From contig NZ_BMCM01000003.1 in the NCBI RefSeq assembly GCF_014635185.1, positions 1-64,000 of the forward strand: a stretch of 64,000 bases of DNA, read 5' to 3'. The position numbers were made by a program, and so were the translations under genes. Positions 1 through 64,000 of the stretch are shown piece by piece (position 1 is the first letter of the stretch; each line of letters opens with the position of its first letter). This stretch comes from Microbacterium murale. GTDB taxonomy: Bacteria > Actinomycetota > Actinomycetes > Actinomycetales > Microbacteriaceae. Below the pieces are notes generated by a model, which saw only the letters and a list, made by a program, of their open reading frames with translations, was not told the DNA's origin and made no database searches.

Positions 1-340
1 GAAGCCTGCTCGAGACCGGCGGCTTCAGACCCCAACTCCTACACCCCCGATTGGGATGAGCCGGGAACGAGCGCACATACAGTACCGACTGACGACGGCG
101 GGCTGGTCACGACCTTCACTGATTCGGACGCACTCATGACGGGAGCTGTCGGTTGGCGCGCATCCCGTGTCGTCCATCAGATTCGGCAGGAGCTCGCGCT
201 CCGCCCGTAGCGCGCACGATACGGAGCTCGCCCGCGGCTGGCCGTCTCTGCCCGCACCGATGATCACGGACGTGCGTGCAGATCTGACAGCGACCACCGC
301 ACGGGCGGGGCAACAGAATCGACTATCGATTCCGGCGCTG
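1..340. other. No supportable gene
   Basis: Only short overlapping reading frames of arginine/serine-rich composition are present on both strands, typical of chance frames in high-GC DNA. None has a recognisable motif or a convincing ribosome binding site. The 3' end of a gene starting outside the window cannot be excluded. Confidence 0.5.
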
Positions 341-652
341 TCAGGCGAGTCGGTCGCGGATCGCGTCCTCGATTTGGCGCACCGACGGCAGTCCGGCGAG
401 ACCGGTATCGGTCATGTAGACCCGGCATGCAAGGTCGGTCGTGGACCCACCTGAGGCGAATGCGTCCTGCCCATCCAGCAGTATCGTCGGCGATCCGGCG
501 AAGACCACTTCCGATGCCTCCTCGGGGGTGCGCAACAGCACATAGTCCACGGGCACGTCCACCATGCCGAGCGCATCAAGCGCAGCACGGACACGGTCAC
601 CAGCCGTGACCCAGTTGGGACAGTCATCGATGTGCACAACGTCTACCTTCAC
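341..652 (-). CDS. Thioredoxin-fold small protein (alkylmercury-lyase/thioredoxin-like)
   Basis: This 103-residue protein begins V-K-V-D-V-V-H-I-D-D-C-P-N-W, a beta strand running into a CPNW motif at the place where thioredoxin-fold proteins carry CxxC, so only one of the two redox cysteines is kept. A GSPTILLDG segment (about residues 53-61) matches the cis-proline strand of that fold. The GTG start is chosen because AGAGGAG sits just upstream; the frame stays open further upstream but that part has shadow-like composition. It is divergent from the DUF6153-type gene at 761. Small proteins of this type sit in mercury, copper and arsenic loci; the substrate is unknown. Confidence 0.75.
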   Translation of the reverse strand: MKVDVVHIDDCPNWVTAGDRVRAALDALGMVDVPVDYVLLRTPEEASEVVFAGSPTILLDGQDAFASGGSTTDLACRVYMTDTGLAGLPSVRQIEDAIRDRLA

Positions 653-760
653 TCCTCTATTCTCTCCCGTCAGCGCACCCACGGGCGCACTAACCGTGGC
701 CGCTCCGGAAGAAGGCGCAAAGGGAAGGGTGCTATCTTGTGCTCGGATCGGAGGTCGAGC

Positions 761-1225
761 ATGCACGTTGAACGCCGCGGGTTGCACCCGCAGCTGTCGC
801 TTCGCACCGCATTGTTGCTCGCGAGCGCCGTTCTCATGATCATCGTCGGCCTCCTCGGCATGCATACCTTCAGCTCCAACGCGGTTGGTCACGGCACCGC
901 CGTGGGGGCGCACTCGTCGTCCGCGGCCGATCATGCAACGCACATCGCCGGTCAGGCCGACGCCATCGCTGTTTCTTCCGCTACCACAGCGGAGCCCATT
1001 GTGTGCGATGACGCGTGCATGACCGGGTCGACGGGCGGGCATTCGGACATGCTCTCCGCATGCATCCTCGCGCTCCTCGCGGGCCTTTTCCTGCTGCTGC
1101 GCCCGCTGTTCGCGCAGCGGCTCAGCCCTCCGCTACGCGTCTTGATGTCCCGGCGGCATCCCGCGGTTGAGACCACCTTGAGCCGGGCCCCCTCGCTGAC
1201 GTTCCTTTCGATCAGTCGCACCTGA
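761..1225 (+). CDS. DUF6153-like small membrane protein
   Basis: The 154-residue protein has an N-terminal hydrophobic segment (LALLASAVLMIIVGLLGMHTF-type, about residues 14-34), a Ser/Ala/His-rich external stretch with the pair CDDAC, and a second membrane segment (SACILALLAGLFLLL). This layout fits the DUF6153 family found beside copper and DUF305 genes in actinobacteria. The ATG at 761 has GGAGGTC five bases upstream, so I prefer it to the in-frame starts further upstream, which overlap the divergent gene. Histidines and the cysteine pair may bind metal; that is inference. Confidence 0.65.
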   Translation: MHVERRGLHPQLSLRTALLLASAVLMIIVGLLGMHTFSSNAVGHGTAVGAHSSSAADHATHIAGQADAIAVSSATTAEPIVCDDACMTGSTGGHSDMLSACILALLAGLFLLLRPLFAQRLSPPLRVLMSRRHPAVETTLSRAPSLTFLSISRT

Positions 1226-1322
1226 GAAGTCGAGTGCCGGCATCGCACCGGCATGCAGTCTCGCCGCCCGTTCTGGGTGCTGCGTGACCGACCCCTCATA
1301 CGACTGATTCGAAGGAACAATC

Positions 1323-1925
1323 ATGAAGAAGCTTCCCCTTGCGCTGGGCACGAGCGTGCTCAGCCTGACCCTCGTCCTCACTGGCTGCACCGACGCCTCC
1401 GCCCCCACGGATGGGGCCACGACCTCCTCGGAAGCGCCGGACTCGACGGCGACCGAGGCGGACGAGATGTTCGTCACGATGATGATCCCGCACCACGAGC
1501 AAGCCGTCGAGATGTCGGACATCGTGCTCGCCAAAGACGACCTCGACCCGCAGGTGGCGGAACTGGCTCAGCAGATCAAGGACGCCCAGGGCCCCGAGAT
1601 CGACCGGATGCTCGGCTGGCTGCAGGATTGGGGCGTCGAGTACGACCCTGATGCTTCAGGCGGCATGGATCACGGATCGATGGGCGACTCGATGGACGGC
1701 ATGATGTCCGAGGAGGACATGACCGCACTCGAAGAGGCGGACGGCGCGACAGCTGGCCGCTTGTTCCTCGAGCAGATGATCATGCACCACGAAGGCGCCG
1801 TCGACATGGCTGAGACCGCACTGGAAGACGCCCAGAACCCGGACGTGCTCGAACTGGCCCAGCAGGTCATCGACGATCAGACCGCGGAGATCGCCACGAT
1901 GAAGGATCTCCTCACCCAGATCTGA
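1323..1925 (+). CDS. DUF305 lipoprotein (metal-associated)
   Basis: The 200-residue protein has a lipoprotein signal peptide ending in LVLTGC (Cys22), then an acidic Ser/Thr linker. Two DUF305 half-repeats follow: MFVTMMIPHHEQAVEMSD and LFLEQMIMHHEGAVDMAE, each with an MxPHH or MxHH motif followed by helices. A Met/His/Asp-rich loop (MDHGSMGDSMDGMM) lies between them. DUF305 proteins are four-helix-bundle proteins often linked to copper or other metal handling outside the cytoplasm. GAAGGAA precedes the ATG. Confidence 0.88.
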   Translation: MKKLPLALGTSVLSLTLVLTGCTDASAPTDGATTSSEAPDSTATEADEMFVTMMIPHHEQAVEMSDIVLAKDDLDPQVAELAQQIKDAQGPEIDRMLGWLQDWGVEYDPDASGGMDHGSMGDSMDGMMSEEDMTALEEADGATAGRLFLEQMIMHHEGAVDMAETALEDAQNPDVLELAQQVIDDQTAEIATMKDLLTQI

Positions 1926-2074
1926 TCGCCCGGGCGGGCCGGACCCGAACCGGCCCACCCGGCTTTCACGCCACGGTATGTGTCGTGATCGCTGTGTGTG
2001 CCGCCGCACACAGGTCACGCCGCTTCTCGTCGGCGTACCAACCGCCTTCGCTCACCCTCTCTTACCGGAGCCCC

Positions 2075-2929
2075 ATGAACCGCCGCTATCTTGCCCTGAC
2101 CACTGTTTCTATTGCTGCTCTCGCCCTCACGGTGACAGGATGCGCAACCCAGACTGACACCAGCAACGCGGTGCCGCCGAGTATCGAACACATTCACGGC
2201 ATCGCCGCCGACCCCCGTGGCGAGGACTTGTTCATCGCCACGCACGGTGGCATCTTCACCCTCACGGAGACCGGCGAGATCACCGGGCCGATCGGCGACC
2301 ACGACTTCGACGCGATGGGGTTCACCACCCTGGGCGAGACGCTTATCGCCTCAGGTCACCCGGGGATGACGACCGCGGAGGAGCTGGGCGCACCGAACCT
2401 CGGCATCATTCGCAGTGACGACTTCGGTGCGACATGGTCACCTGTTGCGCTCAACGGCAGCGCCGACTTCCACGTGCTCACCGCCGCCCCTGACGGCATG
2501 CTCTTCGGATTCGCTTCCACCGAAGTCGAACTTCTCGCCAGCGCCGATGAAGGGCGCACCTGGACATCTAAAGCATCGTTCTCCGCTGCCGATCTCGCCG
2601 CCACTGCCGACGGCCTCTATGCGGCCACTGAGGAGGGCGTGCTCATCAGCACAGATACCGGTGCGTCCTTCGCTCCGGTATTGGGTGCGCCCGTGCTCTA
2701 CACAATCGACGCCGGCCCGGATGGCACTCTCGCCGGTGTCGGCACCGACGGCGTTCTCTGGTCTTACGGCGCTGACGGTCACTGGCGGCGCATGCAATCA
2801 CTGCAGGGCACCGCGCAGGCCTTTAGCGTCATCGATTCGGAACGGTTCGTTCTTGTCGACGATCGCGGAATTGTCGAAGTCACCCCCGACGACACCACCA
2901 TCCTCGCCCCAGCCCGCGCAGCGGACTGA
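2075..2929 (+). CDS. Beta-propeller lipoprotein (F510_1955-type, sialidase-like repeats)
   Basis: The 284-residue protein has a signal peptide with lipobox LTVTGC, then IEHIHGIAADPRGEDLFIATHGG, typical of F510_1955 family exported proteins. At least three Asp-box-like motifs (SDDFGATW, SADEGRTW, STDTGASF) indicate a BNR/sialidase-like beta propeller. No catalytic glycosidase residues can be assigned, so the glycosylhydrolase label usual for the family should be read as fold only. The ATG at 2075 is chosen because it starts the signal peptide. It lies between the DUF305 gene and a membrane-protein trio, on the same strand. Confidence 0.78.
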   Translation: MNRRYLALTTVSIAALALTVTGCATQTDTSNAVPPSIEHIHGIAADPRGEDLFIATHGGIFTLTETGEITGPIGDHDFDAMGFTTLGETLIASGHPGMTTAEELGAPNLGIIRSDDFGATWSPVALNGSADFHVLTAAPDGMLFGFASTEVELLASADEGRTWTSKASFSAADLAATADGLYAATEEGVLISTDTGASFAPVLGAPVLYTIDAGPDGTLAGVGTDGVLWSYGADGHWRRMQSLQGTAQAFSVIDSERFVLVDDRGIVEVTPDDTTILAPARAAD

Positions 2930-2953
2930 CGACACCGATCAAGGACACCGCGC

Positions 2954-3070
2954 ATGGACAGACCTCGCAACCCGTTCCGCAACATGACGTTCTTCATCGC
3001 GTCCGCTACCGTCCTGGTCGTGGCGCTGACCGTGGCGATCTACTTCCTCATCGTGGCGATGCTCGGATGA
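2954..3070 (+). CDS. 38-residue single-pass membrane protein
   Basis: A short frame (M-D-R-P-R-N-P-F-R-N then about 25 hydrophobic residues, ending VAMLG) encodes a basic N-terminus and one membrane helix. Its stop overlaps the ATG of the next gene in an ATGA junction at 3067-3070, which argues that it is real and translationally coupled. It starts 24 bases after the beta-propeller gene. Function unknown; perhaps a small subunit of a membrane complex with the next two genes. Confidence 0.6.
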   Translation: MDRPRNPFRNMTFFIASATVLVVALTVAIYFLIVAMLG

Positions 3071-3381
3071 ATCGCATGCCCGAACGGCGCCACACCCCAC
3101 CGCCGCATCTGCACCGGATACACCCGTCGCGCCAGCGACCACGACCGGCGCGCACTCCGGAGCGCACGCATCACCAGCTGGTGCGTCTCGGTCGTGTCCT
3201 GCTCGTGGTCGGGCCGCTGCTCGCCTTAGTGCATTTGCTCATGGACGCGCAGCCCGATGGCGCCGGCGGGACGTTCTGGACCTACACGATCGCAAGCCTC
3301 GAAGCCGCCATCATCACGACCATCGTCGGAATCGCTCTCGCGTGGAGAGAACCGGCGAGGAGCACCCATGATCCTCGATGA
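3067..3381 (+). CDS. Small membrane protein of unknown function
   Basis: The 104-residue protein has a His/Arg/Pro-rich N-terminal 38 residues followed by two hydrophobic segments (LLVVGPLLALVHLLM and TYTIASLEAAIITTIVGIALAW). It overlaps the small gene upstream by ATGA and the next gene (3368) by 14 bases, forming a tight three-gene unit. The His-rich cytoplasmic tail may touch metal ions, which is inference from the surrounding copper genes. Confidence 0.65.
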   Translation: MNRMPERRHTPPPHLHRIHPSRQRPRPARTPERTHHQLVRLGRVLLVVGPLLALVHLLMDAQPDGAGGTFWTYTIASLEAAIITTIVGIALAWREPARSTHDPR

Positions 3382-3586
3382 CTACTGGACCAACGTGATC
3401 TGGTCACTCATCCCGACCATCGGCGTCTCCGCAGTCTTCTGGTTCGTCCTTCGCGCCATCATCCGAGCAGACCGCGACGAACGCAAAGCCCGTGCCCGGA
3501 TCGAGAAGGAGCTGCGGGCGGAACGCGAAAAGGCCGGGCTGCAGTCGACGGCCGGGAAAACAGATTCCCTTGAATCATTCACATGA
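3368..3586 (+). CDS. 72-residue membrane protein with charged tail
   Basis: One N-terminal membrane helix (about residues 9-28, WSLIPTIGVSAVFWFVLRAI) is followed by a strongly charged helical tail rich in Arg, Glu and Lys. The ATG at 3368 lies inside the end of the preceding gene. No family recognised beyond resemblance to short actinobacterial membrane proteins. Confidence 0.6.
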   Translation: MILDDYWTNVIWSLIPTIGVSAVFWFVLRAIIRADRDERKARARIEKELRAEREKAGLQSTAGKTDSLESFT

Positions 3587-3702
3587 GAGGCATGGTGCCT
3601 TCCGGGACTGTGTCGCTACCATGCCCCTGTGGGGTACTCAAGGGCCTCATCGGATCAGAGATGTGAGCGTAGTTTCGGGGACTCCACCGAAAGGAGTCCA
3701 TC

Positions 3703-4104
3703 ATGACTGTTGCCGCAGAAATGCTGCGCACCTATCCCAAAGACATCGGCGCGGTCGACCAGCAGAAACTCGTCGCGTGTATCGAAGCCTGTTTGGAATG
3801 CACGCAAGCATGCACTGCGTGCGCTGACGCCTGTCTCAGCGAAGACATGGTCGCTGAACTGACCAAATGCATCCGCACCAACCTGGACTGCGCTGACCTC
3901 TGCGAAACCACTGCGCGTGTCCTGTCCCGCCACACCGGGTACGACGCCAACCTCACACGCGCCACGCTCGACGCCTGTCGCACGGCATGCGCGAGTTGTG
4001 CAGACGAATGCGAAAAGCACACCATGCACGAGCACTGCGTCGTCTGCGCCGAGTCATGCCGGCGGTGCGAGAACGCCTGCACCGCACTGCTGGAGGCGCT
4101 GTGA
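3703..4104 (+). CDS. Four-helix-bundle copper-binding protein (DUF326/Csp-type)
   Basis: The 133-residue protein has 18 cysteines arranged as repeated C-x3-C and C-x2-C helices, for example CIEACLECTQACTACADAC, CADLCE, CRTACASCADEC and CVVCAESCRRCENAC. This is the pattern of DUF326 and copper storage proteins, which line a four-helix bundle with thiolates and hold Cu(I). No signal peptide is visible, so it is probably cytosolic. AAAGGAG lies upstream of the ATG. The stop codon overlaps the GTG start of the DUF305 membrane protein (4101), implying coupled expression. Confidence 0.9.
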   Translation: MTVAAEMLRTYPKDIGAVDQQKLVACIEACLECTQACTACADACLSEDMVAELTKCIRTNLDCADLCETTARVLSRHTGYDANLTRATLDACRTACASCADECEKHTMHEHCVVCAESCRRCENACTALLEAL

Positions 4105-4622
4105 CCGAACAACACTCTCACCACAACGGCACGGGTCCACCCGACCAAGCAAACGGACACCAGCACGGCGGTATGACGAGCTACCTCAAGCTCGCCATCG
4201 CACTCGTACTCAGTTTCGTCGTGATGTACTTCCTCACTTTCGCGATGATCAACGTCCTCGGCGACTTCTTCCTCAACATCGGCAACCTCTACATGGCGCT
4301 GATGATGGTGTTCCCCATGGGCATCATCATGATCGTCATCATGTGGAAGATGTTCCCGAACAAAGCCCTCAACACAGGCTTGCTGATCGGCTTCGTCGCG
4401 CTGTTCTTCGCGGCATTCTTCATGGGAAGAGCGGAAGCCTTCATCGGGAACGACCAGTTCCTGCGCTCAATGATCCCGCACCACTCACGAGCCATCCTCG
4501 TCTGCGAGCAATCCGATATCACCGACCCGGAGATCACCACCCTCTGCGAGCAGATCGTCTCGTCTCAGCAACAAGAGATCGACCAGATGAAACAGATCCT
4601 CGAGAGGTTGAACGCAGATTGA
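4101..4622 (+). CDS. DUF305 domain membrane protein
   Basis: The 173-residue protein has a His-rich start (EQHSHHNGTG, NGHQHGG), three membrane helices (about 31-55, 65-88, 94-114) and a C-terminal DUF305 half-domain with FLRSMIPHHSRAILVCEQ. The GTG start overlaps the stop of the copper-binding protein, which places both in one operon. DUF305 together with a Csp-type protein suggests periplasm-side copper capture or sensing linked to cytosolic storage; no transport activity can be assigned. Confidence 0.82.
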   Translation: MTEQHSHHNGTGPPDQANGHQHGGMTSYLKLAIALVLSFVVMYFLTFAMINVLGDFFLNIGNLYMALMMVFPMGIIMIVIMWKMFPNKALNTGLLIGFVALFFAAFFMGRAEAFIGNDQFLRSMIPHHSRAILVCEQSDITDPEITTLCEQIVSSQQQEIDQMKQILERLNAD

Positions 4623-4706
4623 CCTCATCGGCATCGGCGACCACACGGCCGACCTATGCGATAGGAAATCGGGCGGCGCCGGGTCGGATTATCCAGAGCT
4701 GCTGTG

Positions 4707-5879
4707 TCAGGAGAATCGTGCGAGGACGAGCGAGAGCGCGGCTAGTGCGACGGCGATGAGTGCCATGGTCGAATAGGAGCCGGTGGCGACGGCGAGGAGC
4801 GGGCCGAGGGCGGGTCCGAACGCACCGACGAGGGTGATCGGGGCGGCGAAGACGCCGTTGATGGCGCCGTAGTTGCGCGTGCCCCACCGGTCTGCGACGG
4901 CGGAGCCCTGCACGAGTGTCTGCGCGCCGCGGACGGCGCCGGCGGCGATCCCGATCGAGATGAGCAGCCACGGCGGCCCAGGGACGAGTGCGAGGAGAGC
5001 GAGGAAGGCGGCGCTGAGTCCGGCCGTGGCGGCGAGAGGAATCCAGGGCGCGGCGGTGTGCGGGATGGCGACGTACAGGAGCCGACCGATCACCTGACCG
5101 GCACCGAGAAGACCCAGCGCCCAGGCGGCGAGCTCGTAGCTCAGGCCCTTCTCGGTGAACAGCGGGATGAGCGCGAGAGTGACACTGAAGAGAGCCGCCG
5201 CCAAGGCGAGCATGGATAGCTCCAGCATCCAAAAGCGACGAGTGCGGATGACCGAACTCACAGTGTGAGCCTGCACGCCGTCGTCGTGAGGGACGGGTGT
5301 CCAGGAGCGCTCGAGGCTGAACCAGTGCAGGGGCACGGTGGTGACGAGGAGGACTCCGGCGAGGAGCAGGAATGTCGTTCGCCAATCCGTGACGGTGAGA
5401 AGACCGGCGACTATGGGGGCGAAGACCGTGGAGGCGAGACCGCCGGCGAGGGTCAGGATCGTCATCGCGCCACGTCGGCGAGACCCATACCTTCGGGCGA
5501 TGACGGTGAATGCCGCTTGATACAGCACCGCTGATTGCGCGATACCCGCGATGACCCACCCGATCGTGAATACCGTGAGGTTCGGTGCTATCACGACGAC
5601 GATGAGCCCGGCGGGACCGACGACGCTGCCGATGGTCATGATGAGTCGTGGGCCGCGCGCGTCGAGCCACCGGCCGACGAATACCCCCGCGGCCGCGGAT
5701 GCGATAAGGCCCGACGAGAATGACAGGGTCACCAGAGCGACGGGCCAGCCCGTATCGGCCGCGATCGCAGGGGACGCGACGATGAGCGCGTAGAACAGGA
5801 TGCCCCAGCTGATCACCTGCCCTATCGAGAGCGCGGCCAGTCGGCCACCCAGGCTGGGTGGGGCCTGCACAGCAGTCAT
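4707..5879 (-). CDS. MFS transporter, probably arsenical-related
   Basis: The 390-residue protein has 12 predicted hydrophobic segments and a major-facilitator loop 2-3 motif (GRWLDARGPRLIM, about residues 69-81, resembling GxLaDrxGrr). It begins after arsR and overlaps it by ATGA (5876-5879), so the pair is one operon controlled by that ArsR. MFS genes coupled to ArsR in this way often export arsenicals, but no residue in the sequence fixes the substrate. Confidence 0.82.
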   Translation of the reverse strand: MTAVQAPPSLGGRLAALSIGQVISWGILFYALIVASPAIAADTGWPVALVTLSFSSGLIASAAAGVFVGRWLDARGPRLIMTIGSVVGPAGLIVVVIAPNLTVFTIGWVIAGIAQSAVLYQAAFTVIARRYGSRRRGAMTILTLAGGLASTVFAPIVAGLLTVTDWRTTFLLLAGVLLVTTVPLHWFSLERSWTPVPHDDGVQAHTVSSVIRTRRFWMLELSMLALAAALFSVTLALIPLFTEKGLSYELAAWALGLLGAGQVIGRLLYVAIPHTAAPWIPLAATAGLSAAFLALLALVPGPPWLLISIGIAAGAVRGAQTLVQGSAVADRWGTRNYGAINGVFAAPITLVGAFGPALGPLLAVATGSYSTMALIAVALAALSLVLARFS

Positions 5880-6217
5880 ACCGAGCGGAGTGCGTCGGCG
5901 GCCGCATCCAGCGCGCCGTCGTTAAGGGCGAAGTACGCCCACTTGCCCCGTTGCTCCCGCGTGACCAGACCCGCATCGGTCAGGAGCTTCATGTGATGCG
6001 AGACGGTGCCCTGCGAGAGGCCGACCGGCTCCGTGAGGTCGCAGATGCATGCCTCGCCGCCGGCGCCGGCGGCGATGAGGGACAGCAGTCTGACGCGAGT
6101 GGGATCGCCGAGGGCTTTGAACACGCGGGAAACCCGCTCCGCGTCCTCTGCCGTGAGCACGGAGGTGATGCGCGGCACGCAGCAGGCGGTCGCTTCGATG
6201 GTGGTTGGCAGGCTCAC
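5876..6217 (-). CDS. arsR: ArsR/SmtB-family repressor
   Basis: The 113-residue protein has the winged-helix core VFKALGDPTRVRLLSLI, recognition helix SQGTVSHHMKLL and wing REQRGKWAYFAL. A metal-binding ACICDL (variant of ELCVCDL) lies before the recognition helix, and a Cys-Cys pair lies near the N-terminus (residues 12-13). This matches As(III)-responsive ArsR repressors. It is divergent from the ArsO-like flavoprotein gene, and the 83-base gap contains two ATTGA-N4-CTTCGAT palindromes that are its likely binding sites. Confidence 0.92.
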   Translation of the reverse strand: MSLPTTIEATACCVPRITSVLTAEDAERVSRVFKALGDPTRVRLLSLIAAGAGGEACICDLTEPVGLSQGTVSHHMKLLTDAGLVTREQRGKWAYFALNDGALDAAADALRSV

Positions 6218-6235
6218 GGGTCTAGTCTGGCACGT

Positions 6236-6251
6236 ATTGACATTCTTCGAT
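6236..6251. promoter_or_regulatory. Putative ArsR operator 1
   Basis: ATTGACATTCTTCGAT is an imperfect inverted repeat (ATTGA...TCGAT) just upstream of arsR. It shares ATTGA-N4-CTTCGAT with the site at 6272 and 14 of 16 bases with the inverted copy at 8167. ArsR proteins typically bind ATCA/TGAT-type palindromes of this size. Confidence 0.6.
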
Positions 6252-6271
6252 AGATGCGGAACAGTTTTCGT

Positions 6272-6287
6272 ATTGAAGAACTTCGAT
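6272..6287. promoter_or_regulatory. Putative ArsR operator 2
   Basis: ATTGAAGAACTTCGAT has arms ATTGAAG and CTTCGAT that pair at 6 of 7 positions around AA. It lies directly before the GAGGAG ribosome binding site of the flavoprotein gene, so bound repressor could block that transcript. Confidence 0.6.
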
Positions 6288-6300
6288 TTGAGGAGATGTG

Positions 6301-7608
6301 ATGGATGAGCTTCCTATTGTGATCATCGGAGCGGGCCCGCAGGGTCTTGCTGCAGCGGCGCACCTTGCCGAACGCGATGTGGAGGTGGTCGTCCTCGAGC
6401 GTGGCGAGGAACCCGCGGCAGCGGTATCGGAATGGGGCCATGTACGGCTCTTCTCGGCATGGCCGGAGCTGACGGACACCGCCGCACGACGTCTTCTCGA
6501 ACCCACCGGCTGGAGCGCACCCACCTCGGGATACCCGACCGGGGCGGAATGGGTGAACGACTACCTTGCCCCTCTCGCTGGTGTTCTGGGGGAGCGAGTG
6601 AAGTACGCCACGACAGTGACCGGCATCTCTCGTCAAGGACGCGACAAGGTCGTCGACGGCGGACGCAAGAGCCAGCCCTTCACTGTGCACGCTGTCGATC
6701 AAGACGGCAACGAAGCCCGACTGCGTGCGCGGGCCGTCATCGACGCCAGCGGCACGTGGGGGATCCCCAACCCGGCCGGTGGCGATGGATTCCCTGCACT
6801 CGGGGAGGCTCGGGCTCACGCGTCGATTTCGTATCGCATCCCCGACGACGTCTCGGATTTCGCAGGGTCGCACGTCGTCGTCGTGGGTGCCGGGCACTCC
6901 GCCACGCATGCCGTGCTGCGCCTGAGCGAACTGGCCAGGCGATCGCCCGGTACCCAGGTCACCTGGCTGCTGCGTCGTGGGAGCGCGACGAATGTCTTCG
7001 ATGGTGGGCTCGGCGATGAGCTCCCCGAGCGCGCCGCGCTCGGCTCTCGCGCCCGCAAGATGATCGATGAGGGCCTGGTGAACCTCGTGACCGGGTTCCG
7101 TGTCGCGGAGTTCCGTCAAGACGGCGAGACGTTGACGGTCATCGCCGAGGACGGACACGAGGTCGCGGGCGTCGCTCATGTGTTCGCTCTGACCGGGTTC
7201 CGGCCCGACACGGAGATGCTGCGGGAGCTGCGCATCGACCTTGATCCGGCTCTCGATGCCGTCGCCGGGATCGCTGCGGAGATCGATCCGAACATCCACT
7301 CGTGCGGATCCGTGGGGGCCACCGGCGCTAGGGAGCTTGCCCAGCCGGAGCAGGGCTTCTTCATCGTTGGGGTGAAGGCGTACGGCCGCGCGCCGACGTT
7401 CCTCGCGATGACAGGGTACGAGCAGGTGCGCAGTGTCGCCGCGCACCTCGCGGGTGACCACGAGGCCGCCGCCCGCAACGAACTCGCCCTTCCCGACACG
7501 GGCGTGTGCGGTGGGTCCGGCGACTTCGACGACAACGCGGGGAGCTGCTGCGCAGCCCCCGCCCCGTCCGTGATGCAGATCGGGCGGCGTCCCGTCACCG
7601 TCGGCTGA
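6301..7608 (+). CDS. arsO: ArsO-like FAD/NAD(P)-dependent oxidoreductase
   Basis: The 435-residue protein has an N-terminal FAD-binding Rossmann motif (IVIIGAGPQGLAAAAHL) and a second nucleotide-binding motif (VVVVGAGHSATHAVL, about residue 195), the layout of flavin monooxygenase-like proteins. Its C-terminus has a cysteine cluster (CGGSGDF...GSCCAAP) that could bind trivalent arsenic. ArsO flavoproteins are common in actinobacterial ars operons, but their reaction is not firmly established. GAGGAG lies before the ATG at 6301; a GTG one codon earlier is possible. It is divergent from arsR across two putative operators. Confidence 0.8.
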   Translation: MDELPIVIIGAGPQGLAAAAHLAERDVEVVVLERGEEPAAAVSEWGHVRLFSAWPELTDTAARRLLEPTGWSAPTSGYPTGAEWVNDYLAPLAGVLGERVKYATTVTGISRQGRDKVVDGGRKSQPFTVHAVDQDGNEARLRARAVIDASGTWGIPNPAGGDGFPALGEARAHASISYRIPDDVSDFAGSHVVVVGAGHSATHAVLRLSELARRSPGTQVTWLLRRGSATNVFDGGLGDELPERAALGSRARKMIDEGLVNLVTGFRVAEFRQDGETLTVIAEDGHEVAGVAHVFALTGFRPDTEMLRELRIDLDPALDAVAGIAAEIDPNIHSCGSVGATGARELAQPEQGFFIVGVKAYGRAPTFLAMTGYEQVRSVAAHLAGDHEAAARNELALPDTGVCGGSGDFDDNAGSCCAAPAPSVMQIGRRPVTVG

Positions 7609-7624
7609 GTGACGTGACGTCGCG

Positions 7625-7655
7625 AAGGGTGGGTCTCAAAGCGAGGCCCACCCTT
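7625..7655. terminator. Bidirectional hairpin terminator
   Basis: A 13-bp stem (AAGGGTGGGTCTC pairing with GAGGCCCACCCTT through one G-T pair) with a 5-base loop lies between the convergent arsO-like and arsC genes. It could end transcription from both sides. Confidence 0.75.
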
Positions 7656-7662
7656 CACTGCA

Positions 7663-8064
7663 TCAGCTTGTGAGACGCGCAGCGAGTCCGCGCACGCTCT
7701 CATCGACAGCATCGCGCAGCTCGCGCACTCCGTCCGCTTCCCAGCTCGACGGATCGGGGAAGGACCACTCCACGAGCTCTCCGCGCACCGGACCCGGCAA
7801 AGACAGCCCCGGCTTCATCAGCACCACGACATCAGCAGCGTCGAGATCCCCGGCCGTCACCGCACGCGGATGTGCGGCATCGGTGTCGATGCCCAGCTCC
7901 TGCAGTGATGCTGCGACTGCCGGGTTGATCACCTCTGCCGGACTGATGCCCGCGCTCGTGGCGACCAGACGCTCGTCCCCGAGATGGGAAAGAAGGTGAG
8001 CGCCCAGCTGCGACCGGCCCGCGTTGTGGGTGCAAATGAACAGAACGGTCTTCGGCTGGGTCAT
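7663..8064 (-). CDS. arsC: Arsenate reductase, LMW-phosphatase fold
   Basis: The 133-residue protein starts with VLFICTHNAGRSQLGAHLL, the CX5R phosphatase-type active-site loop of LMW-PTP-like arsenate reductases, and has the matching DP loop (SFPDPSSW). It reduces As(V) to As(III) for export. Unlike the other two ArsC domains here, it lacks the cysteine pair in the MGCGDxCP segment (it reads VVLMKPGLSLPGP). This suggests the mycothiol-dependent arsenate transferase class rather than an intramolecular disulfide mechanism; that is inference. It is divergent from trxB. Confidence 0.88.
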   Translation of the reverse strand: MTQPKTVLFICTHNAGRSQLGAHLLSHLGDERLVATSAGISPAEVINPAVAASLQELGIDTDAAHPRAVTAGDLDAADVVVLMKPGLSLPGPVRGELVEWSFPDPSSWEADGVRELRDAVDESVRGLAARLTS

Positions 8065-8166
8065 CGTTTCACGGCTTTCGTATCTGAACGGAGGTGCTGC
8101 GCTGGTCATCATCCGCTCGTCGGGTGACGGGCAGATGAACTCTTCTCCGGCATGCTTGCATCCGGT

Positions 8167-8182
8167 ATCGATCAATGTCAAT
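8167..8182. promoter_or_regulatory. Putative ArsR operator 3 and trxB promoter
   Basis: ATCGATCAATGTCAAT read on the minus strand is ATTGACATTGATCGAT, 14 of 16 identical to operator 1. It touches a possible -10 box (ATATAGA at 8181-8187) only a few bases before the trxB ATG at 8191, so repressor binding would block that promoter. Confidence 0.6.
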
Positions 8183-8190
8183 ATAGACGC

Positions 8191-9168
8191 ATGTCGATTC
8201 AAGAGGTTGAGCTGGTCATCATCGGTTCCGGACCTGCCGGGTACACCGCCGCGGTCTATGCCGCTCGTGCGGGACTCGAGCCGGTCGTGCTCGCGGGCTC
8301 TGTGACTGCGGGTGGCGCTCTGATGACGACGACCGAGGTGGAGAACTTCCCCGGGTTCGTCGACGGTGTGCAGGGCCCCGAACTGATGGAGTCGATGCGT
8401 GCGCAGGCCGAGCGCTTCGGAGCACGCATCCTGCTCGACGACGCCATCCGTGTCGACCTCGACGGCCCGATCAAGATCATCGAGACCGGTGCCGGAGAGA
8501 CGTTCCGCGCCCGCGCCGTCATCCTCACGATGGGGTCCGCCTATCGCAAGCTCGGACTGCCCGAAGAGGACCGGCTGACCGGCCACGGTCTCTCGTGGTG
8601 CGCGACGTGTGATGGGTTCTTCTTCCGCGAGCAGGAGATCGTCGTCGTCGGCGGGGGTGACTCCGCGATGGAGGAAGCTCTGTTCCTGACGCGGTTCGCC
8701 TCGAAGGTCACGGTCGTGCACCGCCGCGAAGAGTTCCGCGCCTCGAAGATCATGGCGCAGCGGGTGCTGGATCACCCGAAGGTCGACGTCGCCTGGAACA
8801 GCGATGTCGCCGCGATCATCGGCGACGAGAAGGTGCACGCGGTCACCCTCCGTGACACTGTCACCGGAGCAGAACGCGAGCTTTCGGCGACCGGCGTCTT
8901 CGTGGCCATCGGGCACGACCCGCGCTCCGAACTCGTGACCGGGATCATCGACACGGATGCCGACGGATATGTGCTCGTCGAACACCCCTCGACCCGCACG
9001 AACCTTCCCGGAGTGTTCGCGGCCGGCGACCTCGTCGATCACACCTACCGGCAGGCCATCACCGCTGCGGGCACCGGATGCGCCGCCGCGCAGGACGCCC
9101 AGCACTACCTGTCCGCTCTCGACGAGAGCACCACGATCGACCTCAAGACCGAGGAAGTGTTCGCATGA
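8191..9168 (+). CDS. trxB: Thioredoxin reductase
   Basis: The 325-residue protein shows the complete bacterial NADPH thioredoxin-disulfide reductase layout: FAD motif [19 protein letters not shown], redox-active CATCDG (about residues 135-140), NADPH motif [18 protein letters not shown], and C-terminal FAD motif [10 protein letters not shown]. It would supply reduced thioredoxin for arsenate reduction. The ATG at 8191 fits a near-leaderless transcript with a possible -10 just upstream. Its stop overlaps the thioredoxin start by ATGA. An ars-linked copy is probably an extra one beside a housekeeping trxB. Confidence 0.93.
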
Positions 9169-9491
9169 GCGCCCCCACGCCTGTCACCGACGCCACGTTC
9201 CAGGCCGAAGTCCTCGATGCGGACCTCCCCGTCGTCGTGGACATCTGGGCCACCTGGTGCGGCCCGTGCAAGCAGATCGCACCTCTGCTGGATCAGCTCG
9301 CAGCCGAGTACGACGGCCGGATCAAGATCGTCAAGCTCGACGCCGACCAGAACCCCGAGACGGTAGTGGCCGCCGGCGTCACCTCTATCCCCACTCTGGG
9401 TTTCTATAAGAACGGTGTCCGCAACGACATCCTCATCGGCGCACACCCGAAGCCTGCCATCGCCGAGAAGATGGAGGCGCTGCTCGCATGA
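9165..9491 (+). CDS. trxA: Thioredoxin
   Basis: The 108-residue protein is a full thioredoxin with the active site WATWCGPCK (about residues 29-37), the buried Asp strand VVVDIW and the cis-proline loop [11 protein letters not shown]. It starts inside the last codons of trxB (ATGA) and its stop overlaps the ACR3 start, so the three are made together. It likely recycles the thioredoxin-dependent ArsC domains encoded downstream. Confidence 0.93.
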
Positions 9492-10600
9492 GTGCTGCAA
9501 CCGTTCCCGCACCGACGTCGACGACACGACGCCTCTCCGCCCTGGATCGCTGGCTGCCGCTGTGGATCGGGCTCGCCATGGTCGGCGGCATCCTCCTCGG
9601 GCGCTTCGTTCCCGGCGTATCGCCACTGCTCGCGAGCCTCGAAGTCGGCGGGATCTCGATCCCGATCGCCCTCGGCCTGCTGGTCATGATGTACCCGGTC
9701 CTGGCGAAGGTCCGCTACGACAAGGTCGCGGCGGTCACCGGCGACAAGAAGCTGCTCATCTCCTCGCTGGTGCTGAACTGGCTGATCGGCCCCGCGCTGA
9801 TGTTCGCCCTCGCCTGGATGTTCCTGCCCGACCTGCCGGAGTACCGTACCGGCCTCATCATCGTCGGGCTCGCGCGGTGCATCGCGATGGTCGTCATCTG
9901 GAACGACCTCGCCTGCGGCGACCGGGAAGCGGCAGCCGTGCTCGTCGCGATCAATTCGGTGTTCCAGGTCGTGGCATTCTCGCTGCTCGGCTGGTTCTAT
10001 CTCACCGTCCTCCCCGGATGGCTGGGACTGGACACACAGGGGCTGGACTTCTCCGTCGGAGCGATCGCCCTCAACGTGCTCATCTTCCTCGGCATCCCGT
10101 TGCTCGCCGGATTCGCATCCCGCTTCATCGGTGAACGGCGCAAGGGCCGCGACTGGTACGAGGAGAAGTTCCTGCCGAAGATCGGCCCGTGGGCCCTCTA
10201 CGGGCTGCTGTTCACCATCGTGCTGCTGTTCGCCCTGCAGGGCGAACAGGTCACCTCCCGCCCGCTCGACGTCGCCAGGATCGCACTGCCCCTCCTGGTG
10301 TACTTCGCAGTCATGTGGTTCATCGGACTCTTCACCGGCAAGGCCCTCGGCCTCGGCTACGCACGCTCCTCGACACTGGCATTCACCGCGGCCGGCAACA
10401 ACTTCGAGCTCGCCATCGCGGTGGCCATCGGCACGTTCGGCGCAGCTTCGGGTCAAGCCCTGGCAGGCATCGTCGGCCCGCTGATCGAAGTGCCCGTGCT
10501 CGTCGGTCTCGTCTGCGTCTCGCTCTGGGCAGCCAGGCGCTGGTTCCACACCGATCCATACACCGCAGCTCCATACACCGACGTAAGGACGCCATCATGA
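9488..10600 (+). CDS. acr3: Arsenite efflux transporter ACR3
   Basis: The 370-residue protein has about ten membrane helices and ACR3 family hallmarks: the MYPVLAKVRYDKV loop (about residues 66-78) and the conserved TM4 cysteine in LARCIAMVVIWNDLACGDREAAAVLV. ACR3 exports As(OH)3/arsenite using the proton motive force. It overlaps trxA (ATGA) at its start and the ArsR/ArsC fusion at its end, so reduction, sensing and efflux are co-expressed. Confidence 0.94.
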   Translation: MSAATVPAPTSTTRRLSALDRWLPLWIGLAMVGGILLGRFVPGVSPLLASLEVGGISIPIALGLLVMMYPVLAKVRYDKVAAVTGDKKLLISSLVLNWLIGPALMFALAWMFLPDLPEYRTGLIIVGLARCIAMVVIWNDLACGDREAAAVLVAINSVFQVVAFSLLGWFYLTVLPGWLGLDTQGLDFSVGAIALNVLIFLGIPLLAGFASRFIGERRKGRDWYEEKFLPKIGPWALYGLLFTIVLLFALQGEQVTSRPLDVARIALPLLVYFAVMWFIGLFTGKALGLGYARSSTLAFTAAGNNFELAIAVAIGTFGAASGQALAGIVGPLIEVPVLVGLVCVSLWAARRWFHTDPYTAAPYTDVRTPS

Positions 10601-11586
10601 ATGTCACATTGACCGCTGAAGACACCTGCAGTCCCGTCGCCTCGCACGCGATCGGACAGGACGCGGCGTCATCCGTCGCCGCCACATTGAAGGCGCTCTC
10701 TGACCCCCTGCGCCTACGGATGCTCTCCGCGATCGCCTCCGACCCCCGTGGAGAGTCCTGCGTCTGTGATCTCGCCGAACTCGCCGACGTGTCACAGCCG
10801 ACCGTGTCACACCACCTCAAGGTCCTCAAAGACGTCGACGTACTCACGTCCGAGCGACGCGGCACCTGGGTCTGGTACAAGATCAACCCGAACCGCCGCC
10901 GTGCCGTCACCACACTGCTGGACTCATTCGCGCCCGCGACCGTTGCACCCTGGACAGAAGACGCAGCCGACGAGGCACGCCGACCCGACTTCGACGCACG
11001 CGTCACTCACCTCGCCGACGAACTGACCGCAGAGATCCCGGAACTCGACTCAACAACCGTCCTCACCATCGTCCGAGAGTCATACACAGCCCTCGCCCGC
11101 ACCGCGCGGGTGACCTCAGCCCTGATCCCGCTTACCGAGCGTTTCGCCAGGCAGCGGCTGAGCGACCTCACTCGCGACCGCGACACCGCCGTGCCGCAGG
11201 TGCTGTTCGTCTGCGTTGCCAACGCCGGTCGCTCACAACTCGCCGCCGCACTTGTCAACCAGATCGCCGACGGCAAGATCATCGCCCGCTCGGCAGGCTC
11301 CAGTCCCGCCGATGTCATCCACCCACACGTGCGGTCCCTGCTCGCCGAGATCGAAGGCGATGACGCCGCCGAGCGATTCCCGAAGCCCCTGACCGACGAC
11401 GCCGTGAGAGCGGCTGATGTCGTCATCACAATGGGTTGCGGCGATGTCTGCCCGATCATCCCCGGCGTCCGCTACGACGATTGGGCGGTCGGAGACCCAG
11501 CTCTCGCCTCCCTCGAAGGCGTCGAAGCCATCCGCGACGACATCACCGCACGCGTCCGCACCCTTGTCGACAATCTCCTCAACTGA
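10597..11586 (+). CDS. ArsR-ArsC fusion: As(III)-responsive regulator joined to arsenate reductase
   Basis: The 329-residue protein has three parts. Residues about 25-105 are an ArsR winged helix with SCVCDLAELADVSQPTVSHHLKVL carrying the CVC metal site. Residues about 110-195 are a helical linker resembling the three-helix domain found before some ArsC proteins. Residues about 200-329 are an LMW-phosphatase ArsC with VLFVCVANAGRSQLAAALV (CX5R) and the second cysteine pair in MGCGDVCP. The start overlaps the acr3 stop (ATGA). Such a fusion puts sensor and enzyme in one polypeptide; whether it still represses the operon is unknown. Confidence 0.9.
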   Translation: MNVTLTAEDTCSPVASHAIGQDAASSVAATLKALSDPLRLRMLSAIASDPRGESCVCDLAELADVSQPTVSHHLKVLKDVDVLTSERRGTWVWYKINPNRRRAVTTLLDSFAPATVAPWTEDAADEARRPDFDARVTHLADELTAEIPELDSTTVLTIVRESYTALARTARVTSALIPLTERFARQRLSDLTRDRDTAVPQVLFVCVANAGRSQLAAALVNQIADGKIIARSAGSSPADVIHPHVRSLLAEIEGDDAAERFPKPLTDDAVRAADVVITMGCGDVCPIIPGVRYDDWAVGDPALASLEGVEAIRDDITARVRTLVDNLLN

Positions 11587-11611
11587 CCACTTCTCACTAC
11601 CTGGAGTCATT

Positions 11612-12019
11612 ATGACTGACACAACGACCAAGCCTTCTGTCCTCTTCGTCTGCGTGCACAACGCTGGCCGCTCTCAGATGGCCGCGGGATTCCTCCGCGA
11701 CATCGCCGGCGACCGCATCGAGGTGCGCTCCGCCGGATCCATGCCCGCCGATCAGATCAACCCCATCGCCGTCGACGCCATGGCCGAGCTGGGCATCGAC
11801 ATCACCGCCGAAGCCCCGAAGGTGCTCACCACGGAGGCGGTGCAGGCCTCTGATGTCGTCATCACGATGGGCTGCGGTGACGCCTGCCCGTTCTTCCCCG
11901 GGAAGCGTTACGAGGACTGGACGCTCGACGACCCGGCAGGGCAGGGCATCGACTCGGTGCGCCCCATCCGCGACGACATCCGTGGACGCATCGAGCAACT
12001 GGTGAGCGAACTCATCTGA
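11612..12019 (+). CDS. arsC: Arsenate reductase, LMW-phosphatase fold
   Basis: The 135-residue protein has FVCVHNAGRSQMAAGFL (CX5R), a MGCGDACPFFPGKRYEDW segment with the second cysteine pair, and a C-terminal acidic helix. The cysteine pair fits the thioredoxin-coupled class, for which trxA/trxB lie in the same operon. CTGGAG precedes the ATG, 25 bases after the fusion gene. Confidence 0.93.
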   Translation: MTDTTTKPSVLFVCVHNAGRSQMAAGFLRDIAGDRIEVRSAGSMPADQINPIAVDAMAELGIDITAEAPKVLTTEAVQASDVVITMGCGDACPFFPGKRYEDWTLDDPAGQGIDSVRPIRDDIRGRIEQLVSELI

Positions 12020-12042
12020 GGTTCTGCTTTACCCCGCAGCTC

Positions 12043-13026
12043 TTACGCCGCGGTAATCCGACTGGATCTCTCCGGGAGCAATCGGGGGATGAGCCGTACG
12101 AACACGACCATGACGACGAGCTCAACGAGCGTCTGAGTGACGACGACGAGCGGAGCAACGTCAAAAGCCGCAGGAAGTGCCAGGACCAGCGGCAGCACAA
12201 CCAGGGAGTTCCGCGTCGCACCGCTGAACACGATCGTCCGTTTCGCGGGAACATCCAGCCGCGCCGCAGCGCCGGCGATCATGCCGACGGGGACCATGAC
12301 CGCGGCGAAGACCACGTACACGGGCACCACCAGGAGCAGGCGTGCGATCTCCTGCCCGACACCGGCGATCTGGGACGCCACGACGACGGCAAGGGTGAGC
12401 ACCATGAGCGGCACCATCGCTGCCAGCCCTACCCACTCGAGAGAGCGTCCCCTGCGTGTTCGCGCCGCCGCCAGCTGGGTGAAGCCGGCAGCCGCGAGCG
12501 GCAGGACGATGAGCAGGATGAATGCCTCTGCGAACGGTCGCAGATCGATGGCTTGAACGAACTGATCGCCGATGAAGAGCCACAGGTATGCCGGGAGCAG
12601 GAGAATTTGGGCGAGCATCAGCAGCGGCGCTGCGGCGAGTAGCCGTTCTCTGGAGCCGCCGGCCATTCCTGCGAAGACGATGACGTAGTCCACGCATGGC
12701 GTCAGTAGCACGAAGAGCACGCCGATCAGCAGCACCTGATCGTGCGCGACGATACGCGACAGCCCGAACACAACGAGCGGCACCAGCACGAAGTTCACCA
12801 CGAGCAACGTCCCCAGGAACCGCCAGTCGCGAAACGCCTGCCCAAGTCTCGCGAAAGGCACGCCGAGGAAAGTGACGTACAACAGTAACCCCAGCACCGG
12901 ATTGATCGCGGTCTCGACGGGATGCGCAAGGACGGGGAAGAGCAGACCGACCGCTGCACCTGCGGCCAGAGCGGCTAGGTAGAGTCCGACTTGGTGTCGT
13001 TCCATCCACTGCACGCCGGCTCCCAT
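12043..13026 (-). CDS. ACR3/bile acid:sodium symporter superfamily permease (arsenic-resistance type)
   Basis: This roughly 327-residue protein has about ten membrane helices, starting GLYLAALAAGAAVGLLFPVL, and conserved BASS/ACR3 features such as TPCVDYVIVFAGMAGG and FSGATRNSLVVLPLVLALP. It differs clearly from the ACR3 at 9488. Starts are ambiguous: a GTG at 13059, ATGs at 13035 and 13026, or an internal ATG at 13005; I prefer 13026 because GGGAAG lies nine bases upstream. It is divergent from the CmtR-type gene, so a cationic or oxyanion metal substrate is possible. Confidence 0.75.
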   Translation of the reverse strand: MGAGVQWMERHQVGLYLAALAAGAAVGLLFPVLAHPVETAINPVLGLLLYVTFLGVPFARLGQAFRDWRFLGTLLVVNFVLVPLVVFGLSRIVAHDQVLLIGVLFVLLTPCVDYVIVFAGMAGGSRERLLAAAPLLMLAQILLLPAYLWLFIGDQFVQAIDLRPFAEAFILLIVLPLAAAGFTQLAAARTRRGRSLEWVGLAAMVPLMVLTLAVVVASQIAGVGQEIARLLLVVPVYVVFAAVMVPVGMIAGAAARLDVPAKRTIVFSGATRNSLVVLPLVLALPAAFDVAPLVVVTQTLVELVVMVVFVRLIPRLLPERSSRITAA

Positions 13027-13069
13027 ATGTCTCATCTTCCCAGAATGGAAATAGGTCACTGGTCACTGT

Positions 13070-13091
13070 ATAGTCATCGTGTGCTGACTAT
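13070..13091. promoter_or_regulatory. CmtR-type operator and leaderless promoter
   Basis: ATAGTCA (13070-13076) and TGACTAT (13085-13091) form a perfect 7-bp inverted repeat with an 8-base spacer. A -10-like TATAGT (13069-13074) lies six bases before the GTG at 13081. The repressor site thus covers its own promoter and start codon. Confidence 0.6.
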
Positions 13092-13440
13092 TGCTTCCCG
13101 TCTCGATGTGATGAATCGTCTCGGCCGTGCCATGGCCGACCCGACCCGCTCGCGGATCCTGATGTCCCTACTCGAAGGACCGAGCTATCCCGCGGTGCTC
13201 TCTCGTGCACTCGAGCTCTCGCGCTCGAATGTGTCGAACCATCTCACCTGTCTGCGGGATTGCGGCATCGTCGTCGCCGAGCCCGAGGGGCGGCAAACCC
13301 GGTACGAGATCGCAGACCCGCATCTCACGGCCGCGCTCACCGCGTTGGTGGATGTGACGCTTGCTGTCGACGAGAACGCACCGTGTCTCGACTCGGCGTG
13401 CACGGTACCCGGATGCTGCGCGACGGAGGTGCAGGCATGA
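13081..13440 (+). CDS. cmtR: CmtR-like ArsR/SmtB repressor (Cd/Pb sensing)
   Basis: The 119-residue protein closely follows mycobacterial CmtR: LARLGRALADPTR-like MNRLGRAMADPTRSRILMSLL, LSRSNVSNHLTCLRDCGIVVAEPEGRQTRYEIAD, and a cysteine-rich C-terminus (NAPCLDSACTVPGCC). In CmtR, two recognition-helix cysteines (here CLRDC) and a C-terminal cysteine bind Cd(II) or Pb(II). The GTG at 13081 is chosen because the family starts here and the -10 box leaves no room for a leader. Its stop overlaps the cation transporter start. Confidence 0.9.
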   Translation: MLTIASRLDVMNRLGRAMADPTRSRILMSLLEGPSYPAVLSRALELSRSNVSNHLTCLRDCGIVVAEPEGRQTRYEIADPHLTAALTALVDVTLAVDENAPCLDSACTVPGCCATEVQA

Positions 13441-14114
13441 GCGCCGCGTTGACTACGGAACGCCGCGCGACGCTGCATCGCCGGGTCCGGTTCATCGTCG
13501 GATTCACGATCACCTACAACGTGATCGAAGCCATCGTAGCGGTCTGGGCCGGCGTGCTCGCATCGTCGGCCGCGCTTATCGGCTTCGGACTCGACTCCGT
13601 CGTCGAGGTACTCTCGGCCGCCGCGATCGCATGGCAATTCACACGCAAGGACCCCGAGCGATGGGAGAGGGTCACCGTCAAGGCGATCGCCATCGCATTT
13701 TTCGCCCTCGCCGCCTTCGTCACCGTCGATGCAGTCCTGAGCCTGATCCAGGCGGAGGGCCCGGACCACAGCCCGTTCGGACTCGGCATCACTGCACTGA
13801 GCCTGGTGATCATGCCGTTGTTGGCCTGGTACGAGGTCCGTACCGGGCGCGAGCTCGACTCGAACAGCGTGATGGCCGATGCCAAACAGCTCATCCTCTG
13901 CGTCTACCTCTCCGGTGCGGTGTTCATCGGCCTCATACTCAACAGCCTGTTCGGCTGGTGGTGGGCCGATTCCGTCGCCGCGCTCGTCGTCGCGGTTCTC
14001 GCGATCCGCGAGGGCATCGAAGCGTGGCGCGGTGACGTAGAGTCCCCGTTCGAGGTTCTCGAATACCTGGAAGACGACGACGCAGCAGACTACGCAGAGG
14101 AGAAGATCCGATGA
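13437..14114 (+). CDS. Cation transporter, CDF-like
   Basis: The 225-residue protein has five to six membrane helices. It carries the cation diffusion facilitator motif SSAALIGFGLDSVVEVLSAA, matching the HxxxD-like first metal site with variation (GFGLDS), and a second helix pair ending WWWADSVAALVVAVLAIREG, where ADS gives the second Asp. It lacks the C-terminal cytoplasmic metal domain of classical CDF proteins. It is translationally coupled to CmtR (ATGA), so Cd, Pb or Zn efflux is likely. Confidence 0.85.
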   Translation: MSAALTTERRATLHRRVRFIVGFTITYNVIEAIVAVWAGVLASSAALIGFGLDSVVEVLSAAAIAWQFTRKDPERWERVTVKAIAIAFFALAAFVTVDAVLSLIQAEGPDHSPFGLGITALSLVIMPLLAWYEVRTGRELDSNSVMADAKQLILCVYLSGAVFIGLILNSLFGWWWADSVAALVVAVLAIREGIEAWRGDVESPFEVLEYLEDDDAADYAEEKIR

Positions 14115-14434
14115 CACAGGGCCCATTCCGGGACGTCCCGATCGCATGCACACTCCCGACCATCGCGGAAGCCAAGGCACAGGTGGAGAGATGGCAGGCG
14201 TTCGACGCCGACTACGCGCTATCTGCGGAACGCGCCGACTCCGTGCTCGTCATCCACTACGCCAAGGTCGATGACTCGATCAGCCGACTGCGGGAACTCG
14301 TTGAGGTCGAGCGGCGCTGCTGCGCCTTCGTTGAGTGGGGCATCGACGAAGGCCGCGGTGATCTGAGACTCATTGCACGAGGGTCAGTTGAACAACTGGC
14401 GGCGCTCAACGTACCGACACCTCTCACCGCTTGA
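14111..14434 (+). CDS. Small soluble protein in the cmtR operon
   Basis: The 107-residue protein is soluble, with a CC pair in VEVERRCCAFVEWGI (about residues 66-80). It overlaps the cation transporter by ATGA and ends the operon. The adjacent cysteines and context suggest a metal-binding accessory role. I do not recognise a named family with certainty; similar short proteins occur beside mercury and cadmium genes. Confidence 0.65.
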   Translation: MTQGPFRDVPIACTLPTIAEAKAQVERWQAFDADYALSAERADSVLVIHYAKVDDSISRLRELVEVERRCCAFVEWGIDEGRGDLRLIARGSVEQLAALNVPTPLTA

Positions 14435-14436
14435 TC

Positions 14437-14484
14437 GACGCCCGGTCTCGCATTTCTCATGACGCCCGGTCTCGCATCTCTCAT
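14437..14484. repeat. 24-bp tandem direct repeat, two copies
   Basis: The unit GACGCCCGGTCTCGCATTTC plus TCAT is repeated immediately with one base change. It starts two bases after a gene stop. Tandem copies of this kind can be insertion-sequence end remnants or the product of slippage. Confidence 0.8.
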
Positions 14485-14554
14485 GCTGTGCCGGAGCTGG
14501 TCTGGGCGCTGAATCTGTGCTCGTTGCCGAGGCTGCCTGATAGGCGGTCGGCGG

Positions 14555-14737
14555 CTAGGTCGTCGGTGGCGGGAGCAGACCCACCACGCCATGCACAGGG
14601 CACTTAAGAGTGATATGTAGCGTCTCGGATGTGAGGAACTCTGCATCGAGAGGACGTGTGCACTTGGGGCATAGCTGGGGAGGGAAAGCGGCGTCGATCT
14701 CTTCTTCGGTGGGCCCGTAAAACTGATCGCCAGTCAT
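14555..14737 (-). CDS. 60-residue zinc-ribbon-like protein
   Basis: A CPKC motif (residues 23-26) and a later CPVH (residues 46-49) give four possible zinc ligands in a ribbon-like arrangement. The N-terminus (MTGDQFYGPTEEEIDAAFPP) is acidic and non-shadow in composition. Function unknown. Confidence 0.55.
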   Translation of the reverse strand: MTGDQFYGPTEEEIDAAFPPQLCPKCTRPLDAEFLTSETLHITLKCPVHGVVGLLPPPTT

Positions 14738-14845
14738 GCGGACAGCATATGCCGGTAGTCGATGGCGTGATAAAACAGAGTATGAGCGCCTTCGTGAGGC
14801 AAATTGGGACGCCGCCTCGACGGAGCCTGAGGATAGAGCAAAGCA

Positions 14846-15217
14846 GTGACCTTCTACTTAGTTCGTAACGCCGCTGGTGCCCCGATCTGGGCCGCACACA
14901 AAGATGACGAGATGCGCATCTGGGTGTACGTGCAGAACACCGACAGGTTCCACCTCAACCAGGGGCTGTACCGCGACTTCCTCTTCGAGCACGCGAATAG
15001 TTACGAGCCCATCACAGTCGAGGTCGTCCGAAAAGTGATCTGCGACGGGATTGGAAGGCTCGAGACTCGCACTAGCGATCGAATTGTCGAGCGATTCAGA
15101 TCCGATCCTGCAGCCCGAACCGTGGCATCAGTCCTGAACCACAGAGGAATCTTGAACCCGCACACTGAGGGGTGCACGTTCAGCGGCTCCGGAGGTCCGG
15201 AACGTCGCTCGGAATGA
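14846..15217 (+). CDS. Hypothetical protein
   Basis: The 123-residue soluble protein (GTG start, MTFYLVRNAAGAPIWAAHKDDE) has no recognised domain. Codon usage and the balanced amino-acid mix up to about residue 105 look genuine. The end overlaps the convergent HTH gene by 38 bases. Confidence 0.5.
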   Translation: MTFYLVRNAAGAPIWAAHKDDEMRIWVYVQNTDRFHLNQGLYRDFLFEHANSYEPITVEVVRKVICDGIGRLETRTSDRIVERFRSDPAARTVASVLNHRGILNPHTEGCTFSGSGGPERRSE

Positions 15218-15464
15218 GTGCTGACAGCGGCGTCTCGAGAACCTGGGCCAGTGCAAGAAGCGTGCGTAGCGTTGGGTTGGCGGGATTGCCTGGGCGAGAC
15301 TCGCCCTTCTCATACTTTTGATATGTGTATCGGGTCAGTCCGGAACGATACGCGACGTCCTCCTGGCTCAGGCCGGCGCGATCGCGAGCCGAACGGAGCG
15401 AGATAGCGAAACGCTGCGAGTACGCCTTCCATTGCGCCTCGATATCGTCGTTTCGTTGGGCCAC
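15180..15464 (-). CDS. XRE-family helix-turn-helix regulator
   Basis: The 94-residue protein has a Cro/CI-type HTH: LRSARDRAGLSQEDVAYRSGLTRYTYQKYEKGESRPGNPTLRTLLALAQVL. It is a stand-alone DNA-binding protein without an effector domain. It faces the 14846 gene tail to tail. Targets unknown. Confidence 0.82.
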   Translation of the reverse strand: MAQRNDDIEAQWKAYSQRFAISLRSARDRAGLSQEDVAYRSGLTRYTYQKYEKGESRPGNPANPTLRTLLALAQVLETPLSALIPSDVPDLRSR

Positions 15465-15624
15465 TCATTCAGCCTGCTGAACGACGAACCTCGATATGGC
15501 CTAATCCGTATGGCATAATTTCGGAGGCCATACGAAACAATCTTCGCTCGCCGGACACCGTCCGCTACTCCCTGCACGTGTGCTGCCTTCCCGATGCCAG
15601 CCGGTCGCGTCTCGGGATCGGCTT

Positions 15625-16086
15625 ATGTGTGCGACCGCGATTGTGATGGTGGCTGTGAATCCCGACCCCAACCCGATTTGGTGGCGAGGAATCTCGACGC
15701 CTCCGGCAGCTGCGTGGGCGTATGTGTTTGAGGATTTCACCGGCGATGACACGGCGGAGGAATGGGCGCTTGCGGCCGGAATATTCATCGCACAGACTCG
15801 ACGCCGGACTGGGTATGGGCCCACCTTCGCGGAGCTCTTTAGACATTTACTGCCAGATACCTCAGGTCTACCGGCTCCGTTTCCCAGTGAGTTGGACTTC
15901 CTTGAGCGGCGACGAGCGGTCTCTGGATTCCGTGGACACGCAGCGACAGAATGGCGGCGCCGCGGCATGATCAGTTGGGATCGGGAGATCACCCGAAGCC
16001 TTCGTGTCGGGCGCGCCTTCCGGGAGCACTCAAGACGCCGGCAACGTGCACGCGGAACCCATCAGCACGGGATTGCGACCGGTTGA
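15625..16086 (+). CDS. Hypothetical protein
   Basis: About 153 residues from an ATG at 15625 (a later ATG at 15646 is also possible). The sequence has a Trp-rich N-terminal region (NPIWWRG...AWAYVFEDFTGDDTAEEWALAAGIFIAQ) and a basic C-terminus with RFRGHAATEWRRRGMISWDRE-like helices. No family recognised. The upstream 160 bases hold no other gene. Confidence 0.45.
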   Translation: MCATAIVMVAVNPDPNPIWWRGISTPPAAAWAYVFEDFTGDDTAEEWALAAGIFIAQTRRRTGYGPTFAELFRHLLPDTSGLPAPFPSELDFLERRRAVSGFRGHAATEWRRRGMISWDREITRSLRVGRAFREHSRRRQRARGTHQHGIATG

Positions 16087-16267
16087 ACGGCGAGGCCTGA
16101 ACAATTCGCGTAAGGAGGACGGGCGTATGGATGAGGCCAAGCATTGCAGCTGATGGCGTAGAGATAATGGACAGGAAGTCGACCTTTCATCGGAGGGGCG
16201 GGACTACGCCGGCAGGATCGACTCAATCGCAGGCGGCCGAGTACAAACACCGAACAGGGAACAGGGA

Positions 16268-16645
16268 ATGACCGATGATTACCCCGTCGAGATCCGGCGG
16301 ATCGTCGCGCGCATCGAACCCGATTGGCCCCAGATCATCGAAGTTGGCCCAGGGTGGTATTCGCTGCTTGGTCGCCTCGACGAGAAGCTCCGCGTGATAG
16401 CTCCGTCCTACGTCGTTCAGCAGGTAAACGCCAAGTTCGGTTCCCTGAGCTTCTTTGCTCGCGCTTCCAGCGACCCGTACGACTATAACGACGAGCTTCA
16501 CGAAATTATCCGTGCCGCCGAGTGGGAGAGCATCGAGATCTGTGAAGAGTGCGGCGCGCCCGCTCGGACCTATGTGATCAACCTCTGGGTCTGGACTGTC
16601 TGCGAACGCCATGCTCAAGAGAAGCGCGAGACCAAAGGTCACTGA
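16268..16645 (+). CDS. Hypothetical protein with CxxC-type metal site
   Basis: The 125-residue protein has an aromatic-rich N-terminal region (VGPGWYSLLGRLDEKL...KFGSLSFFARAS) and a C-terminal zinc-knuckle-like element: CEECGAPARTYVIN then VCERHAQ, giving Cys, Cys, Cys and His ligands. GGGA lies before the ATG. Similar small proteins appear in phage-related and contact-dependent immunity settings, but no assignment is made. Confidence 0.6.
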   Translation: MTDDYPVEIRRIVARIEPDWPQIIEVGPGWYSLLGRLDEKLRVIAPSYVVQQVNAKFGSLSFFARASSDPYDYNDELHEIIRAAEWESIEICEECGAPARTYVINLWVWTVCERHAQEKRETKGH

Positions 16646-16733
16646 ACGTGCGCCGCGCGGGTCCTCCTCTCCTGAGTGCCGAGCGACCATTCGCCTGATC
16701 TGCGGTCGACACACGGCGAGGCAACGCCGCCCT

Positions 16734-17129
16734 CTAAGCGCGGGGCTTCAGCGGAATCACCTTCGAGGCCTGCTGGGCGTGTGCGATGAGAACACCGTTC
16801 TCGAGAGTTAGTCGTTGCACTTCCGCCGCAGCACGCTTGAGCTCGCTCTCTAATCGCGCATTGTCCCTGCGCAACCGGGCCAGTATCGTGCGGTGGTCGG
16901 CGTCGTTCGTCTCCTGGTCGGCAGCGGGAGGAGTACGGAGAGCCCGTCGACGGGTATCTGCGATCCCCTGGCAGAGGTCGGGGAAGTAGCGCCAGAACGT
17001 CGCGTTGCTTAGGCCGAGGTGCTCGGCGACCGCAACAACGGTCGGTGGCTTGGCAGGCTGTTCTCGTCGGAGCGCCTCCAGGGCCTCGCCAATCTGAAGT
17101 TCCGTCGGAAGAACGACGCGGCGGCTCAT
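16734..17129 (-). CDS. TnpC-like recombinase helper (DUF6262-type)
   Basis: The 131-residue protein has an N-terminal helix-turn-helix (TVVAVAEHLGLSNATFWRYFPDLCQGI) and a C-terminal coiled coil (ARLRRDNARLESELKRAAAEVQRLTLEN). This is the plan of the small TnpC-like proteins that end Tn554-type recombinase operons. It overlaps the 702-residue recombinase by ATGA. It probably helps orient or position the recombinases on the element ends. Confidence 0.8.
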   Translation of the reverse strand: MSRRVVLPTELQIGEALEALRREQPAKPPTVVAVAEHLGLSNATFWRYFPDLCQGIADTRRRALRTPPAADQETNDADHRTILARLRRDNARLESELKRAAAEVQRLTLENGVLIAHAQQASKVIPLKPRA

Positions 17130-19234
17130 TGCAACTCTGCTTCTGCTCGACTGATCAGTTTCAGAATACGGGCGCTTCTGGTTTTGAGGTCAGCATCTAG
17201 GAGCGGGGGGAGGGATGGGCGGGCGGCTCTGTCGGCTTCGATCGCTGACAACTCGGCACGCCAAGCCGTTAGGTTGTCGTCTGTAAGCGCGACGTTGCCA
17301 CAAGCGAGGGGCTGGCATGTCGTGATGTCAGGAAGATCGCCCGAGGTTGAGCTGCGGGTGCGGCAAAGCGCCTTGCGGTGGTCGTAGACACATGTCACGT
17401 ACTGACCGGGGTAGATTGCGGGGTCATGGCGTTTCATCAGTCGGAGCAGTCGCTGTCGATCAGTTGATACGACGCCTCGGAACTTGGCATTTTCGGCGAG
17501 AGTCTCCAAGCGCTGGGTTCCATCGACGGCCGCAGTCCCGAGTAGTTCTGTGTGGTCGTGTTGGTCGATCATGGCGAGGAGTTGTTCGCCTCGGGCGAGC
17601 GCTTCCTCAGCTTCCACTTCAGCGCGAAATCCCGAGGCGGACGTGCCCGCGTAGCCTTCAAACATACGAATGCTGTGGTGTCGGTACGCAATTGCCCCGG
17701 CTATCGACCCGCCTGGGCGGCGCGCGATGTACCACGCGAGAGTGCGTCTGAATTGCCTGCTAGATAGGCGCCATGGCCGTCCATCGACATCGGGGATCCC
17801 GTCCTTGCGCCCTCGCGAGGCACAATAATCATTCACCCAGGATGTGAAGCGACCGAGGTGTCGGTTGGTCCCGGCAAGCGTCAAAGCGTGATTACCCCCG
17901 CGCCCCGCAGATCCGGCACCTGGACCGACTTTGAACGGTGTAAACAACCACTCAGACTTCTGGGTCTTGATCGCTTCGTGTGCGCGCTCCAGGACGTGGA
18001 TTGCTCGCGCCGCCGCGTTTCCAACGACCCATGTAGCGGGAGTCCCATGATCGTCCGATTCGCCCTTGAACGCCAGGCTGTTCACAGTCCACCGGTATGG
18101 CCGGCCGGATGTGTCCAACGCAACGGTGCAACAGCCAGGCTGAAGGTGCTTAATCTCGTTGTCCCGCATTCCCGAGAGGAACGCGATAACGATGTAACAC
18201 GCCGCGTGTAGCACTTGCGTAAGCACAGTGAGTGAATCCTCTTGTCCGGGGCTAAGCGTGACTCCGTCCAGCCAGGGCATACCGTCGATCTGGCCCCTGA
18301 TGGTCAACCCGAGCTCGATGTGCTCAGAGACTCCGACCATCGCCGCGGTCGTGATCACTTTCTCCCGATGCCGTTCTAGGGCTGTGCGATCGCAACCGAT
18401 CTGATAGGCGATCGCGTTGAAACTTGGGACACCAAGCCGTCCCGGCAAAGGGCGCTTAAGGTCGCGGGCTGTGTCGAGGTAAGACTTAATTCGCTGCTGT
18501 TGATATCCCCAGGGCTTCCCGGAAGCTGTACGGCTTGCTTGTGGTCGGCGACGATCGATCCATGCATCGATTGCGTCGACAATGTCGTCACTGAAGTCGT
18601 CCACGAAGCGCAGTGCCCAAACGAGCACTCGGCTTTGGACTGATTCTGGTACGCGTGCCGTGCTGTTCTCGCGGCTGGTGCTCCTGTCCGGCTCGCTCCA
18701 AGCGGGGAGGTCGCGCGGATCTTGCGGTAGTCCTTCCCCCGCTAGAGATTCACGGTATCGCCATGCAATATTCACCGCTGACCGCAATGCATACCGACGT
18801 GTGGAAGCTCGGTATTCCATCAGCAGATGCAATTGATACTGCTCAAGCAGCGGCAAGTTGACACCGGGGAGACCCACCGTCGGATGGTTCTCATCCAGCC
18901 ATTTGAGGAACGTGCGAAAACTGTAGAACGCCGTCGCTACGCTCGATACGCGCGGACGAGGTCCGTCATCAGGACTCGGGCCCGACAGCATCGCGTAGCA
19001 GAGTCGCTTGAGCGTGATTCGATGTTGGGGCGGGACCGTGAGAAATCGAAGAGTGAGGCCGCGTTCCTGGGTCTGCAGAGACGCCGGCGCCATCGGCCAC
19101 ACATCGTCGTCGAATCGTGCTGTTTCCTCAAGCTTGTAGCCCACTCGTAGATCGCGGCCGTGGAGCACGAATCGGTCATCGCTGCTTTCGGGGATTGGGC
19201 GTAAAACGTATTGCGAATTCATGGGCGTTCCCAT
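17126..19234 (-). CDS. Tyrosine recombinase, third of the trio
   Basis: The 702-residue protein has a long N-terminal domain and a C-terminal tyrosine-recombinase core. Visible catalytic-type residues are Arg in AFLSGMRDNEIKHL, an R-x-x-R in RQFRRTLAWYIA (replacing the usual HxxR), His in YRHHSIRMFEGYAG and the likely nucleophile Tyr in that segment. The C-terminus has cysteines (CVYDHRKALCR...CQPLACGN) fitting a zinc element. It overlaps the upstream recombinase by 16 bases and the TnpC-like gene by 4. Confidence 0.85.
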   Translation of the reverse strand: MGTPMNSQYVLRPIPESSDDRFVLHGRDLRVGYKLEETARFDDDVWPMAPASLQTQERGLTLRFLTVPPQHRITLKRLCYAMLSGPSPDDGPRPRVSSVATAFYSFRTFLKWLDENHPTVGLPGVNLPLLEQYQLHLLMEYRASTRRYALRSAVNIAWRYRESLAGEGLPQDPRDLPAWSEPDRSTSRENSTARVPESVQSRVLVWALRFVDDFSDDIVDAIDAWIDRRRPQASRTASGKPWGYQQQRIKSYLDTARDLKRPLPGRLGVPSFNAIAYQIGCDRTALERHREKVITTAAMVGVSEHIELGLTIRGQIDGMPWLDGVTLSPGQEDSLTVLTQVLHAACYIVIAFLSGMRDNEIKHLQPGCCTVALDTSGRPYRWTVNSLAFKGESDDHGTPATWVVGNAAARAIHVLERAHEAIKTQKSEWLFTPFKVGPGAGSAGRGGNHALTLAGTNRHLGRFTSWVNDYCASRGRKDGIPDVDGRPWRLSSRQFRRTLAWYIARRPGGSIAGAIAYRHHSIRMFEGYAGTSASGFRAEVEAEEALARGEQLLAMIDQHDHTELLGTAAVDGTQRLETLAENAKFRGVVSTDRQRLLRLMKRHDPAIYPGQYVTCVYDHRKALCRTRSSTSGDLPDITTCQPLACGNVALTDDNLTAWRAELSAIEADRAARPSLPPLLDADLKTRSARILKLISRAEAELQ

Positions 19235-21030
19235 CGAGGTTCGACGATGTCCAAGAGGCTGTCTGCTGGACGTTGTTCATGGGCACGAGCGACCTCTTGC
19301 TCGCTGAACTTTGGCAGCACGTCTTCACGGATCGCCATCCATACTGATCCGTATCTTGTCCACCAGTCCGATTCTGAAAGGTCGCCGCGACGTAACTCGA
19401 GCGAGTCGAGCAAGCTCAGCACACGAGGAAGATGGTCGCCGGTGATCACGCTGTTTGCACAATGGAAGCAATCAAGGAACGACGTCTGGCAGCGTTTTCC
19501 GGTCAGAGGATGGTGGTCATGATCACTACACGAGGACCACGCCGTTTGCGACTCCAACTCCGCATCACTCGATTTGAGCTGTGCCCCTGGTTCGGATCCG
19601 CGCCCTTGAACTAGTACGGATGTAGGACGGATGCTGAGTTTGAGGCGCCCAGTCTTTTGAAGTGCGCGTCGATGTGCGTCGTACGCGGCACGCTCAACGT
19701 CTGTGAAGGCATCCGAGACGACTTCATGCGCCCACGCGATGGTGGTTTTGTCGCCAGCCAGATAATTGCTGAATAGAACAGCGGTCGTGTTGCTGCGCGC
19801 AGCCGAGGGAAGGTGGCCGCCGAATTGTCGGGTGCGCCGGACATCGACGCTGGTCTTGAGCCGGTTGCCGCTCAGCTGAAGAGGTTGCGTCTCCGCACGA
19901 TCATTTGCTGACGCGTCGGCGCGGAGATCATGACGCTGTGTCCAACGCGACCATCGCAAACTTGCGTCTAGCCCCTTCCCGAAAGGGTTTCGGCACTCGG
20001 TCTGGGCATCGCCTCCGATCGGGTATGAGTGCCAAACTGCCCAGAATCCTGGCGACTCAAGAAACTTCCGTGCGGGTTCCATCAAACGGTGAAGCAAGAG
20101 GTACACGCCGCCCGGCGTTGACAACTCTCGACCGGGAGCGCCGATTTCCCACGTCACGGTGTGATGCCAGTTTCGCGACCCACGGCGCCGCTTCACCAAG
20201 TCGACCTCGACTGCCTTCCCCTCAATCAACCGGTACTCGGCCGGGAGTTCCTTCATCACTTCTAGGTTCCAGCCGGTTGTCGCGACGAGGAGGACGAGCA
20301 TCGGGTACAGATCATCGCGCGTTGCGAAGACCTGGCGCGCGATTTCACGTCGGTTGCGCATATACCTTGGTGCCGACACCGCAGGCAGGGTGACACGGCC
20401 TGTCCGAAGCGCCGACACCGCATCAGCGTCGGACGGGGCCTCCAATCGCTGCTGCAACGCTTTGATGTCGGTGCGCGCGGCCGTCAGAACTCGGCTGAAC
20501 TCCGCGTCTGAGTACCCCGACGTCCCCGGTCGAAGGCCATACCCGAAGACTCGAACTCTCATCCGATCGAGCGTTCTCGGGGGCACCAGTTCTCGCAGAG
20601 GGGCCAGACCGAAGATTAACGAAAGAGATCTCAGCTCGACCCCGGCTCTATGACGAGTGGTCCTTCGCGCCCGATCACGATAGAACGAATCAACGTGTTG
20701 CGGCATCAAGGATGAAGGTGTCCGCGGCGGCCACGGCATCTGGTCGAGGAACCGCATGAACCGTCCCAGGACTCCCCATGCATTCTTCGTCGACGCCAAC
20801 GTTCGTAGCCCGCCCGAAGCTCCTATACGTGTGGCCCATGCAGAAGCAAGCGGCTGGTGCCAGTCGGTGAGCGGGAGCTGATCGATCTTGTACTCGAATT
20901 GCCGACCATCCTCGCCGTGAAAATGCACCGTTGTGCTCGTCTCAGCAGTAACAACCAACGGCGGCGGGTCATAACGCCCACCAGGCAGTGCAGAGGGACG
21001 TCCGACGCGGGCACTGCCGCGACCGCTCAC
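19219..21030 (-). CDS. Tyrosine recombinase-like protein, second of the trio
   Basis: The 603-residue protein is related to integrases of multi-recombinase elements. The region where the first catalytic Arg is expected reads LLVATTGWNLEVMKEL, so Arg appears replaced by Asn or Trp. Later motifs VDVRRTRQFGGHLPSAARS and AVLFSNYLAG resemble the HxxR and Tyr boxes. The C-terminus has a Cys/His cluster (CSDHDHHPLTGKRCQTSFLDCFHCANS). It may be a structural or DNA-binding partner more than a catalyst. It overlaps the first recombinase by ATGA. Confidence 0.8.
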   Translation of the reverse strand: MSGRGSARVGRPSALPGGRYDPPPLVVTAETSTTVHFHGEDGRQFEYKIDQLPLTDWHQPLASAWATRIGASGGLRTLASTKNAWGVLGRFMRFLDQMPWPPRTPSSLMPQHVDSFYRDRARRTTRHRAGVELRSLSLIFGLAPLRELVPPRTLDRMRVRVFGYGLRPGTSGYSDAEFSRVLTAARTDIKALQQRLEAPSDADAVSALRTGRVTLPAVSAPRYMRNRREIARQVFATRDDLYPMLVLLVATTGWNLEVMKELPAEYRLIEGKAVEVDLVKRRRGSRNWHHTVTWEIGAPGRELSTPGGVYLLLHRLMEPARKFLESPGFWAVWHSYPIGGDAQTECRNPFGKGLDASLRWSRWTQRHDLRADASANDRAETQPLQLSGNRLKTSVDVRRTRQFGGHLPSAARSNTTAVLFSNYLAGDKTTIAWAHEVVSDAFTDVERAAYDAHRRALQKTGRLKLSIRPTSVLVQGRGSEPGAQLKSSDAELESQTAWSSCSDHDHHPLTGKRCQTSFLDCFHCANSVITGDHLPRVLSLLDSLELRRGDLSESDWWTRYGSVWMAIREDVLPKFSEQEVARAHEQRPADSLLDIVEPRWERP

Positions 21031-22529
21031 CGGTTTCCTGCTTCGTCGCGAGGAAAGTGGGGTGACTCCCAGTCGTCCGGAATCAATGCGAGTCGAGTTT
21101 CCATTTCCAGCTCCTCTAGCGCATGGAGATAGACCTGTGTAGTCGTGACGCTGCGATGTCCCAATGCTCGTCTCACCCAGTCCAACGGGTCGCCGAAGGC
21201 ACGCACGTACTGTCCACGCTGTTGAGGAGTCTGGCCTCCCAACGCAGCGATATGACCACGCTGCAACTGTTCCAGCGTGAGTACCGCGAAAGTGTGCCTA
21301 AGCAGGTGAGCGTGCGCAGTCAATTGCACGCCGTGAGTCGTGCAACGCTGATTCGCGACTCTGAACATGTCCTGCCACGTCGATACAGCCATCGGGTCAC
21401 CGCGTTCGGTCAGCCACAAAGCCGCTGGTTCGTAGCCTTCCTCACTCTCGACGAACAGACCACGACGTTCCTCGGGACTGAAGTGCGTGATCGGCGTTCG
21501 AAATCGCATGCCGTCTTTGGACGTCGTCGTCACGAATCGTGAGTTCACATCGAGGAGACCAGTGCCTGCCTTTGAATACTGTCCGCGCGCTCGTGCTGCT
21601 TGCACCACGAGTCGACGGTCGACGGTCTGATACGACTCAATCTCACGCAGGACTCTTTTCGGTACATATACCCAACGTGCGGAGCCTCCCTTGGCGACAG
21701 CTTCCGCTAGCCAAAATCGGGGATACGTATAGCTGGCTGCGGTCGGCACTTCCATCGTGAGCATGGATGCTTGTTCGGATAGCCGCAGTCCTGTCCGCAC
21801 TAGGAGATCCGTAAACGTTGCGTTCCTCGTTGCCCAACGCCCTCGGAAGTTCGCATCCGGTAGTCCCTCCGCTGTATAACCGCGGAGTCCCACATCTCTC
21901 CATCTGCGGTATGCCGGTGCGGGGAGCCAGCGGATTCGATCACGGCGCGCATCATGCGAGTATGTCGCGGCGGTATGTCCTGTTTGGTGACGATTGTGTG
22001 CGCCAGGGCGTGCGCGCTGTGCACGCTGAGGAACGGGATTCTGCGCGACTCGCCCTCGAGATAGTTGCCAACGATAGAAGCGATTCTGAGCGCTCACTTC
22101 ACGATCCCACGTCGCACCACTGACCCGTGGGCCGTCAGGATCCTGCCGCCGCCAGATTAGGTAAGCACGATGATCTTCCTCGGTCGCGTTCTCCCACCCG
22201 ATGCCGCTGCGCGCACGATGTAGGAAGTTCAGGAAGAGCATCATGTCTCTCGCGTACCCCACGCGAGTGTTGATGCTTGTGGGCAACATGTCCGCAGAGT
22301 AGAAAAACTCGTTCAGCTCCGCGTCATAAGAGAAATCAGGCGAGATAAGGAAGGGGCTCCCGAGCGGAATACCAAATCGCTCCCACCACCTGTCGCTAGA
22401 TGTCTCGCCTTGCATGAGGTTCTCAGCCTTCACGCGAAAGAACTGCCAACGATGCGCTTGCACTGAGCCCGGTTCATTCGCGATCGTCACCTTATCGACG
22501 CTACGCGAGCCGAAGCCAAAACTGAACAC
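21027..22529 (-). CDS. Tyrosine recombinase, first of the trio
   Basis: The 500-residue protein carries a complete phage-integrase-type core: Arg in LLVRTGLRLSEQASML, HLLRHTFAVLTLEQLQ (HxxR-type box), LGHRSVTTTQVYLHALE with the conserved His and the nucleophile Tyr. The N-terminal SAM-like DNA-binding domain spans about residues 50-160. It is the first gene of the recombinase operon and starts about 28 bases from the comM junction, as expected for a gene that acts on the nearby element end. Confidence 0.9.
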   Translation of the reverse strand: MFSFGFGSRSVDKVTIANEPGSVQAHRWQFFRVKAENLMQGETSSDRWWERFGIPLGSPFLISPDFSYDAELNEFFYSADMLPTSINTRVGYARDMMLFLNFLHRARSGIGWENATEEDHRAYLIWRRQDPDGPRVSGATWDREVSAQNRFYRWQLSRGRVAQNPVPQRAQRARPGAHNRHQTGHTAATYSHDARRDRIRWLPAPAYRRWRDVGLRGYTAEGLPDANFRGRWATRNATFTDLLVRTGLRLSEQASMLTMEVPTAASYTYPRFWLAEAVAKGGSARWVYVPKRVLREIESYQTVDRRLVVQAARARGQYSKAGTGLLDVNSRFVTTTSKDGMRFRTPITHFSPEERRGLFVESEEGYEPAALWLTERGDPMAVSTWQDMFRVANQRCTTHGVQLTAHAHLLRHTFAVLTLEQLQRGHIAALGGQTPQQRGQYVRAFGDPLDWVRRALGHRSVTTTQVYLHALEELEMETRLALIPDDWESPHFPRDEAGNR

Positions 22530-22566
22530 TAATCAGTCACAAATACACGCCATAATCTTGCGACCA
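22530..22566. mobile_element. Right end of integrative element in comM (att junction)
   Basis: The comM reading frame becomes recognisable only from the codons for A-T-N-P-C-P-C-G (from about 22560), while the bases before it (22530-22556) do not fit ComM. The element end therefore lies at about 22557-22566, inside the highly conserved NPCPCG coding segment. The matching left end and the 5' part of comM are not in the window. Confidence 0.65.
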
Positions 22567-23048
22567 ACCCGTGCCCGTGCGGAAACTACGGCGTGCGCGG
22601 CGCGGAGTGCATCTGCCCGCCGATCGCGATCCGTCGATACTCGGCGCGGCTGTCTGGACCGCTGCGGGATCGCATCGACATCGATCTTCAGGTCGCACGC
22701 GTCGCGGCCTCGCGTGCGACAGCACCAGAGCGTTCGGGTACGACCACGGTTGAGGCACGAGGCCGGGTGCAGGAGGCGAGACGGCGGGCGGGCTTGCGAT
22801 GGGCGCCGACGCCGTGGAGCGTGAACGCCGAGGTCGCCGGTTCGCATCTGCGGCAAGGCGCTCTGCGGTTGCCGACAGGCGTGCGCGCACCGCTCGATCG
22901 TGCGCTCGAACGCGGGCTGCTCACGCTCCGCGGCTACGACCGCGTACTTCGCCTCGCATGGACCATGGCGGATCTCGCCGGAGTGGACAGCCCCGGACAC
23001 GACGAACTCGGGCGAGCGCTCTTTCTGAAGAAGGGACTGATCTCATGA
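22557..23048 (+). pseudogene. comM: comM 3' fragment (Mg-chelatase-like ATPase), truncated by insertion
   Basis: The frame encodes the C-terminal part of a YifB/ComM family protein: NPCPCG, then C-I-C, then IRRYSARLSGPLRDRIDIDL, and the C-terminal helical domain ending LALAWTMADLAG-like LRLAWTMADLAGVDSPGHDEL. The Walker A and B regions are missing because the 5' two thirds lie beyond the integrated element. ComM is a helicase promoting branch migration during natural transformation. The stop overlaps the dprA ATG. The recombinase operon lies immediately upstream. Confidence 0.85.
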
Positions 23049-23850
23049 TGGATGCTCTGCTCGGAGACACCGAGATCTGCGCTGCGGCACGCAGCGCCCG
23101 ACCGGAGAGTGCGGCGGCCGAGACGCTGGCACGTGTCGGATGGGGCGTGATCGCCGAGCCGGGCGACGGCGTGGCAGGAGCCCTGATCGCACAGCTCGGC
23201 GCCGAGGAGGCGATGCGTGTCGCGTTGGACGATTCCCGCTTCACCCTGTCGGACCGTGTCATCGGTGAAGCTCAGCGGCGGTGGCGACCACGTGCCCGAC
23301 CTCGCTCCGTCGTGGAATCGCTCCAGGGCGCACGAGAGGTGGGAGCGCGACTGCTGCTGCCGGGTGACGCGGAATGGCCGGAGTCGCTTGATGACCTCGG
23401 GGACCATGCGCCGGTGCTTCTTTGGGTCCGAGGCGATGCGAGTCGACTGACCATGCCCGAGCGCGTGTCGATCGTCGGAGCACGGGCCGCGACCGGCTAC
23501 GGCGAGTCCGTCGCCGCCGAGTTCGCCGGTGATCTGGCGGCGTCAGGCACGCTCGTCGTCTCCGGTGGTGCGTACGGGATCGACGGAGCCGCCCATCGAG
23601 CAGCGCTCGGAGTCGGGGGCGGCACCGTCGCGTTCCTCGCCGGCGGCGTCGACCGCGCGTATCCGGCCGGACATCAGCAGCTGTTCGAACGCATCCAGAC
23701 ATCTGGTGCCATGGTCAGCGAACTCCCGTGCGGTGCGGCTCCGACGAAGTGGCGGTTCCTTGCGCGCAATCGACTCATCGCCGCTCTCGGGATGGCGACA
23801 GTGGTGGTGGAGGCCGGCTGGCGCAGCGGATCGTTGAACACCGCCGGGCA
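23045..23850 (+). pseudogene. dprA: dprA 5' fragment, truncated at about codon 268
   Basis: The frame matches DprA from its N-terminal helical domain through the Rossmann core: VSIVGARAATGYGESVAAEF, VVSGGAYGIDGAAHRAAL, FLAGGVDRAYPAGHQQLF, MVSELPCGAAPTKWRFLARNRLIAAL and VVVEAGWRSGSLNTAG. Immediately after NTAG, where DprA should continue with a short loop and GxVPGP, the sequence becomes unrelated (QTVGLPLHYHWHSQ). The frame stays open to 24070, so a chimeric protein could be made. DprA loads RecA on incoming DNA. Confidence 0.88.
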
Positions 23851-24213
23851 AACAGTCGGGTTACCGCTGCACTACCATTGGCATAGTCAGGATGTGGTCA
23901 CCGCGCAGTCTGTGTGGTCCTCTGATCCTCGCCCGCTTCGCGGTCTCAGATCCGGCCAGCGGGGCCGCAGATCGATGGACCCATTAGAGGGACCAGTCTG
24001 CGTCGTGGCTCTAGCAGGGTCAAGACAGATCGTCTACGCCAATTCCCCAGGACAGGGATCGGTGCTGTGACCAAAGCTGCGTTCACCTTCGTCGCTGATG
24101 CCCCGGCTGCCCCTCCTGCCCAGCGGCCCGCTTGAGTTTGAGTAGACATCGGCCGCCATTCACCAGGCTCGGATTACTGTCAGCGTGACCCGCAGTCGCT
24201 CTAGGGTATGCGA
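23851..24213. other. Junction region after broken dprA, no gene
   Basis: About 360 bases of lower-quality coding potential follow the dprA break. The chimeric dprA frame runs to 24070. No inverted repeat end, tRNA or recombinase gene was found that would name the inserted element. Confidence 0.5.
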
Positions 24214-24558
24214 ATGACTGATGGAAAGACGCAGGTGGTCCTGATCGGCGGTCCTCTCGATGGATACCACCACGAACTCGACGAGATCATTAATCGGCTG
24301 CATTTCGACTCCCCACGTTGCCCTGAGAATGTTCAGCACGTGTACGACCTGAGGGATAAGGACGCGCGCTTCGGTAACGCTGTCTACGAGTACGTGGGGA
24401 TAACGAGTCCAATTACGAGATGGGCTCGAACGGGTTGGATCGCCCTGCCCGCGCACGCCTTCGTAACCGGCCAACAGCTCGTTGCAGTCGCATCCTGCCG
24501 CAGTCGGCGGATGGGTCGTGTGAGCCAGAGTCCTGCGGTGGCGACGAACGGACGGTAA
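24214..24558 (+). CDS. Hypothetical protein
   Basis: About 114 residues starting MTDGKTQVVLIGGPLDGYHHELDEI. A TAGGGT -10-like box six bases upstream suits a leaderless start at 24214 (an ATG at 24208 is also possible). The IGGPLDGYHHEL segment is typical of small phage- or island-borne unknown proteins. The last 30 residues are Arg/Ser-rich and may be post-frameshift sequence. Confidence 0.5.
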   Translation: MTDGKTQVVLIGGPLDGYHHELDEIINRLHFDSPRCPENVQHVYDLRDKDARFGNAVYEYVGITSPITRWARTGWIALPAHAFVTGQQLVAVASCRSRRMGRVSQSPAVATNGR

Positions 24559-24862
24559 TGCTTCATCCTCAACGTGCGCGCTCGAAGCTTCTTGGTGTAG
24601 CGATGTCGCGGTGGAGGCGACGGGTGCGGGGGAGAGGGCCACGGTCGTCGTGTTAGCGGCGGACGCGGAGATCGTGCGCCCAGCACCCGGTGTGTTCAGG
24701 GTTGCGGCTGATCTCTGCACCGTCTCGGTGCGTGCGATGACAAATCAATGACTGTGACTGAAACCCGCCTGTTTCTTTATCTTTCCAAGCGAAGGTGCGG
24801 GACGTATCCCATGCTTCCCAGCCCACGCGCCTCGCCGGCGACCGCCATGGCTCGAGTGCGGG
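24559..24862. other. Intergenic, no supportable gene
   Basis: About 300 bases with only shadow-like frames between a plus-strand unknown gene and the convergent membrane protein gene. Nothing recognisable was seen. Confidence 0.5.
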
Positions 24863-25279
24863 TCAGCGCGCAACCGTAGTCCAGGCGGCTGCCACGCTGG
24901 CGTCGATCGCTAGAAGCACCGCTCCGGCTGACGCGCTAACCAGCAGCACCCACTGGCGTCTGCGCTCGCTGGCAGGCAGCAGCGGCGCAGACATAGCAAC
25001 GTTGATGTCCATGTCGCCATACGTGGGGCGAGGGTGCTCGATGCCGTTCCAGGTCAGCAGTCGACGCTCGAACTCATTCGGCACGATACTCACCTCGTCG
25101 AAGCCGATCTCTCGCGCCTTCGCACGCTCCATCTGCCTTTCGTGCTCAGCCCAGATCCGTGGCGCTATCCGCTCTCGCACTCTCCGCTCGTGCGCGAGGC
25201 GCGCCTGCTCGGTTAAGAACGTGCCGGCAGCGTACAGGGAGCCGACGATCGGGATCAACGCAGCGAAGAAGGCAATCAT
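24863..25279 (-). CDS. Membrane protein with central coiled region
   Basis: The 138-residue protein has an N-terminal hydrophobic helix (MIAFFAALIPIVGSLYAAGTFL), a long charged helix (residues about 24-60, rich in Arg, Glu and Ala) and a C-terminal hydrophobic segment (WVLLVSASAGAVLLAIDASV). Such hairpins with a cytoplasmic or external coil are seen in many island-borne unknown proteins. It is divergent from the 25464-27136 pair. Confidence 0.6.
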   Translation of the reverse strand: MIAFFAALIPIVGSLYAAGTFLTEQARLAHERRVRERIAPRIWAEHERQMERAKAREIGFDEVSIVPNEFERRLLTWNGIEHPRPTYGDMDINVAMSAPLLPASERRRQWVLLVSASAGAVLLAIDASVAAAWTTVAR

Positions 25280-25463
25280 CTCTGCAGGCTACGCCGTTCC
25301 CCCGCCACCGCCCGCCTCGCGGGGGAGGGGCACCAGCACCCGCCCGGTGCCCTCACCGATGCTTACTCCCGACCGCGCTCCTGTCCGCTCGCCTCCGGTC
25401 TCAGGGAGACCGCCATCGCGCGCACGTCGCGTCCTGTACGCCGTGGCACATATGATGTCGATC

Positions 25464-26612
25464 ATGACCGATGACGCACCCGAACCAAGGCGAATTCGTC
25501 TGAACGGGGAGCGATTCGATGGCGGCCGCCTCCCAATTGACTCGCTGCCGGAGATATCGAAGTACCAAGAGGTTGTCCGCCTCATCGCGCGAGCGGAGTG
25601 GGAAGAGGATCATCCGGGTGAGCAGGTACCACCGGACTTCGACGAGAGCCTTCGTCTAGCAATCTCAGATTTGAGAGACGGAAGTGCGGATGTGTTCGTG
25701 GTGTTCGAACAGCATGCGCAGTATCAGACGTACCAGGCCGAAGCCGACGAGATGGCTAACGAAACCATTGCTGCCGCGTACTCTGGCGAAGCACTTCCAC
25801 CGTTGCCCGCGAGCGTCGAGTACGACGCCCGCGATCTAATCGCGCAAATCGGCGGAACGCTTTCCTCTGAGTCTGACTCAATTGAGTTCTACGTAAATGG
25901 GGTGAATGCTGCTCCAGTACGGATCGACGTCGTCACGCGGCTTGAAGCGCGGGATATTCTCCTAACGCAGGACTTTTTGGTCGACTCTCAGCCGGTGAGC
26001 ACAGCTCCGAAGGACGATAAGCGCGCGGATGCCATCGTCGGACGGATCACCGTAATCGACGCGGAGAAAATGACGTTCATCTTGCGCACGCCCGATGGGA
26101 AGGATCTGAAGGCGCGATACGTCGGTAACCCGGTAGTGCTTGAAGACATTCGAGCGCTTGTCCATCCGGAAGCAGAGGGTCCGGTTACGCGAGTCTCTGG
26201 GTTGCTCCACAGCAAGGCCGGTGAACCGTGGCGGTTCTGGACGACGGATAAGGTCGAGCAGTTAACCTTTGAAGGTCCTTGGGCGCCTCTTCTCACGGAA
26301 CTCGCAAGCCTTCGAACGGATTGGTCGGACGAAGGCGCCAGTTATCCAATCGGCTTCGACGTGTTGGACGCAACGCAAACGTTGCTCTCGGCGGTCGATT
26401 TAGCATCAGACTCGAATCCGGCCGTTTTTCCTTCCATTCCCGGAGGAGTCCTCGTTGAGTGGGTGGGGGATCGCGGCGTCCGGTCAATCGAGATAACCGC
26501 GGATCTGAAGTTCGAGCTTTTCTCCATTGACCGAGGGCAGAGAGAAGGCGACTTCACGGAAACGAGTTCGATCACGGACGTACTCACGTTCGTGCGGGAG
26601 GTGTCAGCATGA
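25464..26612 (+). CDS. Unknown protein, first gene of a coupled pair
   Basis: The 382-residue soluble protein starts MTDDAPEPRRIRLNGERFDGGRLPID. A -10-like TATGAT at 25451-25456 is eight bases before the ATG at 25464, suggesting a near-leaderless transcript; in-frame codons further upstream have shadow composition. The middle (about residues 185-275) reads as a beta-rich domain: IVGRITVIDAEKMTFILRTPDGKDLKARYVGNP. No known motif was found. It overlaps the next gene by ATGA. The pair is embedded in a defence-rich region, so a toxin-antitoxin or defence role is possible but unproven. Confidence 0.75.
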   Translation: MTDDAPEPRRIRLNGERFDGGRLPIDSLPEISKYQEVVRLIARAEWEEDHPGEQVPPDFDESLRLAISDLRDGSADVFVVFEQHAQYQTYQAEADEMANETIAAAYSGEALPPLPASVEYDARDLIAQIGGTLSSESDSIEFYVNGVNAAPVRIDVVTRLEARDILLTQDFLVDSQPVSTAPKDDKRADAIVGRITVIDAEKMTFILRTPDGKDLKARYVGNPVVLEDIRALVHPEAEGPVTRVSGLLHSKAGEPWRFWTTDKVEQLTFEGPWAPLLTELASLRTDWSDEGASYPIGFDVLDATQTLLSAVDLASDSNPAVFPSIPGGVLVEWVGDRGVRSIEITADLKFELFSIDRGQREGDFTETSSITDVLTFVREVSA

Positions 26613-27136
26613 GTCTGCCGGAATCAAACGTGACGCTCGACGACGAGGAGACGGCCCTTCGGAACATCGACCTCGGCGAAGGCGAAGCGCTCGTCGAGGA
26701 CGCGTCCGAGCTGATCTTCCGACAGATCACCAAGCATTCGCTTTCGAAAGACGGACGCGTCGGCACCCATGCATTCGGCCAAGCCGATTCCGATCGTGGC
26801 AAGCCGTCATATTCCCGACGCTCGGTTGTATCGGCTCAGGAAGCTCGCGACTGGCATAACGCTAATGCGCGCACGCAGTCCCTCGCAGTTTGGGCTCTGG
26901 CGCTCGAGGAGGTGTTCGCGGAGCGGCTGTGGGCGATCGACGATTCGGCAGCTCCTGTCGAAGAAGGAAAGGTGCGCGCTCCCGGGCACTGCTACGTCGA
27001 CTATCGGCATTTGTCGCGCGGAGAAGTCAAGAGCATTCGCGCACGCCTGTACTTCGCTGCCGAGCGGCGCGGAGAGATTCCCACCACCTCCGAGGTCATC
27101 GGCGACGGTCTCATCGACTTGGCAGAGGTCGGTTAG
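26609..27136 (+). CDS. Unknown protein, second gene of a coupled pair
   Basis: The 175-residue protein contains the block LIFRQITKHSLSKDGRVGTHAFGQADSDRGKPSYSR, which resembles a widespread but unnamed family with an F-x-Q-x-H-P-x7-GR-x-S-x-x-AF-x-P pattern. Its C-terminal half has HCYVDYRHLSRGEVKSIRARL. The ATGA overlap with the upstream gene points to a fixed stoichiometric partnership. Function unknown. Confidence 0.75.
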   Translation: MSLPESNVTLDDEETALRNIDLGEGEALVEDASELIFRQITKHSLSKDGRVGTHAFGQADSDRGKPSYSRRSVVSAQEARDWHNANARTQSLAVWALALEEVFAERLWAIDDSAAPVEEGKVRAPGHCYVDYRHLSRGEVKSIRARLYFAAERRGEIPTTSEVIGDGLIDLAEVG

Positions 27137-27239
27137 GGCTTGCATCCCGGTCGAAAGACCTGTGCGTTGCGATAAGTGATCTTATCGTCGGTAGGGAGCC
27201 CGCCAGGGAACCAAGAACAGCCTGCTCGATCGAAGTAAT

Positions 27240-29564
27240 CTACTCATCGACATCATCGAAGATGCTACGTGTACCTCTTTCTGGCTGTAGTTCCCCTGGT
27301 TCGTCGCGACGGTCGTCGTCATCGTCATCCCATGGCGCATATTGCGACATTGAGTTCACCTCGGCCGTCACGACTTCTAGTCTCGTCTGGTAGTAGCTCA
27401 CGCGAGCGAGGATGTCATCGTCGTCGGCGAAGATCTCCCGCAGTTCATCGACCGTGTTCCAGTGTTCCTCAAGGTAGCTATCGGGATTCGATTCGACGTC
27501 GTATGAACTACTGAGTCCCCAGAAAAGGTCGTCAGGATCTCGCAGCGTTCCTACTACTTCCTCTCGGATCTCAGCGACTTCGGCTTCCGTCAGCCATTCA
27601 GTTGTCGACCAGACCGAGGATCGCAGGTCCCGTGCCGCATCAGCGAGTTGAGTTAACGCCATTGCCCGGGCTCCGTCCGGCAGCGATTGCTCCTTTTGGA
27701 GGAGCCCAAACAGACGTCGTGCCGTGCGGCTATGGACGACGGATGTAGCCCAGTCGGATACATGCTCCGCCCCGTCAACCACGAAAAGCGCTCGCGCGTC
27801 GGGGCTTGCTCGACGCGCGAGCAGCTCAAGGAGGTCGGACTTGACACGCCATTCGTCGGAGCCGCTAACACCGCTGAGGTGGCGCAAGGCCGCCTGAACA
27901 ACGGAAGGTCCTTCAACCTCACCGACGATGAGGTGGCGTCCACGCTCCTTGTGCGGGATTGCGTCCGGATGGCGCAGATCAATCTGTCTCACAAGATCTG
28001 GGAACGGAGTGGCCCTGACGATGCTCGCGACTGTCGCCACGCCGGACTGAAGGAAGCGGTTCGCTGCCTCGCGGATCGTCGGGTGAGCAAAGCTGTATGA
28101 CATGCCTATTGGGAACGTCTCAGACTTGACAAATGTGCCGTCGAGCGACTCAAGCGCGGCAGGGACCGACTCAAGGGTGGATCCGAGGTCAACCACTAAC
28201 TCCCTCGCGCGAGTCGAGTCCTGGATGGGTAAATGCAGTTCATTTCCGGCTGCGAAGAGGAGCGCCACCGCTGCTTTGTCTCTGGCGTTCAGTTGTCCAA
28301 TAATCTCGTCCAAGTAAGCCGTCGGATCGTCAAAGAAGGATGTGACAGCAATCCGATCACTCGGATCGAGAAGCTGCGTGAAGCGTGCGTTCCCGAGCCG
28401 ATATGCGAGGCCCGGGGTAAAGCTCTTCAAGTTGCTGACATGTTCTAGGTGGGGCTTGATGCGAGATCGGAAGTCAGTTGACTGATTCCCCAGCTTCATG
28501 TGGTTGTAGAGGATCATCTGCCGTTCCGCCGATGTCAATTCGCTGACGACTACCTCGATCCTCGCGCTATCCCAGAACCGAACGTTGGCCTCCTTGAGGC
28601 GTTGTACCGCATCCCTGTACACGTAGTCACGCGAGGTGAAGACGAACCGATTTCCTTGAGCGCGCGCCGCGAGTAGCGCGGCCATGTTTCGGCTCCACGT
28701 GTCCAGTAAGGATGGCTCGGCCGAGAGTTCGCCGAAGACATCGTCGACCCAGTACATGCGATTCGGGTTGCCCGGGTTCCACGCATCGAGAAACTCCGAA
28801 GCCGACGTAGCCTTGATCACGTCCATACCGCCGGCATCAACCGCGCCAAGCGCAAGCATCTGTGCGATGACGCTCTTCCCAACCGTGGGACCCCCAAGCA
28901 GGACGACGGCACGGTGGTGATCAAGCGCGTCCAGAGCCGCGCGGTAGGGCGCTGTCGAAACGAATGTCGCTGTGCTGGATCCGAGCGCGTGCAGAATCGC
29001 GCTCGCCTGTTGCCTGCGACGGTCGTCCAGAATCTCTGTGAGGTCACCTAAGCCGTACACTCTGGGCACCATTCGGCGCAGTTCTGAATTGTTGGATAGC
29101 TTGTCCTCGATCCAAGTCCGCGCCCAAACGCGGACGTCCTTCACGCCAAGCGCCTTAATTGCTGTGACAATTGCGGCGTTTGACTCACCTGTAACCCGGC
29201 AGTTGGTCATCAGTACGTAGTTGTCACAGAGGCCTCGGTGGTGAAGGTCGGCGATCTTTGGTAACTCGCTGGACAGACTGCTCAGGGAAAGTGTCTTGTC
29301 AGCTGAGGAGTGCTTCGCCTGGATCACGAAAGCTCCCGCTAAATCCTGCTCAGTGAGGTCGTCGCGCCAGACGCCGCGGAATGCGCCGTCCCTACCTTCA
29401 TCGTTACCGTCCTCAAAGGGCTCTACGGTCTGACCGAACGTTGACGACAGGACTGCCATACAAAGGTCCTGAAACGCTCGCCAGCCGAGCCGGGTGAGTT
29501 GCCATCCTTCGTCCACTGTGCCTCCGTGTTTTTGAAGCTCTCGACTGGCGACTGTTACAGACAT
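27240..29564 (-). CDS. Restriction-nuclease-like domain fused to nSTAND3-type NTPase (probable antiphage NLR-like protein)
   Basis: The 774-residue protein has an N-terminal PD-(D/E)xK-like nuclease domain: LGWRAFQDLCMAVL (about 26-39), GNDEGRDGAFRG (about 53-64) and FVIQAKHSS (about 79-87), giving D and Q-x-K active-site features as in Mrr-like enzymes. A STAND NTPase follows with Walker A GGPTVGKS (about 224-231) and Walker B MYWVDDVFG (about 270-278), the nSTAND3 pattern. The remaining 450 residues are helical, probably sensor repeats, ending in an acidic tail (WDDDDDDRRDEP). STAND nucleases with this plan sense phage proteins and then cleave DNA. It stands alone on the minus strand. Confidence 0.8.
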   Translation of the reverse strand: MSVTVASRELQKHGGTVDEGWQLTRLGWRAFQDLCMAVLSSTFGQTVEPFEDGNDEGRDGAFRGVWRDDLTEQDLAGAFVIQAKHSSADKTLSLSSLSSELPKIADLHHRGLCDNYVLMTNCRVTGESNAAIVTAIKALGVKDVRVWARTWIEDKLSNNSELRRMVPRVYGLGDLTEILDDRRRQQASAILHALGSSTATFVSTAPYRAALDALDHHRAVVLLGGPTVGKSVIAQMLALGAVDAGGMDVIKATSASEFLDAWNPGNPNRMYWVDDVFGELSAEPSLLDTWSRNMAALLAARAQGNRFVFTSRDYVYRDAVQRLKEANVRFWDSARIEVVVSELTSAERQMILYNHMKLGNQSTDFRSRIKPHLEHVSNLKSFTPGLAYRLGNARFTQLLDPSDRIAVTSFFDDPTAYLDEIIGQLNARDKAAVALLFAAGNELHLPIQDSTRARELVVDLGSTLESVPAALESLDGTFVKSETFPIGMSYSFAHPTIREAANRFLQSGVATVASIVRATPFPDLVRQIDLRHPDAIPHKERGRHLIVGEVEGPSVVQAALRHLSGVSGSDEWRVKSDLLELLARRASPDARALFVVDGAEHVSDWATSVVHSRTARRLFGLLQKEQSLPDGARAMALTQLADAARDLRSSVWSTTEWLTEAEVAEIREEVVGTLRDPDDLFWGLSSSYDVESNPDSYLEEHWNTVDELREIFADDDDILARVSYYQTRLEVVTAEVNSMSQYAPWDDDDDDRRDEPGELQPERGTRSIFDDVDE

Positions 29565-30263
29565 TATGTCGGCTTACCCACGCGAAACGGCTCAACCGTC
29601 TAACGGTCGCTCTGCAAGCGAACGCTGCTGAGGACTCGCCTGAAGGACCCCGCAGAATCCGTCCCCTTGCTCCAAGGTCGGGCGCCGGCCCCTGCAACGG
29701 CGCTGGCTTGGCCGCGCATAGACGACTGACTGTCTTCGGTCTGGGCCGGGTTCTTCGAACGGTCGAAGCTATCCGCGTCGCGCGGTGAGCCCGGGTACTT
29801 GGTCGATGGCCCGCCGTCAGTGATCACTGGTACGACGCTTGAACTTTACACAGTTCGCGCCCAGGGCAATCGGGCTGCGGCTCCCACTAGCGATACCTTC
29901 CCGGCAGACTCAATGGAGAGGCTCACACGGTTGAGCCATACCGACGAGCGCCGATCCATGATCTGACGAGTAAGAGTTCTAGTCACTCTTGGCCTTCTTG
30001 AAGTTGCTGCTGTCTTCGTTCATCCTGAGCAGGAGCGGTTCCTGCTGAAACTCACGGCTTTCGTTCCTGGAGGTGTCGCTCGAGGTCGTACATCTCACAG
30101 CCCTAGAAACGAGTACACGGGCGACCTTCCTAGTTCGTGGGACCGCCAGCAAAGAGTCGAAGACGTTGCCTTACAGGCGTCAGGTCGAACGCCAGGCGAA
30201 TCGGAGCGTCGGGCGTTCGCCGCTGATTGCAGGTGGGCCACTTTTGTCGAGAACGAGCCTAGA
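29565..30263. other. Intergenic region, no convincing gene
   Basis: About 700 bases between the nSTAND protein start and the next small gene. Frames here have skewed Ser/Arg composition and no motifs. It may hold the promoter of the 27240-29564 gene near its right side (CATAAT directly before the ATG) and decayed sequence. Confidence 0.5.
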
Positions 30264-30467
30264 TCAACGGTTACCCTCAAAAGGGTCGACAATGCTCTGC
30301 ACTCCGTGCTGAGCGCACACGAACGCGATGCGAACACCCTGTACGCCGACGCTGATGCTCGGGTCTGGATAGCAGTCCTCGCCGCATTCCACACAAGTCC
30401 GGTACCCGTTGCTGGTTGGCAGGCGGACGGGGACACCCTCCGGGCCATCGAACTCGTCGTACTCCAT
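30264..30467 (-). CDS. 67-residue zinc-ribbon-like protein
   Basis: CVECGEDCYPDPSISVGVQG then FVCAQHGV gives possible zinc ligands (CxxC and CxxH). The acidic N-terminus (MEYDEFDGPEGVP) and coherent composition suggest a real gene rather than a shadow. It is 27 bases downstream of the DUF6504-like gene on the same strand and may share its SOS-regulated transcript. Confidence 0.55.
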   Translation of the reverse strand: MEYDEFDGPEGVPVRLPTSNGYRTCVECGEDCYPDPSISVGVQGVRIAFVCAQHGVQSIVDPFEGNR

Positions 30468-30494
30468 GTGCCGACTCTACGAGCAACGCGAGGG

Positions 30495-30758
30495 TCAGTA
30501 GTCATAGGCCCGCTGAACATGCCAACCGTCCTCGCCTTTATACACATCGAAGACCAGCGACAACCCGTCCTCGTCTGTGCCCTGAAACCTCCAGCCGTAC
30601 AGCCCCAGGCTCGACTCGCGCGGTGCCTCCCACACAGAATGCCTCAGTCTGGTCGGAGTGTCGGTGATCCGCCAGCGCTTGCCCGCGTAGATCATCCGCG
30701 CAGGCACGTCGTCGACCATCCACAGGGTCATCTGGTGTTCGACTGAAATGGTGCTCAC
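30495..30758 (-). CDS. DUF6504-like protein, SOS-regulated
   Basis: The 87-residue protein (GTG start) contains PARMIYAGKRWRITDTPTRLRHSVWEAP and GYW-type GLYGWRFQGTDEDG, resembling DUF6504 proteins that in actinobacteria accompany the ImuB/DnaE2 mutagenic repair genes. Neither imuB nor dnaE2 is present here. The start lies 14 bases from a LexA-type box, which fits a DNA-damage role. Confidence 0.65.
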   Translation of the reverse strand: MSTISVEHQMTLWMVDDVPARMIYAGKRWRITDTPTRLRHSVWEAPRESSLGLYGWRFQGTDEDGLSLVFDVYKGEDGWHVQRAYDY

Positions 30759-30771
30759 GGGTTAAGAGAAT

Positions 30772-30787
30772 AGAACACCTGTTCGAA
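30772..30787. promoter_or_regulatory. LexA (SOS) box
   Basis: AGAACACCTGTTCGAA matches the Gram-positive SOS box GAAC-N4-GTTC with extended flanks. TATTCT on the minus strand and TATCCT (30794-30799) on the plus strand are possible -10 boxes on either side, so the site would control both divergent genes. Confidence 0.8.
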
Positions 30788-30831
30788 TATTGCTATCCTC
30801 GATTCCAGGCCGGACAGGAAGGAGCGCCGGC

Positions 30832-31143
30832 ATGGGCACCAGCAAGCGGCTTGCCGAGCACTACGACCTGCGCGCCGAAGAGAAGCAGCTCGAGCGTTAC
30901 GCCAAGACGGCTGGCCCGCTGCAGTCTCTGAGTGACCGGGAGCTCGACCTGGACAAACAACCGATGACCGTCTACCCACGGCCGCAGCGGGTCAAGGCTT
31001 GGATCCGGTTTGGCCCACAGCCCGCGCGCGTCAACGCGTTGCTAGTGCGCAGCACCGAGAGCGCCGTCGGCATCGAGTTCGTTGTTGCCGAGAAGACTTA
31101 CCGGTGTTGGGTTTGGGGCAACGCTGTCCAATTTTCGGAATAG
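30832..31143 (+). CDS. Unknown SOS-controlled protein
   Basis: The 103-residue protein has AGGAAGGAG before the ATG. Its N-terminal helix (LAEHYDLRAEEKQLERYAKTAG) is followed by a beta-rich domain (VKAWIRFGPQPARVNALLVRSTESAVGIEFVVAEKTYRCWVWGNAV). No family is recognised. Its promoter region carries the LexA box shared with the DUF6504-like gene. Confidence 0.7.
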   Translation: MGTSKRLAEHYDLRAEEKQLERYAKTAGPLQSLSDRELDLDKQPMTVYPRPQRVKAWIRFGPQPARVNALLVRSTESAVGIEFVVAEKTYRCWVWGNAVQFSE

Positions 31144-31156
31144 TGGCAGCGTTTCG

Positions 31157-31558
31157 TCAGGGCACATACACGTCGTTGTTGATGCCGAGCTGGAACAGCT
31201 GTCCCTCCCATAGCAGCTGCGCAACTATGATGCCGACTACCGACGCGATGGCCACCGCCAGAAAAGCGAAACCGATGCCGCGGCCGCGCTGTCCCTTCCA
31301 GCCGAGCACCCCGAGGGTCACCAGCCCAACGAGATGAGCGAGGACCAACGGCACCCCACCCATGATTTCTGCGGAACCAGCCATGGTTGTTCCGGCAGCC
31401 AGAGCCTTGCCTTGTTCTGTCTGTGCCTCAAACTGCGCAAGGCCATACCAAGTCCATGCGACAGCGGCCGTTGGAACGCCCAAGATGGTTGCCACTATGA
31501 AGCCGATCCCCATGCGGCGTGAAGGCACGGATTGCGCGCTTGAATCTGGCAAAGTCAT
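31157..31558 (-). CDS. Four-helix membrane protein, unknown
   Basis: The 133-residue protein starts MTLPDSSAQ and has three to four hydrophobic segments (about 17-38, 66-84 and 95-114). In-frame sequence upstream of this ATG is shadow-like. It ends 13 bases from the convergent SOS-controlled gene and is divergent from the STAND gene at 31720. An immunity or membrane-effector role cannot be judged from sequence. Confidence 0.6.
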   Translation of the reverse strand: MTLPDSSAQSVPSRRMGIGFIVATILGVPTAAVAWTWYGLAQFEAQTEQGKALAAGTTMAGSAEIMGGVPLVLAHLVGLVTLGVLGWKGQRGRGIGFAFLAVAIASVVGIIVAQLLWEGQLFQLGINNDVYVP

Positions 31559-31719
31559 GTCCCTGATCCTATGCATGGGGTCGACGGCAATCACGCCAGC
31601 ATTCTTCTTGTCGCCCGTCCCACATAGCTTGGAGGCAGGTGCGGCAGATTCGCGATGGACGCCAAACTGGGTATTAATCGGAGTGATGTGTCCCGATTTG
31701 TTCCGCCATGATGTGAGAC

Positions 31720-34620
31720 ATGGACGAAGCCTCCCTCTACGGCCGGCAAGGCGATTTCGACGCCGTGACCGCCGCGCCCCCTGGATTCCTGTTGATCGTT
31801 GGAGACTCTGGCATCGGCAAGTCGAGCTTTCTGTCGAGCTTGAACGCATGGCCCAGCGACCCGCTGATTTCGAAGCCGATCGTCCTGAAGTCGGTACAGG
31901 GGTCTCTGCAGACCGCTCTCGCCGATGCGATCAGCGACTGCATGTCGCAATACCTCGAAGACGCGCATGACCCCCAGACTGCTTGGAGCGTGGTGAAGTC
32001 CATAGGCGAGAGGGTGACATCTGTCAGCGGCCGAGAGATACTCAACGCCGTTCTCGCCGGCACGCTCGCATACGCCGAATCGAAGCTGGGAAAAGAGGCC
32101 ATCGATGTTGGCAAGAAGGTGCTCGGCGACATCGCGAAAGGCGGTCTCCTCGGCTTCGACGATCGGCTCGCGAAGATCCGCGTCCCTGACCGCGGGACCG
32201 AACTCTGCGTCATATCGGAGGCCCTCAGCGAGATCGCGGAGCGTCCTGTCGTTCTCCGGCTCGATAACGCTGAACGTCTGTCGCCTGACGACCGAGGCCT
32301 GATGATCGAGCTTACGGACGCTGTCAGCGGCAAGGTGTGGATCATTGCCTGCGTCACCAGGAACAACGAACCCGGCGATGAGGTAATCCAACAAGTGTCG
32401 GTGAGGGGAACTCTGCCGCACGAACTGCCGCCGCTGACGACACCCGCTATCGAGCAGTGGCTCGCCGCTTCGGAGGTGCCGCCCGCTCGCTGGGAGACGA
32501 TCACCCGTATCTCCAGTGGCTACCCCCTCTTCATCGCCGATGCCATTCGTCTATCCGGCGCTGAAGGATCGCTCGACGACATTGCCACCCCGAACGGGTT
32601 CCAGGCGCTGATGAAGGCGTCGTGGAAGCGCATCCCGGAGACGATTCAAACGATGGTGGCGCGACTGGCCCCGTTCGCGGATCCGCCTTCGGATGACTTT
32701 CTCACCAGATATCTGCGGCTCACGCAGCTGGAGCTTGGAGTCTTGATCAACAAGCTGATCGAGTCTGGCATCTTCGTCCGGAGGTCGGATGGGGAGGCCT
32801 GGTTCCATGATCGACGTCGTGCGTTCATTTGGGAGCAAGTCCTCCTGCAGAAAGTGCGAAGCGGCGTCGCCACCGAGGCCCTCGAGGCCGTCGGTCTCTG
32901 GGTCGAAGATCGAAAGAGCATCGATCCATGGGTGCCACCGGCGGCAGCGCTACTCACCAGGGCGGCCGAAAAGTTGTCGGCAAGTGGTCCATCCACCAAT
33001 TTCCACACGCTGTCCGACGAGGCGGTCGCCCTCCTGTGGGGTCTGATCGAGGTGAACGAGCCGTTCTCAGCGTGGGCCCCAGGCGCTGAGATCGGAGAGG
33101 TCATCCGGCATGCTGAGGCGCGCTCGGGGCTCGCCCTCGACGCGTTGCCACTCATCAGGCACCTCGAAGAACTGATGCTGATCGAGACCCTCGAAGAACA
33201 GGGCGTGGGCATCGTTCGGAGCACGATCGGAGGGATCACCGATGCCGCAGCCCTTCTCGGAGAAATTCAGCTTCGGTTCCACAGCACTCCGAGGCCACGT
33301 TTCGCCACTGTGGCCTTCGGCGCTTTCGTCCGCCCTGTCTTGGGAAAGTTCGAAGATGCCATCCTGAATCTCGGGCGGTCAAGTCTCACCGATCATAAGC
33401 AGCAATCGAGCCAGTTGCTCCGAAGTGGGAAGATCATCGGCGGCAACAGCCAGCCTCTGACTCTTGGCGCGACCGTGAGTATCGACAATCAAGCGATCAG
33501 TTTCACGGCAAGGTTCTCGACATCCGAGGCAAGAACCGAAGCTGAGCGCACGATCAAGAACATCTCTGAGCTCACCCCTCGAGTGCAACTCGTACGGTTA
33601 ATTCCCCTGCCACAGCCCCGGCTACGGTACGCGCGATATCGACTCGGCTCCGAAATGCTCGGGGTTAGCCTGGAGCCCACCAAGAACCCCACGGATGAGG
33701 AGATCATCCGATTCTTCGACCAGCGGGCTCAGTACGCGAACGGGCTGGGCGCTGTCAGCTCCGGTGACGAGATCGAGGTGTTCGATCTGGCGTGCAGGCG
33801 GTACCTTCTGGCTTTTCACACACCCTCGGGCGCCTGGACACGCTCCCTCACAGGATTCGAGGTGCGGACAGACAACGCGCAAACGACACAGATTGTTTCG
33901 GAGGTAGCATCCACGCGTCGAGACCCCCTTTCCGAACTTCAGCTACGCGCGGCCGGCTATCTCTCCGGCGGGGAACGAATCACGAGAGCTCTGTTCCAGG
34001 GTGGGGTCGAACTCCAGCTTCCGCACCCGCTGGTGGCTGTGCTCGATGAGGTAGAGCGGTTGGGTAAGCAGTACAACACCGGCTTCCGGTCGCTGCTTTT
34101 CCCGCCTGATGCACCGATGCTCGAGCGCGAGATTCGAGTCGAAAGGCAACGAGTCTTCGAAGTCAGAGAAGCCCTGGTGGCTGCCGGAGCCCCTGATACA
34201 GCCGGGCCCCGCCCCTCGATTCTCGTCGCCTTCTGGGAGGACACCGAGTCGGGGTGGGCCAGTGACTTCGGCAACTGGTCAGCCTGCGTTTTCACAGTGA
34301 ATGACGGTCTCGGCGCAGTACTCGTCCGTCGAGTAGCCGAGTCCGCTATCGGAAACAACTGGTGGCCCAACTTCCCGATTCCTCAGGTGTTCGAAAACTA
34401 TGCCGGCGTGAAAGCCGACTCCGTGAGCCAGGGGGATGCAAGCTGGCTCATCGCGCAACTACTCGGCTATGCCGACCATGACGCGCGAATGATGGACCTC
34501 GACACCGACCTCGGTAGAGCTGTGCGCAACAGCGGCACCTACGTAATCATCGGTGAAAGCGATGAGGAGCGATCCATCATCGAGATCGAGCCCGGCATGA
34601 AGAGCCTTCCGGCGGTGTGA
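31720..34620 (+). CDS. STAND-type NTPase with large unknown C-terminal region
   Basis: The 966-residue protein has an early Walker A (LIVGDSGIGKSSFL, about residues 25-38) and a Walker B-like VVLRLDNAERL (about 177-187), then WSKI/winged-helix-like ARC helices including HDRRRAFIWEQVLLQ. This is the plan of AP-ATPases/STAND proteins. The last 500 residues are mixed alpha-beta with no repeats I can name (for example the block around RYRLGSEMLGVSLEPTKNP). There is no obvious nuclease or TIR domain at either end. A small RxxxxH protein follows 35 bases downstream. Confidence 0.75.
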   Translation: MDEASLYGRQGDFDAVTAAPPGFLLIVGDSGIGKSSFLSSLNAWPSDPLISKPIVLKSVQGSLQTALADAISDCMSQYLEDAHDPQTAWSVVKSIGERVTSVSGREILNAVLAGTLAYAESKLGKEAIDVGKKVLGDIAKGGLLGFDDRLAKIRVPDRGTELCVISEALSEIAERPVVLRLDNAERLSPDDRGLMIELTDAVSGKVWIIACVTRNNEPGDEVIQQVSVRGTLPHELPPLTTPAIEQWLAASEVPPARWETITRISSGYPLFIADAIRLSGAEGSLDDIATPNGFQALMKASWKRIPETIQTMVARLAPFADPPSDDFLTRYLRLTQLELGVLINKLIESGIFVRRSDGEAWFHDRRRAFIWEQVLLQKVRSGVATEALEAVGLWVEDRKSIDPWVPPAAALLTRAAEKLSASGPSTNFHTLSDEAVALLWGLIEVNEPFSAWAPGAEIGEVIRHAEARSGLALDALPLIRHLEELMLIETLEEQGVGIVRSTIGGITDAAALLGEIQLRFHSTPRPRFATVAFGAFVRPVLGKFEDAILNLGRSSLTDHKQQSSQLLRSGKIIGGNSQPLTLGATVSIDNQAISFTARFSTSEARTEAERTIKNISELTPRVQLVRLIPLPQPRLRYARYRLGSEMLGVSLEPTKNPTDEEIIRFFDQRAQYANGLGAVSSGDEIEVFDLACRRYLLAFHTPSGAWTRSLTGFEVRTDNAQTTQIVSEVASTRRDPLSELQLRAAGYLSGGERITRALFQGGVELQLPHPLVAVLDEVERLGKQYNTGFRSLLFPPDAPMLEREIRVERQRVFEVREALVAAGAPDTAGPRPSILVAFWEDTESGWASDFGNWSACVFTVNDGLGAVLVRRVAESAIGNNWWPNFPIPQVFENYAGVKADSVSQGDASWLIAQLLGYADHDARMMDLDTDLGRAVRNSGTYVIIGESDEERSIIEIEPGMKSLPAV

Positions 34621-34655
34621 CGGTGCTCAGACCCGAGACGATGAGACGCTGAAGC

Positions 34656-35261
34656 ATGAAACTCAGGCAGCTGCGGAAACTGCACGCATCGGACCAATGG
34701 ACATTCGTGCGAGGGAGAATTGCGGAGTCCTCTGTCGAGCTCGACGCGGCACTTCGCGGTCTGCATGCACAACTCAGAGGGCTCGATTCACGAGAGGCCA
34801 TGCTCTCGGCGTCGAAGAACTGGTCGATCGTTGCAGATCAGTGTCGAACGATGATGCCCTGCGCCCAGGTACCTGACCGGAGCGTTTACGTAGCCATCGG
34901 CAGCGCAATCGACAGCGCGGCCGCCGCATATGAGGAACGCAACAGGTACATGCACGACCTGCTCGCTGCAGATGTTGACGACGAGCTTGTTCCTGATCCT
35001 GATCGCATCCGCCAAGAAGGTGACTACTATCTCCTTGCCCTTGCCACGAAGTCAGGTCGCCCTGGAGTCACTCTCGTGACGCTTGATCGGGCCATCGACG
35101 TTGTGCTGAAGCTCACGACAGAGACCTGGCGACTTCGAGCTGCTCGTGGATACCTGGCAGGGCGCACCACTTGGAAATCGCTTCTTATGGGGGTCGTAGA
35201 AGGTGAGTGGGACGGTACCGCGAACTGGACGTACAGCGGGCCTGACGACCCGGACGACTAG
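34656..35261 (+). CDS. HEPN-like small protein downstream of STAND gene
   Basis: The 201-residue, mostly helical protein contains AAYEERNRYMHDLLA (about 90-104), with R95-x4-H100. RxxxxH within a helix is the catalytic signature of HEPN ribonucleases. It starts 35 bases after the STAND NTPase on the same strand, so it may be that protein's effector. The rest of the fold cannot be verified by eye; other helical proteins can carry the motif by chance. Confidence 0.65.
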   Translation: MKLRQLRKLHASDQWTFVRGRIAESSVELDAALRGLHAQLRGLDSREAMLSASKNWSIVADQCRTMMPCAQVPDRSVYVAIGSAIDSAAAAYEERNRYMHDLLAADVDDELVPDPDRIRQEGDYYLLALATKSGRPGVTLVTLDRAIDVVLKLTTETWRLRAARGYLAGRTTWKSLLMGVVEGEWDGTANWTYSGPDDPDD

Positions 35262-35515
35262 GGCGTGTCTGGCAGAGCATTGGCCTATGCGACGGCTGCG
35301 TTAAGAACGACGGTTGCGCCGTGGATCACGGCGAGTTGTGGTAGCGCGTCGCGAAGCGGCGCTGTTGCTTGATGCGGCAGTAGCGGCGCCCGCTCGCGTT
35401 GCGGTTCTTGTAGGCGGCGGTGTCCAGCACGACGGGCCGGTCGCCACGCGAGCCGCGCCGCTTCCGGTGCCCTTTCTGGCCACCGGGCTCCGGGATCACC
35501 GACTTACTTCGCAGC
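35262..35515 (-). pseudogene. IS5-family transposase C-terminal remnant
   Basis: Minus-strand frames read VIPEPGGQKGHRKRRGSRGDRPVV, AYKNRN, YCRIKQQRRFATRY and, after a frameshift, LAVIHGATVVLNAAVA then stop. This is the C-terminus of IS5-group transposases. The GGGCGTGTCTGGCAGAGC sequence at 35261-35278 resembles the IS terminal repeat. The N-terminal two thirds are absent. Confidence 0.75.
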
Positions 35516-36661
35516 CCCGATCCGAAGAAGCCCACGAGTTGGCTCCCCGGGCTTGTCTAGCCGCCACCCGGGGACCAGCTCGGTGAGCGGTTCAGGCTCG
35601 CTGATTAGGTGCAGCGGGCGGCACTGGTGAGGCTTCCAACCGTCATGAGCGGCGACGGCCAGCGGAAGTAGTCGTGAGAACCGCTTTGGCGGGATCGGCA
35701 CTGTTGGTGATCTGCCTTTCCCCTCGTGGTGAACCCAGTGCTCGTAGAGGGCGTAGACAAAGCTGAACGGGACAAAGTGCCAGACGAGGCGCGGAAAGTA
35801 GGACGCAGTGAACGCGAGGATTTGCGCGTCGGGCTCAATTGGACGTGGCTGGCGGGGTCGTTTCTTGATGGAGTTCGTCGTCGCAGCAACAGCGTTGATT
35901 CGTGCGCTCAAGTCCTCCAGCCTGGACTCGATCGATACGTGGAGGCGCGACTGCTCGATCTGAGTGCGAGAAAGTGCTTCGATGGTTGAGATAAGGCGGG
36001 TGTCCTCACCGCGTTCGGGGGTCGGATCGAGCGCAATAGGAGGCTGTTGCGGCGCTGAAGGTTCAGCGGCTATGCCGGGTTCGGTCTGTAGCAGGCGGAT
36101 GAAGACTGACTTTCCTCCGATTCGCAGATGACGAAACAGAACAACGTCGATCGAATAGTTGTGGTTGCGCACCATCGACTTGACCACAGTCAGTATTGGC
36201 GCGGGCAAAGATGTCGCGACGACGGTGAGAAGGGGTGACTGAGGGATCGTGGTCGGCAGTTGTGTGCCGAAGTAGGCCAGGAACGCCTTCTCGAGCGTTT
36301 CACCATCATGGTGCTTTGCATACGCGCGGACAAGGTCTCCCACGCTCATGCCTTCGGTTGCGGCGACATAGCGAGGGATCTGCGCCAGAAAGTATGTGGC
36401 AGTCTTCTCGCGCTTCAGCTCGATGACGTGGATTCGGCATTCAGCGTCCACGGCGAGGAGGTCGACCTTCCCTCCGCACTCCGTTGTCCACTGTCGTCCG
36501 ATGATCAGCAACTGCAATCCCAAGAATTCGGGCGTGCTCTCGATGGCGTCCTCCAGAAGGTCTTCGTACTCGAGGTTGGTCGGAGCGACGCTCACGAGAT
36601 TTTCTCCTTCCGCTAGCCAGACGAATCGGCTGTCCCTCGCTATGCGGGGCGTCATCGCCAC
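35504..36661 (-). CDS. NucS/DUF91-like nuclease
   Basis: The 385-residue protein has an N-terminal PD-(D/E)xK nuclease domain: LEYEDLLEDAIESTPEFLG (about 30-48), CGGKVDLLAVDAECRIHVIELKREK (D67, E81, K83), the pattern of NucS and DUF91-type endonucleases. The rest (residues 200-385) is unlike mismatch-repair NucS and includes IESRLEDLSARINAVAATT, a coiled segment. The very 3' end abuts the IS5 remnant, so the C-terminus may be altered. It overlaps the antitoxin-like gene by 10 bases. Confidence 0.75.
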   Translation of the reverse strand: MAMTPRIARDSRFVWLAEGENLVSVAPTNLEYEDLLEDAIESTPEFLGLQLLIIGRQWTTECGGKVDLLAVDAECRIHVIELKREKTATYFLAQIPRYVAATEGMSVGDLVRAYAKHHDGETLEKAFLAYFGTQLPTTIPQSPLLTVVATSLPAPILTVVKSMVRNHNYSIDVVLFRHLRIGGKSVFIRLLQTEPGIAAEPSAPQQPPIALDPTPERGEDTRLISTIEALSRTQIEQSRLHVSIESRLEDLSARINAVAATTNSIKKRPRQPRPIEPDAQILAFTASYFPRLVWHFVPFSFVYALYEHWVHHEGKGRSPTVPIPPKRFSRLLPLAVAAHDGWKPHQCRPLHLISEPEPLTELVPGWRLDKPGEPTRGLLRIGAAK

Positions 36662-37305
36662 TCACGCTCCTCCACAATCTTGCGAATCGCGGTGACATCG
36701 AGACCGCGTCGCAGCCACTCCACCGGTGTCTGTCGCCCTTCTGCAACCAGGCCGGATTGCGGGGTGGCCATGAATCCGGAAATGCTGCGCGCGTCCCAGC
36801 CCGCGAGTGCTTCAATGACCTCAGGCAGGTGGGGGAGGAGCCTCCCGGGCGATTCGAGACTGAACTGCCAATCAGGAAACCGCACTTGACCGGAAATAAC
36901 GACCGCATATAGCCGCCCGCCCTGCACGGCCTGCGTCACGGCTTCGCTGGCTAGGTTAAGGAAACCCATGATGTCGCCGAGGGACCTTGTGGCGTGGAGG
37001 TTCGATAGGAAGTTCAGTGCTGCGCCGAGCTGCAAGGATCCTCGCTCAACTATTCGCATTGCATCTGCGAGCTCATCGGGGGTGAATGCTCCGGATTCCA
37101 CGAGGTAGTTCGCGTCGTGCTGTGCCAGCGCATTCGGCACGAATGGGCGTTGCACGAAGAGGAAGTCAGCCAGTGCGTCGGCCAGGTACTCAGAGTCTCC
37201 TCCGACGTGAGCGATTGCCTGGCCGAGACGCTGCAACGTCGCCTCGGACGGTGGCTGCCCGCTGGGCGGTTCGGGGTCGCTTCGAAGGTCAGTTGACAGG
37301 CTCAT
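36652..37305 (-). CDS. Antitoxin-like protein (Xre/MbcA/ParS-type C-terminus), no RES partner
   Basis: The 217-residue protein's C-terminal third (LPEVIEALAGWDARSISGFMATPQSGLVAEGRQTPVEWLRRGLDV) matches the toxin-binding region of antitoxins that pair with RES-domain toxins. No RES gene is adjacent; instead it overlaps the NucS-like gene by 10 bases and precedes it in the operon. It could regulate or neutralise that nuclease, which is inference. Confidence 0.65.
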   Translation of the reverse strand: MSLSTDLRSDPEPPSGQPPSEATLQRLGQAIAHVGGDSEYLADALADFLFVQRPFVPNALAQHDANYLVESGAFTPDELADAMRIVERGSLQLGAALNFLSNLHATRSLGDIMGFLNLASEAVTQAVQGGRLYAVVISGQVRFPDWQFSLESPGRLLPHLPEVIEALAGWDARSISGFMATPQSGLVAEGRQTPVEWLRRGLDVTAIRKIVEEREWR

Positions 37306-37639
37306 GGCACCACCGTAGGGGTGCGATACAAGCCTGGAGCGGACGCGAAGGCGCCGTTACGGCATGCTTTGCTCATTTGTGAGTGGATACGCGATGCTGA
37401 GAATGTCCGGGGAGGGTGGCGTCTACGCTGGTCCTCCACCGACGAAGGCGGCCTTCGGCCGACCGTCCACCCGCGACTATCTCGCGGGCTCGGCAGTAGC
37501 CAGCCAACATCGCTCACTCCGATCGCCATGCCCGGACCTTGCCCTTGAACGGCTGTGATCCGATTCCACTCCTCGTGGTTGCCGAGGGTCACGAGCACCC
37601 GTAGTCGCCGACTTGCAGCAGGGTGCTGATATCGCGGTC

Positions 37640-37869
37640 ATGCCGGCGTATCGCCGAAAACATATGCTGGATCCAACGCTGAGCTGCCGTCTTCAGAGCG
37701 CACGCTGACGCGCATCGCGGAGACGATGGGCTTCAAGAAGGTCACCGACGCCTGTCCCACCGCGCAGCGCCTCGACACCGTGCGCGGCATCATCGACCGC
37801 GGCAAGCCCTACTCTTTCCGGCGCCGTGCCGTGGAGGCATACCTCACCAGCGACTGGCCGAACGTCTGA
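37640..37869 (+). pseudogene. Decayed gene fragment
   Basis: One open frame from about 37640 encodes SERTLTRIAETMGFKK, AQRLDTVRGIIDRG and RRRAVEAYLTSDWPNV before a stop at 37867. The sequence looks genuinely coding, but it lacks a start codon before 37726. The remainder of 37306-37640 shows nothing. Identity unknown. Confidence 0.4.
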
Positions 37870-37887
37870 TCAGGGGGACCCCCCACC

Positions 37888-38149
37888 ATGGCACGCACGT
37901 TCATCAGCGGCATCCATCCACCTCGGCAGCGCCCTGCGATCACAGGCAAAAGCGCGGCCTCATTGTCGACCAGCTCGTAGCGGCATCCAGCATCGACTGC
38001 TCCAATGTGCGCAGCTACGAGAACGGCCGCGCGATGATGAACGTGCGCACTCTGGTGCGCCTCGCGGAGACCTGAACGTTGATCCCGGCGAGCCGCTCAC
38101 GGGCATCACCTCTGCGATGTTCGACTCCGACACGAAGCCGAGTGCATGA
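37888..38149 (+). pseudogene. XRE-type HTH regulator, frameshifted
   Basis: Fragments in three frames together read GLIVDQLVAASSIDCSNVR-SYENGRAMMNVRTLVRLAET and LNVDPGEPLTGITSAMFDSD. These align block for block with the intact XRE regulator at 51390-51647 (SYESGRALMSVHSLVRIAEA, LLDGVSSEMF). At least two indels break it. Confidence 0.7.
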
Positions 38150-38198
38150 GCCGACCCGGCGACAGTCTCTGCCCGGTCTAGATTAACGCGCGCGCCGC

Positions 38199-38624
38199 TC
38201 AGCCGAAACGCACCTGCCCCTGATCCAAGCGCTGAATCATCTGCTCGGCGAGCTTGTCCGCGAACCACCCGGGAACGGGCGACTGGTCGTTCTCGGTGCG
38301 GATCCAGTACTTCCCCGAGGGATTCCCGTAGTCGTTGAAGTCCAGGTCTGCAGACCACGTCGTCAGTCCGCTGTTGGAGCGAACGGTGATCTCCACGACC
38401 AACCCCGTCACCTCCGCGCGGATGACGCGCGGGCTCTGCGACGCCACGTAGCCGACCATGAGGGCGAAGTCCTGCTCGGTCAGCCACGGGATGAACCTCG
38501 GAGATGACTCGCGGCGGCGCTGCTCTTCCTTGGCGGCCGCAGCGGCTTCCTTGCTGCCCTTTACGGCGAGTGCTCCGACCACCGCCACGGCGCCGCCGAT
38601 GAGCAGCTTGTCAAGGAACCCCAT
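38199..38624 (-). CDS. Hypothetical protein with N-terminal membrane anchor
   Basis: The 141-residue protein starts with a hydrophobic glycine-rich helix (LLIGGAVAVVGALAVKG) followed by a Lys/Glu/Ala/Arg-rich linker. A beta-rich domain (about 55-120) follows: VRAEVTGLVVEITVRSNSGLTTWSADLDFNDYGNPSGKYW. It lies 45 bases downstream of hsdR on the same strand and may be transcribed with the restriction system. Confidence 0.6.
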   Translation of the reverse strand: MGFLDKLLIGGAVAVVGALAVKGSKEAAAAAKEEQRRRESSPRFIPWLTEQDFALMVGYVASQSPRVIRAEVTGLVVEITVRSNSGLTTWSADLDFNDYGNPSGKYWIRTENDQSPVPGWFADKLAEQMIQRLDQGQVRFG

Positions 38625-38669
38625 GACTCACCTCCAGAATCCCATTCACTGTGTTGGCCTCCATCCCCG

Positions 38670-41642
38670 TCAGTAATGCTTCAGGATGTACTTCCAGGCG
38701 GACTCCATGGGCTCGCCCGTGCGCGGCAGCGCGTACTTCTTGAACAGGGCGTTCAGCTCGCGCTTGACGGCCTTCATCGAGGACTCCTTCGTCGTCCACT
38801 GCGGGTGCACCGCGTGGCTTACCAGCTGGTCCACCTCCTTGGCGATCTGGCTCACCATCACCGTCATCCCGGCCGGCTTGTGCTCGTCGAAGATGCGGGT
38901 GAGCATCCCCACGTTCGGGTCCGGCAGGTCAGCGAGCACGCCCTCCTCGTCGGAGTCCTCCACGGTCTTCAGGTCGGTGGCGACGTTGAACAGCTTCACA
39001 AGCCAGGCAACCGAGTCGTCCGCGTCGGAGATCACTCTCTGCCGTAGCTGGTCCAGCCGTTCGGCGATCGAGCTGTAGGCGCCGACGTTCGCGCCACCGC
39101 CTTCGAGCTTCTTGCGGATCCGCGCTGTGAGGGAATCGACGATCTCCTGCGCGGACTTGCCCTCGTACTCGGTCGGCACGGCCGGCAGCTGACCGGAGTC
39201 GGTCATCTTCTTGATGGTCTCGGCATCGGCGATCACCACGGCGATGTTGCGGTCGTCGACCCGGACGTTGAGCATGTGCGCGTGCACGAGCTCGCGGGTC
39301 TTCGGTCCCAGCCGCTCCCAGAGGATGTCGTCCTCATCACCCTCGCTCGGGATCGCGGCGTACACCTGCGCGTACCAGCGGTAGTCGCTCTCCCAGTCCG
39401 AGAGCTGCTCGTCGGGGGCGATGGTTTCCCACAGGCCCTGGGCGTACAGGTATTCGGCGCGGTACTCGGCGCGGTCTTCGCTGTCTTGCGGGACCCGTTC
39501 CAGGGCCTGCTGCAGCGAGTCCATCGACCCGTCACGGGTGATCCCCACGAACCGACGCCGCATCTCCTTCAGCGCCGCGTCCAGGCTCTGCAGCAGCGTG
39601 TCGGCCTCGATCTGCCGTTGCGCGTGCTCCGGGTCGGTGGGTGCGATCGCGCGTGCGAAGGCGCCACCGAGTCCGACGTAGTCGACGATCGTGCCGTAGC
39701 GCTTGGTGAACCCCGTCCCCGGGTGCCTCCAGGGCCTGTTCGTGCGGGTGATGGTCTGGAAGAGCGTGTGCAGCTTCATCGGCTTGTCCAGATACAGCAC
39801 ACCCTCGATGGGCGCGTTGAAGCCGGTGCCGAGCTTGGCGGTCACCACCAGGAACTTCAGGTCGTCTTCGATGTCCCGGAATCTGTCCAGCAGCGCCTCC
39901 TCCTCGCCCTCGGAGAGCTTGTACGACTCGAACTCGGTCTTGCCTGTGGCGGAGATCACTACAGCTACTTGGGCCGCGCGGCCGGCCTTGGCGAGCTCTA
40001 CGCGCAGCGCCTGCTCATACAGGATGCACAGCTCCTGGTCGGCGACGACGACCTGCGCCTTCATCCCGTGGGGATCGATTGAGGCGTAGAAGTGCGCGAC
40101 GATGTCGGCCGCGACCTGCTGGATGCGCTCGGGGTTATGGAAGATCGCCCGGGCGTTGGCGACCCGGCGCGCGAAGGCGTCTTTCTGCTGGTCGCTGAGC
40201 TCTTCTTCTTCGGCGAGAGCATCGAACGCAACGTCGAGCTCTTCCTTGGCGACGTCGAACCTGACAGGCCTGGGGATCACCCTCATCGGCACGGTCGTGC
40301 CGTCGGCGATTGATCGATCCGAGTCGTAGGTGTCCAGCGCCCACCCCGGATCTCGCTCGTCACCGAACAGCTGATAGGTGTTCCGGTCCAGGTCCGCGAT
40401 CGGGGTGCCCGTGAAGCCGAACCGGTGCGCGTTCGGCAGGGCAGCCCGCATGTCGGAGCCGAGCGCCCCCTCCTGTGTGCGGTGCGCTTCGTCCACGAGG
40501 AGGATGACGTTCTCTCGCTCTGTGAGGACCCCGGCGCCGGCGAACTTGTGTACGGTCGCGGCGATGATGCCCCGCGCTCCATCTCGGAGGGCCTGCTGCA
40601 ACGCTGCGGTGCTCTGGGCCTTCACCGGCTCCGGCACGCCCGCGGAGGCGAACTGGGCGAAGGTCTGGGTGACCAGCTGTGTGCGGTCTGCCACGGCGAC
40701 GATGGTCGGGTTGCGCATCCGCGGGTCGAAGTAGAGTCGGGTTGCCACCCACGACATCGTGAGCGTCTTCCCCGACCCCTGCGTGTGATAGATCAGGCCC
40801 CGAGAACCTGCCGCGCTGGTCGCGCGGGCGACGATTTTCTCCACCGACTCGTACTGGAAATAGCGTGGCAGTAGCTTGATGGTCTGGCCTGAGCCGCCGT
40901 CCTGCCGGTCGTACATCGCGTAGTGCTCGATGAGGTTCAGGACCACGCGCGGTGCCAGGAGGCCGGTGACGCTCATCACGACCCGCTCCCAGCCCTCGAC
41001 CATCGCAGGCACGGAGCTCGAGCCCCATCGCTGCCAGTGATCGAGCGGGGTGCGCACACCGGCATAGCGGAAGTCCTTGCCCTCGGTGGCGAACGAGAGC
41101 ACGTTCGGGACGAAGAACTCCGGCTGGTGCTCCTCGTAGGAGGTGTAGATGTCCTTCGCGCCGTCCTTCCAGCTCTTCACCACCGACACCGGCGTCTTCG
41201 TCTCGCCGACAACCACGGGGATGCCGTTGATCCACAGCACCACATCGAACCGGGCACCGCGGTAGGTCACCTCGTCCGAGACCAGCAGCGTGTTCTTCTC
41301 CGGGTTCACGAAGTCCAGGAGCTGGAACGGCTCGTCATGGTTGGTGTCCGGCATGAGCACTGTACCGCCGCCGCGCAGCAGGTGCGTGAACTCCTCGTTC
41401 ACGACCATGAGCCCTTCGGACTCGGCCGACAGCGCCAGCTGGCGCACCTTCGCCAGCACGGCATCCGTGCGTCCGGCGAGCTCCGGGTTCAGCCGCGTTA
41501 TAGCGTCCCGCAGGTCGGACTCGATGAAGACCTGTTGCGTCGTCCGGGGAAGGTCCTTGCCTTCCACGTGCGTCCAGCCTGCATCCATCAGTAGATCGAT
41601 GAGCGCGGCCTGCACCGTGCTTTTCTCGGTGTAGCCAGTCAT
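38670..41642 (-). CDS. hsdR: Type I restriction endonuclease subunit R
   Basis: The 990-residue protein has the N-terminal nuclease domain with RFDVVLWINGIPVVVGETKTP (D and E-x-K active site). Then comes an SF2 helicase: HTQGSGKTLTMSWVA (motif I), LLVDEAHRTQEGAL (DEAH motif II), FGFTGTPI (motif III), and ITRTNRPW in the second lobe (motif VI-like). A helical C-terminal region binds the methylase core. It overlaps hsdS by ATGA. Length is normal for the family. Confidence 0.95.
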   Translation of the reverse strand: MTGYTEKSTVQAALIDLLMDAGWTHVEGKDLPRTTQQVFIESDLRDAITRLNPELAGRTDAVLAKVRQLALSAESEGLMVVNEEFTHLLRGGGTVLMPDTNHDEPFQLLDFVNPEKNTLLVSDEVTYRGARFDVVLWINGIPVVVGETKTPVSVVKSWKDGAKDIYTSYEEHQPEFFVPNVLSFATEGKDFRYAGVRTPLDHWQRWGSSSVPAMVEGWERVVMSVTGLLAPRVVLNLIEHYAMYDRQDGGSGQTIKLLPRYFQYESVEKIVARATSAAGSRGLIYHTQGSGKTLTMSWVATRLYFDPRMRNPTIVAVADRTQLVTQTFAQFASAGVPEPVKAQSTAALQQALRDGARGIIAATVHKFAGAGVLTERENVILLVDEAHRTQEGALGSDMRAALPNAHRFGFTGTPIADLDRNTYQLFGDERDPGWALDTYDSDRSIADGTTVPMRVIPRPVRFDVAKEELDVAFDALAEEEELSDQQKDAFARRVANARAIFHNPERIQQVAADIVAHFYASIDPHGMKAQVVVADQELCILYEQALRVELAKAGRAAQVAVVISATGKTEFESYKLSEGEEEALLDRFRDIEDDLKFLVVTAKLGTGFNAPIEGVLYLDKPMKLHTLFQTITRTNRPWRHPGTGFTKRYGTIVDYVGLGGAFARAIAPTDPEHAQRQIEADTLLQSLDAALKEMRRRFVGITRDGSMDSLQQALERVPQDSEDRAEYRAEYLYAQGLWETIAPDEQLSDWESDYRWYAQVYAAIPSEGDEDDILWERLGPKTRELVHAHMLNVRVDDRNIAVVIADAETIKKMTDSGQLPAVPTEYEGKSAQEIVDSLTARIRKKLEGGGANVGAYSSIAERLDQLRQRVISDADDSVAWLVKLFNVATDLKTVEDSDEEGVLADLPDPNVGMLTRIFDEHKPAGMTVMVSQIAKEVDQLVSHAVHPQWTTKESSMKAVKRELNALFKKYALPRTGEPMESAWKYILKHY

Positions 41643-42856
41643 GCTGCAGCCTCCTCGTCGAAGTTCAGGAACAGGTCATAGTTCGAGGGGATCTTGTGCT
41701 TGCCGGAAAGCAGCACAGTAAGCAGATTGCTACGTAGGGTGCGGAGGGCTTCGGCGTGGGCGCGGGCTGCGGCGCAAGCTGAGTCGAGATCCTCGTACAC
41801 CTCCACGCTTGAGGCACGCTGCGTGATGTCTTCAGGCCACGGAACCCTCAAATTGCGCAGCTTGCCGGCCGCAATATTGCCCAGCCCAGTCGACCCCGAG
41901 GCAGCCCTCGTCACCTGTGACTGGAAACCTGGCCGCCGCATCATCCAGTAGAGGTAGCTGCTGTCCTCAGGAATGAGTGGCTCCACGATGAACTGGAACG
42001 CCGATACCGCTGCCCCAAGGTAGTCGTCTGGCACGCGATACACGTTGCCGATCCTGTCGCGGTTCCCGTTCGTTCGGATCGCGACAACAGAAGACGCGGT
42101 GAGTCTGCCCACCTTGGGGCTGAGCCCAGTCACGTAGGCGGGGGCCCCGCTCACGATGCCACCGGGCCTCGTGTTCGCGATGGTCAGAACTGGTGACCCT
42201 GCATCCTCAGACGGCCGAACATCAGCCTTCACCCAAGACGCCCCGGACGAGATCGTCGCTACAGACCCGATCGACCGTGCATCCGATGAGGTGGCGACAT
42301 CGAGCACAGTATCGAGCAATCGGGCGGTATAGCGCGCCTCGTTATCCGCCGCATCGATCTCATCGTCGACGGCGGCGATCAGGTCCACGATCCGTCGCTG
42401 CTCAGGGAGGGGCGGGAGCTCTACCTCGATCTGGCTGAAGGACTTCCATGCGAGGCTGCGCCGTCGGTTGATTGATCCCTGGGAGTTGTCGGCATAGACC
42501 GCGAGCATCTCGCGTGAGCGGAGCAGCTGCTCGACATATCGCGGGTCGTCGAGCGAAGAAGTCCAATTCATGACGGTGTACATCGGGCTGACCACGCCGT
42601 CGACGTGAAGATTGTTGCGAGCGATTGAGCCCTCGTCGATGTGAATGGTCGAATAGACCCAGGCTTGATCTGGCAGCAGCTTGTATGTAGACAGGTCTGC
42701 CGATGCGACACGCTTTCCGAAGAAAGTCTCTGCCGGGATCACACCGTCGTACTTCGAGACGGAGAACACCGGTGGCTCAGCGTAGTGCGCACCCAGGCGT
42801 GCGTTGCTCGGTTCGAAGAGGTCTCCGAGCTCCGCCGTGCGCCACCCCTCACGCAT
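41639..42856 (-). CDS. hsdS: Type I restriction specificity subunit S
   Basis: The 405-residue protein has two target-recognition domains separated by conserved helices: SQIEVELPPLPEQRRIVDLIAAVDDEID (first conserved helix, about 140-167) and LRNLRVPWPEDITQRASSVEVYEDLDSACAAARAHAEALRTLRSNLLTVLLSG at the end. The duplicated helix pair is the hallmark of HsdS. It overlaps hsdR and hsdM by a few bases in an hsdM-hsdS-hsdR operon on the minus strand. Confidence 0.93.
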   Translation of the reverse strand: MREGWRTAELGDLFEPSNARLGAHYAEPPVFSVSKYDGVIPAETFFGKRVASADLSTYKLLPDQAWVYSTIHIDEGSIARNNLHVDGVVSPMYTVMNWTSSLDDPRYVEQLLRSREMLAVYADNSQGSINRRRSLAWKSFSQIEVELPPLPEQRRIVDLIAAVDDEIDAADNEARYTARLLDTVLDVATSSDARSIGSVATISSGASWVKADVRPSEDAGSPVLTIANTRPGGIVSGAPAYVTGLSPKVGRLTASSVVAIRTNGNRDRIGNVYRVPDDYLGAAVSAFQFIVEPLIPEDSSYLYWMMRRPGFQSQVTRAASGSTGLGNIAAGKLRNLRVPWPEDITQRASSVEVYEDLDSACAAARAHAEALRTLRSNLLTVLLSGKHKIPSNYDLFLNFDEEAAA

Positions 42857-43634
42857 CGAAGCCCGCCTCCTTCAGCCGCACATCCAACGCGGCACGCGCA
42901 ATATCCATCGCTGCCTGCGCGTCACGCAGCGCAGCCAGCGCCGCATCCACGTCCGCCTCGGCGCGAGTCTCGGTCTGGATATACCGACCGATGTTCAGGT
43001 CGTAGTCGAACGCGCGGATCTTCTCCCGGCGCACGAGCTGCAGCGCAAGGCCCCCGTCACCATCTATGTCCTCACCGCGCTTGTACGCCGCGTCAATGGC
43101 GTCGACGTCGTCGTCGCTGAGCGTGTTCTGGTTCTTGCCGGGCTTGTATCTGGAGCGTGCGTCGATGAACAGCACGTGCTTCTCTCGCTCGACGCTCTTC
43201 TGCGCGCGGAAGATCAGCAGGCACACCGGGATCGAGGTTGAGTAGAAGAGGTTGTTCGGAAGCCCGATCACCGCCTCGAGCTTGTCCTGCTCGATCACCC
43301 ACTGCCGCATCTCGGCCTCGCGGCCGCCGCGGAAGAGCACGCCGTGCGGCATCACGACGCCCACGCGTCCGGTGCCCTCCTTCATGGTCGAGAGCATGTG
43401 CTGGATCCACGCCCAATCACCGTTCTTCGCCGGCGGGACGATGCCGCCCAGGGCTCGCTTGTAGCGATCCTTCGCCCAGGTCGATGCCGGCCAGTTGTCC
43501 AGCGAGAACGGGGGGTTGGCGATCACGACATCGAACTTCCGCAGGCGTCCGGCGTCGTCCTTGAGCTTCGGGTCACGGAACGTGTCGCCCCGCTTGATCT
43601 CGAAGTCCTCCACGCCGTGCAGGTAGAGGTTCAT
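42849..43634 (-). CDS. hsdM: Type I methylase subunit M, C-terminal part (split)
   Basis: The 261-residue frame starts MNLYLHGVEDFEIKRGDTF and has the N6-adenine catalytic motif IV (VVIANPPFSLDNW) and the C-terminal helices that contact HsdS. In intact HsdM this follows directly on the frame at 43631-44374. A missing base near 43643-43644 ends the first frame, and the ATG here overlaps its TGA (ATGA), so translational re-initiation could make a two-chain enzyme. Confidence 0.88.
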   Translation of the reverse strand: MNLYLHGVEDFEIKRGDTFRDPKLKDDAGRLRKFDVVIANPPFSLDNWPASTWAKDRYKRALGGIVPPAKNGDWAWIQHMLSTMKEGTGRVGVVMPHGVLFRGGREAEMRQWVIEQDKLEAVIGLPNNLFYSTSIPVCLLIFRAQKSVEREKHVLFIDARSRYKPGKNQNTLSDDDVDAIDAAYKRGEDIDGDGGLALQLVRREKIRAFDYDLNIGRYIQTETRAEADVDAALAALRDAQAAMDIARAALDVRLKEAGFDA

Positions 43635-44374
43635 CCGCGCGATGCCGCGGTGGTGAGGTTCTGCTCCTGGCCGTACAGGAACAGCGACCTGGGGTTGCCG
43701 CCGGCGAGCTTCACGGCTTCGGTCGTCTCCACGAGCATGCCCGCAGAGCCGCAGGCGGGGTCACACACGGAGTCACCTGTCTGCGGGTCCAGGATCTTCA
43801 CGAGCAGGTGCACGACGTGCCGCGGGGTGAAGAACTCGCCGGCCTTCTTCCCGGATGCCTCAGCGAACTCGCGCAGCAGGTACTCGTATGCCGAGCCCAG
43901 CATGTCGCCGGAGATGTGGTTGGGATCCAGCGTCAGCTTGTCGAAGACCTGCATGAGCGCACGGAGCGCGGACTGGGGGATGCGCTCCTGGTTGGACCAG
44001 TTCACGTCCCCGAAGACCCCGGCGAGCTTGCCCGGGTTCGCCTCCTGGATGGCGACGAGGGCCTTGTTCAGTGCCTTGCCACTGTTCTTCGTGACCTCGA
44101 ACGTGTCGTCCCAGTGAGAGCCTTCGGGGATGACGAAGGCCTGGTAGTCCTCGTCCTCGAACTCCTGCGACCATTCGTCGCCCAGGTCGTCAAGCGCCTG
44201 CTCGTGGTGGAAGTCGTAGACGTCGCTGATCCACTTGTAGAAGAGCACCGGGAACACGTACGCCTTGAAGTCGCCTGGATCGACCGGGCCACGGAGTGCA
44301 TTCGCAGCTCCCCAGAGAGCCCGCTCGAGCTCTCGCTGCGTGAGGTGGTCAGGGTTCGCAGGCGCGAGTGTCAT
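43631..44374 (-). CDS. hsdM: Type I methylase subunit M, N-terminal part (split)
   Basis: The 247-residue frame has the HsdM N-terminal domain (QRELERALWGAANALRGPVD, YVFPVLFYKWISDVYDF) and the SAM-binding motif I DPACGSAGMLVETTEA. It then reads SLFLYGQEQNLTTAASRG-stop, where the family has QEQNLTTAAIARMNLYLHG. A single-base deletion at about 43643-43644 explains the change. Together the two frames have normal HsdM length. Confidence 0.88.
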   Translation of the reverse strand: MTLAPANPDHLTQRELERALWGAANALRGPVDPGDFKAYVFPVLFYKWISDVYDFHHEQALDDLGDEWSQEFEDEDYQAFVIPEGSHWDDTFEVTKNSGKALNKALVAIQEANPGKLAGVFGDVNWSNQERIPQSALRALMQVFDKLTLDPNHISGDMLGSAYEYLLREFAEASGKKAGEFFTPRHVVHLLVKILDPQTGDSVCDPACGSAGMLVETTEAVKLAGGNPRSLFLYGQEQNLTTAASRG

Positions 44375-44610
44375 CGGGTCTCCTTCTCGAGTGCGTGGCG
44401 CCTTAGCGGGTCACTCGATCCCTACCGTATCGGCCGGCGACACCGGCGCGGCGAACGCGTCTATCGGAATGCACTGCGTTGATCCACGGATGCTCTGAGC
44501 GTGTCGTTTGATCAGCCACCGAGCGTTCGGCAGACGACCGTTTGTTGATCGGTTGTCTGGCGACCGGATGCTCATCGCAAGCTCGGACGCACCGGCGATA
44601 GTCTCGGGCC

Positions 44611-45399
44611 ATGCCTGACGAGAGCAAGAAATATATCTTTACCCCCGTCATCCTTATCGTAGGGGTGCTGTCCTCGTTGGTGACCATCGTGGTGGCGGTG
44701 GTTCAGTCCGGGGAACGGATCAACGAGAATGCGGTATGGGCGCTGTGGGCCTCCATCGTGCTGCTCATCATCGGCGTGATGATTCTCGGCGCGCGTCTCG
44801 CAGGCGCGAAAGCAGCAGCAGAAGGAGCGACAGCAGAGGCCACCGCCGCGCGCTCTGACGGGGAGCAGACGAAGGCGGACGCAGTTGCGGCGATCGGTAG
44901 GGAGCGTACGGAGGCCACACGAGCGAGGAAGGCGGCCGAGGACGCGAGTGCGGCTCTAGAGGATCTACGGAATTCGGCCCAGGTGGCCGCCAAGACCGCG
45001 CTCGGAGAGCAAGATCGCTCCCTTGCACAGACGCTCTACGCTTACGCGTCGGATCCGGCGACGCTCACGGAGCTCGCGGAGTTTTTCGCGTACCAGATCC
45101 CGAGGCGGCTAGTTCGGCAGATCGAGGAGCTCTCGCGGCTGCCGCTCACCCGTGCGGCGCACGACGCGGAATTGGAAGAGCAATTCAATGGCTTGGTGGA
45201 AGCCGCTGCGGCGTGGTTGCGGCTGTTCGCAGAAGTCGCATCGGCAGATGGTGACGACATGTACAGCACGCGCCTCACAGAGTGGGTCTCGCAGCCGGGG
45301 TACAAGCAGCATATGGCGCTCTCCGACAAGCTCGGTGCCCTTGGCGACGACCTGCGCGACAAGCTGATGGGCTATCAGAAGTACTACGCGTCGCTCTAG
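44611..45399 (+). CDS. Membrane-anchored coiled-coil protein
   Basis: The 262-residue protein has two N-terminal membrane helices (FTPVILIVGVLSSLVTIVVAVV and AVWALWASIVLLIIGVMILGARLA) followed by a long Ala/Glu-rich coiled coil (about 65-130) and a helical C-terminal domain. It is divergent from hsdM with a 236-base gap. Two-helix membrane anchors with cytoplasmic coils occur in abortive-infection effectors, but no motif ties this one to defence. Confidence 0.7.
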   Translation: MPDESKKYIFTPVILIVGVLSSLVTIVVAVVQSGERINENAVWALWASIVLLIIGVMILGARLAGAKAAAEGATAEATAARSDGEQTKADAVAAIGRERTEATRARKAAEDASAALEDLRNSAQVAAKTALGEQDRSLAQTLYAYASDPATLTELAEFFAYQIPRRLVRQIEELSRLPLTRAAHDAELEEQFNGLVEAAAAWLRLFAEVASADGDDMYSTRLTEWVSQPGYKQHMALSDKLGALGDDLRDKLMGYQKYYASL

Positions 45400-45827
45400 T
45401 TCGTCGTGTGCTCGCCGTCTGCTCGAGCGCATCCCGGCCCTAAGGCCTATGGTCTCCGGCACGCAGCGCGTCACGCAGTACAACAAGGAAGTCGGGCAGC
45501 CACGGGGGCGGGCAGATCAACCCGAAACGGCTCGAGGCAACGCAGCTCGACGACGGGCTCAGCTTGCTCGACCAGAAGCAGGAGAACGTCCACGCTAGCG
45601 CCGTTGGCTTGGCCGAATGGGATGGGCTCGCAGTCACGCTCGCACTTCGGGCGCGGCCTGTACTGATCATTGCAGGCACCGGCTCCGTCGGTCATGGCTC
45701 TATGCAATCACCTCGACACGACAAACACGTCGATCCGCACGAGACGCTCCAGCCGCATCGGAATCGCGGACGCCGCTACTCAACTTCACACGCCGGCCGA
45801 TAGTACTAACGACACGAAGGGGACCCC
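45400..45827. other. Gap with possible decayed gene fragment
   Basis: A plus-strand frame from about 45505 reads NPKRLEATQLDDGLSLLDQK, then AVGLAEWDGLAVTLALRARP, which looks coding but has no start and runs into skewed sequence before 45803. It may be a gene remnant. The identity was not recognised. Confidence 0.35.
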
Positions 45828-46439
45828 ATGTACTTCAAGTCTTCTGCCCTCGGGGCAGTGGCTCTGATCGGCGCGCTGATCTTCACCGGCTGCGCAGCCG
45901 AGCCCACCTCCGCAGCGCCCGAGGCGACCACAACGCCCGCTGCTGAGACCGAGGCCCCCGCGCCCGAAGTCGCCGCCGGCGACGTGCTCACGCCTGAGCA
46001 GGTCGAGGAGCTGAAGAAGGCCGGCGAGATCATCGCCGGCTACCCAGTGGGCGACCAGCTCATCGCTGTGAAGTGGGGCGAGCCGTTCCCCGATGCTGTG
46101 CGTCAGGCTTCGAACGCCTCGGTGAACGCTGCGGTCGGACCTGAGCACGGCCACGGCGTCTCCGATGACCAGACTGAGCAACAGTTTCGGTTGGTCGATG
46201 TACTCTCTGCAGAGGCTGAGAAGCTTGGTGGGATCAGTCTCGCCGCGGTCCAATGCGCCATGAGCTTCTCGACGACCACGAACTCCTTCCAGCCCACATG
46301 GGCCGTTTCGGAGCCTGATCCAGCAGGTGCGTACAGCTCCTATCAAGAAGCCATCGACACCGTCGAGGCTTGGCAGGGCGGGACGCAGACCGGCAAGCGG
46401 ATGTACGTCGTCGTCAACAACCTCGGGTGCGCACAGTGA
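45828..46439 (+). CDS. Lipoprotein of unknown function
   Basis: The 203-residue protein has a lipoprotein signal (ALIFTGCAA), a Thr/Pro/Ala/Glu linker and a folded domain of about 150 residues containing VLTPEQVEELKKAGEIIAGYPVGDQL. GAAGGGGACCCC precedes the ATG. The stop overlaps the next GTG start, so it is coupled to the papain-like protein gene. Confidence 0.75.
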   Translation: MYFKSSALGAVALIGALIFTGCAAEPTSAAPEATTTPAAETEAPAPEVAAGDVLTPEQVEELKKAGEIIAGYPVGDQLIAVKWGEPFPDAVRQASNASVNAAVGPEHGHGVSDDQTEQQFRLVDVLSAEAEKLGGISLAAVQCAMSFSTTTNSFQPTWAVSEPDPAGAYSSYQEAIDTVEAWQGGTQTGKRMYVVVNNLGCAQ

Positions 46440-46915
46440 GCTCGTCGGCATCGAAGTCGGGTGAACCGCTAACCCTGGGAGAGATCCGAGAGTCGAGAGG
46501 CGGCTTCGCGGCCACCTTTGACGACGCCGATCGCGCGAAGTTCGGCGTCGAGGCCGACACGAGAGACTGCGGTGTCCGCGCTATCGCGATCGTCACCGGC
46601 CGCGACTATCCCGACGTACGCGACTCGATCACCGCTGACCTCAAGCGGCGGCGTATCCGCAAGGACGACGAGTCCGTGGATTCGGCACTGAGAGCAGATA
46701 CCGTCCTCAACGCTCTCGGCTCTGGGTGGGAGTACTGCGAGGAGTCCCACACGTTCCATGCCGAGATCCTGCGCAAGGCCAGAACTCGAACCCTGATCGT
46801 CTTCATCGACGACCACTTCAGCGCAGTCGTCGACGGCACGATCCGCGACACCCGAGATCACAGCGGCTCAGAGGTGTCAGTTCAGGGCTATTTCCGCCGC
46901 GCCAACGCCAGCTGA
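46436..46915 (+). CDS. Papain-like fold protein, putative cysteine peptidase
   Basis: The 159-residue protein contains DCGVRAIAIVTGRDYPDVRDSI (Cys45), DDHFSAVVDGTIRDTRD (His127 and Asp138). This matches small DC-x2-RA...H-x-A...D cysteine-peptidase-like proteins often found in phage and island contexts. No signal peptide is visible. The GTG overlaps the lipoprotein stop, suggesting a functional pair, with the lipoprotein as possible substrate or inhibitor (inference). Confidence 0.65.
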   Translation: MSSSASKSGEPLTLGEIRESRGGFAATFDDADRAKFGVEADTRDCGVRAIAIVTGRDYPDVRDSITADLKRRRIRKDDESVDSALRADTVLNALGSGWEYCEESHTFHAEILRKARTRTLIVFIDDHFSAVVDGTIRDTRDHSGSEVSVQGYFRRANAS

Positions 46916-46997
46916 CCCACCATTCTCACACACCCATCCGGCACGCCACTCCGACGAGCCGGACAAGCCTGCACCCGTGCAGCACGAAAGGAACACC

Positions 46998-47363
46998 TTG
47001 TCCGTACAGAACGACAACGTCGCGATCGCCCCGAACGCATCACGTCTGCCTCACCTCCAGTTCGGCTTCACCGGCGGCGCCGCCGGTTGGCTCGGGATCG
47101 GCATCGCCGGCTTCTTCGTCACGGTCTTCACCCTGGGCATCTGCTACCCGTGGGCGATCGTGATGACGTATCGCTGGAAGACGAAGCACACCTGGATCAA
47201 CGGCCAGCGCCTGCGCTTCACGGGCTCGGCTCCGGGCCTATTTGGCCACTGGATCAAATGGCTGTTGCTGTGCATCATCACGATCGGCATCTACGGCTTC
47301 TGGGTGTACCCGCGTCTGCAGAAGTGGATCGTCGAGCACCAGGAGCTCGACCCGACCAGCTGA
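46998..47363 (+). CDS. DUF898/YjgN-like small membrane protein
   Basis: About 121 residues with two or three membrane helices. FTLGICYPWAIVMTYRWKTKHTWINGQRLRFTG is a signature of DUF898-type proteins, and WIKWLLLCIITIGIYGFWVYPRLQKW is the second half. TTG at 46998 is chosen because AAAGGA lies five bases upstream; a GTG at 46977 is also in frame. Function unknown. Confidence 0.8.
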   Translation: MSVQNDNVAIAPNASRLPHLQFGFTGGAAGWLGIGIAGFFVTVFTLGICYPWAIVMTYRWKTKHTWINGQRLRFTGSAPGLFGHWIKWLLLCIITIGIYGFWVYPRLQKWIVEHQELDPTS

Positions 47364-47375
47364 CGCTGTGTTCAA

Positions 47376-47422
47376 CCAACGCCGCCCGGCAGCACATCAT
47401 GTGCGTCGCCGGGCGGTGTTGG
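47376..47422. terminator. Bidirectional hairpin terminator
   Basis: CCAACGCCGCCCGGC pairs with GCCGGGCGGTGTTGG (15-bp stem, one G-T pair) around a 17-base loop. It lies between the DUF898 gene and the convergent zinc-ribbon gene whose stop is at 47423. Confidence 0.75.
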
Positions 47423-47575
47423 TCATCTGCTGGAGGACGACTCCTTGGAGGGCAGCGCGTACGCCTCGTTACAGGCCACGCATACGTAGCCACCCTTGAC
47501 GTCGCGGAGCACCGTGCCGCATCGGGGGCATTTCGGCTGCATCGCGAACTGATCGAAGGCGGCTGCATCCTGCAT
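47423..47575 (-). CDS. 50-residue zinc-ribbon protein
   Basis: KCPRCGTVLRDVKGGYVCVACNEAY gives two CxxC knuckles (CPRC and CVAC), a classical zinc ribbon. ATG at 47573-47575 is preferred (MQDAAAFDQF); the frame continues upstream in shadow-like sequence. Probably a small nucleic-acid or protein-binding factor. Confidence 0.7.
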   Translation of the reverse strand: MQDAAAFDQFAMQPKCPRCGTVLRDVKGGYVCVACNEAYALPSKESSSSR

Positions 47576-47637
47576 CCGCCCAGCGTACGTCGCTGCCAGG
47601 AGTCGCAATGGATTCGTACGACTGATTGGATGAATCT

Positions 47638-47946
47638 GTGGCACACAGCTGGTCGACGTACCTCAACGAGATCACACAGCACGCGACGGGGTCTTCGGTT
47701 GCCCGACGCCTGAACGTGTCCGGCTCCAAGGTCGGCTACTGGCGCCGCGGCGATCGACCACCGACGCCGAGTGAGGCTGCGCACGTCGCGCGCACATACG
47801 GCCGTAGCCCCCTCGAAGGGCTAGTCGCCGCCGGCTACCTCGCCGTGGACGATATCTCCGATGACATCTCTATCGTCTATCCCGCTCTCGCCGATTACAG
47901 CGACGTCGAGTTGGTCGAGGAGATGCTCCGACGCGCCAAGGGGTGA
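47638..47946 (+). CDS. HTH-domain regulator
   Basis: About 102 residues from a GTG (an in-frame TTG lies at 47626). SSVARRLNVSGSKVGYWRRGDRPPTPSEAAHVARTYGRSPLEGLVAAGYL is an XRE-like helix-turn-helix with an R-G-D turn; the tail is acidic. Related proteins regulate phage and island genes. Target unknown. Confidence 0.75.
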   Translation: MAHSWSTYLNEITQHATGSSVARRLNVSGSKVGYWRRGDRPPTPSEAAHVARTYGRSPLEGLVAAGYLAVDDISDDISIVYPALADYSDVELVEEMLRRAKG

Positions 47947-48024
47947 CGCACCTCTCACGCAGCCGAGTCTCGCTTCGCACCCTCGTCGCATAGCTGCGGA
48001 CCTTCGTTCCAGTAGAGTCTCGAC

Positions 48025-48672
48025 GTGCGCGTAACTCGTCCCCTCGCTGTCGCTCTGCTGACTGTTGCTCTGTCTGTCGGAGCGGGGTCCTGCTCTACCC
48101 AGTCGCTGCTGCCGAGCGAGACGCCGTCTACGCCGGCTACCGCGCAACCAGAGCCCTCTTCGACGCCCACGCCCTCCGAGTCTGCTCAGCAGAGCATCGT
48201 GCCCGATGTGATCGGCATGAATGCCGCTCAGGCAATCGATGCGGTCGAGCTGATGGGTCTGGAGGTCGATCTCGATGGCGGCCGCCGACCGGTGATCATC
48301 AAGAAAAACTGGACGGTCACGGCGAGCGACCCTGCGCCGGAGTCATTGGTCGAGTTCGGAAGCACGGTGGTTCTCACCGTCGAGAAGATCGACGAAGACG
48401 CTGACAAAGAGCAGACCCTGCGAGAGACCGACGAGGGCCTCACCAAAGCGATGGCCGTGGTGATCTGCACGCGCGCGGGCGAGCAGCAATTCCCGTACGG
48501 CTTCGACATGAAGAGCTTCGGTGCTCACCTCGAGGTCCGGCACGATGAGATCTATATCGACAGCGAAGTCGAGGTCACCAACGAGGCGAATGCCGCGCGC
48601 GCAACGAACATGGAGTGCACCGTCAGCGGTACTGACGATAAGCCGACGCTCGAGGACTTCCTGGTCTACTGA
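48025..48672 (+). CDS. PASTA-domain lipoprotein
   Basis: The 215-residue protein has a signal peptide with GAGSCS lipobox, a Ser/Pro/Thr linker, and one PASTA domain: VPDVIGMNAAQAIDAVELMGLEVDLD...VTASDPAPESLVEFGSTVVLTVEK. A C-terminal domain has two cysteines (VICTRAGEQQ and MECTVSG). PASTA domains bind peptidoglycan or beta-lactams on kinases and penicillin-binding proteins; here it is on a lipoprotein. GTG start. Confidence 0.8.
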   Translation: MRVTRPLAVALLTVALSVGAGSCSTQSLLPSETPSTPATAQPEPSSTPTPSESAQQSIVPDVIGMNAAQAIDAVELMGLEVDLDGGRRPVIIKKNWTVTASDPAPESLVEFGSTVVLTVEKIDEDADKEQTLRETDEGLTKAMAVVICTRAGEQQFPYGFDMKSFGAHLEVRHDEIYIDSEVEVTNEANAARATNMECTVSGTDDKPTLEDFLVY

Positions 48673-48737
48673 CCTGCCCGGCGATGCTCTGATCGCGCTG
48701 GCGTTCCCGCAGCCTCGCACCGCGGTATAACTGACCC

Positions 48738-49124
48738 ATGAGACCCGTGCGTATCGCCATCATCACCGCCACAAGCGCCGTGCTCGCGATCACGCTCACC
48801 GGGTGCTCCGGGCCTTCGCTCGAGGCGAGCTGCACGGCGTTGATCAGCGGTGCGACGAAGTCTGTGCTGACGGTGAGGAACCTGCTCACCAGCGACCCGA
48901 TCGGAGCGACCAGCATCGAAACTGCTGCCGCAGAGGTGGAGGATCACATCGATCCGCTGCGTGAGATCACCATGGACCAGGAGGTCTCACCGCTGCGCGA
49001 CTCGCTCGTGGCCGACGCGGACACGATCCTCGTCGCCGTCCGCGCACTCAACCTCGACAACATCACTCTCACTCTGCAGAACATGGAGAAGACTGCGGTG
49101 GACATCGACCTTGCGTGCAGGTGA
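48738..49124 (+). CDS. Small lipoprotein, intact copy
   Basis: The 128-residue protein has lipobox ITLTGCSG (Cys23) and a helical mature part with SCTALISGATKSVLTVRNLL and NLDNITLTLQNMEKTAVDIDLACR. A TATAACT box five bases upstream of the ATG suggests a leaderless transcript. A duplicate with a frameshift lies at 53824. Function unknown; two cysteines may form a disulfide. Confidence 0.75.
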   Translation: MRPVRIAIITATSAVLAITLTGCSGPSLEASCTALISGATKSVLTVRNLLTSDPIGATSIETAAAEVEDHIDPLREITMDQEVSPLRDSLVADADTILVAVRALNLDNITLTLQNMEKTAVDIDLACR

Positions 49125-49131
49125 CGGGAGC

Positions 49132-49473
49132 ATGCAGATGGACATTCACGAGATCACGCGTGAGCTCAATGCCTCCCTCGGACCCACGCTCGTCTCATCG
49201 CTGGCCGGTTCGAAAGATCGCAAGCTGCCAATCCGCTGGGCCAAGGACGACGGTCCGGAGCCCCGCCCTGATGCCACGCGCCGACTCACGTTCGCGCACC
49301 GTCAGTGGACGCTCCTGGCCGCAGCCGATGGCGAGCATGTCGCACGTCAGTGGTTCATCGGCGGAAACCCCCGCCTGAGAGAGAACACCCCTATCACCGC
49401 GATCCGCGAGGATCGTCACAGTGAGGTCGCAGATGCGGTGGAGTCCTTCATCGCCGGGGCCGTTGACGAGTGA
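49132..49473 (+). CDS. Antitoxin-like protein, paralogue 1
   Basis: The 113-residue protein ends QWFIGGNPRLRENTPITAIREDRHSEVADAVESFIAGAV, the WF-x-G-NP-L-x3-SP/TP-x2-ALRE pattern of Xre/MbcA/ParS-type antitoxins, and shares it with the genes at 49543 and 50322. No toxin is adjacent. GGGAG precedes the ATG; an ATG two codons later is possible. Confidence 0.7.
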   Translation: MQMDIHEITRELNASLGPTLVSSLAGSKDRKLPIRWAKDDGPEPRPDATRRLTFAHRQWTLLAAADGEHVARQWFIGGNPRLRENTPITAIREDRHSEVADAVESFIAGAVDE

Positions 49474-49542
49474 CGCTCACGCGACACTGCGCGTCCACAG
49501 GGCTTCGGATCTCGTGCAAGACCACTCAGGAAGGAGCGTCCT

Positions 49543-50082
49543 ATGGTTCAGCGAGTATCGCCCTCCGAGGATGAAGTTCGCAATGCGCTGGAGGTATTGA
49601 TCGCCGCCGACTTTGGGGTGATCGTTCGAGTGCTTCAGCGAGAACCTAAGCTGGCCAGTGGCTTCTTCGACAGGATGCGCCGTGCGATGGACTCTCTCGG
49701 TGATGAGGACGTATTGACACCAACACGCTCCTCAGCATCAGGCCCCGGTCCCACCACCGCTGAGATCGTCGACGACCTGCGCGTCGCCCTAGGCGCAAAG
49801 CTGGTGGCGTACATCGCGCGCGTCTCCGACGCCCGGACGGTTCGCGAGTGGGCCGAAGCTACCCGCCGCCCGACATCCGCGACCGAAGAACGACTGCGCC
49901 TGGCGCACCGCGTTGCGACTCTCATCGGCCAGAGCGAAGTCGACGCTGTTGTGCCCACCTGGTTCCAGGGAATGAACCCTCACCTCGCTGACCGTTCGCC
50001 GGCTCGCGTGCTGCACGAGGACCCGTTCGAGGAAGCCGGTTCCCGAGTGCTCGCTGCGGCGTCCGCCTTCGTCGGCGAGTAG
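49543..50082 (+). CDS. Antitoxin-like protein, paralogue 2 with extra N-terminal domain
   Basis: The 179-residue protein has an additional N-terminal helical part (about 1-68: EDEVRNALEVLIAADFGVIVRVLQ) and a C-terminal antitoxin domain: TTAEIVDDLRVALGAKLVAYIARVSDARTVREWAEATRRP and TWFQGMNPHLADRSPARVLHEDPF. It is a paralogue of its neighbours at 49132 and 50322. AGGAAGGAG precedes the ATG. Without an adjacent RES gene it may regulate the same toxin or act as transcription factor. Confidence 0.75.
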   Translation: MVQRVSPSEDEVRNALEVLIAADFGVIVRVLQREPKLASGFFDRMRRAMDSLGDEDVLTPTRSSASGPGPTTAEIVDDLRVALGAKLVAYIARVSDARTVREWAEATRRPTSATEERLRLAHRVATLIGQSEVDAVVPTWFQGMNPHLADRSPARVLHEDPFEEAGSRVLAAASAFVGE

Positions 50083-50149
50083 AGCTGTTCCGCAAGACTG
50101 CGTGCATTTTTTGGGCGCAATTCTTTCGTACTTTTACCAGCTATCAGGC

Positions 50150-50212
50150 GTACACCGGCAACGCACATGATCTGCTCGTACACAGGAGTACACCGAGTAC
50201 ACAGAAGTACAC
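50150..50212. repeat. GTACAC repeats at helical-turn spacing
   Basis: GTACAC occurs at 50150, 50178, 50188, 50197 and 50207; the last four are 9-10 bases apart, close to one DNA turn, with an AGA/CGA flank. They sit about 110 bases upstream of the antitoxin gene at 50322 in a 240-base gap. An operator array for the antitoxin or an iteron-like site are both possible. Confidence 0.6.
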
Positions 50213-50321
50213 AAGAACTCACCGATCTCAGTCGCGCCGAGCAGTGAGCACTGCCGCCACCCCGGTCAAAACATGGGTCATATCCAGTGACATTATGTGG
50301 CATCCGCGCTAAACTGGCTCC

Positions 50322-50699
50322 ATGACCAATGTGATGGATCGCCCGATTCGCCGGAGTGCGCACGGCCAAGCCGTCGTTGCAGCTATCCCCGAGGTGGTGA
50401 GCCGCCTGCGGACGGTGCTTGGACGCGACGTCGTAGCGGTGCTCACTGCACGGACGCCGCGTGCCGTCACCCGGTGGGTAGCGGGCGATGCCGAGCCGCC
50501 GGCACGCGAGGAAGATCTGCTGCGCGATGCCTTCCAGATCGCACAGGTGCTCAGCGAGGTCGAGCCGGACGAGGTCATCCGCGCCTGGTTCATGGGCATG
50601 AACCCCCAGCTCGGCGATGAGTCTCCGGTCGAGGCTCTGCGTGAGGGCCGCGTGCGCGATGCGATGGCTGCAGCTCGTGCGTTCGTGAATGCCGGCTGA
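50322..50699 (+). CDS. Antitoxin of RES toxin-antitoxin module
   Basis: The 125-residue protein has the HTH-like block LRTVLGRDVVAVLTARTPRAVTRWVAGDAEPPAREEDLL and the toxin-binding end WFMGMNPQLGDESPVEALREGRVRDAMAAARAFV. This is the Xre/MbcA/ParS-type antitoxin of RES systems. It overlaps the RES gene by 11 bases. A TAAACT box is just upstream of the ATG. It should neutralise the RES toxin and repress its own operon through the nearby repeats (inference). Confidence 0.85.
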   Translation: MTNVMDRPIRRSAHGQAVVAAIPEVVSRLRTVLGRDVVAVLTARTPRAVTRWVAGDAEPPAREEDLLRDAFQIAQVLSEVEPDEVIRAWFMGMNPQLGDESPVEALREGRVRDAMAAARAFVNAG

Positions 50700-51360
50700 G
50701 CCGCGCCTGGTCGACGCGCCAGATGCCCTCTGGCGCGTCGAACGCGCAACAACTGCACTTCGGTTCTCGAGGATCAGCCCACTCGATGCCGAGAACGACC
50801 GCGTCGGGAATCGGTTCGATGTTCCCGGTGGTGGCGTGCTCTACGCGGCCACCGATCCACAGGGTGCCTACGCTGAGACCATCGCACAGTTCCGCCTCTC
50901 GGCACTCGCACCCGAGCTCGCCTCCGAAGGGTTGGAGCCAGGTCGTGTCCCTCCGGGCGCCGTATCGCGAGAGTGGCGGGCCTCGCGCAGGCTCCGAAAA
51001 CTCCAGCTCGCGGACCCCAGACCATTCATCGACATCGACGCCGTGGTCACGCACACCTTCCTAACCCAACAAGCAGGCGATGTGCTGCGGACGCTCGGTC
51101 TGGCGAACCTCGACATCGGTCTCGTGCGAGGATCCAGCAGGACTCTCACTCGCGCCCTGGCCGGCTGGGCCTACACGCGAGTCGACGACGATGGTCTGGG
51201 TCTCTATAGCGGCATCCGCTACAGCTCCCGCATCGGGTCGCAGGAATGCTGGGCCGTCTTCGACGGCACTGGTGTTCGCCTCGTGGATGAGGTCGACATC
51301 GAACCAGACGACGAAGCACTGAACGCAGTTGCTGCCGAGATGGGCATCAACATCTACTGA
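50689..51360 (+). CDS. RES-domain toxin (NAD+-degrading type)
   Basis: The 223-residue protein has RES-domain features: LWRVERATTALRFS near the start, NRFDVPGGGVLYAATDPQGAYAETIAQFR (R, Y and E residues of the RES triad in GxLYxA...AxxE), and later AGWAYTRVDDDGLGLYSGIRYSSRIGSQECWAVFD (YxGIRYxSR...CWAVFD). RES toxins such as MbcT degrade NAD+. It starts within the antitoxin gene, so both are translated together. Confidence 0.9.
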   Translation: MPAEPRLVDAPDALWRVERATTALRFSRISPLDAENDRVGNRFDVPGGGVLYAATDPQGAYAETIAQFRLSALAPELASEGLEPGRVPPGAVSREWRASRRLRKLQLADPRPFIDIDAVVTHTFLTQQAGDVLRTLGLANLDIGLVRGSSRTLTRALAGWAYTRVDDDGLGLYSGIRYSSRIGSQECWAVFDGTGVRLVDEVDIEPDDEALNAVAAEMGINIY

Positions 51361-51389
51361 CGTCCGGTGCTGACCTCAAGGAAGTCGTC

Positions 51390-51647
51390 TCAACGCTCCC
51401 GCTCCAGCCCGAACATCTCTGAGCTCACGCCATCCAGCAGCGCGCCTGCTTCAACCTCTAGTGCCTCAGCGATGCGCACAAGCGAGTGCACGCTCATCAG
51501 CGCCCGTCCGGACTCGTAGCTGCGGATGTTCGACGAGTCGATCCGGCTGGCCACGGCCAACTGGTCGACGGTCATCGAACGTGCTGCGCGCGCTGCGCTG
51601 ATCCGGGATCCGATGTGAGCAGCGGCAGCTGATGGGGTGCGGGGCAT
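51390..51647 (-). CDS. XRE-family HTH regulator
   Basis: The 85-residue protein has SRISAARAARSMTVDQLAVASRIDSSNIRSYESGRALMSVHSLVRIAEALEVEAGALLDGV, a Cro/CI-type HTH. A frameshifted paralogue exists at 37888-38149. It is convergent with the RES toxin gene. Confidence 0.85.
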   Translation of the reverse strand: MPRTPSAAAAHIGSRISAARAARSMTVDQLAVASRIDSSNIRSYESGRALMSVHSLVRIAEALEVEAGALLDGVSSEMFGLERER

Positions 51648-51718
51648 GATCTGAGGGTACTCGTACCACCCGGCTGACAGCGATCACTCGATGTCCCCGC
51701 CGCCGATATGGTGTGGAC

Positions 51719-52072
51719 ATGAAGCCTCTCCTCCCGACCTCCATCGGCGGTCTCGCGCTCGGTGTCGTCGTTGTCAGCATCGCGGTATCGAGCTGGCCGA
51801 AGTCGTATTCGTTCCTCGCCGCCGACCCGACTCCGAACATCGTCGGCCTCACCATCGGAAGCGCGCTGATCTCGATCGGCGTGCTCGCGGCACTCCTGTA
51901 TATGCACGCCGAGGCCGTGGGCTCGAACATGGAAACGGCTCTGACGAACCATGAGAACCGTCTTCGCTTCGAGGAGCGGGAGCGCATCGAACGTGATGAG
52001 CGCATCCGCGTGCGCCAGGCTCGGCCGGAACCTACCGAACAAGACACGGCTGCGCTTTCCAGCGAAGGATGA
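51719..52072 (+). CDS. Small membrane protein with charged C-terminal helix
   Basis: The 117-residue protein has two membrane helices (IGGLALGVVVVSIAVSSW and NIVGLTIGSALISIGVLAALLY) followed by a long charged helix (ENRLRFEERERIERDERIRVRQ). It ends five bases before the GIY-YIG gene. An ATG at 51719 or the GTG two codons earlier could start it. Confidence 0.7.
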   Translation: MKPLLPTSIGGLALGVVVVSIAVSSWPKSYSFLAADPTPNIVGLTIGSALISIGVLAALLYMHAEAVGSNMETALTNHENRLRFEERERIERDERIRVRQARPEPTEQDTAALSSEG

Positions 52073-52076
52073 TCAC

Positions 52077-53192
52077 ATGCAGCTCGAGATCACCAGCACG
52101 CCGCGTGATACACACGTGTGGGCGCCGACGGCGCAGGATGCTGACCACCTGCGCCGCGAGCTGACCGAGTCCGGATTCCTGGTTCTCGACGCCAACCCGT
52201 GGGGGCTGAACCAAGAGAGCCTCTTTCCCGAGGGCGAGCACCTCGAGTTCGACCCTGAACGCATCTTCGACGTCACTATCGGCGCTGATGCGAATGCGAC
52301 GCTGCAAGCGATCGTCGACTCTGGGCACACCCTCATCTGGCACCGCTGGCAGACCCGGCTCTCCCGGAAGGTCTGGGGGGTGAACGTGGCGATACCAGCC
52401 CGTGGCAGACGGCGCCCCGCTGACATCGAGAGGGCAGAGCACTTCGGTCTCAAGGTCCGCGGTAGTCGCGACCTCGGGCTGAGGATGTCGCGCGACACCT
52501 ACGCCCGGATCAACAAGCGCTCGTCGGCACCGCGCCGGCACAGCGACGATGACCCCGAGCTCTCGGACGCGTTCGACTCTGTGCCCGACGAATCCGTGCC
52601 CGACGACCCCGTGTCCGACGACCCCGAGCGCAAAATCCTCTTTGACGAGTGGTGCGCTGCTCATCAGAAGCGGGCGCTCACGAACTTCGACCTCAACATG
52701 GCCCACTTCGCCTCCCTCGATCACGGCGAGTTCGAGCAGGCGCTGCAGCACGCCATCTCCGGCCGGCGGAAGTTCACCGAAGTGACGGATCTCACCCTGT
52801 GGGATGGTGTGCCTGGGCTCTACATCATGGTGCTCGACGAGTACCGTCAGGCCTACGTCGGTGCAACCGATCATCCCGGCGGCATCATGGCCCGCATCAG
52901 GCAGCACTGGGCCGGGACGAAATCCTTCGACCGGTTGATCTGGGGTGGTGTGGAGTCATCCATCCTTTCGATCGATAGTTTTCGCGCCCTCGATACCACC
53001 CGCATTTTCGCGGTCAAGACTTCGAGTTCATTCGACGGCGAGAACACGCTGCTTGACCGCTTCCCGCCGAAGTTCATGCTCAACCGCATCATCGGCGGCC
53101 GGGACGCAGTGAATCTCGCCGGCCTCCTCGGCGTCGACAAGGTCATGAAGCTGCGCGATTTCGCGGCACCGCCGACTGACGTATTCGACTAG
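52077..53192 (+). CDS. GIY-YIG-domain protein
   Basis: The 371-residue protein has a C-terminal GIY-YIG nuclease-like domain: GLYIMVLDEYRQAYVGATDHPGGIMARIRQHW (about 241-272), with GLYIM in place of GIY and YVGAT in place of YIG, and the Arg of motif II. The N-terminal 150 residues (WGLNQESLFPEGEHLEFDPERIF...) are unrelated to known homing or repair nucleases. An acidic repeat-like linker (VPDESVPDDPVSDDPE) separates the halves. GAAGGATGATCAC precedes the ATG. A role in DNA cleavage is likely only for the C-terminal domain. Confidence 0.75.
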   Translation: MQLEITSTPRDTHVWAPTAQDADHLRRELTESGFLVLDANPWGLNQESLFPEGEHLEFDPERIFDVTIGADANATLQAIVDSGHTLIWHRWQTRLSRKVWGVNVAIPARGRRRPADIERAEHFGLKVRGSRDLGLRMSRDTYARINKRSSAPRRHSDDDPELSDAFDSVPDESVPDDPVSDDPERKILFDEWCAAHQKRALTNFDLNMAHFASLDHGEFEQALQHAISGRRKFTEVTDLTLWDGVPGLYIMVLDEYRQAYVGATDHPGGIMARIRQHWAGTKSFDRLIWGGVESSILSIDSFRALDTTRIFAVKTSSSFDGENTLLDRFPPKFMLNRIIGGRDAVNLAGLLGVDKVMKLRDFAAPPTDVFD

Positions 53193-53203
53193 AAGTGAAC
53201 GAA

Positions 53204-53237
53204 AGAGCCGCCCCGACGGCGTCGTCGAAGCGGCTCT
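53204..53237. terminator. Hairpin terminator
   Basis: AGAGCCGC pairs with GCGGCTCT around an 18-base loop, between the GIY-YIG gene stop and the convergent lipoprotein gene. A related stem is found at 60714. Confidence 0.6.
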
Positions 53238-53253
53238 GATGTGCAGCCGGAAG

Positions 53254-53679
53254 CTACTCCTGGCCGAGTCGGACCGTCGTGGTCACGCCCTGCACGGTGA
53301 CGTCGTAGCTGAGCTCGCCACCTTCGTAGGTGAATGTCTTCGTCTCGTCGCTCGATGCGAGCAGCGCGGACTTGGTCTTCGTGGTGTCGTTGACCGAGTC
53401 GAATGAGGACGACTCTCCTTCAGCGGGGACCTCGACCGATCCCGCCCAGTACAGCGCCTCGGTGTCGCCGGCGTCTGCGACCCAGAACACCTCGATGGTG
53501 TCGGCGGTGATCGTGGCCTTCTGCCAGTGCTCGGGGTCGTCGGAGTTGGTCTGCTTCCACTCGCCCTCGAGGCTCACGGGCTCCGGTGCTTCTTCGACGA
53601 CCTCTTCGACCTGCTCGGTCTCAGGCGACTTGTCAGTGCCCGACGACGAACCGGACGATTCAGGGGACGAGCAGCCCAC
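53254..53679 (-). CDS. Small exported-type protein, signal peptide disrupted or start unclear
   Basis: The mature part (GCSSPESSGSSSGTDK linker, then a beta-rich domain EWKQTNSDDPEHWQKATITADTIEVFW) is a clear lipoprotein, and the minus-strand frame upstream encodes ATVALLALLGISAVGC, a normal lipobox. However, that frame has no ATG, GTG or TTG before an upstream stop, so only GTG at 53679 remains, which would cut off the signal. A one-base indel near 53745 is likely. Confidence 0.6.
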   Translation of the reverse strand: MGCSSPESSGSSSGTDKSPETEQVEEVVEEAPEPVSLEGEWKQTNSDDPEHWQKATITADTIEVFWVADAGDTEALYWAGSVEVPAEGESSSFDSVNDTTKTKSALLASSDETKTFTYEGGELSYDVTVQGVTTTVRLGQE

Positions 53680-53822
53680 TGCGCTGATGCCGAGGAGTGC
53701 GAGAAGCGCGACGGTCGCGCCAATCTTGGCTGCTGTGCTGTTCCTTTGTTGCCTCTCAAAGCAATGTGATTACCGGTGCTGAGATTAGCAGCGGGGTCCG
53801 ACGGGCACGGTATAACTGAGCT

Positions 53823-54214
53823 ATGCCCCCTGCGCGTATCGCCGTCCTGTCTGCTGCTGCGTGTGCGCTGCTCGCGATCACCCTCACCGGCTGTTCCGGA
53901 CCCACTCTTGAGGCGAGCTGCACGGCGTGTTGATCAGCGGTGCGAAGAAGTCCCTGCTGACGGTGTCGAACCTAGTCGCGAGCGACGATATCGGCGCAAC
54001 CACCATCGAAGCTGCTGCCGCTGAGGTCGAGGGCTACATCGAGCCGCTGCGGGAGATGGACATGAATGGGGAGATCGCGCCTCTTCGGGAGGCGCTCATG
54101 GCCGACGCTGACACGCTGCTGGTCGCCGTTCGCGCGTTCAATCTCGACAACATCACTCTCACTCTGCAGAACATGCAGAAGACCGCGGTGGATGTCGATC
54201 TTGCTTGTCGGTGA
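53823..54214 (+). pseudogene. Duplicate small lipoprotein, frameshifted
   Basis: The start (ITLTGCSGPTLEASCTA) and end (NLDNITLTLQNMQKTAVDVD) match the intact lipoprotein at 48738. A 2-base insertion at about 53930 puts TGA in frame after SCTAC. The upstream TATAACTGA box is also conserved. The downstream half could restart at TTG 53933. Confidence 0.85.
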
Positions 54215-54242
54215 GATTCGCCGACCCGAAGCGGCTGACGCT

Positions 54243-54284
54243 TGATAAATTTATCAGCGCGTCGATCGGTTGATAAATTTATCA
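54243..54284. repeat. Two identical 14-bp perfect palindromes
   Basis: TGATAAATTTATCA occurs at 54243-54256 and 54271-54284, 28 bases apart start to start, an exact two-copy arrangement of an AT-rich palindrome in high-GC DNA. It lies between convergent genes, so it is not an obvious promoter operator. Confidence 0.85.
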
Positions 54285-54347
54285 GCCTCACTCTTCGTAC
54301 TCTTCGGGGACGTCACCGCTCGCAGGCAGCGGACCTTCGGCTCAGCG

Positions 54348-55112
54348 TCAGAGCACTCGCGTTTCCACAGGCTCGAGCTGGAACAGCATGTTGTTCGGGT
54401 CGTACTCTCCGACGCGGACGATCACGTGCACGTTCGTGCCCACTCCGATGGTGTCGGGCACATCGCCTGTCAGGTTCAGGTCGCTCGTGATGTTCACGTC
54501 GCGGAACTGGAAGGTCGGTCCGCCGTTTGAGTGCGTCTCGCTGTAGTCGCCGTTGACGATCAGGATGTCGTAGCGGGTCGTGTACCCGTCGTGGTTGTTC
54601 ATCGCCCCGATCGCCCCATCGAACTCGATCAGCTGCCCGGCGTATTTCTGGGCGAACGCTTCCGAAGCTGGCACGCTGTCGGGGCTGGTGAGAAGGGCAG
54701 CAAGGTCAGGGCTGCTCGCGATCGTCAACGGAGTGTCCACAGCGGGGGCGGCACTGGATACATCGGAGGGCTCGTCCGACGGCTCTTCCGAAGGCTCGGA
54801 TGATGGCTCGTCGCTGGGCGCAGCGGCGCTGGCGCTCGGGGATTCCTTGGGCTCAGCTGCGCCACTGCTCAGAACGCTACCGATCACGATGATGATCGCG
54901 ATGACGACGAGCACGCCGCCGATGATCGCGTACATTCGCCAAGGCGTCTTCGGCTTGGGCCGGCGGAACACCAGCTGGGTGCGGATCCTTCCAGGAGTCT
55001 GGCTGATGAGCTCCCAGCCGTCGGCCTCCCACTTCGCGATGGACTTGGCCTCCGTGCCGCGCAATGTCTGGACGGTGTGAGTCTCGTACTGCACGTCGGT
55101 GTCAGCTGTCAT
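54348..55112 (-). CDS. DUF4839-type membrane protein
   Basis: The 254-residue protein has an N-terminal basic and soluble part (YETHTVQTLRGTEAKSIAKWEADGWELISQTPG), one membrane helix (AIIGGVLVVIAIIIVIGSVL), a long Ser/Glu/Pro linker with EPSDEPS-type repeats and a beta-rich extracellular domain (YAGQLIEFDGAIGAMNNHDG...DVPDTIGVGTNVHVIVRVGEYD). This matches DUF4839-containing actinobacterial proteins. GGGAG precedes the ATG at 55112. Confidence 0.8.
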   Translation of the reverse strand: MTADTDVQYETHTVQTLRGTEAKSIAKWEADGWELISQTPGRIRTQLVFRRPKPKTPWRMYAIIGGVLVVIAIIIVIGSVLSSGAAEPKESPSASAAAPSDEPSSEPSEEPSDEPSDVSSAAPAVDTPLTIASSPDLAALLTSPDSVPASEAFAQKYAGQLIEFDGAIGAMNNHDGYTTRYDILIVNGDYSETHSNGGPTFQFRDVNITSDLNLTGDVPDTIGVGTNVHVIVRVGEYDPNNMLFQLEPVETRVL

Positions 55113-55218
55113 GGTGCTCCCGTCTAGGACCCCGAGAGAACACCTCACTGCGGGTCATCGCGAGTATATCGGCGCGCAGACGGCGAGCACTGCCCGTCCC
55201 GAGGGATCAGGAGCGGGC

Positions 55219-55512
55219 CTAGCCGACGGGTACCGGAGCAAGCGAGTACAGGAACAGGCTCAGAAGCGAAGGTCCGACGGTGGCAAAGATCAGCACGCCG
55301 GACGCGATCAGGAACCCGGCGAGACTGAGCGTCGTTCCTCGGAGATGCTCGTCCTCGCGTACGGAACGCCGAGACGCGAGTGCGAGCGCGATCGAAGCTA
55401 CTGCCGTGATCGTTGCCCCCAGCCAGAATTGAGTCGTCAAGACAGCGACGATCGCGAGAGCGAGGCTCGCTACGGCTTTGCGATCAATGTGGGCACGCAC
55501 TTCGGTGTCCAT
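55219..55512 (-). CDS. Three-helix membrane protein (DUF4190-like)
   Basis: The 97-residue protein (MDTEVRAHIDRKAVASLALAIVAVL) has three hydrophobic segments. GGGAGG lies five bases before the ATG at 55512, which is why I prefer it to the upstream ATG at 55539. Similar short proteins are annotated DUF4190 in actinobacteria. Confidence 0.7.
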   Translation of the reverse strand: MDTEVRAHIDRKAVASLALAIVAVLTTQFWLGATITAVASIALALASRRSVREDEHLRGTTLSLAGFLIASGVLIFATVGPSLLSLFLYSLAPVPVG

Positions 55513-55553
55513 GACTGCCTCCCGAGTTGGCTCGCTCATGCTCTGTCGCAGGC

Positions 55554-55907
55554 TCAGTGCGCAGCGTCGTACGCCTGCAGCACCGTCTCCGGCACGCGGC
55601 CGCGGTCCGAGACCTTGTGCCCGTGCGCGTTCGCCCAGACGCGGATCGCGGCGAGGTCGCGCTTCGGCCTGGATCCCGTACTTGAACGCCGGCTGTCACG
55701 AGCGCGCCCGGTGCCAGAGCTCGCCACGCGTCGCGCTGCCGAGATCCAGGGGTCGAGCTTCTCGCGGAACTCGGCGGCGTTCTTCTCGGACAGGTCCAGC
55801 TCATAGGAGACCCCGTTGAGCGAGAACGTGATCGTCTCGCCGGCGCCGGTCTCGAGGACTTCCCCGTCAAGGTCATCGACGAGCTGATGAACGATTCTGC
55901 GTGCCAT
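55554..55907 (-). CDS. lsr2: Lsr2 family nucleoid-associated protein
   Basis: The 117-residue protein has the N-terminal dimerisation domain (MARRIVHQLVDDLDGEVLETGAGETITFSLNGVSYELDLSEKNAAEFREKL) and the C-terminal DNA-binding end with the RGR motif (VWANAHGHKVSDRGRVPETVLQAYDAAH). Lsr2 binds AT-rich, often foreign DNA and silences it, like H-NS. A gene copy inside or beside an island may be a second Lsr2. Confidence 0.92.
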   Translation of the reverse strand: MARRIVHQLVDDLDGEVLETGAGETITFSLNGVSYELDLSEKNAAEFREKLDPWISAARRVASSGTGRARDSRRSSTGSRPKRDLAAIRVWANAHGHKVSDRGRVPETVLQAYDAAH

Positions 55908-56070
55908 GTCGATGAACGTACCAGGCACTTCAGCTAAGCGCAGATCGTCCGCGTGAAGGTGCAGCGTTGTTCGAGGCCGTTTCCATGCTGGGTCACAGAA
56001 ATCAAGAGGGCTTGGAGTGGCTTCCAGCGTCACCTAAACTCTCGGAAATCAGGCTTACACGGAGGGCACC

Positions 56071-56289
56071 ATGTTTGAGATCTACCCGATGGATGCGTTG
56101 TGGTCGCTGGCGGGCGTTCCGCTCATTCTGGGGCTGGCAATCGTCGCCCTCGTCCAGATTCATCGATCAAGCCATTCCGCCGGAACCAAGATCCTCTGGT
56201 CAATCACCGTGATTGTCCTACCCGTCGTAGGTTCACTGGTGTGGTTCGTTTTCGGAACGCGACGAGCAGCGGAGAGGGCTGCGGACTAG
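56071..56289 (+). CDS. PLDc_N domain membrane protein
   Basis: The 72-residue protein is MFEIYPMDALWSLAGVPLILGLAIVALVQIHRSSHSAGTKILWSITVIVLPVVGSLVWFVFG, the two-helix phospholipase D nuclease N-terminal (PLDc_N) pattern with a P-x-G-x-x-x-W/F ending. Such short proteins are common in actinobacteria and lack an enzyme domain. Upstream GGAGG fits the ATG. Confidence 0.85.
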   Translation: MFEIYPMDALWSLAGVPLILGLAIVALVQIHRSSHSAGTKILWSITVIVLPVVGSLVWFVFGTRRAAERAAD

Positions 56290-56372
56290 ATACCGTCCAC
56301 AGCCCCCGCAGAATATTCAACTGTCGGTTGGCTGGCGTATCCCGACATCGGACCGCGCTGTTGATGAGTGCA

Positions 56373-56401
56373 GGAACTGTAAGTAGCCGGAACTGTAAGT
56401 A
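56373..56401. repeat. Short direct repeat GGAACTGTAAGTA
   Basis: GGAACTGTAAGTA is present at 56373-56385 and 56389-56401, one 16-base period. It lies in the 258-base gap before the sigma-factor operon. No function seen. Confidence 0.6.
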
Positions 56402-56547
56402 ATCATGCGCCCGCGTTCTCCGCTGACAGGTTTGGTGAGACTCCGACATGTTCGTGCAAAAGAGCATCAGCGCTCTTTCTCCATCGATGCAACACATCGC
56501 CCAGAATCGGACATGAGCAGTAGTGAACGGATCATCGGAGGAATCTC

Positions 56548-57129
56548 ATGGACGACACACAGCTCAACCGACTGCTCACTCCACGCGACAGTTGGGCGGA
56601 CTCACCCGAGCTTCTCGACGCGATGCTCGAGCGGATCGCGACCAACGCGGCCGACGAGCACGCACGTCCCCGGCGCCGGCGCCGCGGTGCACGTATTGCC
56701 GCGGTGGTGGGAGCGCTGCTGGGCGTGGGCGTTCTTGCGACGGCTGCGACCGTATGGGTCGCGCCGAACTTCACCCCGGACGTCGTCATCCCGATCTCGT
56801 ATGTCACCGACCAGGGAACCCCTGTCGAGTGCACGTACTCGCTCGCGATCAGTTCCTGGCAAGGCACAAACGTCACCGAGGCCAAAGAGTGGATCTCCTC
56901 TCATGACTGGACCAGGATCGGTCAGCGAGGATATGACCTCGGCCAGGCGAACCCGGTCAACGTCGGAGATCCGGATGTTGATCCTGAGCTCACACAGGAG
57001 GATCTGGATCGAGTTACCGTCTCCACGGGAATCTCGACCGTGGTCGTCGACGAGATTCCGGCTGAGCTTCTCGACGGTGTCGGCGTGGGAACGTCAGGCA
57101 CATCGACGTGCGAATGGGTGCGTCACTGA
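56548..57129 (+). CDS. Membrane protein of sigma/protease operon, possible anti-sigma factor
   Basis: The 193-residue protein has a cytoplasmic N-terminus of about 48 residues with LNRLLTPRDSWADSPELLDAMLERI, a basic stretch (RPRRRRRGAR), one membrane helix (IAAVVGALLGVGVLATAATVWV) and an external domain with three Cys residues. This topology fits an anti-sigma factor or the sensor of a sigma system. GGAGGA precedes the ATG. Its stop and the sigma factor's ATG overlap by one base. Confidence 0.7.
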   Translation: MDDTQLNRLLTPRDSWADSPELLDAMLERIATNAADEHARPRRRRRGARIAAVVGALLGVGVLATAATVWVAPNFTPDVVIPISYVTDQGTPVECTYSLAISSWQGTNVTEAKEWISSHDWTRIGQRGYDLGQANPVNVGDPDVDPELTQEDLDRVTVSTGISTVVVDEIPAELLDGVGVGTSGTSTCEWVRH

Positions 57130-57656
57130 TGCCCGGGCATCCCGACGAGTCGGTCGAGGCCTTGGAATGGATGTGGAGCGAAGACACGCTCGACCTGCCT
57201 CGCCTGATCGAGGGGAGCAAGCGGGCTCTGTTCGCGTACTTCGCCCGCCGCGTGGTGTCCACGGACGATGCTGCTGATCTCACCAGCGAGGTTCTGCTGA
57301 CGATGTGGCGCAAGGTCGATTCGATGCCGTCGGAACCTGTCGAAGCGCGTATGTGGGCGTTCGGCATCGCACGGAACGTGCTCGCGAACCACCGCCGCGG
57401 TATTGCACGCCGACGCAAGCTGAGCGAGCGTCTCAAGGGCGAGGCTCTCGTCAGCGGCGACGAGCGGCCCGTGCGCGACGACGTCTGGGAGGCACTGCGC
57501 GCACTGTCCGAAACCGACCGAGAGATCATTCAGCTCGTCCACTGGGATGGGTTCTCCCTCGTAGACGCAGCGAAGATACTCGGGAAGAAGCCGGCAACAG
57601 TGCGCAGCAGGTACTCCAGGGCGCGGGCAAAGCTCCGCGCGGATCTGACGCCGTGA
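57129..57656 (+). CDS. ECF-type RNA polymerase sigma factor
   Basis: The 175-residue protein has sigma-2 helices (LIEGSKRALFAYFARRVVSTDDAADLTSEVLLTMWRKVDSMP...MWAFGIARNVLANHRRGIARR) and the sigma-4 HTH (LSETDREIIQLVHWDGFSLVDAAKILGKKPATVRSRYSRARAKLRADL). It has no C-terminal extension. It is located between the membrane protein and the subtilase, all overlapping. An upstream in-frame ATG at 57114 is possible. Confidence 0.92.
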   Translation: MPGHPDESVEALEWMWSEDTLDLPRLIEGSKRALFAYFARRVVSTDDAADLTSEVLLTMWRKVDSMPSEPVEARMWAFGIARNVLANHRRGIARRRKLSERLKGEALVSGDERPVRDDVWEALRALSETDREIIQLVHWDGFSLVDAAKILGKKPATVRSRYSRARAKLRADLTP

Positions 57657-58975
57657 TCGAACACAAGCCCGGTGGATGGGGGCCCAAACTGGCCGCTACG
57701 ACTCTTCCCGCGGTTCTCGCGCTGGCGCTGACGCTTGTCGGCGCCAGCGCGGCGCCGACCCCCTCACCAACACCGACTGCGCCGGAGGATCCCGTGCGTG
57801 CCGCCGAGTTCTGGTTGGATACCGCGAGCGTCCGCGATGCGTGGCAGATCTCCCGTGGCGCAGGCCAGACGATCGCGGTGCTCGACACGGGCATCGGCCG
57901 CGGTCCTGCGGTCTTTGAAGGAGTGACGGGCGGCGCGGACTTCTCCGGTGTCGGTTCCAGCGACGGGCGTACCCCGGTGGGCGTGATCGATCGCGAGCAC
58001 GGCTCGCTCGTCGCTTCGGTCGCCGCCGGCCGGCCAGGGCCCGGGGACACCGGCATGATCGGCGTCGCTCCGGAAGCCAACCTGCTCTCGGTGTCTCTGG
58101 GCTTTCCCGGGTCGTCCTCCACCGTGCCGTTCGTACAGCAGGTGGCAGACAGCATCGTGTGGGCAGTGGACAACGGTGCCGATGTCATCAACCTCTCGTT
58201 CACGACCAACACACGCGACTGGCACGAGAGCTGGGACGAAGCGTTCCTCTACGCCTACGACCATGACGTCATCGTCGTGACTGCCGCGGGGAACCGCGGG
58301 AGCGGTACCGATGTCGTCGGTGCGCCGGCAACGATCCCGGGTGTGCTCGCCGTGGCAGGTGTGGACAGGGACGGTATTGCCAGTGAAGAGGCCTCGACAC
58401 AAGGGATCACCATCGGCGTCTCTGCACCCAGCGAGGAACTCATCGGGGTCACATCGGACGGGGCTGTCGTCGGTTGGAACGGAACGAGCGCTGCGGCGCC
58501 GATCGTGGCAGGCGTGGCTGCTCTCGTGCGCGGGGCGCACCCCGAGCTCGACGCCGGTGAAGTCATCAACCGCATCCTTCAAACGGCGGACCCATTCGGC
58601 GCGGCAAACGCGTCGGATCCGATCTATGGACACGGCATCATCAACGCCTACGAAGCAGTGGTGGCAGATGTTCCCGTAGCGAGCACGAACCCGGCCGACC
58701 AGCTCCGCGAATGGGTGCGCCTATATCGTCGCGCCGAGGCGGAGGTAGTGCCTGACCCGGAGGTCACACCCGTCGAGATACAGCCCCTGCCACCACCAGA
58801 CAGCGCGACGGAAGCGTCCCCGCTGCTGCCGAGTCGCGACACTCTGCTCCACGGAACGATCCCTCTGATCGCCCTCACTGTGCCCTCAGTCATGATCGGG
58901 CTCGGAGTATCCGCCGCTGTCAGGCTCAAACGGCGATCGCGTCTCGAGAACTCCGCTGTCACCAGGAGTGATTGA
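57653..58975 (+). CDS. Subtilisin-like serine protease (S8), mycosin-like, membrane-anchored
   Basis: The 440-residue protein has a signal-like N-terminus (LPAVLALALTLVGASAAP), a subtilase domain with catalytic Asp78 (AVLDTGIG), His116 (REHGSLVASVAA), oxyanion Asn214 (TAAGNRG) and Ser279 (GWNGTSAAAP), and a C-terminal membrane helix (about 407-428) with a basic tail. This layout resembles MycP mycosins of type VII secretion, but no ESX genes are here. The GTG overlaps the sigma factor stop, so the protease is made with its regulator and may trim the membrane protein upstream. Confidence 0.9.
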   Translation: MIEHKPGGWGPKLAATTLPAVLALALTLVGASAAPTPSPTPTAPEDPVRAAEFWLDTASVRDAWQISRGAGQTIAVLDTGIGRGPAVFEGVTGGADFSGVGSSDGRTPVGVIDREHGSLVASVAAGRPGPGDTGMIGVAPEANLLSVSLGFPGSSSTVPFVQQVADSIVWAVDNGADVINLSFTTNTRDWHESWDEAFLYAYDHDVIVVTAAGNRGSGTDVVGAPATIPGVLAVAGVDRDGIASEEASTQGITIGVSAPSEELIGVTSDGAVVGWNGTSAAAPIVAGVAALVRGAHPELDAGEVINRILQTADPFGAANASDPIYGHGIINAYEAVVADVPVASTNPADQLREWVRLYRRAEAEVVPDPEVTPVEIQPLPPPDSATEASPLLPSRDTLLHGTIPLIALTVPSVMIGLGVSAAVRLKRRSRLENSAVTRSD

Positions 58976-59023
58976 GAAGATGCGTCCTGTTGCGTGGTAC
59001 ATCGCGCGCCGATGTGCGCAACC

Positions 59024-59650
59024 TCAGCCGAGTATTGCCGCCGCCACCTCGTGGAACGCCTCACGCCGCCGCCTCACGCGCGCAGCTCTCTGCTCAAGAT
59101 CGCGCACGAACAGTGCCTGCGGTGATGGGTGGAGCGTCCGCACTACGGTGAGACCCCGCTCACCCTCGATGCTCGGCGCGACCCTCTGCAACCTGCGCCA
59201 GGCGCGTTCGGCGTCCTTGCCTTGGAGGAGCACCACCTCGAGGTTGGGTGCGAGCTCCAGCAGGTGCAGGATCGTCCCGACTCCGGCATCCAGCTCTGCC
59301 GCCTTGGGTGCGCGGTTGATGTACCAGGGGTAGGCGTTCCACGGGAGCAGCTCGTACGGTGACAGACCCGCCTGCTCCAGCAGCACTGCCTGCAGTTCTG
59401 CGCTGCCGTCGTTGTTCTCGACGCAGATGAAGCCGCTGCCGGTCTCGTCCTGCGTCGCAGGACCGGGGTCGCGCAGGATGCTCAGCACGCGTGCCTCGAC
59501 TCCGCCGTGGATCGGCGCAACGTAGGGCGCCCAGCCACGACCGATCTCGCGCAGCTCGTCGACGTACTCGTTGACGGGTGCGATGTGCGGCGCATAGCGA
59601 TCGTCCCACTGCTGCTGTCGAAACGCTGGATTGACCATCCGTCTGGGCAT
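59024..59650 (-). CDS. Uracil-DNA glycosylase superfamily protein
   Basis: The 208-residue protein contains VLSILRDPGPATQDETGSGFICVENNDGSAELQ and TLHPSPQALFVRDLEQR, matching motif 1 and the HPS motif 2 of the uracil-DNA glycosylase superfamily, with LPWNAYPWYIN resembling the family's WN segment. It is unlike canonical Ung. Substrate unknown. It stands alone, convergent with the protease gene. Confidence 0.75.
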   Translation of the reverse strand: MPRRMVNPAFRQQQWDDRYAPHIAPVNEYVDELREIGRGWAPYVAPIHGGVEARVLSILRDPGPATQDETGSGFICVENNDGSAELQAVLLEQAGLSPYELLPWNAYPWYINRAPKAAELDAGVGTILHLLELAPNLEVVLLQGKDAERAWRRLQRVAPSIEGERGLTVVRTLHPSPQALFVRDLEQRAARVRRRREAFHEVAAAILG

Positions 59651-59775
59651 GGGACTGACGGTATCAGCGTGCTATCGCGGTCGAAGTTTCATCGCGATGA
59701 GTCCATCGGTGGATCATTGCGACGAGCGGGTCAACTCCGCGTCAGCCTCGCTCACGTCGTCCGGTGCAATGGGTC

Positions 59776-60603
59776 TCAGAGATGAATCCCGTGCTCTTTC
59801 ATGTCCGCAGCCAGCGTGTCCATCGCCATTAGCCGGCCCTCCGTGGCGACATACCTGAACAATGCGATGCTGGCTTGCTCTGCGAACGCAATGGATCCCG
59901 ATGCGTACGTGCCCGATGTGAAGAACGCCGCAGGTCTGCCGTCAACAGCAGCCACGCCGCCGAGCTGACGCAAGTCGGCGACTCCGACAGAGCGATTCGG
60001 GGCGTAGTTCTTGACCTGCGCGATGACCGCCTCCGACGCCACGTCGATTCCGCCATCACCCACGTACTGCGTCACGACGGCATCGTGCGCGCCCAGATAT
60101 CGCAGCCAGTGAGCGACCAGATGTTCCGCACCGTTGTCAGACACGCCAAATCGCTGCGGCGGCGGCTCTGCCGCGTACACACCAATGACTTTGTCCAGCT
60201 CTACTGGTGTTGTGACAGGGCGGCCAGCCCGTGCGCGAAGCTCCTCAATCGCCGCGTTATCCGCGGCACGACGCAGGTGGGTTTCCCAGTCCTGTTGGGT
60301 GTGCGCCCAGTAGGGCACGTAGTGCGGGTCGTCGAATTCCGGCCGTTCCGGGATATCGCTCCACGCATCGATCTCTGGAAAGTCTCGCCATCGGAGTTCT
60401 TCGCCGGCTTCCGGCAAAGGGGCGATACGCCCGACCCGTCGTCCGAACGCTTCAGCGTGCTGGATCTCCCTCGGAAAACGCTGATCACCACGAAGCTCGT
60501 GCTCTACGCGCAACGCGACCCAGGCCAACCTGGCCGCTTCAAAGTTGTACGGCTCGTTGTTCCTGGTTCGATCGCGCGTGCGACGTTCGGGTGCTGGCTC
60601 CAT
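59776..60603 (-). CDS. Mrr-like restriction endonuclease
   Basis: The 275-residue protein has a C-terminal REase domain: GAEHLVAHWLRYLGAHDAVVTQYVGDGGIDVASEAVIAQVKNYAPNRSVGVADLRQLGG. The GGIDV Asp and Q-x-K pair are the PD-(D/E)xK site of the Mrr_cat family, and GVADLRQLGG is typical. The N-terminal half is helical with many charged residues (WAHTQQDWETHLRRAADNAAIEELRARAGRP). Mrr-like enzymes cleave modified DNA or act under stress. Confidence 0.8.
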   Translation of the reverse strand: MEPAPERRTRDRTRNNEPYNFEAARLAWVALRVEHELRGDQRFPREIQHAEAFGRRVGRIAPLPEAGEELRWRDFPEIDAWSDIPERPEFDDPHYVPYWAHTQQDWETHLRRAADNAAIEELRARAGRPVTTPVELDKVIGVYAAEPPPQRFGVSDNGAEHLVAHWLRYLGAHDAVVTQYVGDGGIDVASEAVIAQVKNYAPNRSVGVADLRQLGGVAAVDGRPAAFFTSGTYASGSIAFAEQASIALFRYVATEGRLMAMDTLAADMKEHGIHL

Positions 60604-60713
60604 GGTGGCTCTTCTCGTTGTCTAGAGCCATTCTGTCGTCAAGGAGGATCGCCTGCGCTGTCGCACCTCGTCGAACACCCACAGATCTCCCGCGCAGCCT
60701 GACATCACTTGAG

Positions 60714-60745
60714 AGAGCCGCCTGGACACGACGCCGGGCGGCTCT
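60714..60745 (+). terminator. Hairpin terminator
   Basis: AGAGCCGCC (60714-60722) pairs perfectly with GGCGGCTCT (60737-60745), followed by TTCGTGC. It is placed 50 bases before the gene at 60795 and probably ends transcription entering from the left. Confidence 0.65.
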
Positions 60746-60794
60746 TTCGTGCGCCCAAAAACCACACCTCGACTCCCGAAAGGAGCACCTCGCC

Positions 60795-61304
60795 ATGACC
60801 GTCATCTACTCCACGAGCGAGCACGACACCGCCGAGATCACTGAGCTACGCCAGGCGATCAACGACAGCGACAATACGTTCTCGAAGCTCGAGCGGGCAC
60901 ACCGCCTGGAGCAGCGCGAGCGGATGGATCGCTACGACGCTCTGCTGGCCGCCGGCAGGCCGTCGTTCCCGACCCCTGGGCACCTCGAGGCGTTCGACCA
61001 GGTGGCCGCTCTCGTTCACGAGGACACCAGCTACGGAGATCACCTCGGCTGCCCCACGGATGCCGACATACTGGCGGGCCGAGCTCTGCCGAAGAGCGTT
61101 CACTTCGCTGCGGCCTCCGGCAGAGTGAACGTCTACGCAGGTGCCCCACGCAAGGCTCGCCGTGGAGATCACGCCTGGCAGTTCACCGATGCGGATATCG
61201 ATGCGCTCCGCGCCGAGCTCCGGCAGCGATCGCTCAAGATCCTCTCCCAGTGGATCCACGAGGACGGCGTCGCCTTCATCGTCGCCTCAAACAGGCCTGC
61301 CTGA
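60795..61304 (+). CDS. Hypothetical protein
   Basis: The 169-residue protein starts MTVIYSTSEHDTAEITELRQAIND, with a helical N-terminal half (about 15-60) and a middle region HLGCPTDADILAGRALPKSVHFAAASGRVNVYAGAPR. AAAGGAGCACC precedes the ATG. Family not recognised. Confidence 0.65.
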   Translation: MTVIYSTSEHDTAEITELRQAINDSDNTFSKLERAHRLEQRERMDRYDALLAAGRPSFPTPGHLEAFDQVAALVHEDTSYGDHLGCPTDADILAGRALPKSVHFAAASGRVNVYAGAPRKARRGDHAWQFTDADIDALRAELRQRSLKILSQWIHEDGVAFIVASNRPA

Positions 61305-61869
61305 AATCGGGATCTTTGGGGAGCTGAGAGATACCCCGCCCAGACGGAAGGGCGCAAGAGCAGGGCATCCCACTGAGACTGCCCCAGTCTCGGCTCCCCA
61401 GCGAGAGATCGCGACAGCACCCGTCGCAATCTCGCCCAATAAGAATGCCCTGACGATGCGTGCGGCACAAGGGTCAAGTCGCTTCGTGAATTCAGGATTG
61501 CCGGGTTGCTGATTGTCAAGCGAAAAGAACGCTTACTGCTCGTATCTGTGCACTTCTGCTGATCCGCGTGTTAATCTCAACTCAGCCCCATCTCACTTCA
61601 AGGGGTGGGTTTTCTACCACGGATAATCACAGTTATCAGAACTATCGGCGCATACCCCGTTTTTCCGATTGAGGGCACAGTGGAGGTTTGGCATCCAATG
61701 GCTGATCGAGTGAGTCTTGTGAACGACACCCGTGCCGCCAGTTCAGGCAGTCTCGCTCCAGTAGGCAGGTGAAGCTTCCTGAGCCACAGGGCTTGTCGCG
61801 CTAGCTGCGACAAGGCGCGCGGGAAGGTTCGAGTGCTGCTCAGGCTCCCCAGATGTCAACGGACGCGCT
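61305..61869. other. Intergenic region without a supported gene
   Basis: About 560 bases between the 60795 gene and the unknown gene at 61870. Base composition drops from about 61500, as if crossing a boundary between DNA segments. A tRNA T-loop-like GGTTCGAGT at 61825 has no matching stem. Confidence 0.5.
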
Positions 61870-63000
61870 TTGAGTGCATCCCTCCTGATCTTTGACATAG
61901 TCGGGTATGTGCCCGACTTCCACACTCTCAACGCTCGTGACAACTCACTCGTTCATTGGATCTACTCGCAGTTCGCGCGCTCCGATGCAAGTGCGTTTCG
62001 CACCGCCATCCAAACCGAGGCAGAGAATCTACGGGGACTACTGGCATCCCGATCCGTGCGATACGACGATCTGAAATCGGCACTCGTTCCAACGCGGGAC
62101 GGTCGCCAGGTGGTTTTCCTTTACGACTGGCTCGACGATCCCTCGCTCAACTACGCAGTCGCGTTTGCGAAGCTCTATCTGCCTCACCTCCGTAAGACGC
62201 TGAGAACCAGCATGCTTCACGGCGACTTGCACGACTTCGGCGGTCCGATCCCGATACAAAGCTTGGACAATGAACTCGTGCGATCAGGGCCCGGGGCGCT
62301 GAACTGGCGAACTCACTACGCCGTGTACTTCACGAATCTTCGAGACGATGACGTCACTACACTGCACGAGGCCTTAGTCGAAGTGCCGCGTTATCGCGGT
62401 TACATCGACGTGTCCCGGGAAGGTCCTGTACGCGACTACCTCGACCGCACAGTCGCCCATGAATGGGTGATGACAGATGACAAGATTCTGCTCGATCACG
62501 GCGGCGACGAACCATACGTTTCAGACCAGGATCCAGTTGGATTCGATCTGCAGGCTTTCGGCTATCAGGTGGTGAGCGTGATCGACTTCTATTTCGCTGC
62601 CTTCTTGTCGTACAAAATCGAGGCGCAGGACGCCTTCCAGGCGTCCGAGGATCGTGATCTAACATTGGCGGCGGCCACGGGCGCGTGGCTTGACGTTGAC
62701 GCCGCCTCGGTTGTTGTGCCACCGGAAAAGCTTGTGAAGTACCTCTTACGCGATGAGGGCAAGCTTCGGTTGATGACGAGCATCGGGTTGCAAGATGTCA
62801 CGGCTGACGAACTCGCGAAGATCATCAAAGCGAAGATGTCGCAGAGCTACCTGTACGACTTCCGGGATGCCCCCGATGGAGCGTCAGTGTTCGCCGTCTC
62901 TGCTGAGTTCGAGAAGGTCGACGGTGGAAGCGTTCGTCGGCTGTTGGCCCTCAAATATGACAAGGGAGCGGATGCGATCAGCCTCGTCAGCATGTACTGA
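61870..63000 (+). CDS. Unknown protein
   Basis: The 376-residue protein starts at a TTG (MSASLLIFDIVGYVPDFHTLNARDNSLVHWIYSQFARSDA). It is soluble with no motif that I recognise. Notable conserved-looking blocks are GDLHDFGGPIPIQSLDNELV, RYRGYIDVSREGPVRDYLDR and a C-terminal ISLVSMY. Composition is genuine protein-like and it is convergent with the gene at 63081. Confidence 0.65.
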   Translation: MSASLLIFDIVGYVPDFHTLNARDNSLVHWIYSQFARSDASAFRTAIQTEAENLRGLLASRSVRYDDLKSALVPTRDGRQVVFLYDWLDDPSLNYAVAFAKLYLPHLRKTLRTSMLHGDLHDFGGPIPIQSLDNELVRSGPGALNWRTHYAVYFTNLRDDDVTTLHEALVEVPRYRGYIDVSREGPVRDYLDRTVAHEWVMTDDKILLDHGGDEPYVSDQDPVGFDLQAFGYQVVSVIDFYFAAFLSYKIEAQDAFQASEDRDLTLAAATGAWLDVDAASVVVPPEKLVKYLLRDEGKLRLMTSIGLQDVTADELAKIIKAKMSQSYLYDFRDAPDGASVFAVSAEFEKVDGGSVRRLLALKYDKGADAISLVSMY

Positions 63001-63080
63001 ATCTGTGCTGATCTCGGACCGTCGTGTGGGGGTGAACTATGGCGTCGGGGTCCGTCGCACGGCTGGCCAACAACTTAGCT

Positions 63081-64000
63081 TCAGTCTGATGCTTGCCGTT
63101 CGTCGCTCTGAAACTCTGGCTTAGAAGTAGTCCTGGTTCCATCTTCGTCCAGCATTCGCACGACGTATCCCGCCGTCCGCTCAGCGTGGGTCAGCGGTCT
63201 TGGAGGCGTCAGGGTGAAGCTCACCCCAGGTGCGACTTGAATCCATCCCGTAGGGTCCTCAGCAATCGAGGAAGCGGTGTCGATCAGCGCTGGGAGCAGG
63301 GTGAGCAAGTCTTCCAGTCGGCTAATGACCGCCGATCCGTAGCGGTCGGGCGCCTTCGTCCTGTTCACCAAGGCTGCAGCATCCTTGTCTGCGACCACAA
63401 CGTCGCAATAGGGAATCGCGATGCTCAGCGCATCAATATCGCGGAGCATGTTCCAGCTCCAGCTTCTGTGTGAGTCACGAACGATCTCCAGCTTCAGCTC
63501 GGCGGCAATGCGCAATGTCGGGACACGTTCTACGAATGAGACGATTCGCTGGCGTGACTTGACTCCGTCTGCGACCGGACTGATTGCGGACAGCGAAAGG
63601 CGATACTCATGGAACAACGAGATCAAAAGATCGAGGTACTCATGGCTGAGTTCACGAGCCAACAGCCATACGCGGAGCTCGGTTCGAGATGGACGCGGAT
63701 GCTCGAGCAGTCGCTCTTCTAGTAGCTCCTCCCACGCGAGGCGGTTCCCCTCAGCTGTCTCGTGAGCGCGGGGAGGTCGATAACCGTACTCGGCAAGAAG
63801 CGGCAGATCTTCGTCCGCCGGCCCGGCCAACATCTCAGTCTCCGCGTACTGATTGATGTGACGTAACCACACCGGGTCAACTGATGACACAACCCGACCG
63901 GTCTGGTCGAGTGCGCGAAGGAACGCGTGCTTGCCTCGAAACGCCCAACTGACACCAATCCCCAGGGGATTTGTCTTCTTGGGGCGGAAGGTCGGTCGTC
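63081..64000 (-). CDS. Unknown protein, 5' end beyond the window
   Basis: The frame is open to the right edge of the window and reads ...FRPKKTNPLGIGVSWAFRGK then HAFLRALDQTGRVVSSVDPVWLRHINQ upstream of the first internal starts (63890), so the gene is larger than its last 269 residues. It is helical, with AIPYCDVVVADKDAAALVNR, which resembles a PIN-like or nucleotide-binding segment but is not diagnostic. No function assigned. Confidence 0.6.
   Translation of the reverse strand, partial: RPTFRPKKTNPLGIGVSWAFRGKHAFLRALDQTGRVVSSVDPVWLRHINQYAETEMLAGPADEDLPLLAEYGYRPPRAHETAEGNRLAWEELLEERLLEHPRPSRTELRVWLLARELSHEYLDLLISLFHEYRLSLSAISPVADGVKSRQRIVSFVERVPTLRIAAELKLEIVRDSHRSWSWNMLRDIDALSIAIPYCDVVVADKDAAALVNRTKAPDRYGSAVISRLEDLLTLLPALIDTASSIAEDPTGWIQVAPGVSFTLTPPRPLTHAERTAGYVVRMLDEDGTRTTSKPEFQSDERQASD

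Follow-up and report, generated by a model that had tools for sequence, protein, structure and literature searches.

A STAND-type NTPase gene and a HEPN-like gene adjoin in a defence island of Microbacterium murale and are unpaired in the relatives examined

Gene content of the locus

The window analysed here comprises the first 64,000 nucleotides of contig NZ_BMCM01000003.1 of Microbacterium murale (assembly GCF_014635185.1), whose genome amounts to 3.9 Mb in 18 contigs. It contains a gene for a 966-residue protein which is followed, after a gap of 35 bases (34621-34655), by a gene for a 201-residue protein (Table 1). In a preliminary description made from the sequence alone, the former was regarded as a STAND NTPase lacking an effector domain and the latter as a potential HEPN ribonuclease, together forming a possible new two-gene defence system; position and length of both open reading frames (ORFs) are as given there. 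Since the two genes share the same strand and are separated by 35 bases only, they are probably co-transcribed in this genome.

Both genes lie in a defence island with PDC-M32A/B, PDC-S73, PDC-S11-like, and type I restriction-modification genes, the window neighbours being classed from a chosen subset of proteins and those at other loci likewise from chosen neighbours. The PDC-S11-like gene may be truncated or altered at its 3' end, which reaches a remnant of IS5 type. The tyrosine recombinase is the first of three co-directional genes (17126-22529, minus strand), the other two being large and without Pfam match, a layout which we take to resemble the recombinase trios of genomic islands. The protein encoded at 27240-29564 combines an Mrr-type nuclease domain with nSTAND3 behind it and is thus an example of a STAND protein that has its own nuclease. 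HsdM of the restriction system is distributed over two overlapping ORFs (43631-44374 and 42849-43634, minus strand), which correspond to successive stretches of the N6_Mtase profile; a frameshift or a sequencing error may account for the split at 42849-44374, or it may be natural.

Table 1 Features of the locus in M. murale (positions refer to the 64,000-nucleotide window)
Feature	Position	Strand	Basis or remark
Tyrosine recombinase	21027-22529	-	Window neighbour, mobile type
DprA-like gene	22799-24070		Window neighbour
PDC-M32A and PDC-M32B, adjacent PADLOC candidate pair	24795-27136	+	PADLOC match
Mrr-nSTAND3 protein, 774 aa, PDC-S73 type	27240-29564	-	PADLOC match over first half
STAND-type NTPase, 966 aa	31720-34620	+	ORF; no N-terminal effector domain
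Walker A GDSGIGKSS, NTPase residues 28-36	31801-31827	+	G28, D29, S30, G31, G33, K34 invariant (7 aligned)
Walker B-like VVLRLDNAE, NTPase residues 177-185	32248-32274	+	D182 invariant (7 aligned)
WFHDRRR, NTPase residues 361-367, winged-helix end	32800-32820	+	W361, F362, H363, R366, R367 invariant (7 aligned)
Possible recombination junction, 79 bases	34563-34641	+	Shared with relatives of neither gene
HEPN-like protein, 201 aa, solo gene	34656-35261	+	ORF, relatives, model, alignment
R95-N96-R-Y-M-H100, HEPN-type Rx4H	34938-34955	+	R95, N96, H100 invariant in 9/9
Remnant resembling end of IS5-family elements	35255-35505	.	Starts at last codons of HEPN-like gene
PDC-S11-like protein	35504-36661	-	N-terminal half only, profile 8-189 of 358; weak NucS_C match
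Type I restriction system	38670-44374		Window neighbour

The STAND-type NTPase

STAND NTPases possess a C-terminal sensor, which is often composed of superstructure-forming repeats, and multimerise when triggered by a ligand. The assignment of the 966-residue protein to this class is supported by the Pfam profile AAA_16 (E 3.4e-7; 31.3 bits, just below the cut-off of 32.6; profile positions 16-158 of 167) and by structure comparison, in which residues 1 to about 420 of the predicted model match the archaeal STAND-like ATPases PABY2304/SSO1545, and also Apaf-1, MalT, PH0952, and Avs3. In the model, this core is composed of an NTPase, a helical, and a winged-helix domain, which is the domain order of STAND proteins. 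The Walker A and Walker B-like motifs noticed previously are both present, and their key residues are invariant in an alignment of the window protein with six relatives; the same holds for R186 and L187 just past the Walker B-like motif. The WFHDRRR motif that closes the winged helix contains a histidine which may be comparable to the one of MHD type in STAND proteins.

In contrast to the STAND NTPases matched by the model, the NTPase domain begins here within about the first ten residues, and neither an N-terminal effector nor a repeat region is recognised. The C-terminal half matches no family in four libraries (Pfam, NCBIfam, PHROGs, and PADLOC), and in the same libraries the reported lack of a recognisable effector domain holds for the entire protein. 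Predicted secondary structure suggests a possible second winged helix (residues 433-501) and a possible beta-alpha-beta-beta-alpha-beta unit (residues 546-630); residues 669-966 have a pLDDT under 50, i.e. no usable model. A PADLOC match to LmuB (E 0.0044) spans residues 11-38 only and was discarded as uninformative. Sequence searches of the PDB with profiles of the NTPase or the HEPN-like family gave nothing useful, one run returning mostly P-loop matches (best E 0.0076).

The HEPN-like protein

The R95-x4-H100 motif assigned to the 201-residue protein is present, and R95-N96-x3-H100 is kept in all nine aligned members of the family, which agrees with the signature Rx4-6H with a polar residue after the arginine that is given in passages of the HEPN superfamily survey (Anantharaman et al. 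2013; PMC3710099). By itself the motif means little, as R-x4-H occurs in 50.5 % and the stricter R[NDH]x3H in 11.7 % of a set of 333 proteins obtained by crude gene calling in the window and in 15 fetched loci; it gains weight because it is conserved across the relatives. R95, N96, and H100 are among only eight invariant columns in the nine-row alignment, in which identity falls to 20 %, and random placement of these eight residues produced an R and an H five positions apart in about 1 % of 200,000 trials. Judged from this alignment, the HEPN-type motif is conserved. Position 30 is acidic in all nine members (aspartate in eight, glutamate in one) and position 34 is an arginine in seven of them; we read position 30 as the second conserved acidic residue of HEPN families, which typically appears as Ex3[KR].

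The model agrees with the helical nature ascribed to the protein and adds one beta hairpin at residues 124-142. Foldseek returned generic helical chains only (best E 0.34, none at E<=0.001), and the fold match to HepS, which we assume to be the predicted HEPN gene of the Gifsy-1 prophage, was weak. Comparison of the family profile with three HepT-like proteins by hhalign gave a probability of 0.5 % (E 0.13) with the two motifs unaligned to each other, the best of 60 column-shuffled control profiles reaching 0.6 %. None of the Pfam HEPN models matched any of seven aligned members at E<=1, and no family of Pfam, NCBIfam, PADLOC, or PHROGs matches the 201-residue protein.

Occurrence of the two genes in related genomes

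Six full-length relatives of the NTPase were obtained, namely from the genomes G097 (57 % identity) and G458 (55-56 %), from G634 and Microbacterium sp. VKM Ac-2870 (G633; both 31-32 %), and from a plasmid of Rhodococcus qingshengii and a Dehalococcoidia metagenome-assembled genome (MAG; both 19-25 %). In their fetched flanks, tblastn detected no HEPN-like gene (nothing better than E 0.19), and their genomes, represented for Rhodococcus by the plasmid record only, contain no match to the HEPN-like protein at E<=0.001. Conversely, the NTPase is absent from the sequence fetched around all ten other HEPN-like loci (nine in the genus, and G148), where in G044 the contig ends inside the HEPN-like gene with the upstream side unseen (this genome has no NTPase match), and in G166 only 1.4 kb of the downstream side are covered. 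Among the 366 other genomes of the genus, three contain the full-length NTPase, nine the HEPN-like gene, and none both, the two surveys being assumed to cover the same 367 genomes.

In the genus survey, the NTPase gave matches in 15 of the 367 genomes, four of full length (including the genome studied here) and 11 partial, and in a phylum-wide sample of 396 genomes it was found at E<=1e-10 only in its own genome; in both surveys, at most the two best candidates were scored per genome. The 11 partial matches (E 3.7e-8 to 8.9e-4) were taken as other STAND-like proteins and not counted as relatives, and none of these genomes is among the nine with a HEPN-like gene. A partial match in G208 was treated in the same way, and weak HEPN-like matches in G208 (E 0.0235) and in VKM Ac-2870 (E 0.122, away from the NTPase) likewise remained uncounted. 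A scan of genome contigs yielded at least two loci, and absence there carries little weight. Plasmid searches led nowhere with the HEPN-like protein and again to the Rhodococcus record with query P0003; one relative was matched in viral contigs without a locus being obtained, and the search of phages led nowhere. None of the titles and abstract openings listed in literature searches refers to this pair.

The proposed two-gene system consequently fails the test of conservation set in the preliminary description itself and is rejected: the pair was found in none of the relatives examined. As NTPase relatives with 55-57 % identity over the full length occur solo, the NTPase family persists without a HEPN-like partner. 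Given that only two NTPase relatives are more than 50 % identical, pairing may be confined to M. murale or to unsampled species.

Neighbouring genes at related loci

The downstream side varies among the NTPase relatives: crude gene calls place there a convergent YaaC-like gene in G097 (L009 14373-15371), a convergent short ORF in G634, and an ORF of 205 residues without Pfam match in G458, and on the Rhodococcus plasmid no gene is annotated for about 600 bases. Within 5 kb of the NTPase loci no neighbour recurs, except for a mutually similar set of proteins in G458 and G097. Within 5 kb of the HEPN-like loci, shared neighbours are restricted to the window and G461 (one gene plus shadow frames), the only other similarity being a match of 33 residues that G536 and G636 have downstream of the HEPN-like gene.

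Matches to MzaC and MzaD lie about 2 kb from the NTPase relative of G634 (L053 11447-15396), and Mrr and type IIG genes about 4 kb from the solo HEPN-like gene of G461. In G222, the HEPN-like gene is flanked by a Schlafen AlbA_2 gene on one side and, on the other, by a divergent gene for a 1136-residue protein with SIR2 and STAND matches, both below cut-off (L031 5752-11884); a QatA/PifA-like gene and a D5_N gene are found near the HEPN-like copies of G697 and G166, respectively. None of the neighbours scanned in G536, G097, and G458 matched a defence family; they include an APH-type phosphotransferase in G536 and three genes around the G458 NTPase, none of defence type. As several of the scanned neighbours are thus non-defence genes, a clear defence context is confined to some of the loci, and these gene neighbourhoods make a defence role plausible for each gene separately.

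Two apparent associations were considered and not adopted. G461 contains, besides the HEPN-like gene and without an NTPase match, relatives of two genes of the window (at 30790 and 38199); since the relative orientations of the shared genes differ, we claim a shared, shuffled gene pool and nothing more, rather than a common hotspot. In G697, the HEPN-like copy and the QatA/PifA-like gene share one strand, but they are about 660 bases apart with, in our reading of the raw sequence, a divergent ORF between them, and an operon of the two was not assumed. Separately, the HEPN-like gene of G461 is preceded on its strand, at a distance of 33 bases, by a 189-residue ORF for which neither Pfam nor PADLOC gave a match.

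The junction between the two genes

Similarity to the NTPase locus of G458, as judged by blastn, stops at position 34562, and similarity to the HEPN-like locus of G461 starts at 34642. The intervening stretch encodes the C-terminal residues that are unique to this NTPase and includes most of the intergenic gap; in the two close NTPase relatives, the C-terminus is no more than three residues away from TYDI[LV]G, and the last residues of the window protein are missing. On the other side of the HEPN-like gene, the IS5-type remnant is present as a single copy in this genome. It is matched by nine plasmid records; among eight listed, three are annotated there as IS5 family transposase and the best is 76.6 % identical over 88 % of the query. 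A 69-residue ORF inside the remnant (35326-35535, minus strand) has no Pfam match. The unshared junction and the abutting remnant fit recombination in a mobile region, by which the adjacency of the two genes may have arisen.

Comparison with known systems

Like stand-alone HEPN ribonucleases as portrayed in passages of PMC3710099, and like HepS, the 201-residue protein has an Rx4H motif with asparagine after the arginine, is mostly helical, and comprises about 200 residues; an upstream acidic residue with an arginine four residues on, a solo gene, and a position near mobile or defence genes at some loci are further common features. For a Gifsy-1 gene, the prediction of a HEPN protein is stated in PMC9879122. 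A sequence or profile match of the 201-residue protein to a described HEPN family was, on the other hand, not detectable. The system presented in PMC8195603, a fusion of HEPN to an inactive STAND module that is paired with another STAND protein, contains the same two kinds of domains, but in the locus studied here STAND NTPase and HEPN-like protein are encoded by separate genes that are not kept together.

Interpretation

In our opinion, the two genes are probably independent, solo genes of defence type that came to lie head to tail by chance in one Microbacterium defence island. The view that they form a true system, in which the effector-less NTPase senses infection and activates a HEPN ribonuclease in trans, draws on their common strand and short gap, the missing effector domain, the conserved ribonuclease-type motif, and the island around both genes, but it has to contend with pairing in none of the six NTPase and ten HEPN-like relatives, with the lack of co-occurrence in the other 366 genomes of the genus, and with solo full-length NTPases of 55-57 % identity, and we regard it as improbable. 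Of the preliminary description, the STAND NTPase and the HEPN-type signature therefore stand, and both genes do lie among defence genes; their union into one joint system is not supported.

The solo nature of both genes would also be compatible with the small protein being some other helical bundle, in which R95, N96, and H100 are structural or otherwise employed. The missing family assignment in four libraries, the generic helical chains returned by Foldseek, and the HepT-like comparison with its unaligned motifs speak for this possibility, which we consider rather unlikely. That the NTPase is a MalT-like regulator with a housekeeping or metabolic rather than a defence function appears very improbable, as it occurs sporadically (4 of the 367 genomes of the genus have it at full length, and at E<=1e-10 only its own genome among the 396 of the phylum sample) and defence genes adjoin it both in the window and in G634.

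If the two genes act independently, as we prefer to think, ribonuclease activity, activation, and defence function would be expected by analogy with the respective families. In the off-state, the nucleotide-bound core of the NTPase would be restrained by the winged helix, as in other STAND proteins; the C-terminal half would read a phage or stress cue, whereupon the protein would assemble into an active multimer. Because no neighbour common to the relatives was found, the response would have to be executed by the C-terminal half itself or by a partner encoded elsewhere. The HEPN-like protein would likely cleave RNA at a site formed by R95, N96, H100, and the acidic residue 30, and this cleavage would be switched on during infection and limit phage spread. 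Such RNA cleavage by HEPN proteins in infection, curbing the spread of phages, is proposed in passages of PMC3710099 and PMC12839542. A more speculative and quite unlikely scenario is that recombination within the island brought a solo HEPN-type ribonuclease under control of the promoter of a STAND NTPase that had likewise been solo, and that in this lineage the NTPase now activates or restrains the ribonuclease in trans; if true, this freshly assembled pair would be a snapshot of the birth of a modular defence system.

Significance

The original observation is correct and the adjacency was over-read: 35 bases between two genes in a defence island are weak evidence for a system when relatives go unchecked. 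The NTPase and the HEPN-like protein are new members of already known kinds of proteins. With the candidate two-gene system struck off, two unannotated solo families take its place, each worth testing. One comprises STAND NTPases whose C-terminal half is uncharacterised and which can be followed, over almost the entire protein, from Microbacterium as far as a Dehalococcoidia MAG; the other is HEPN-like and scattered singly over a few genomes of Microbacterium.
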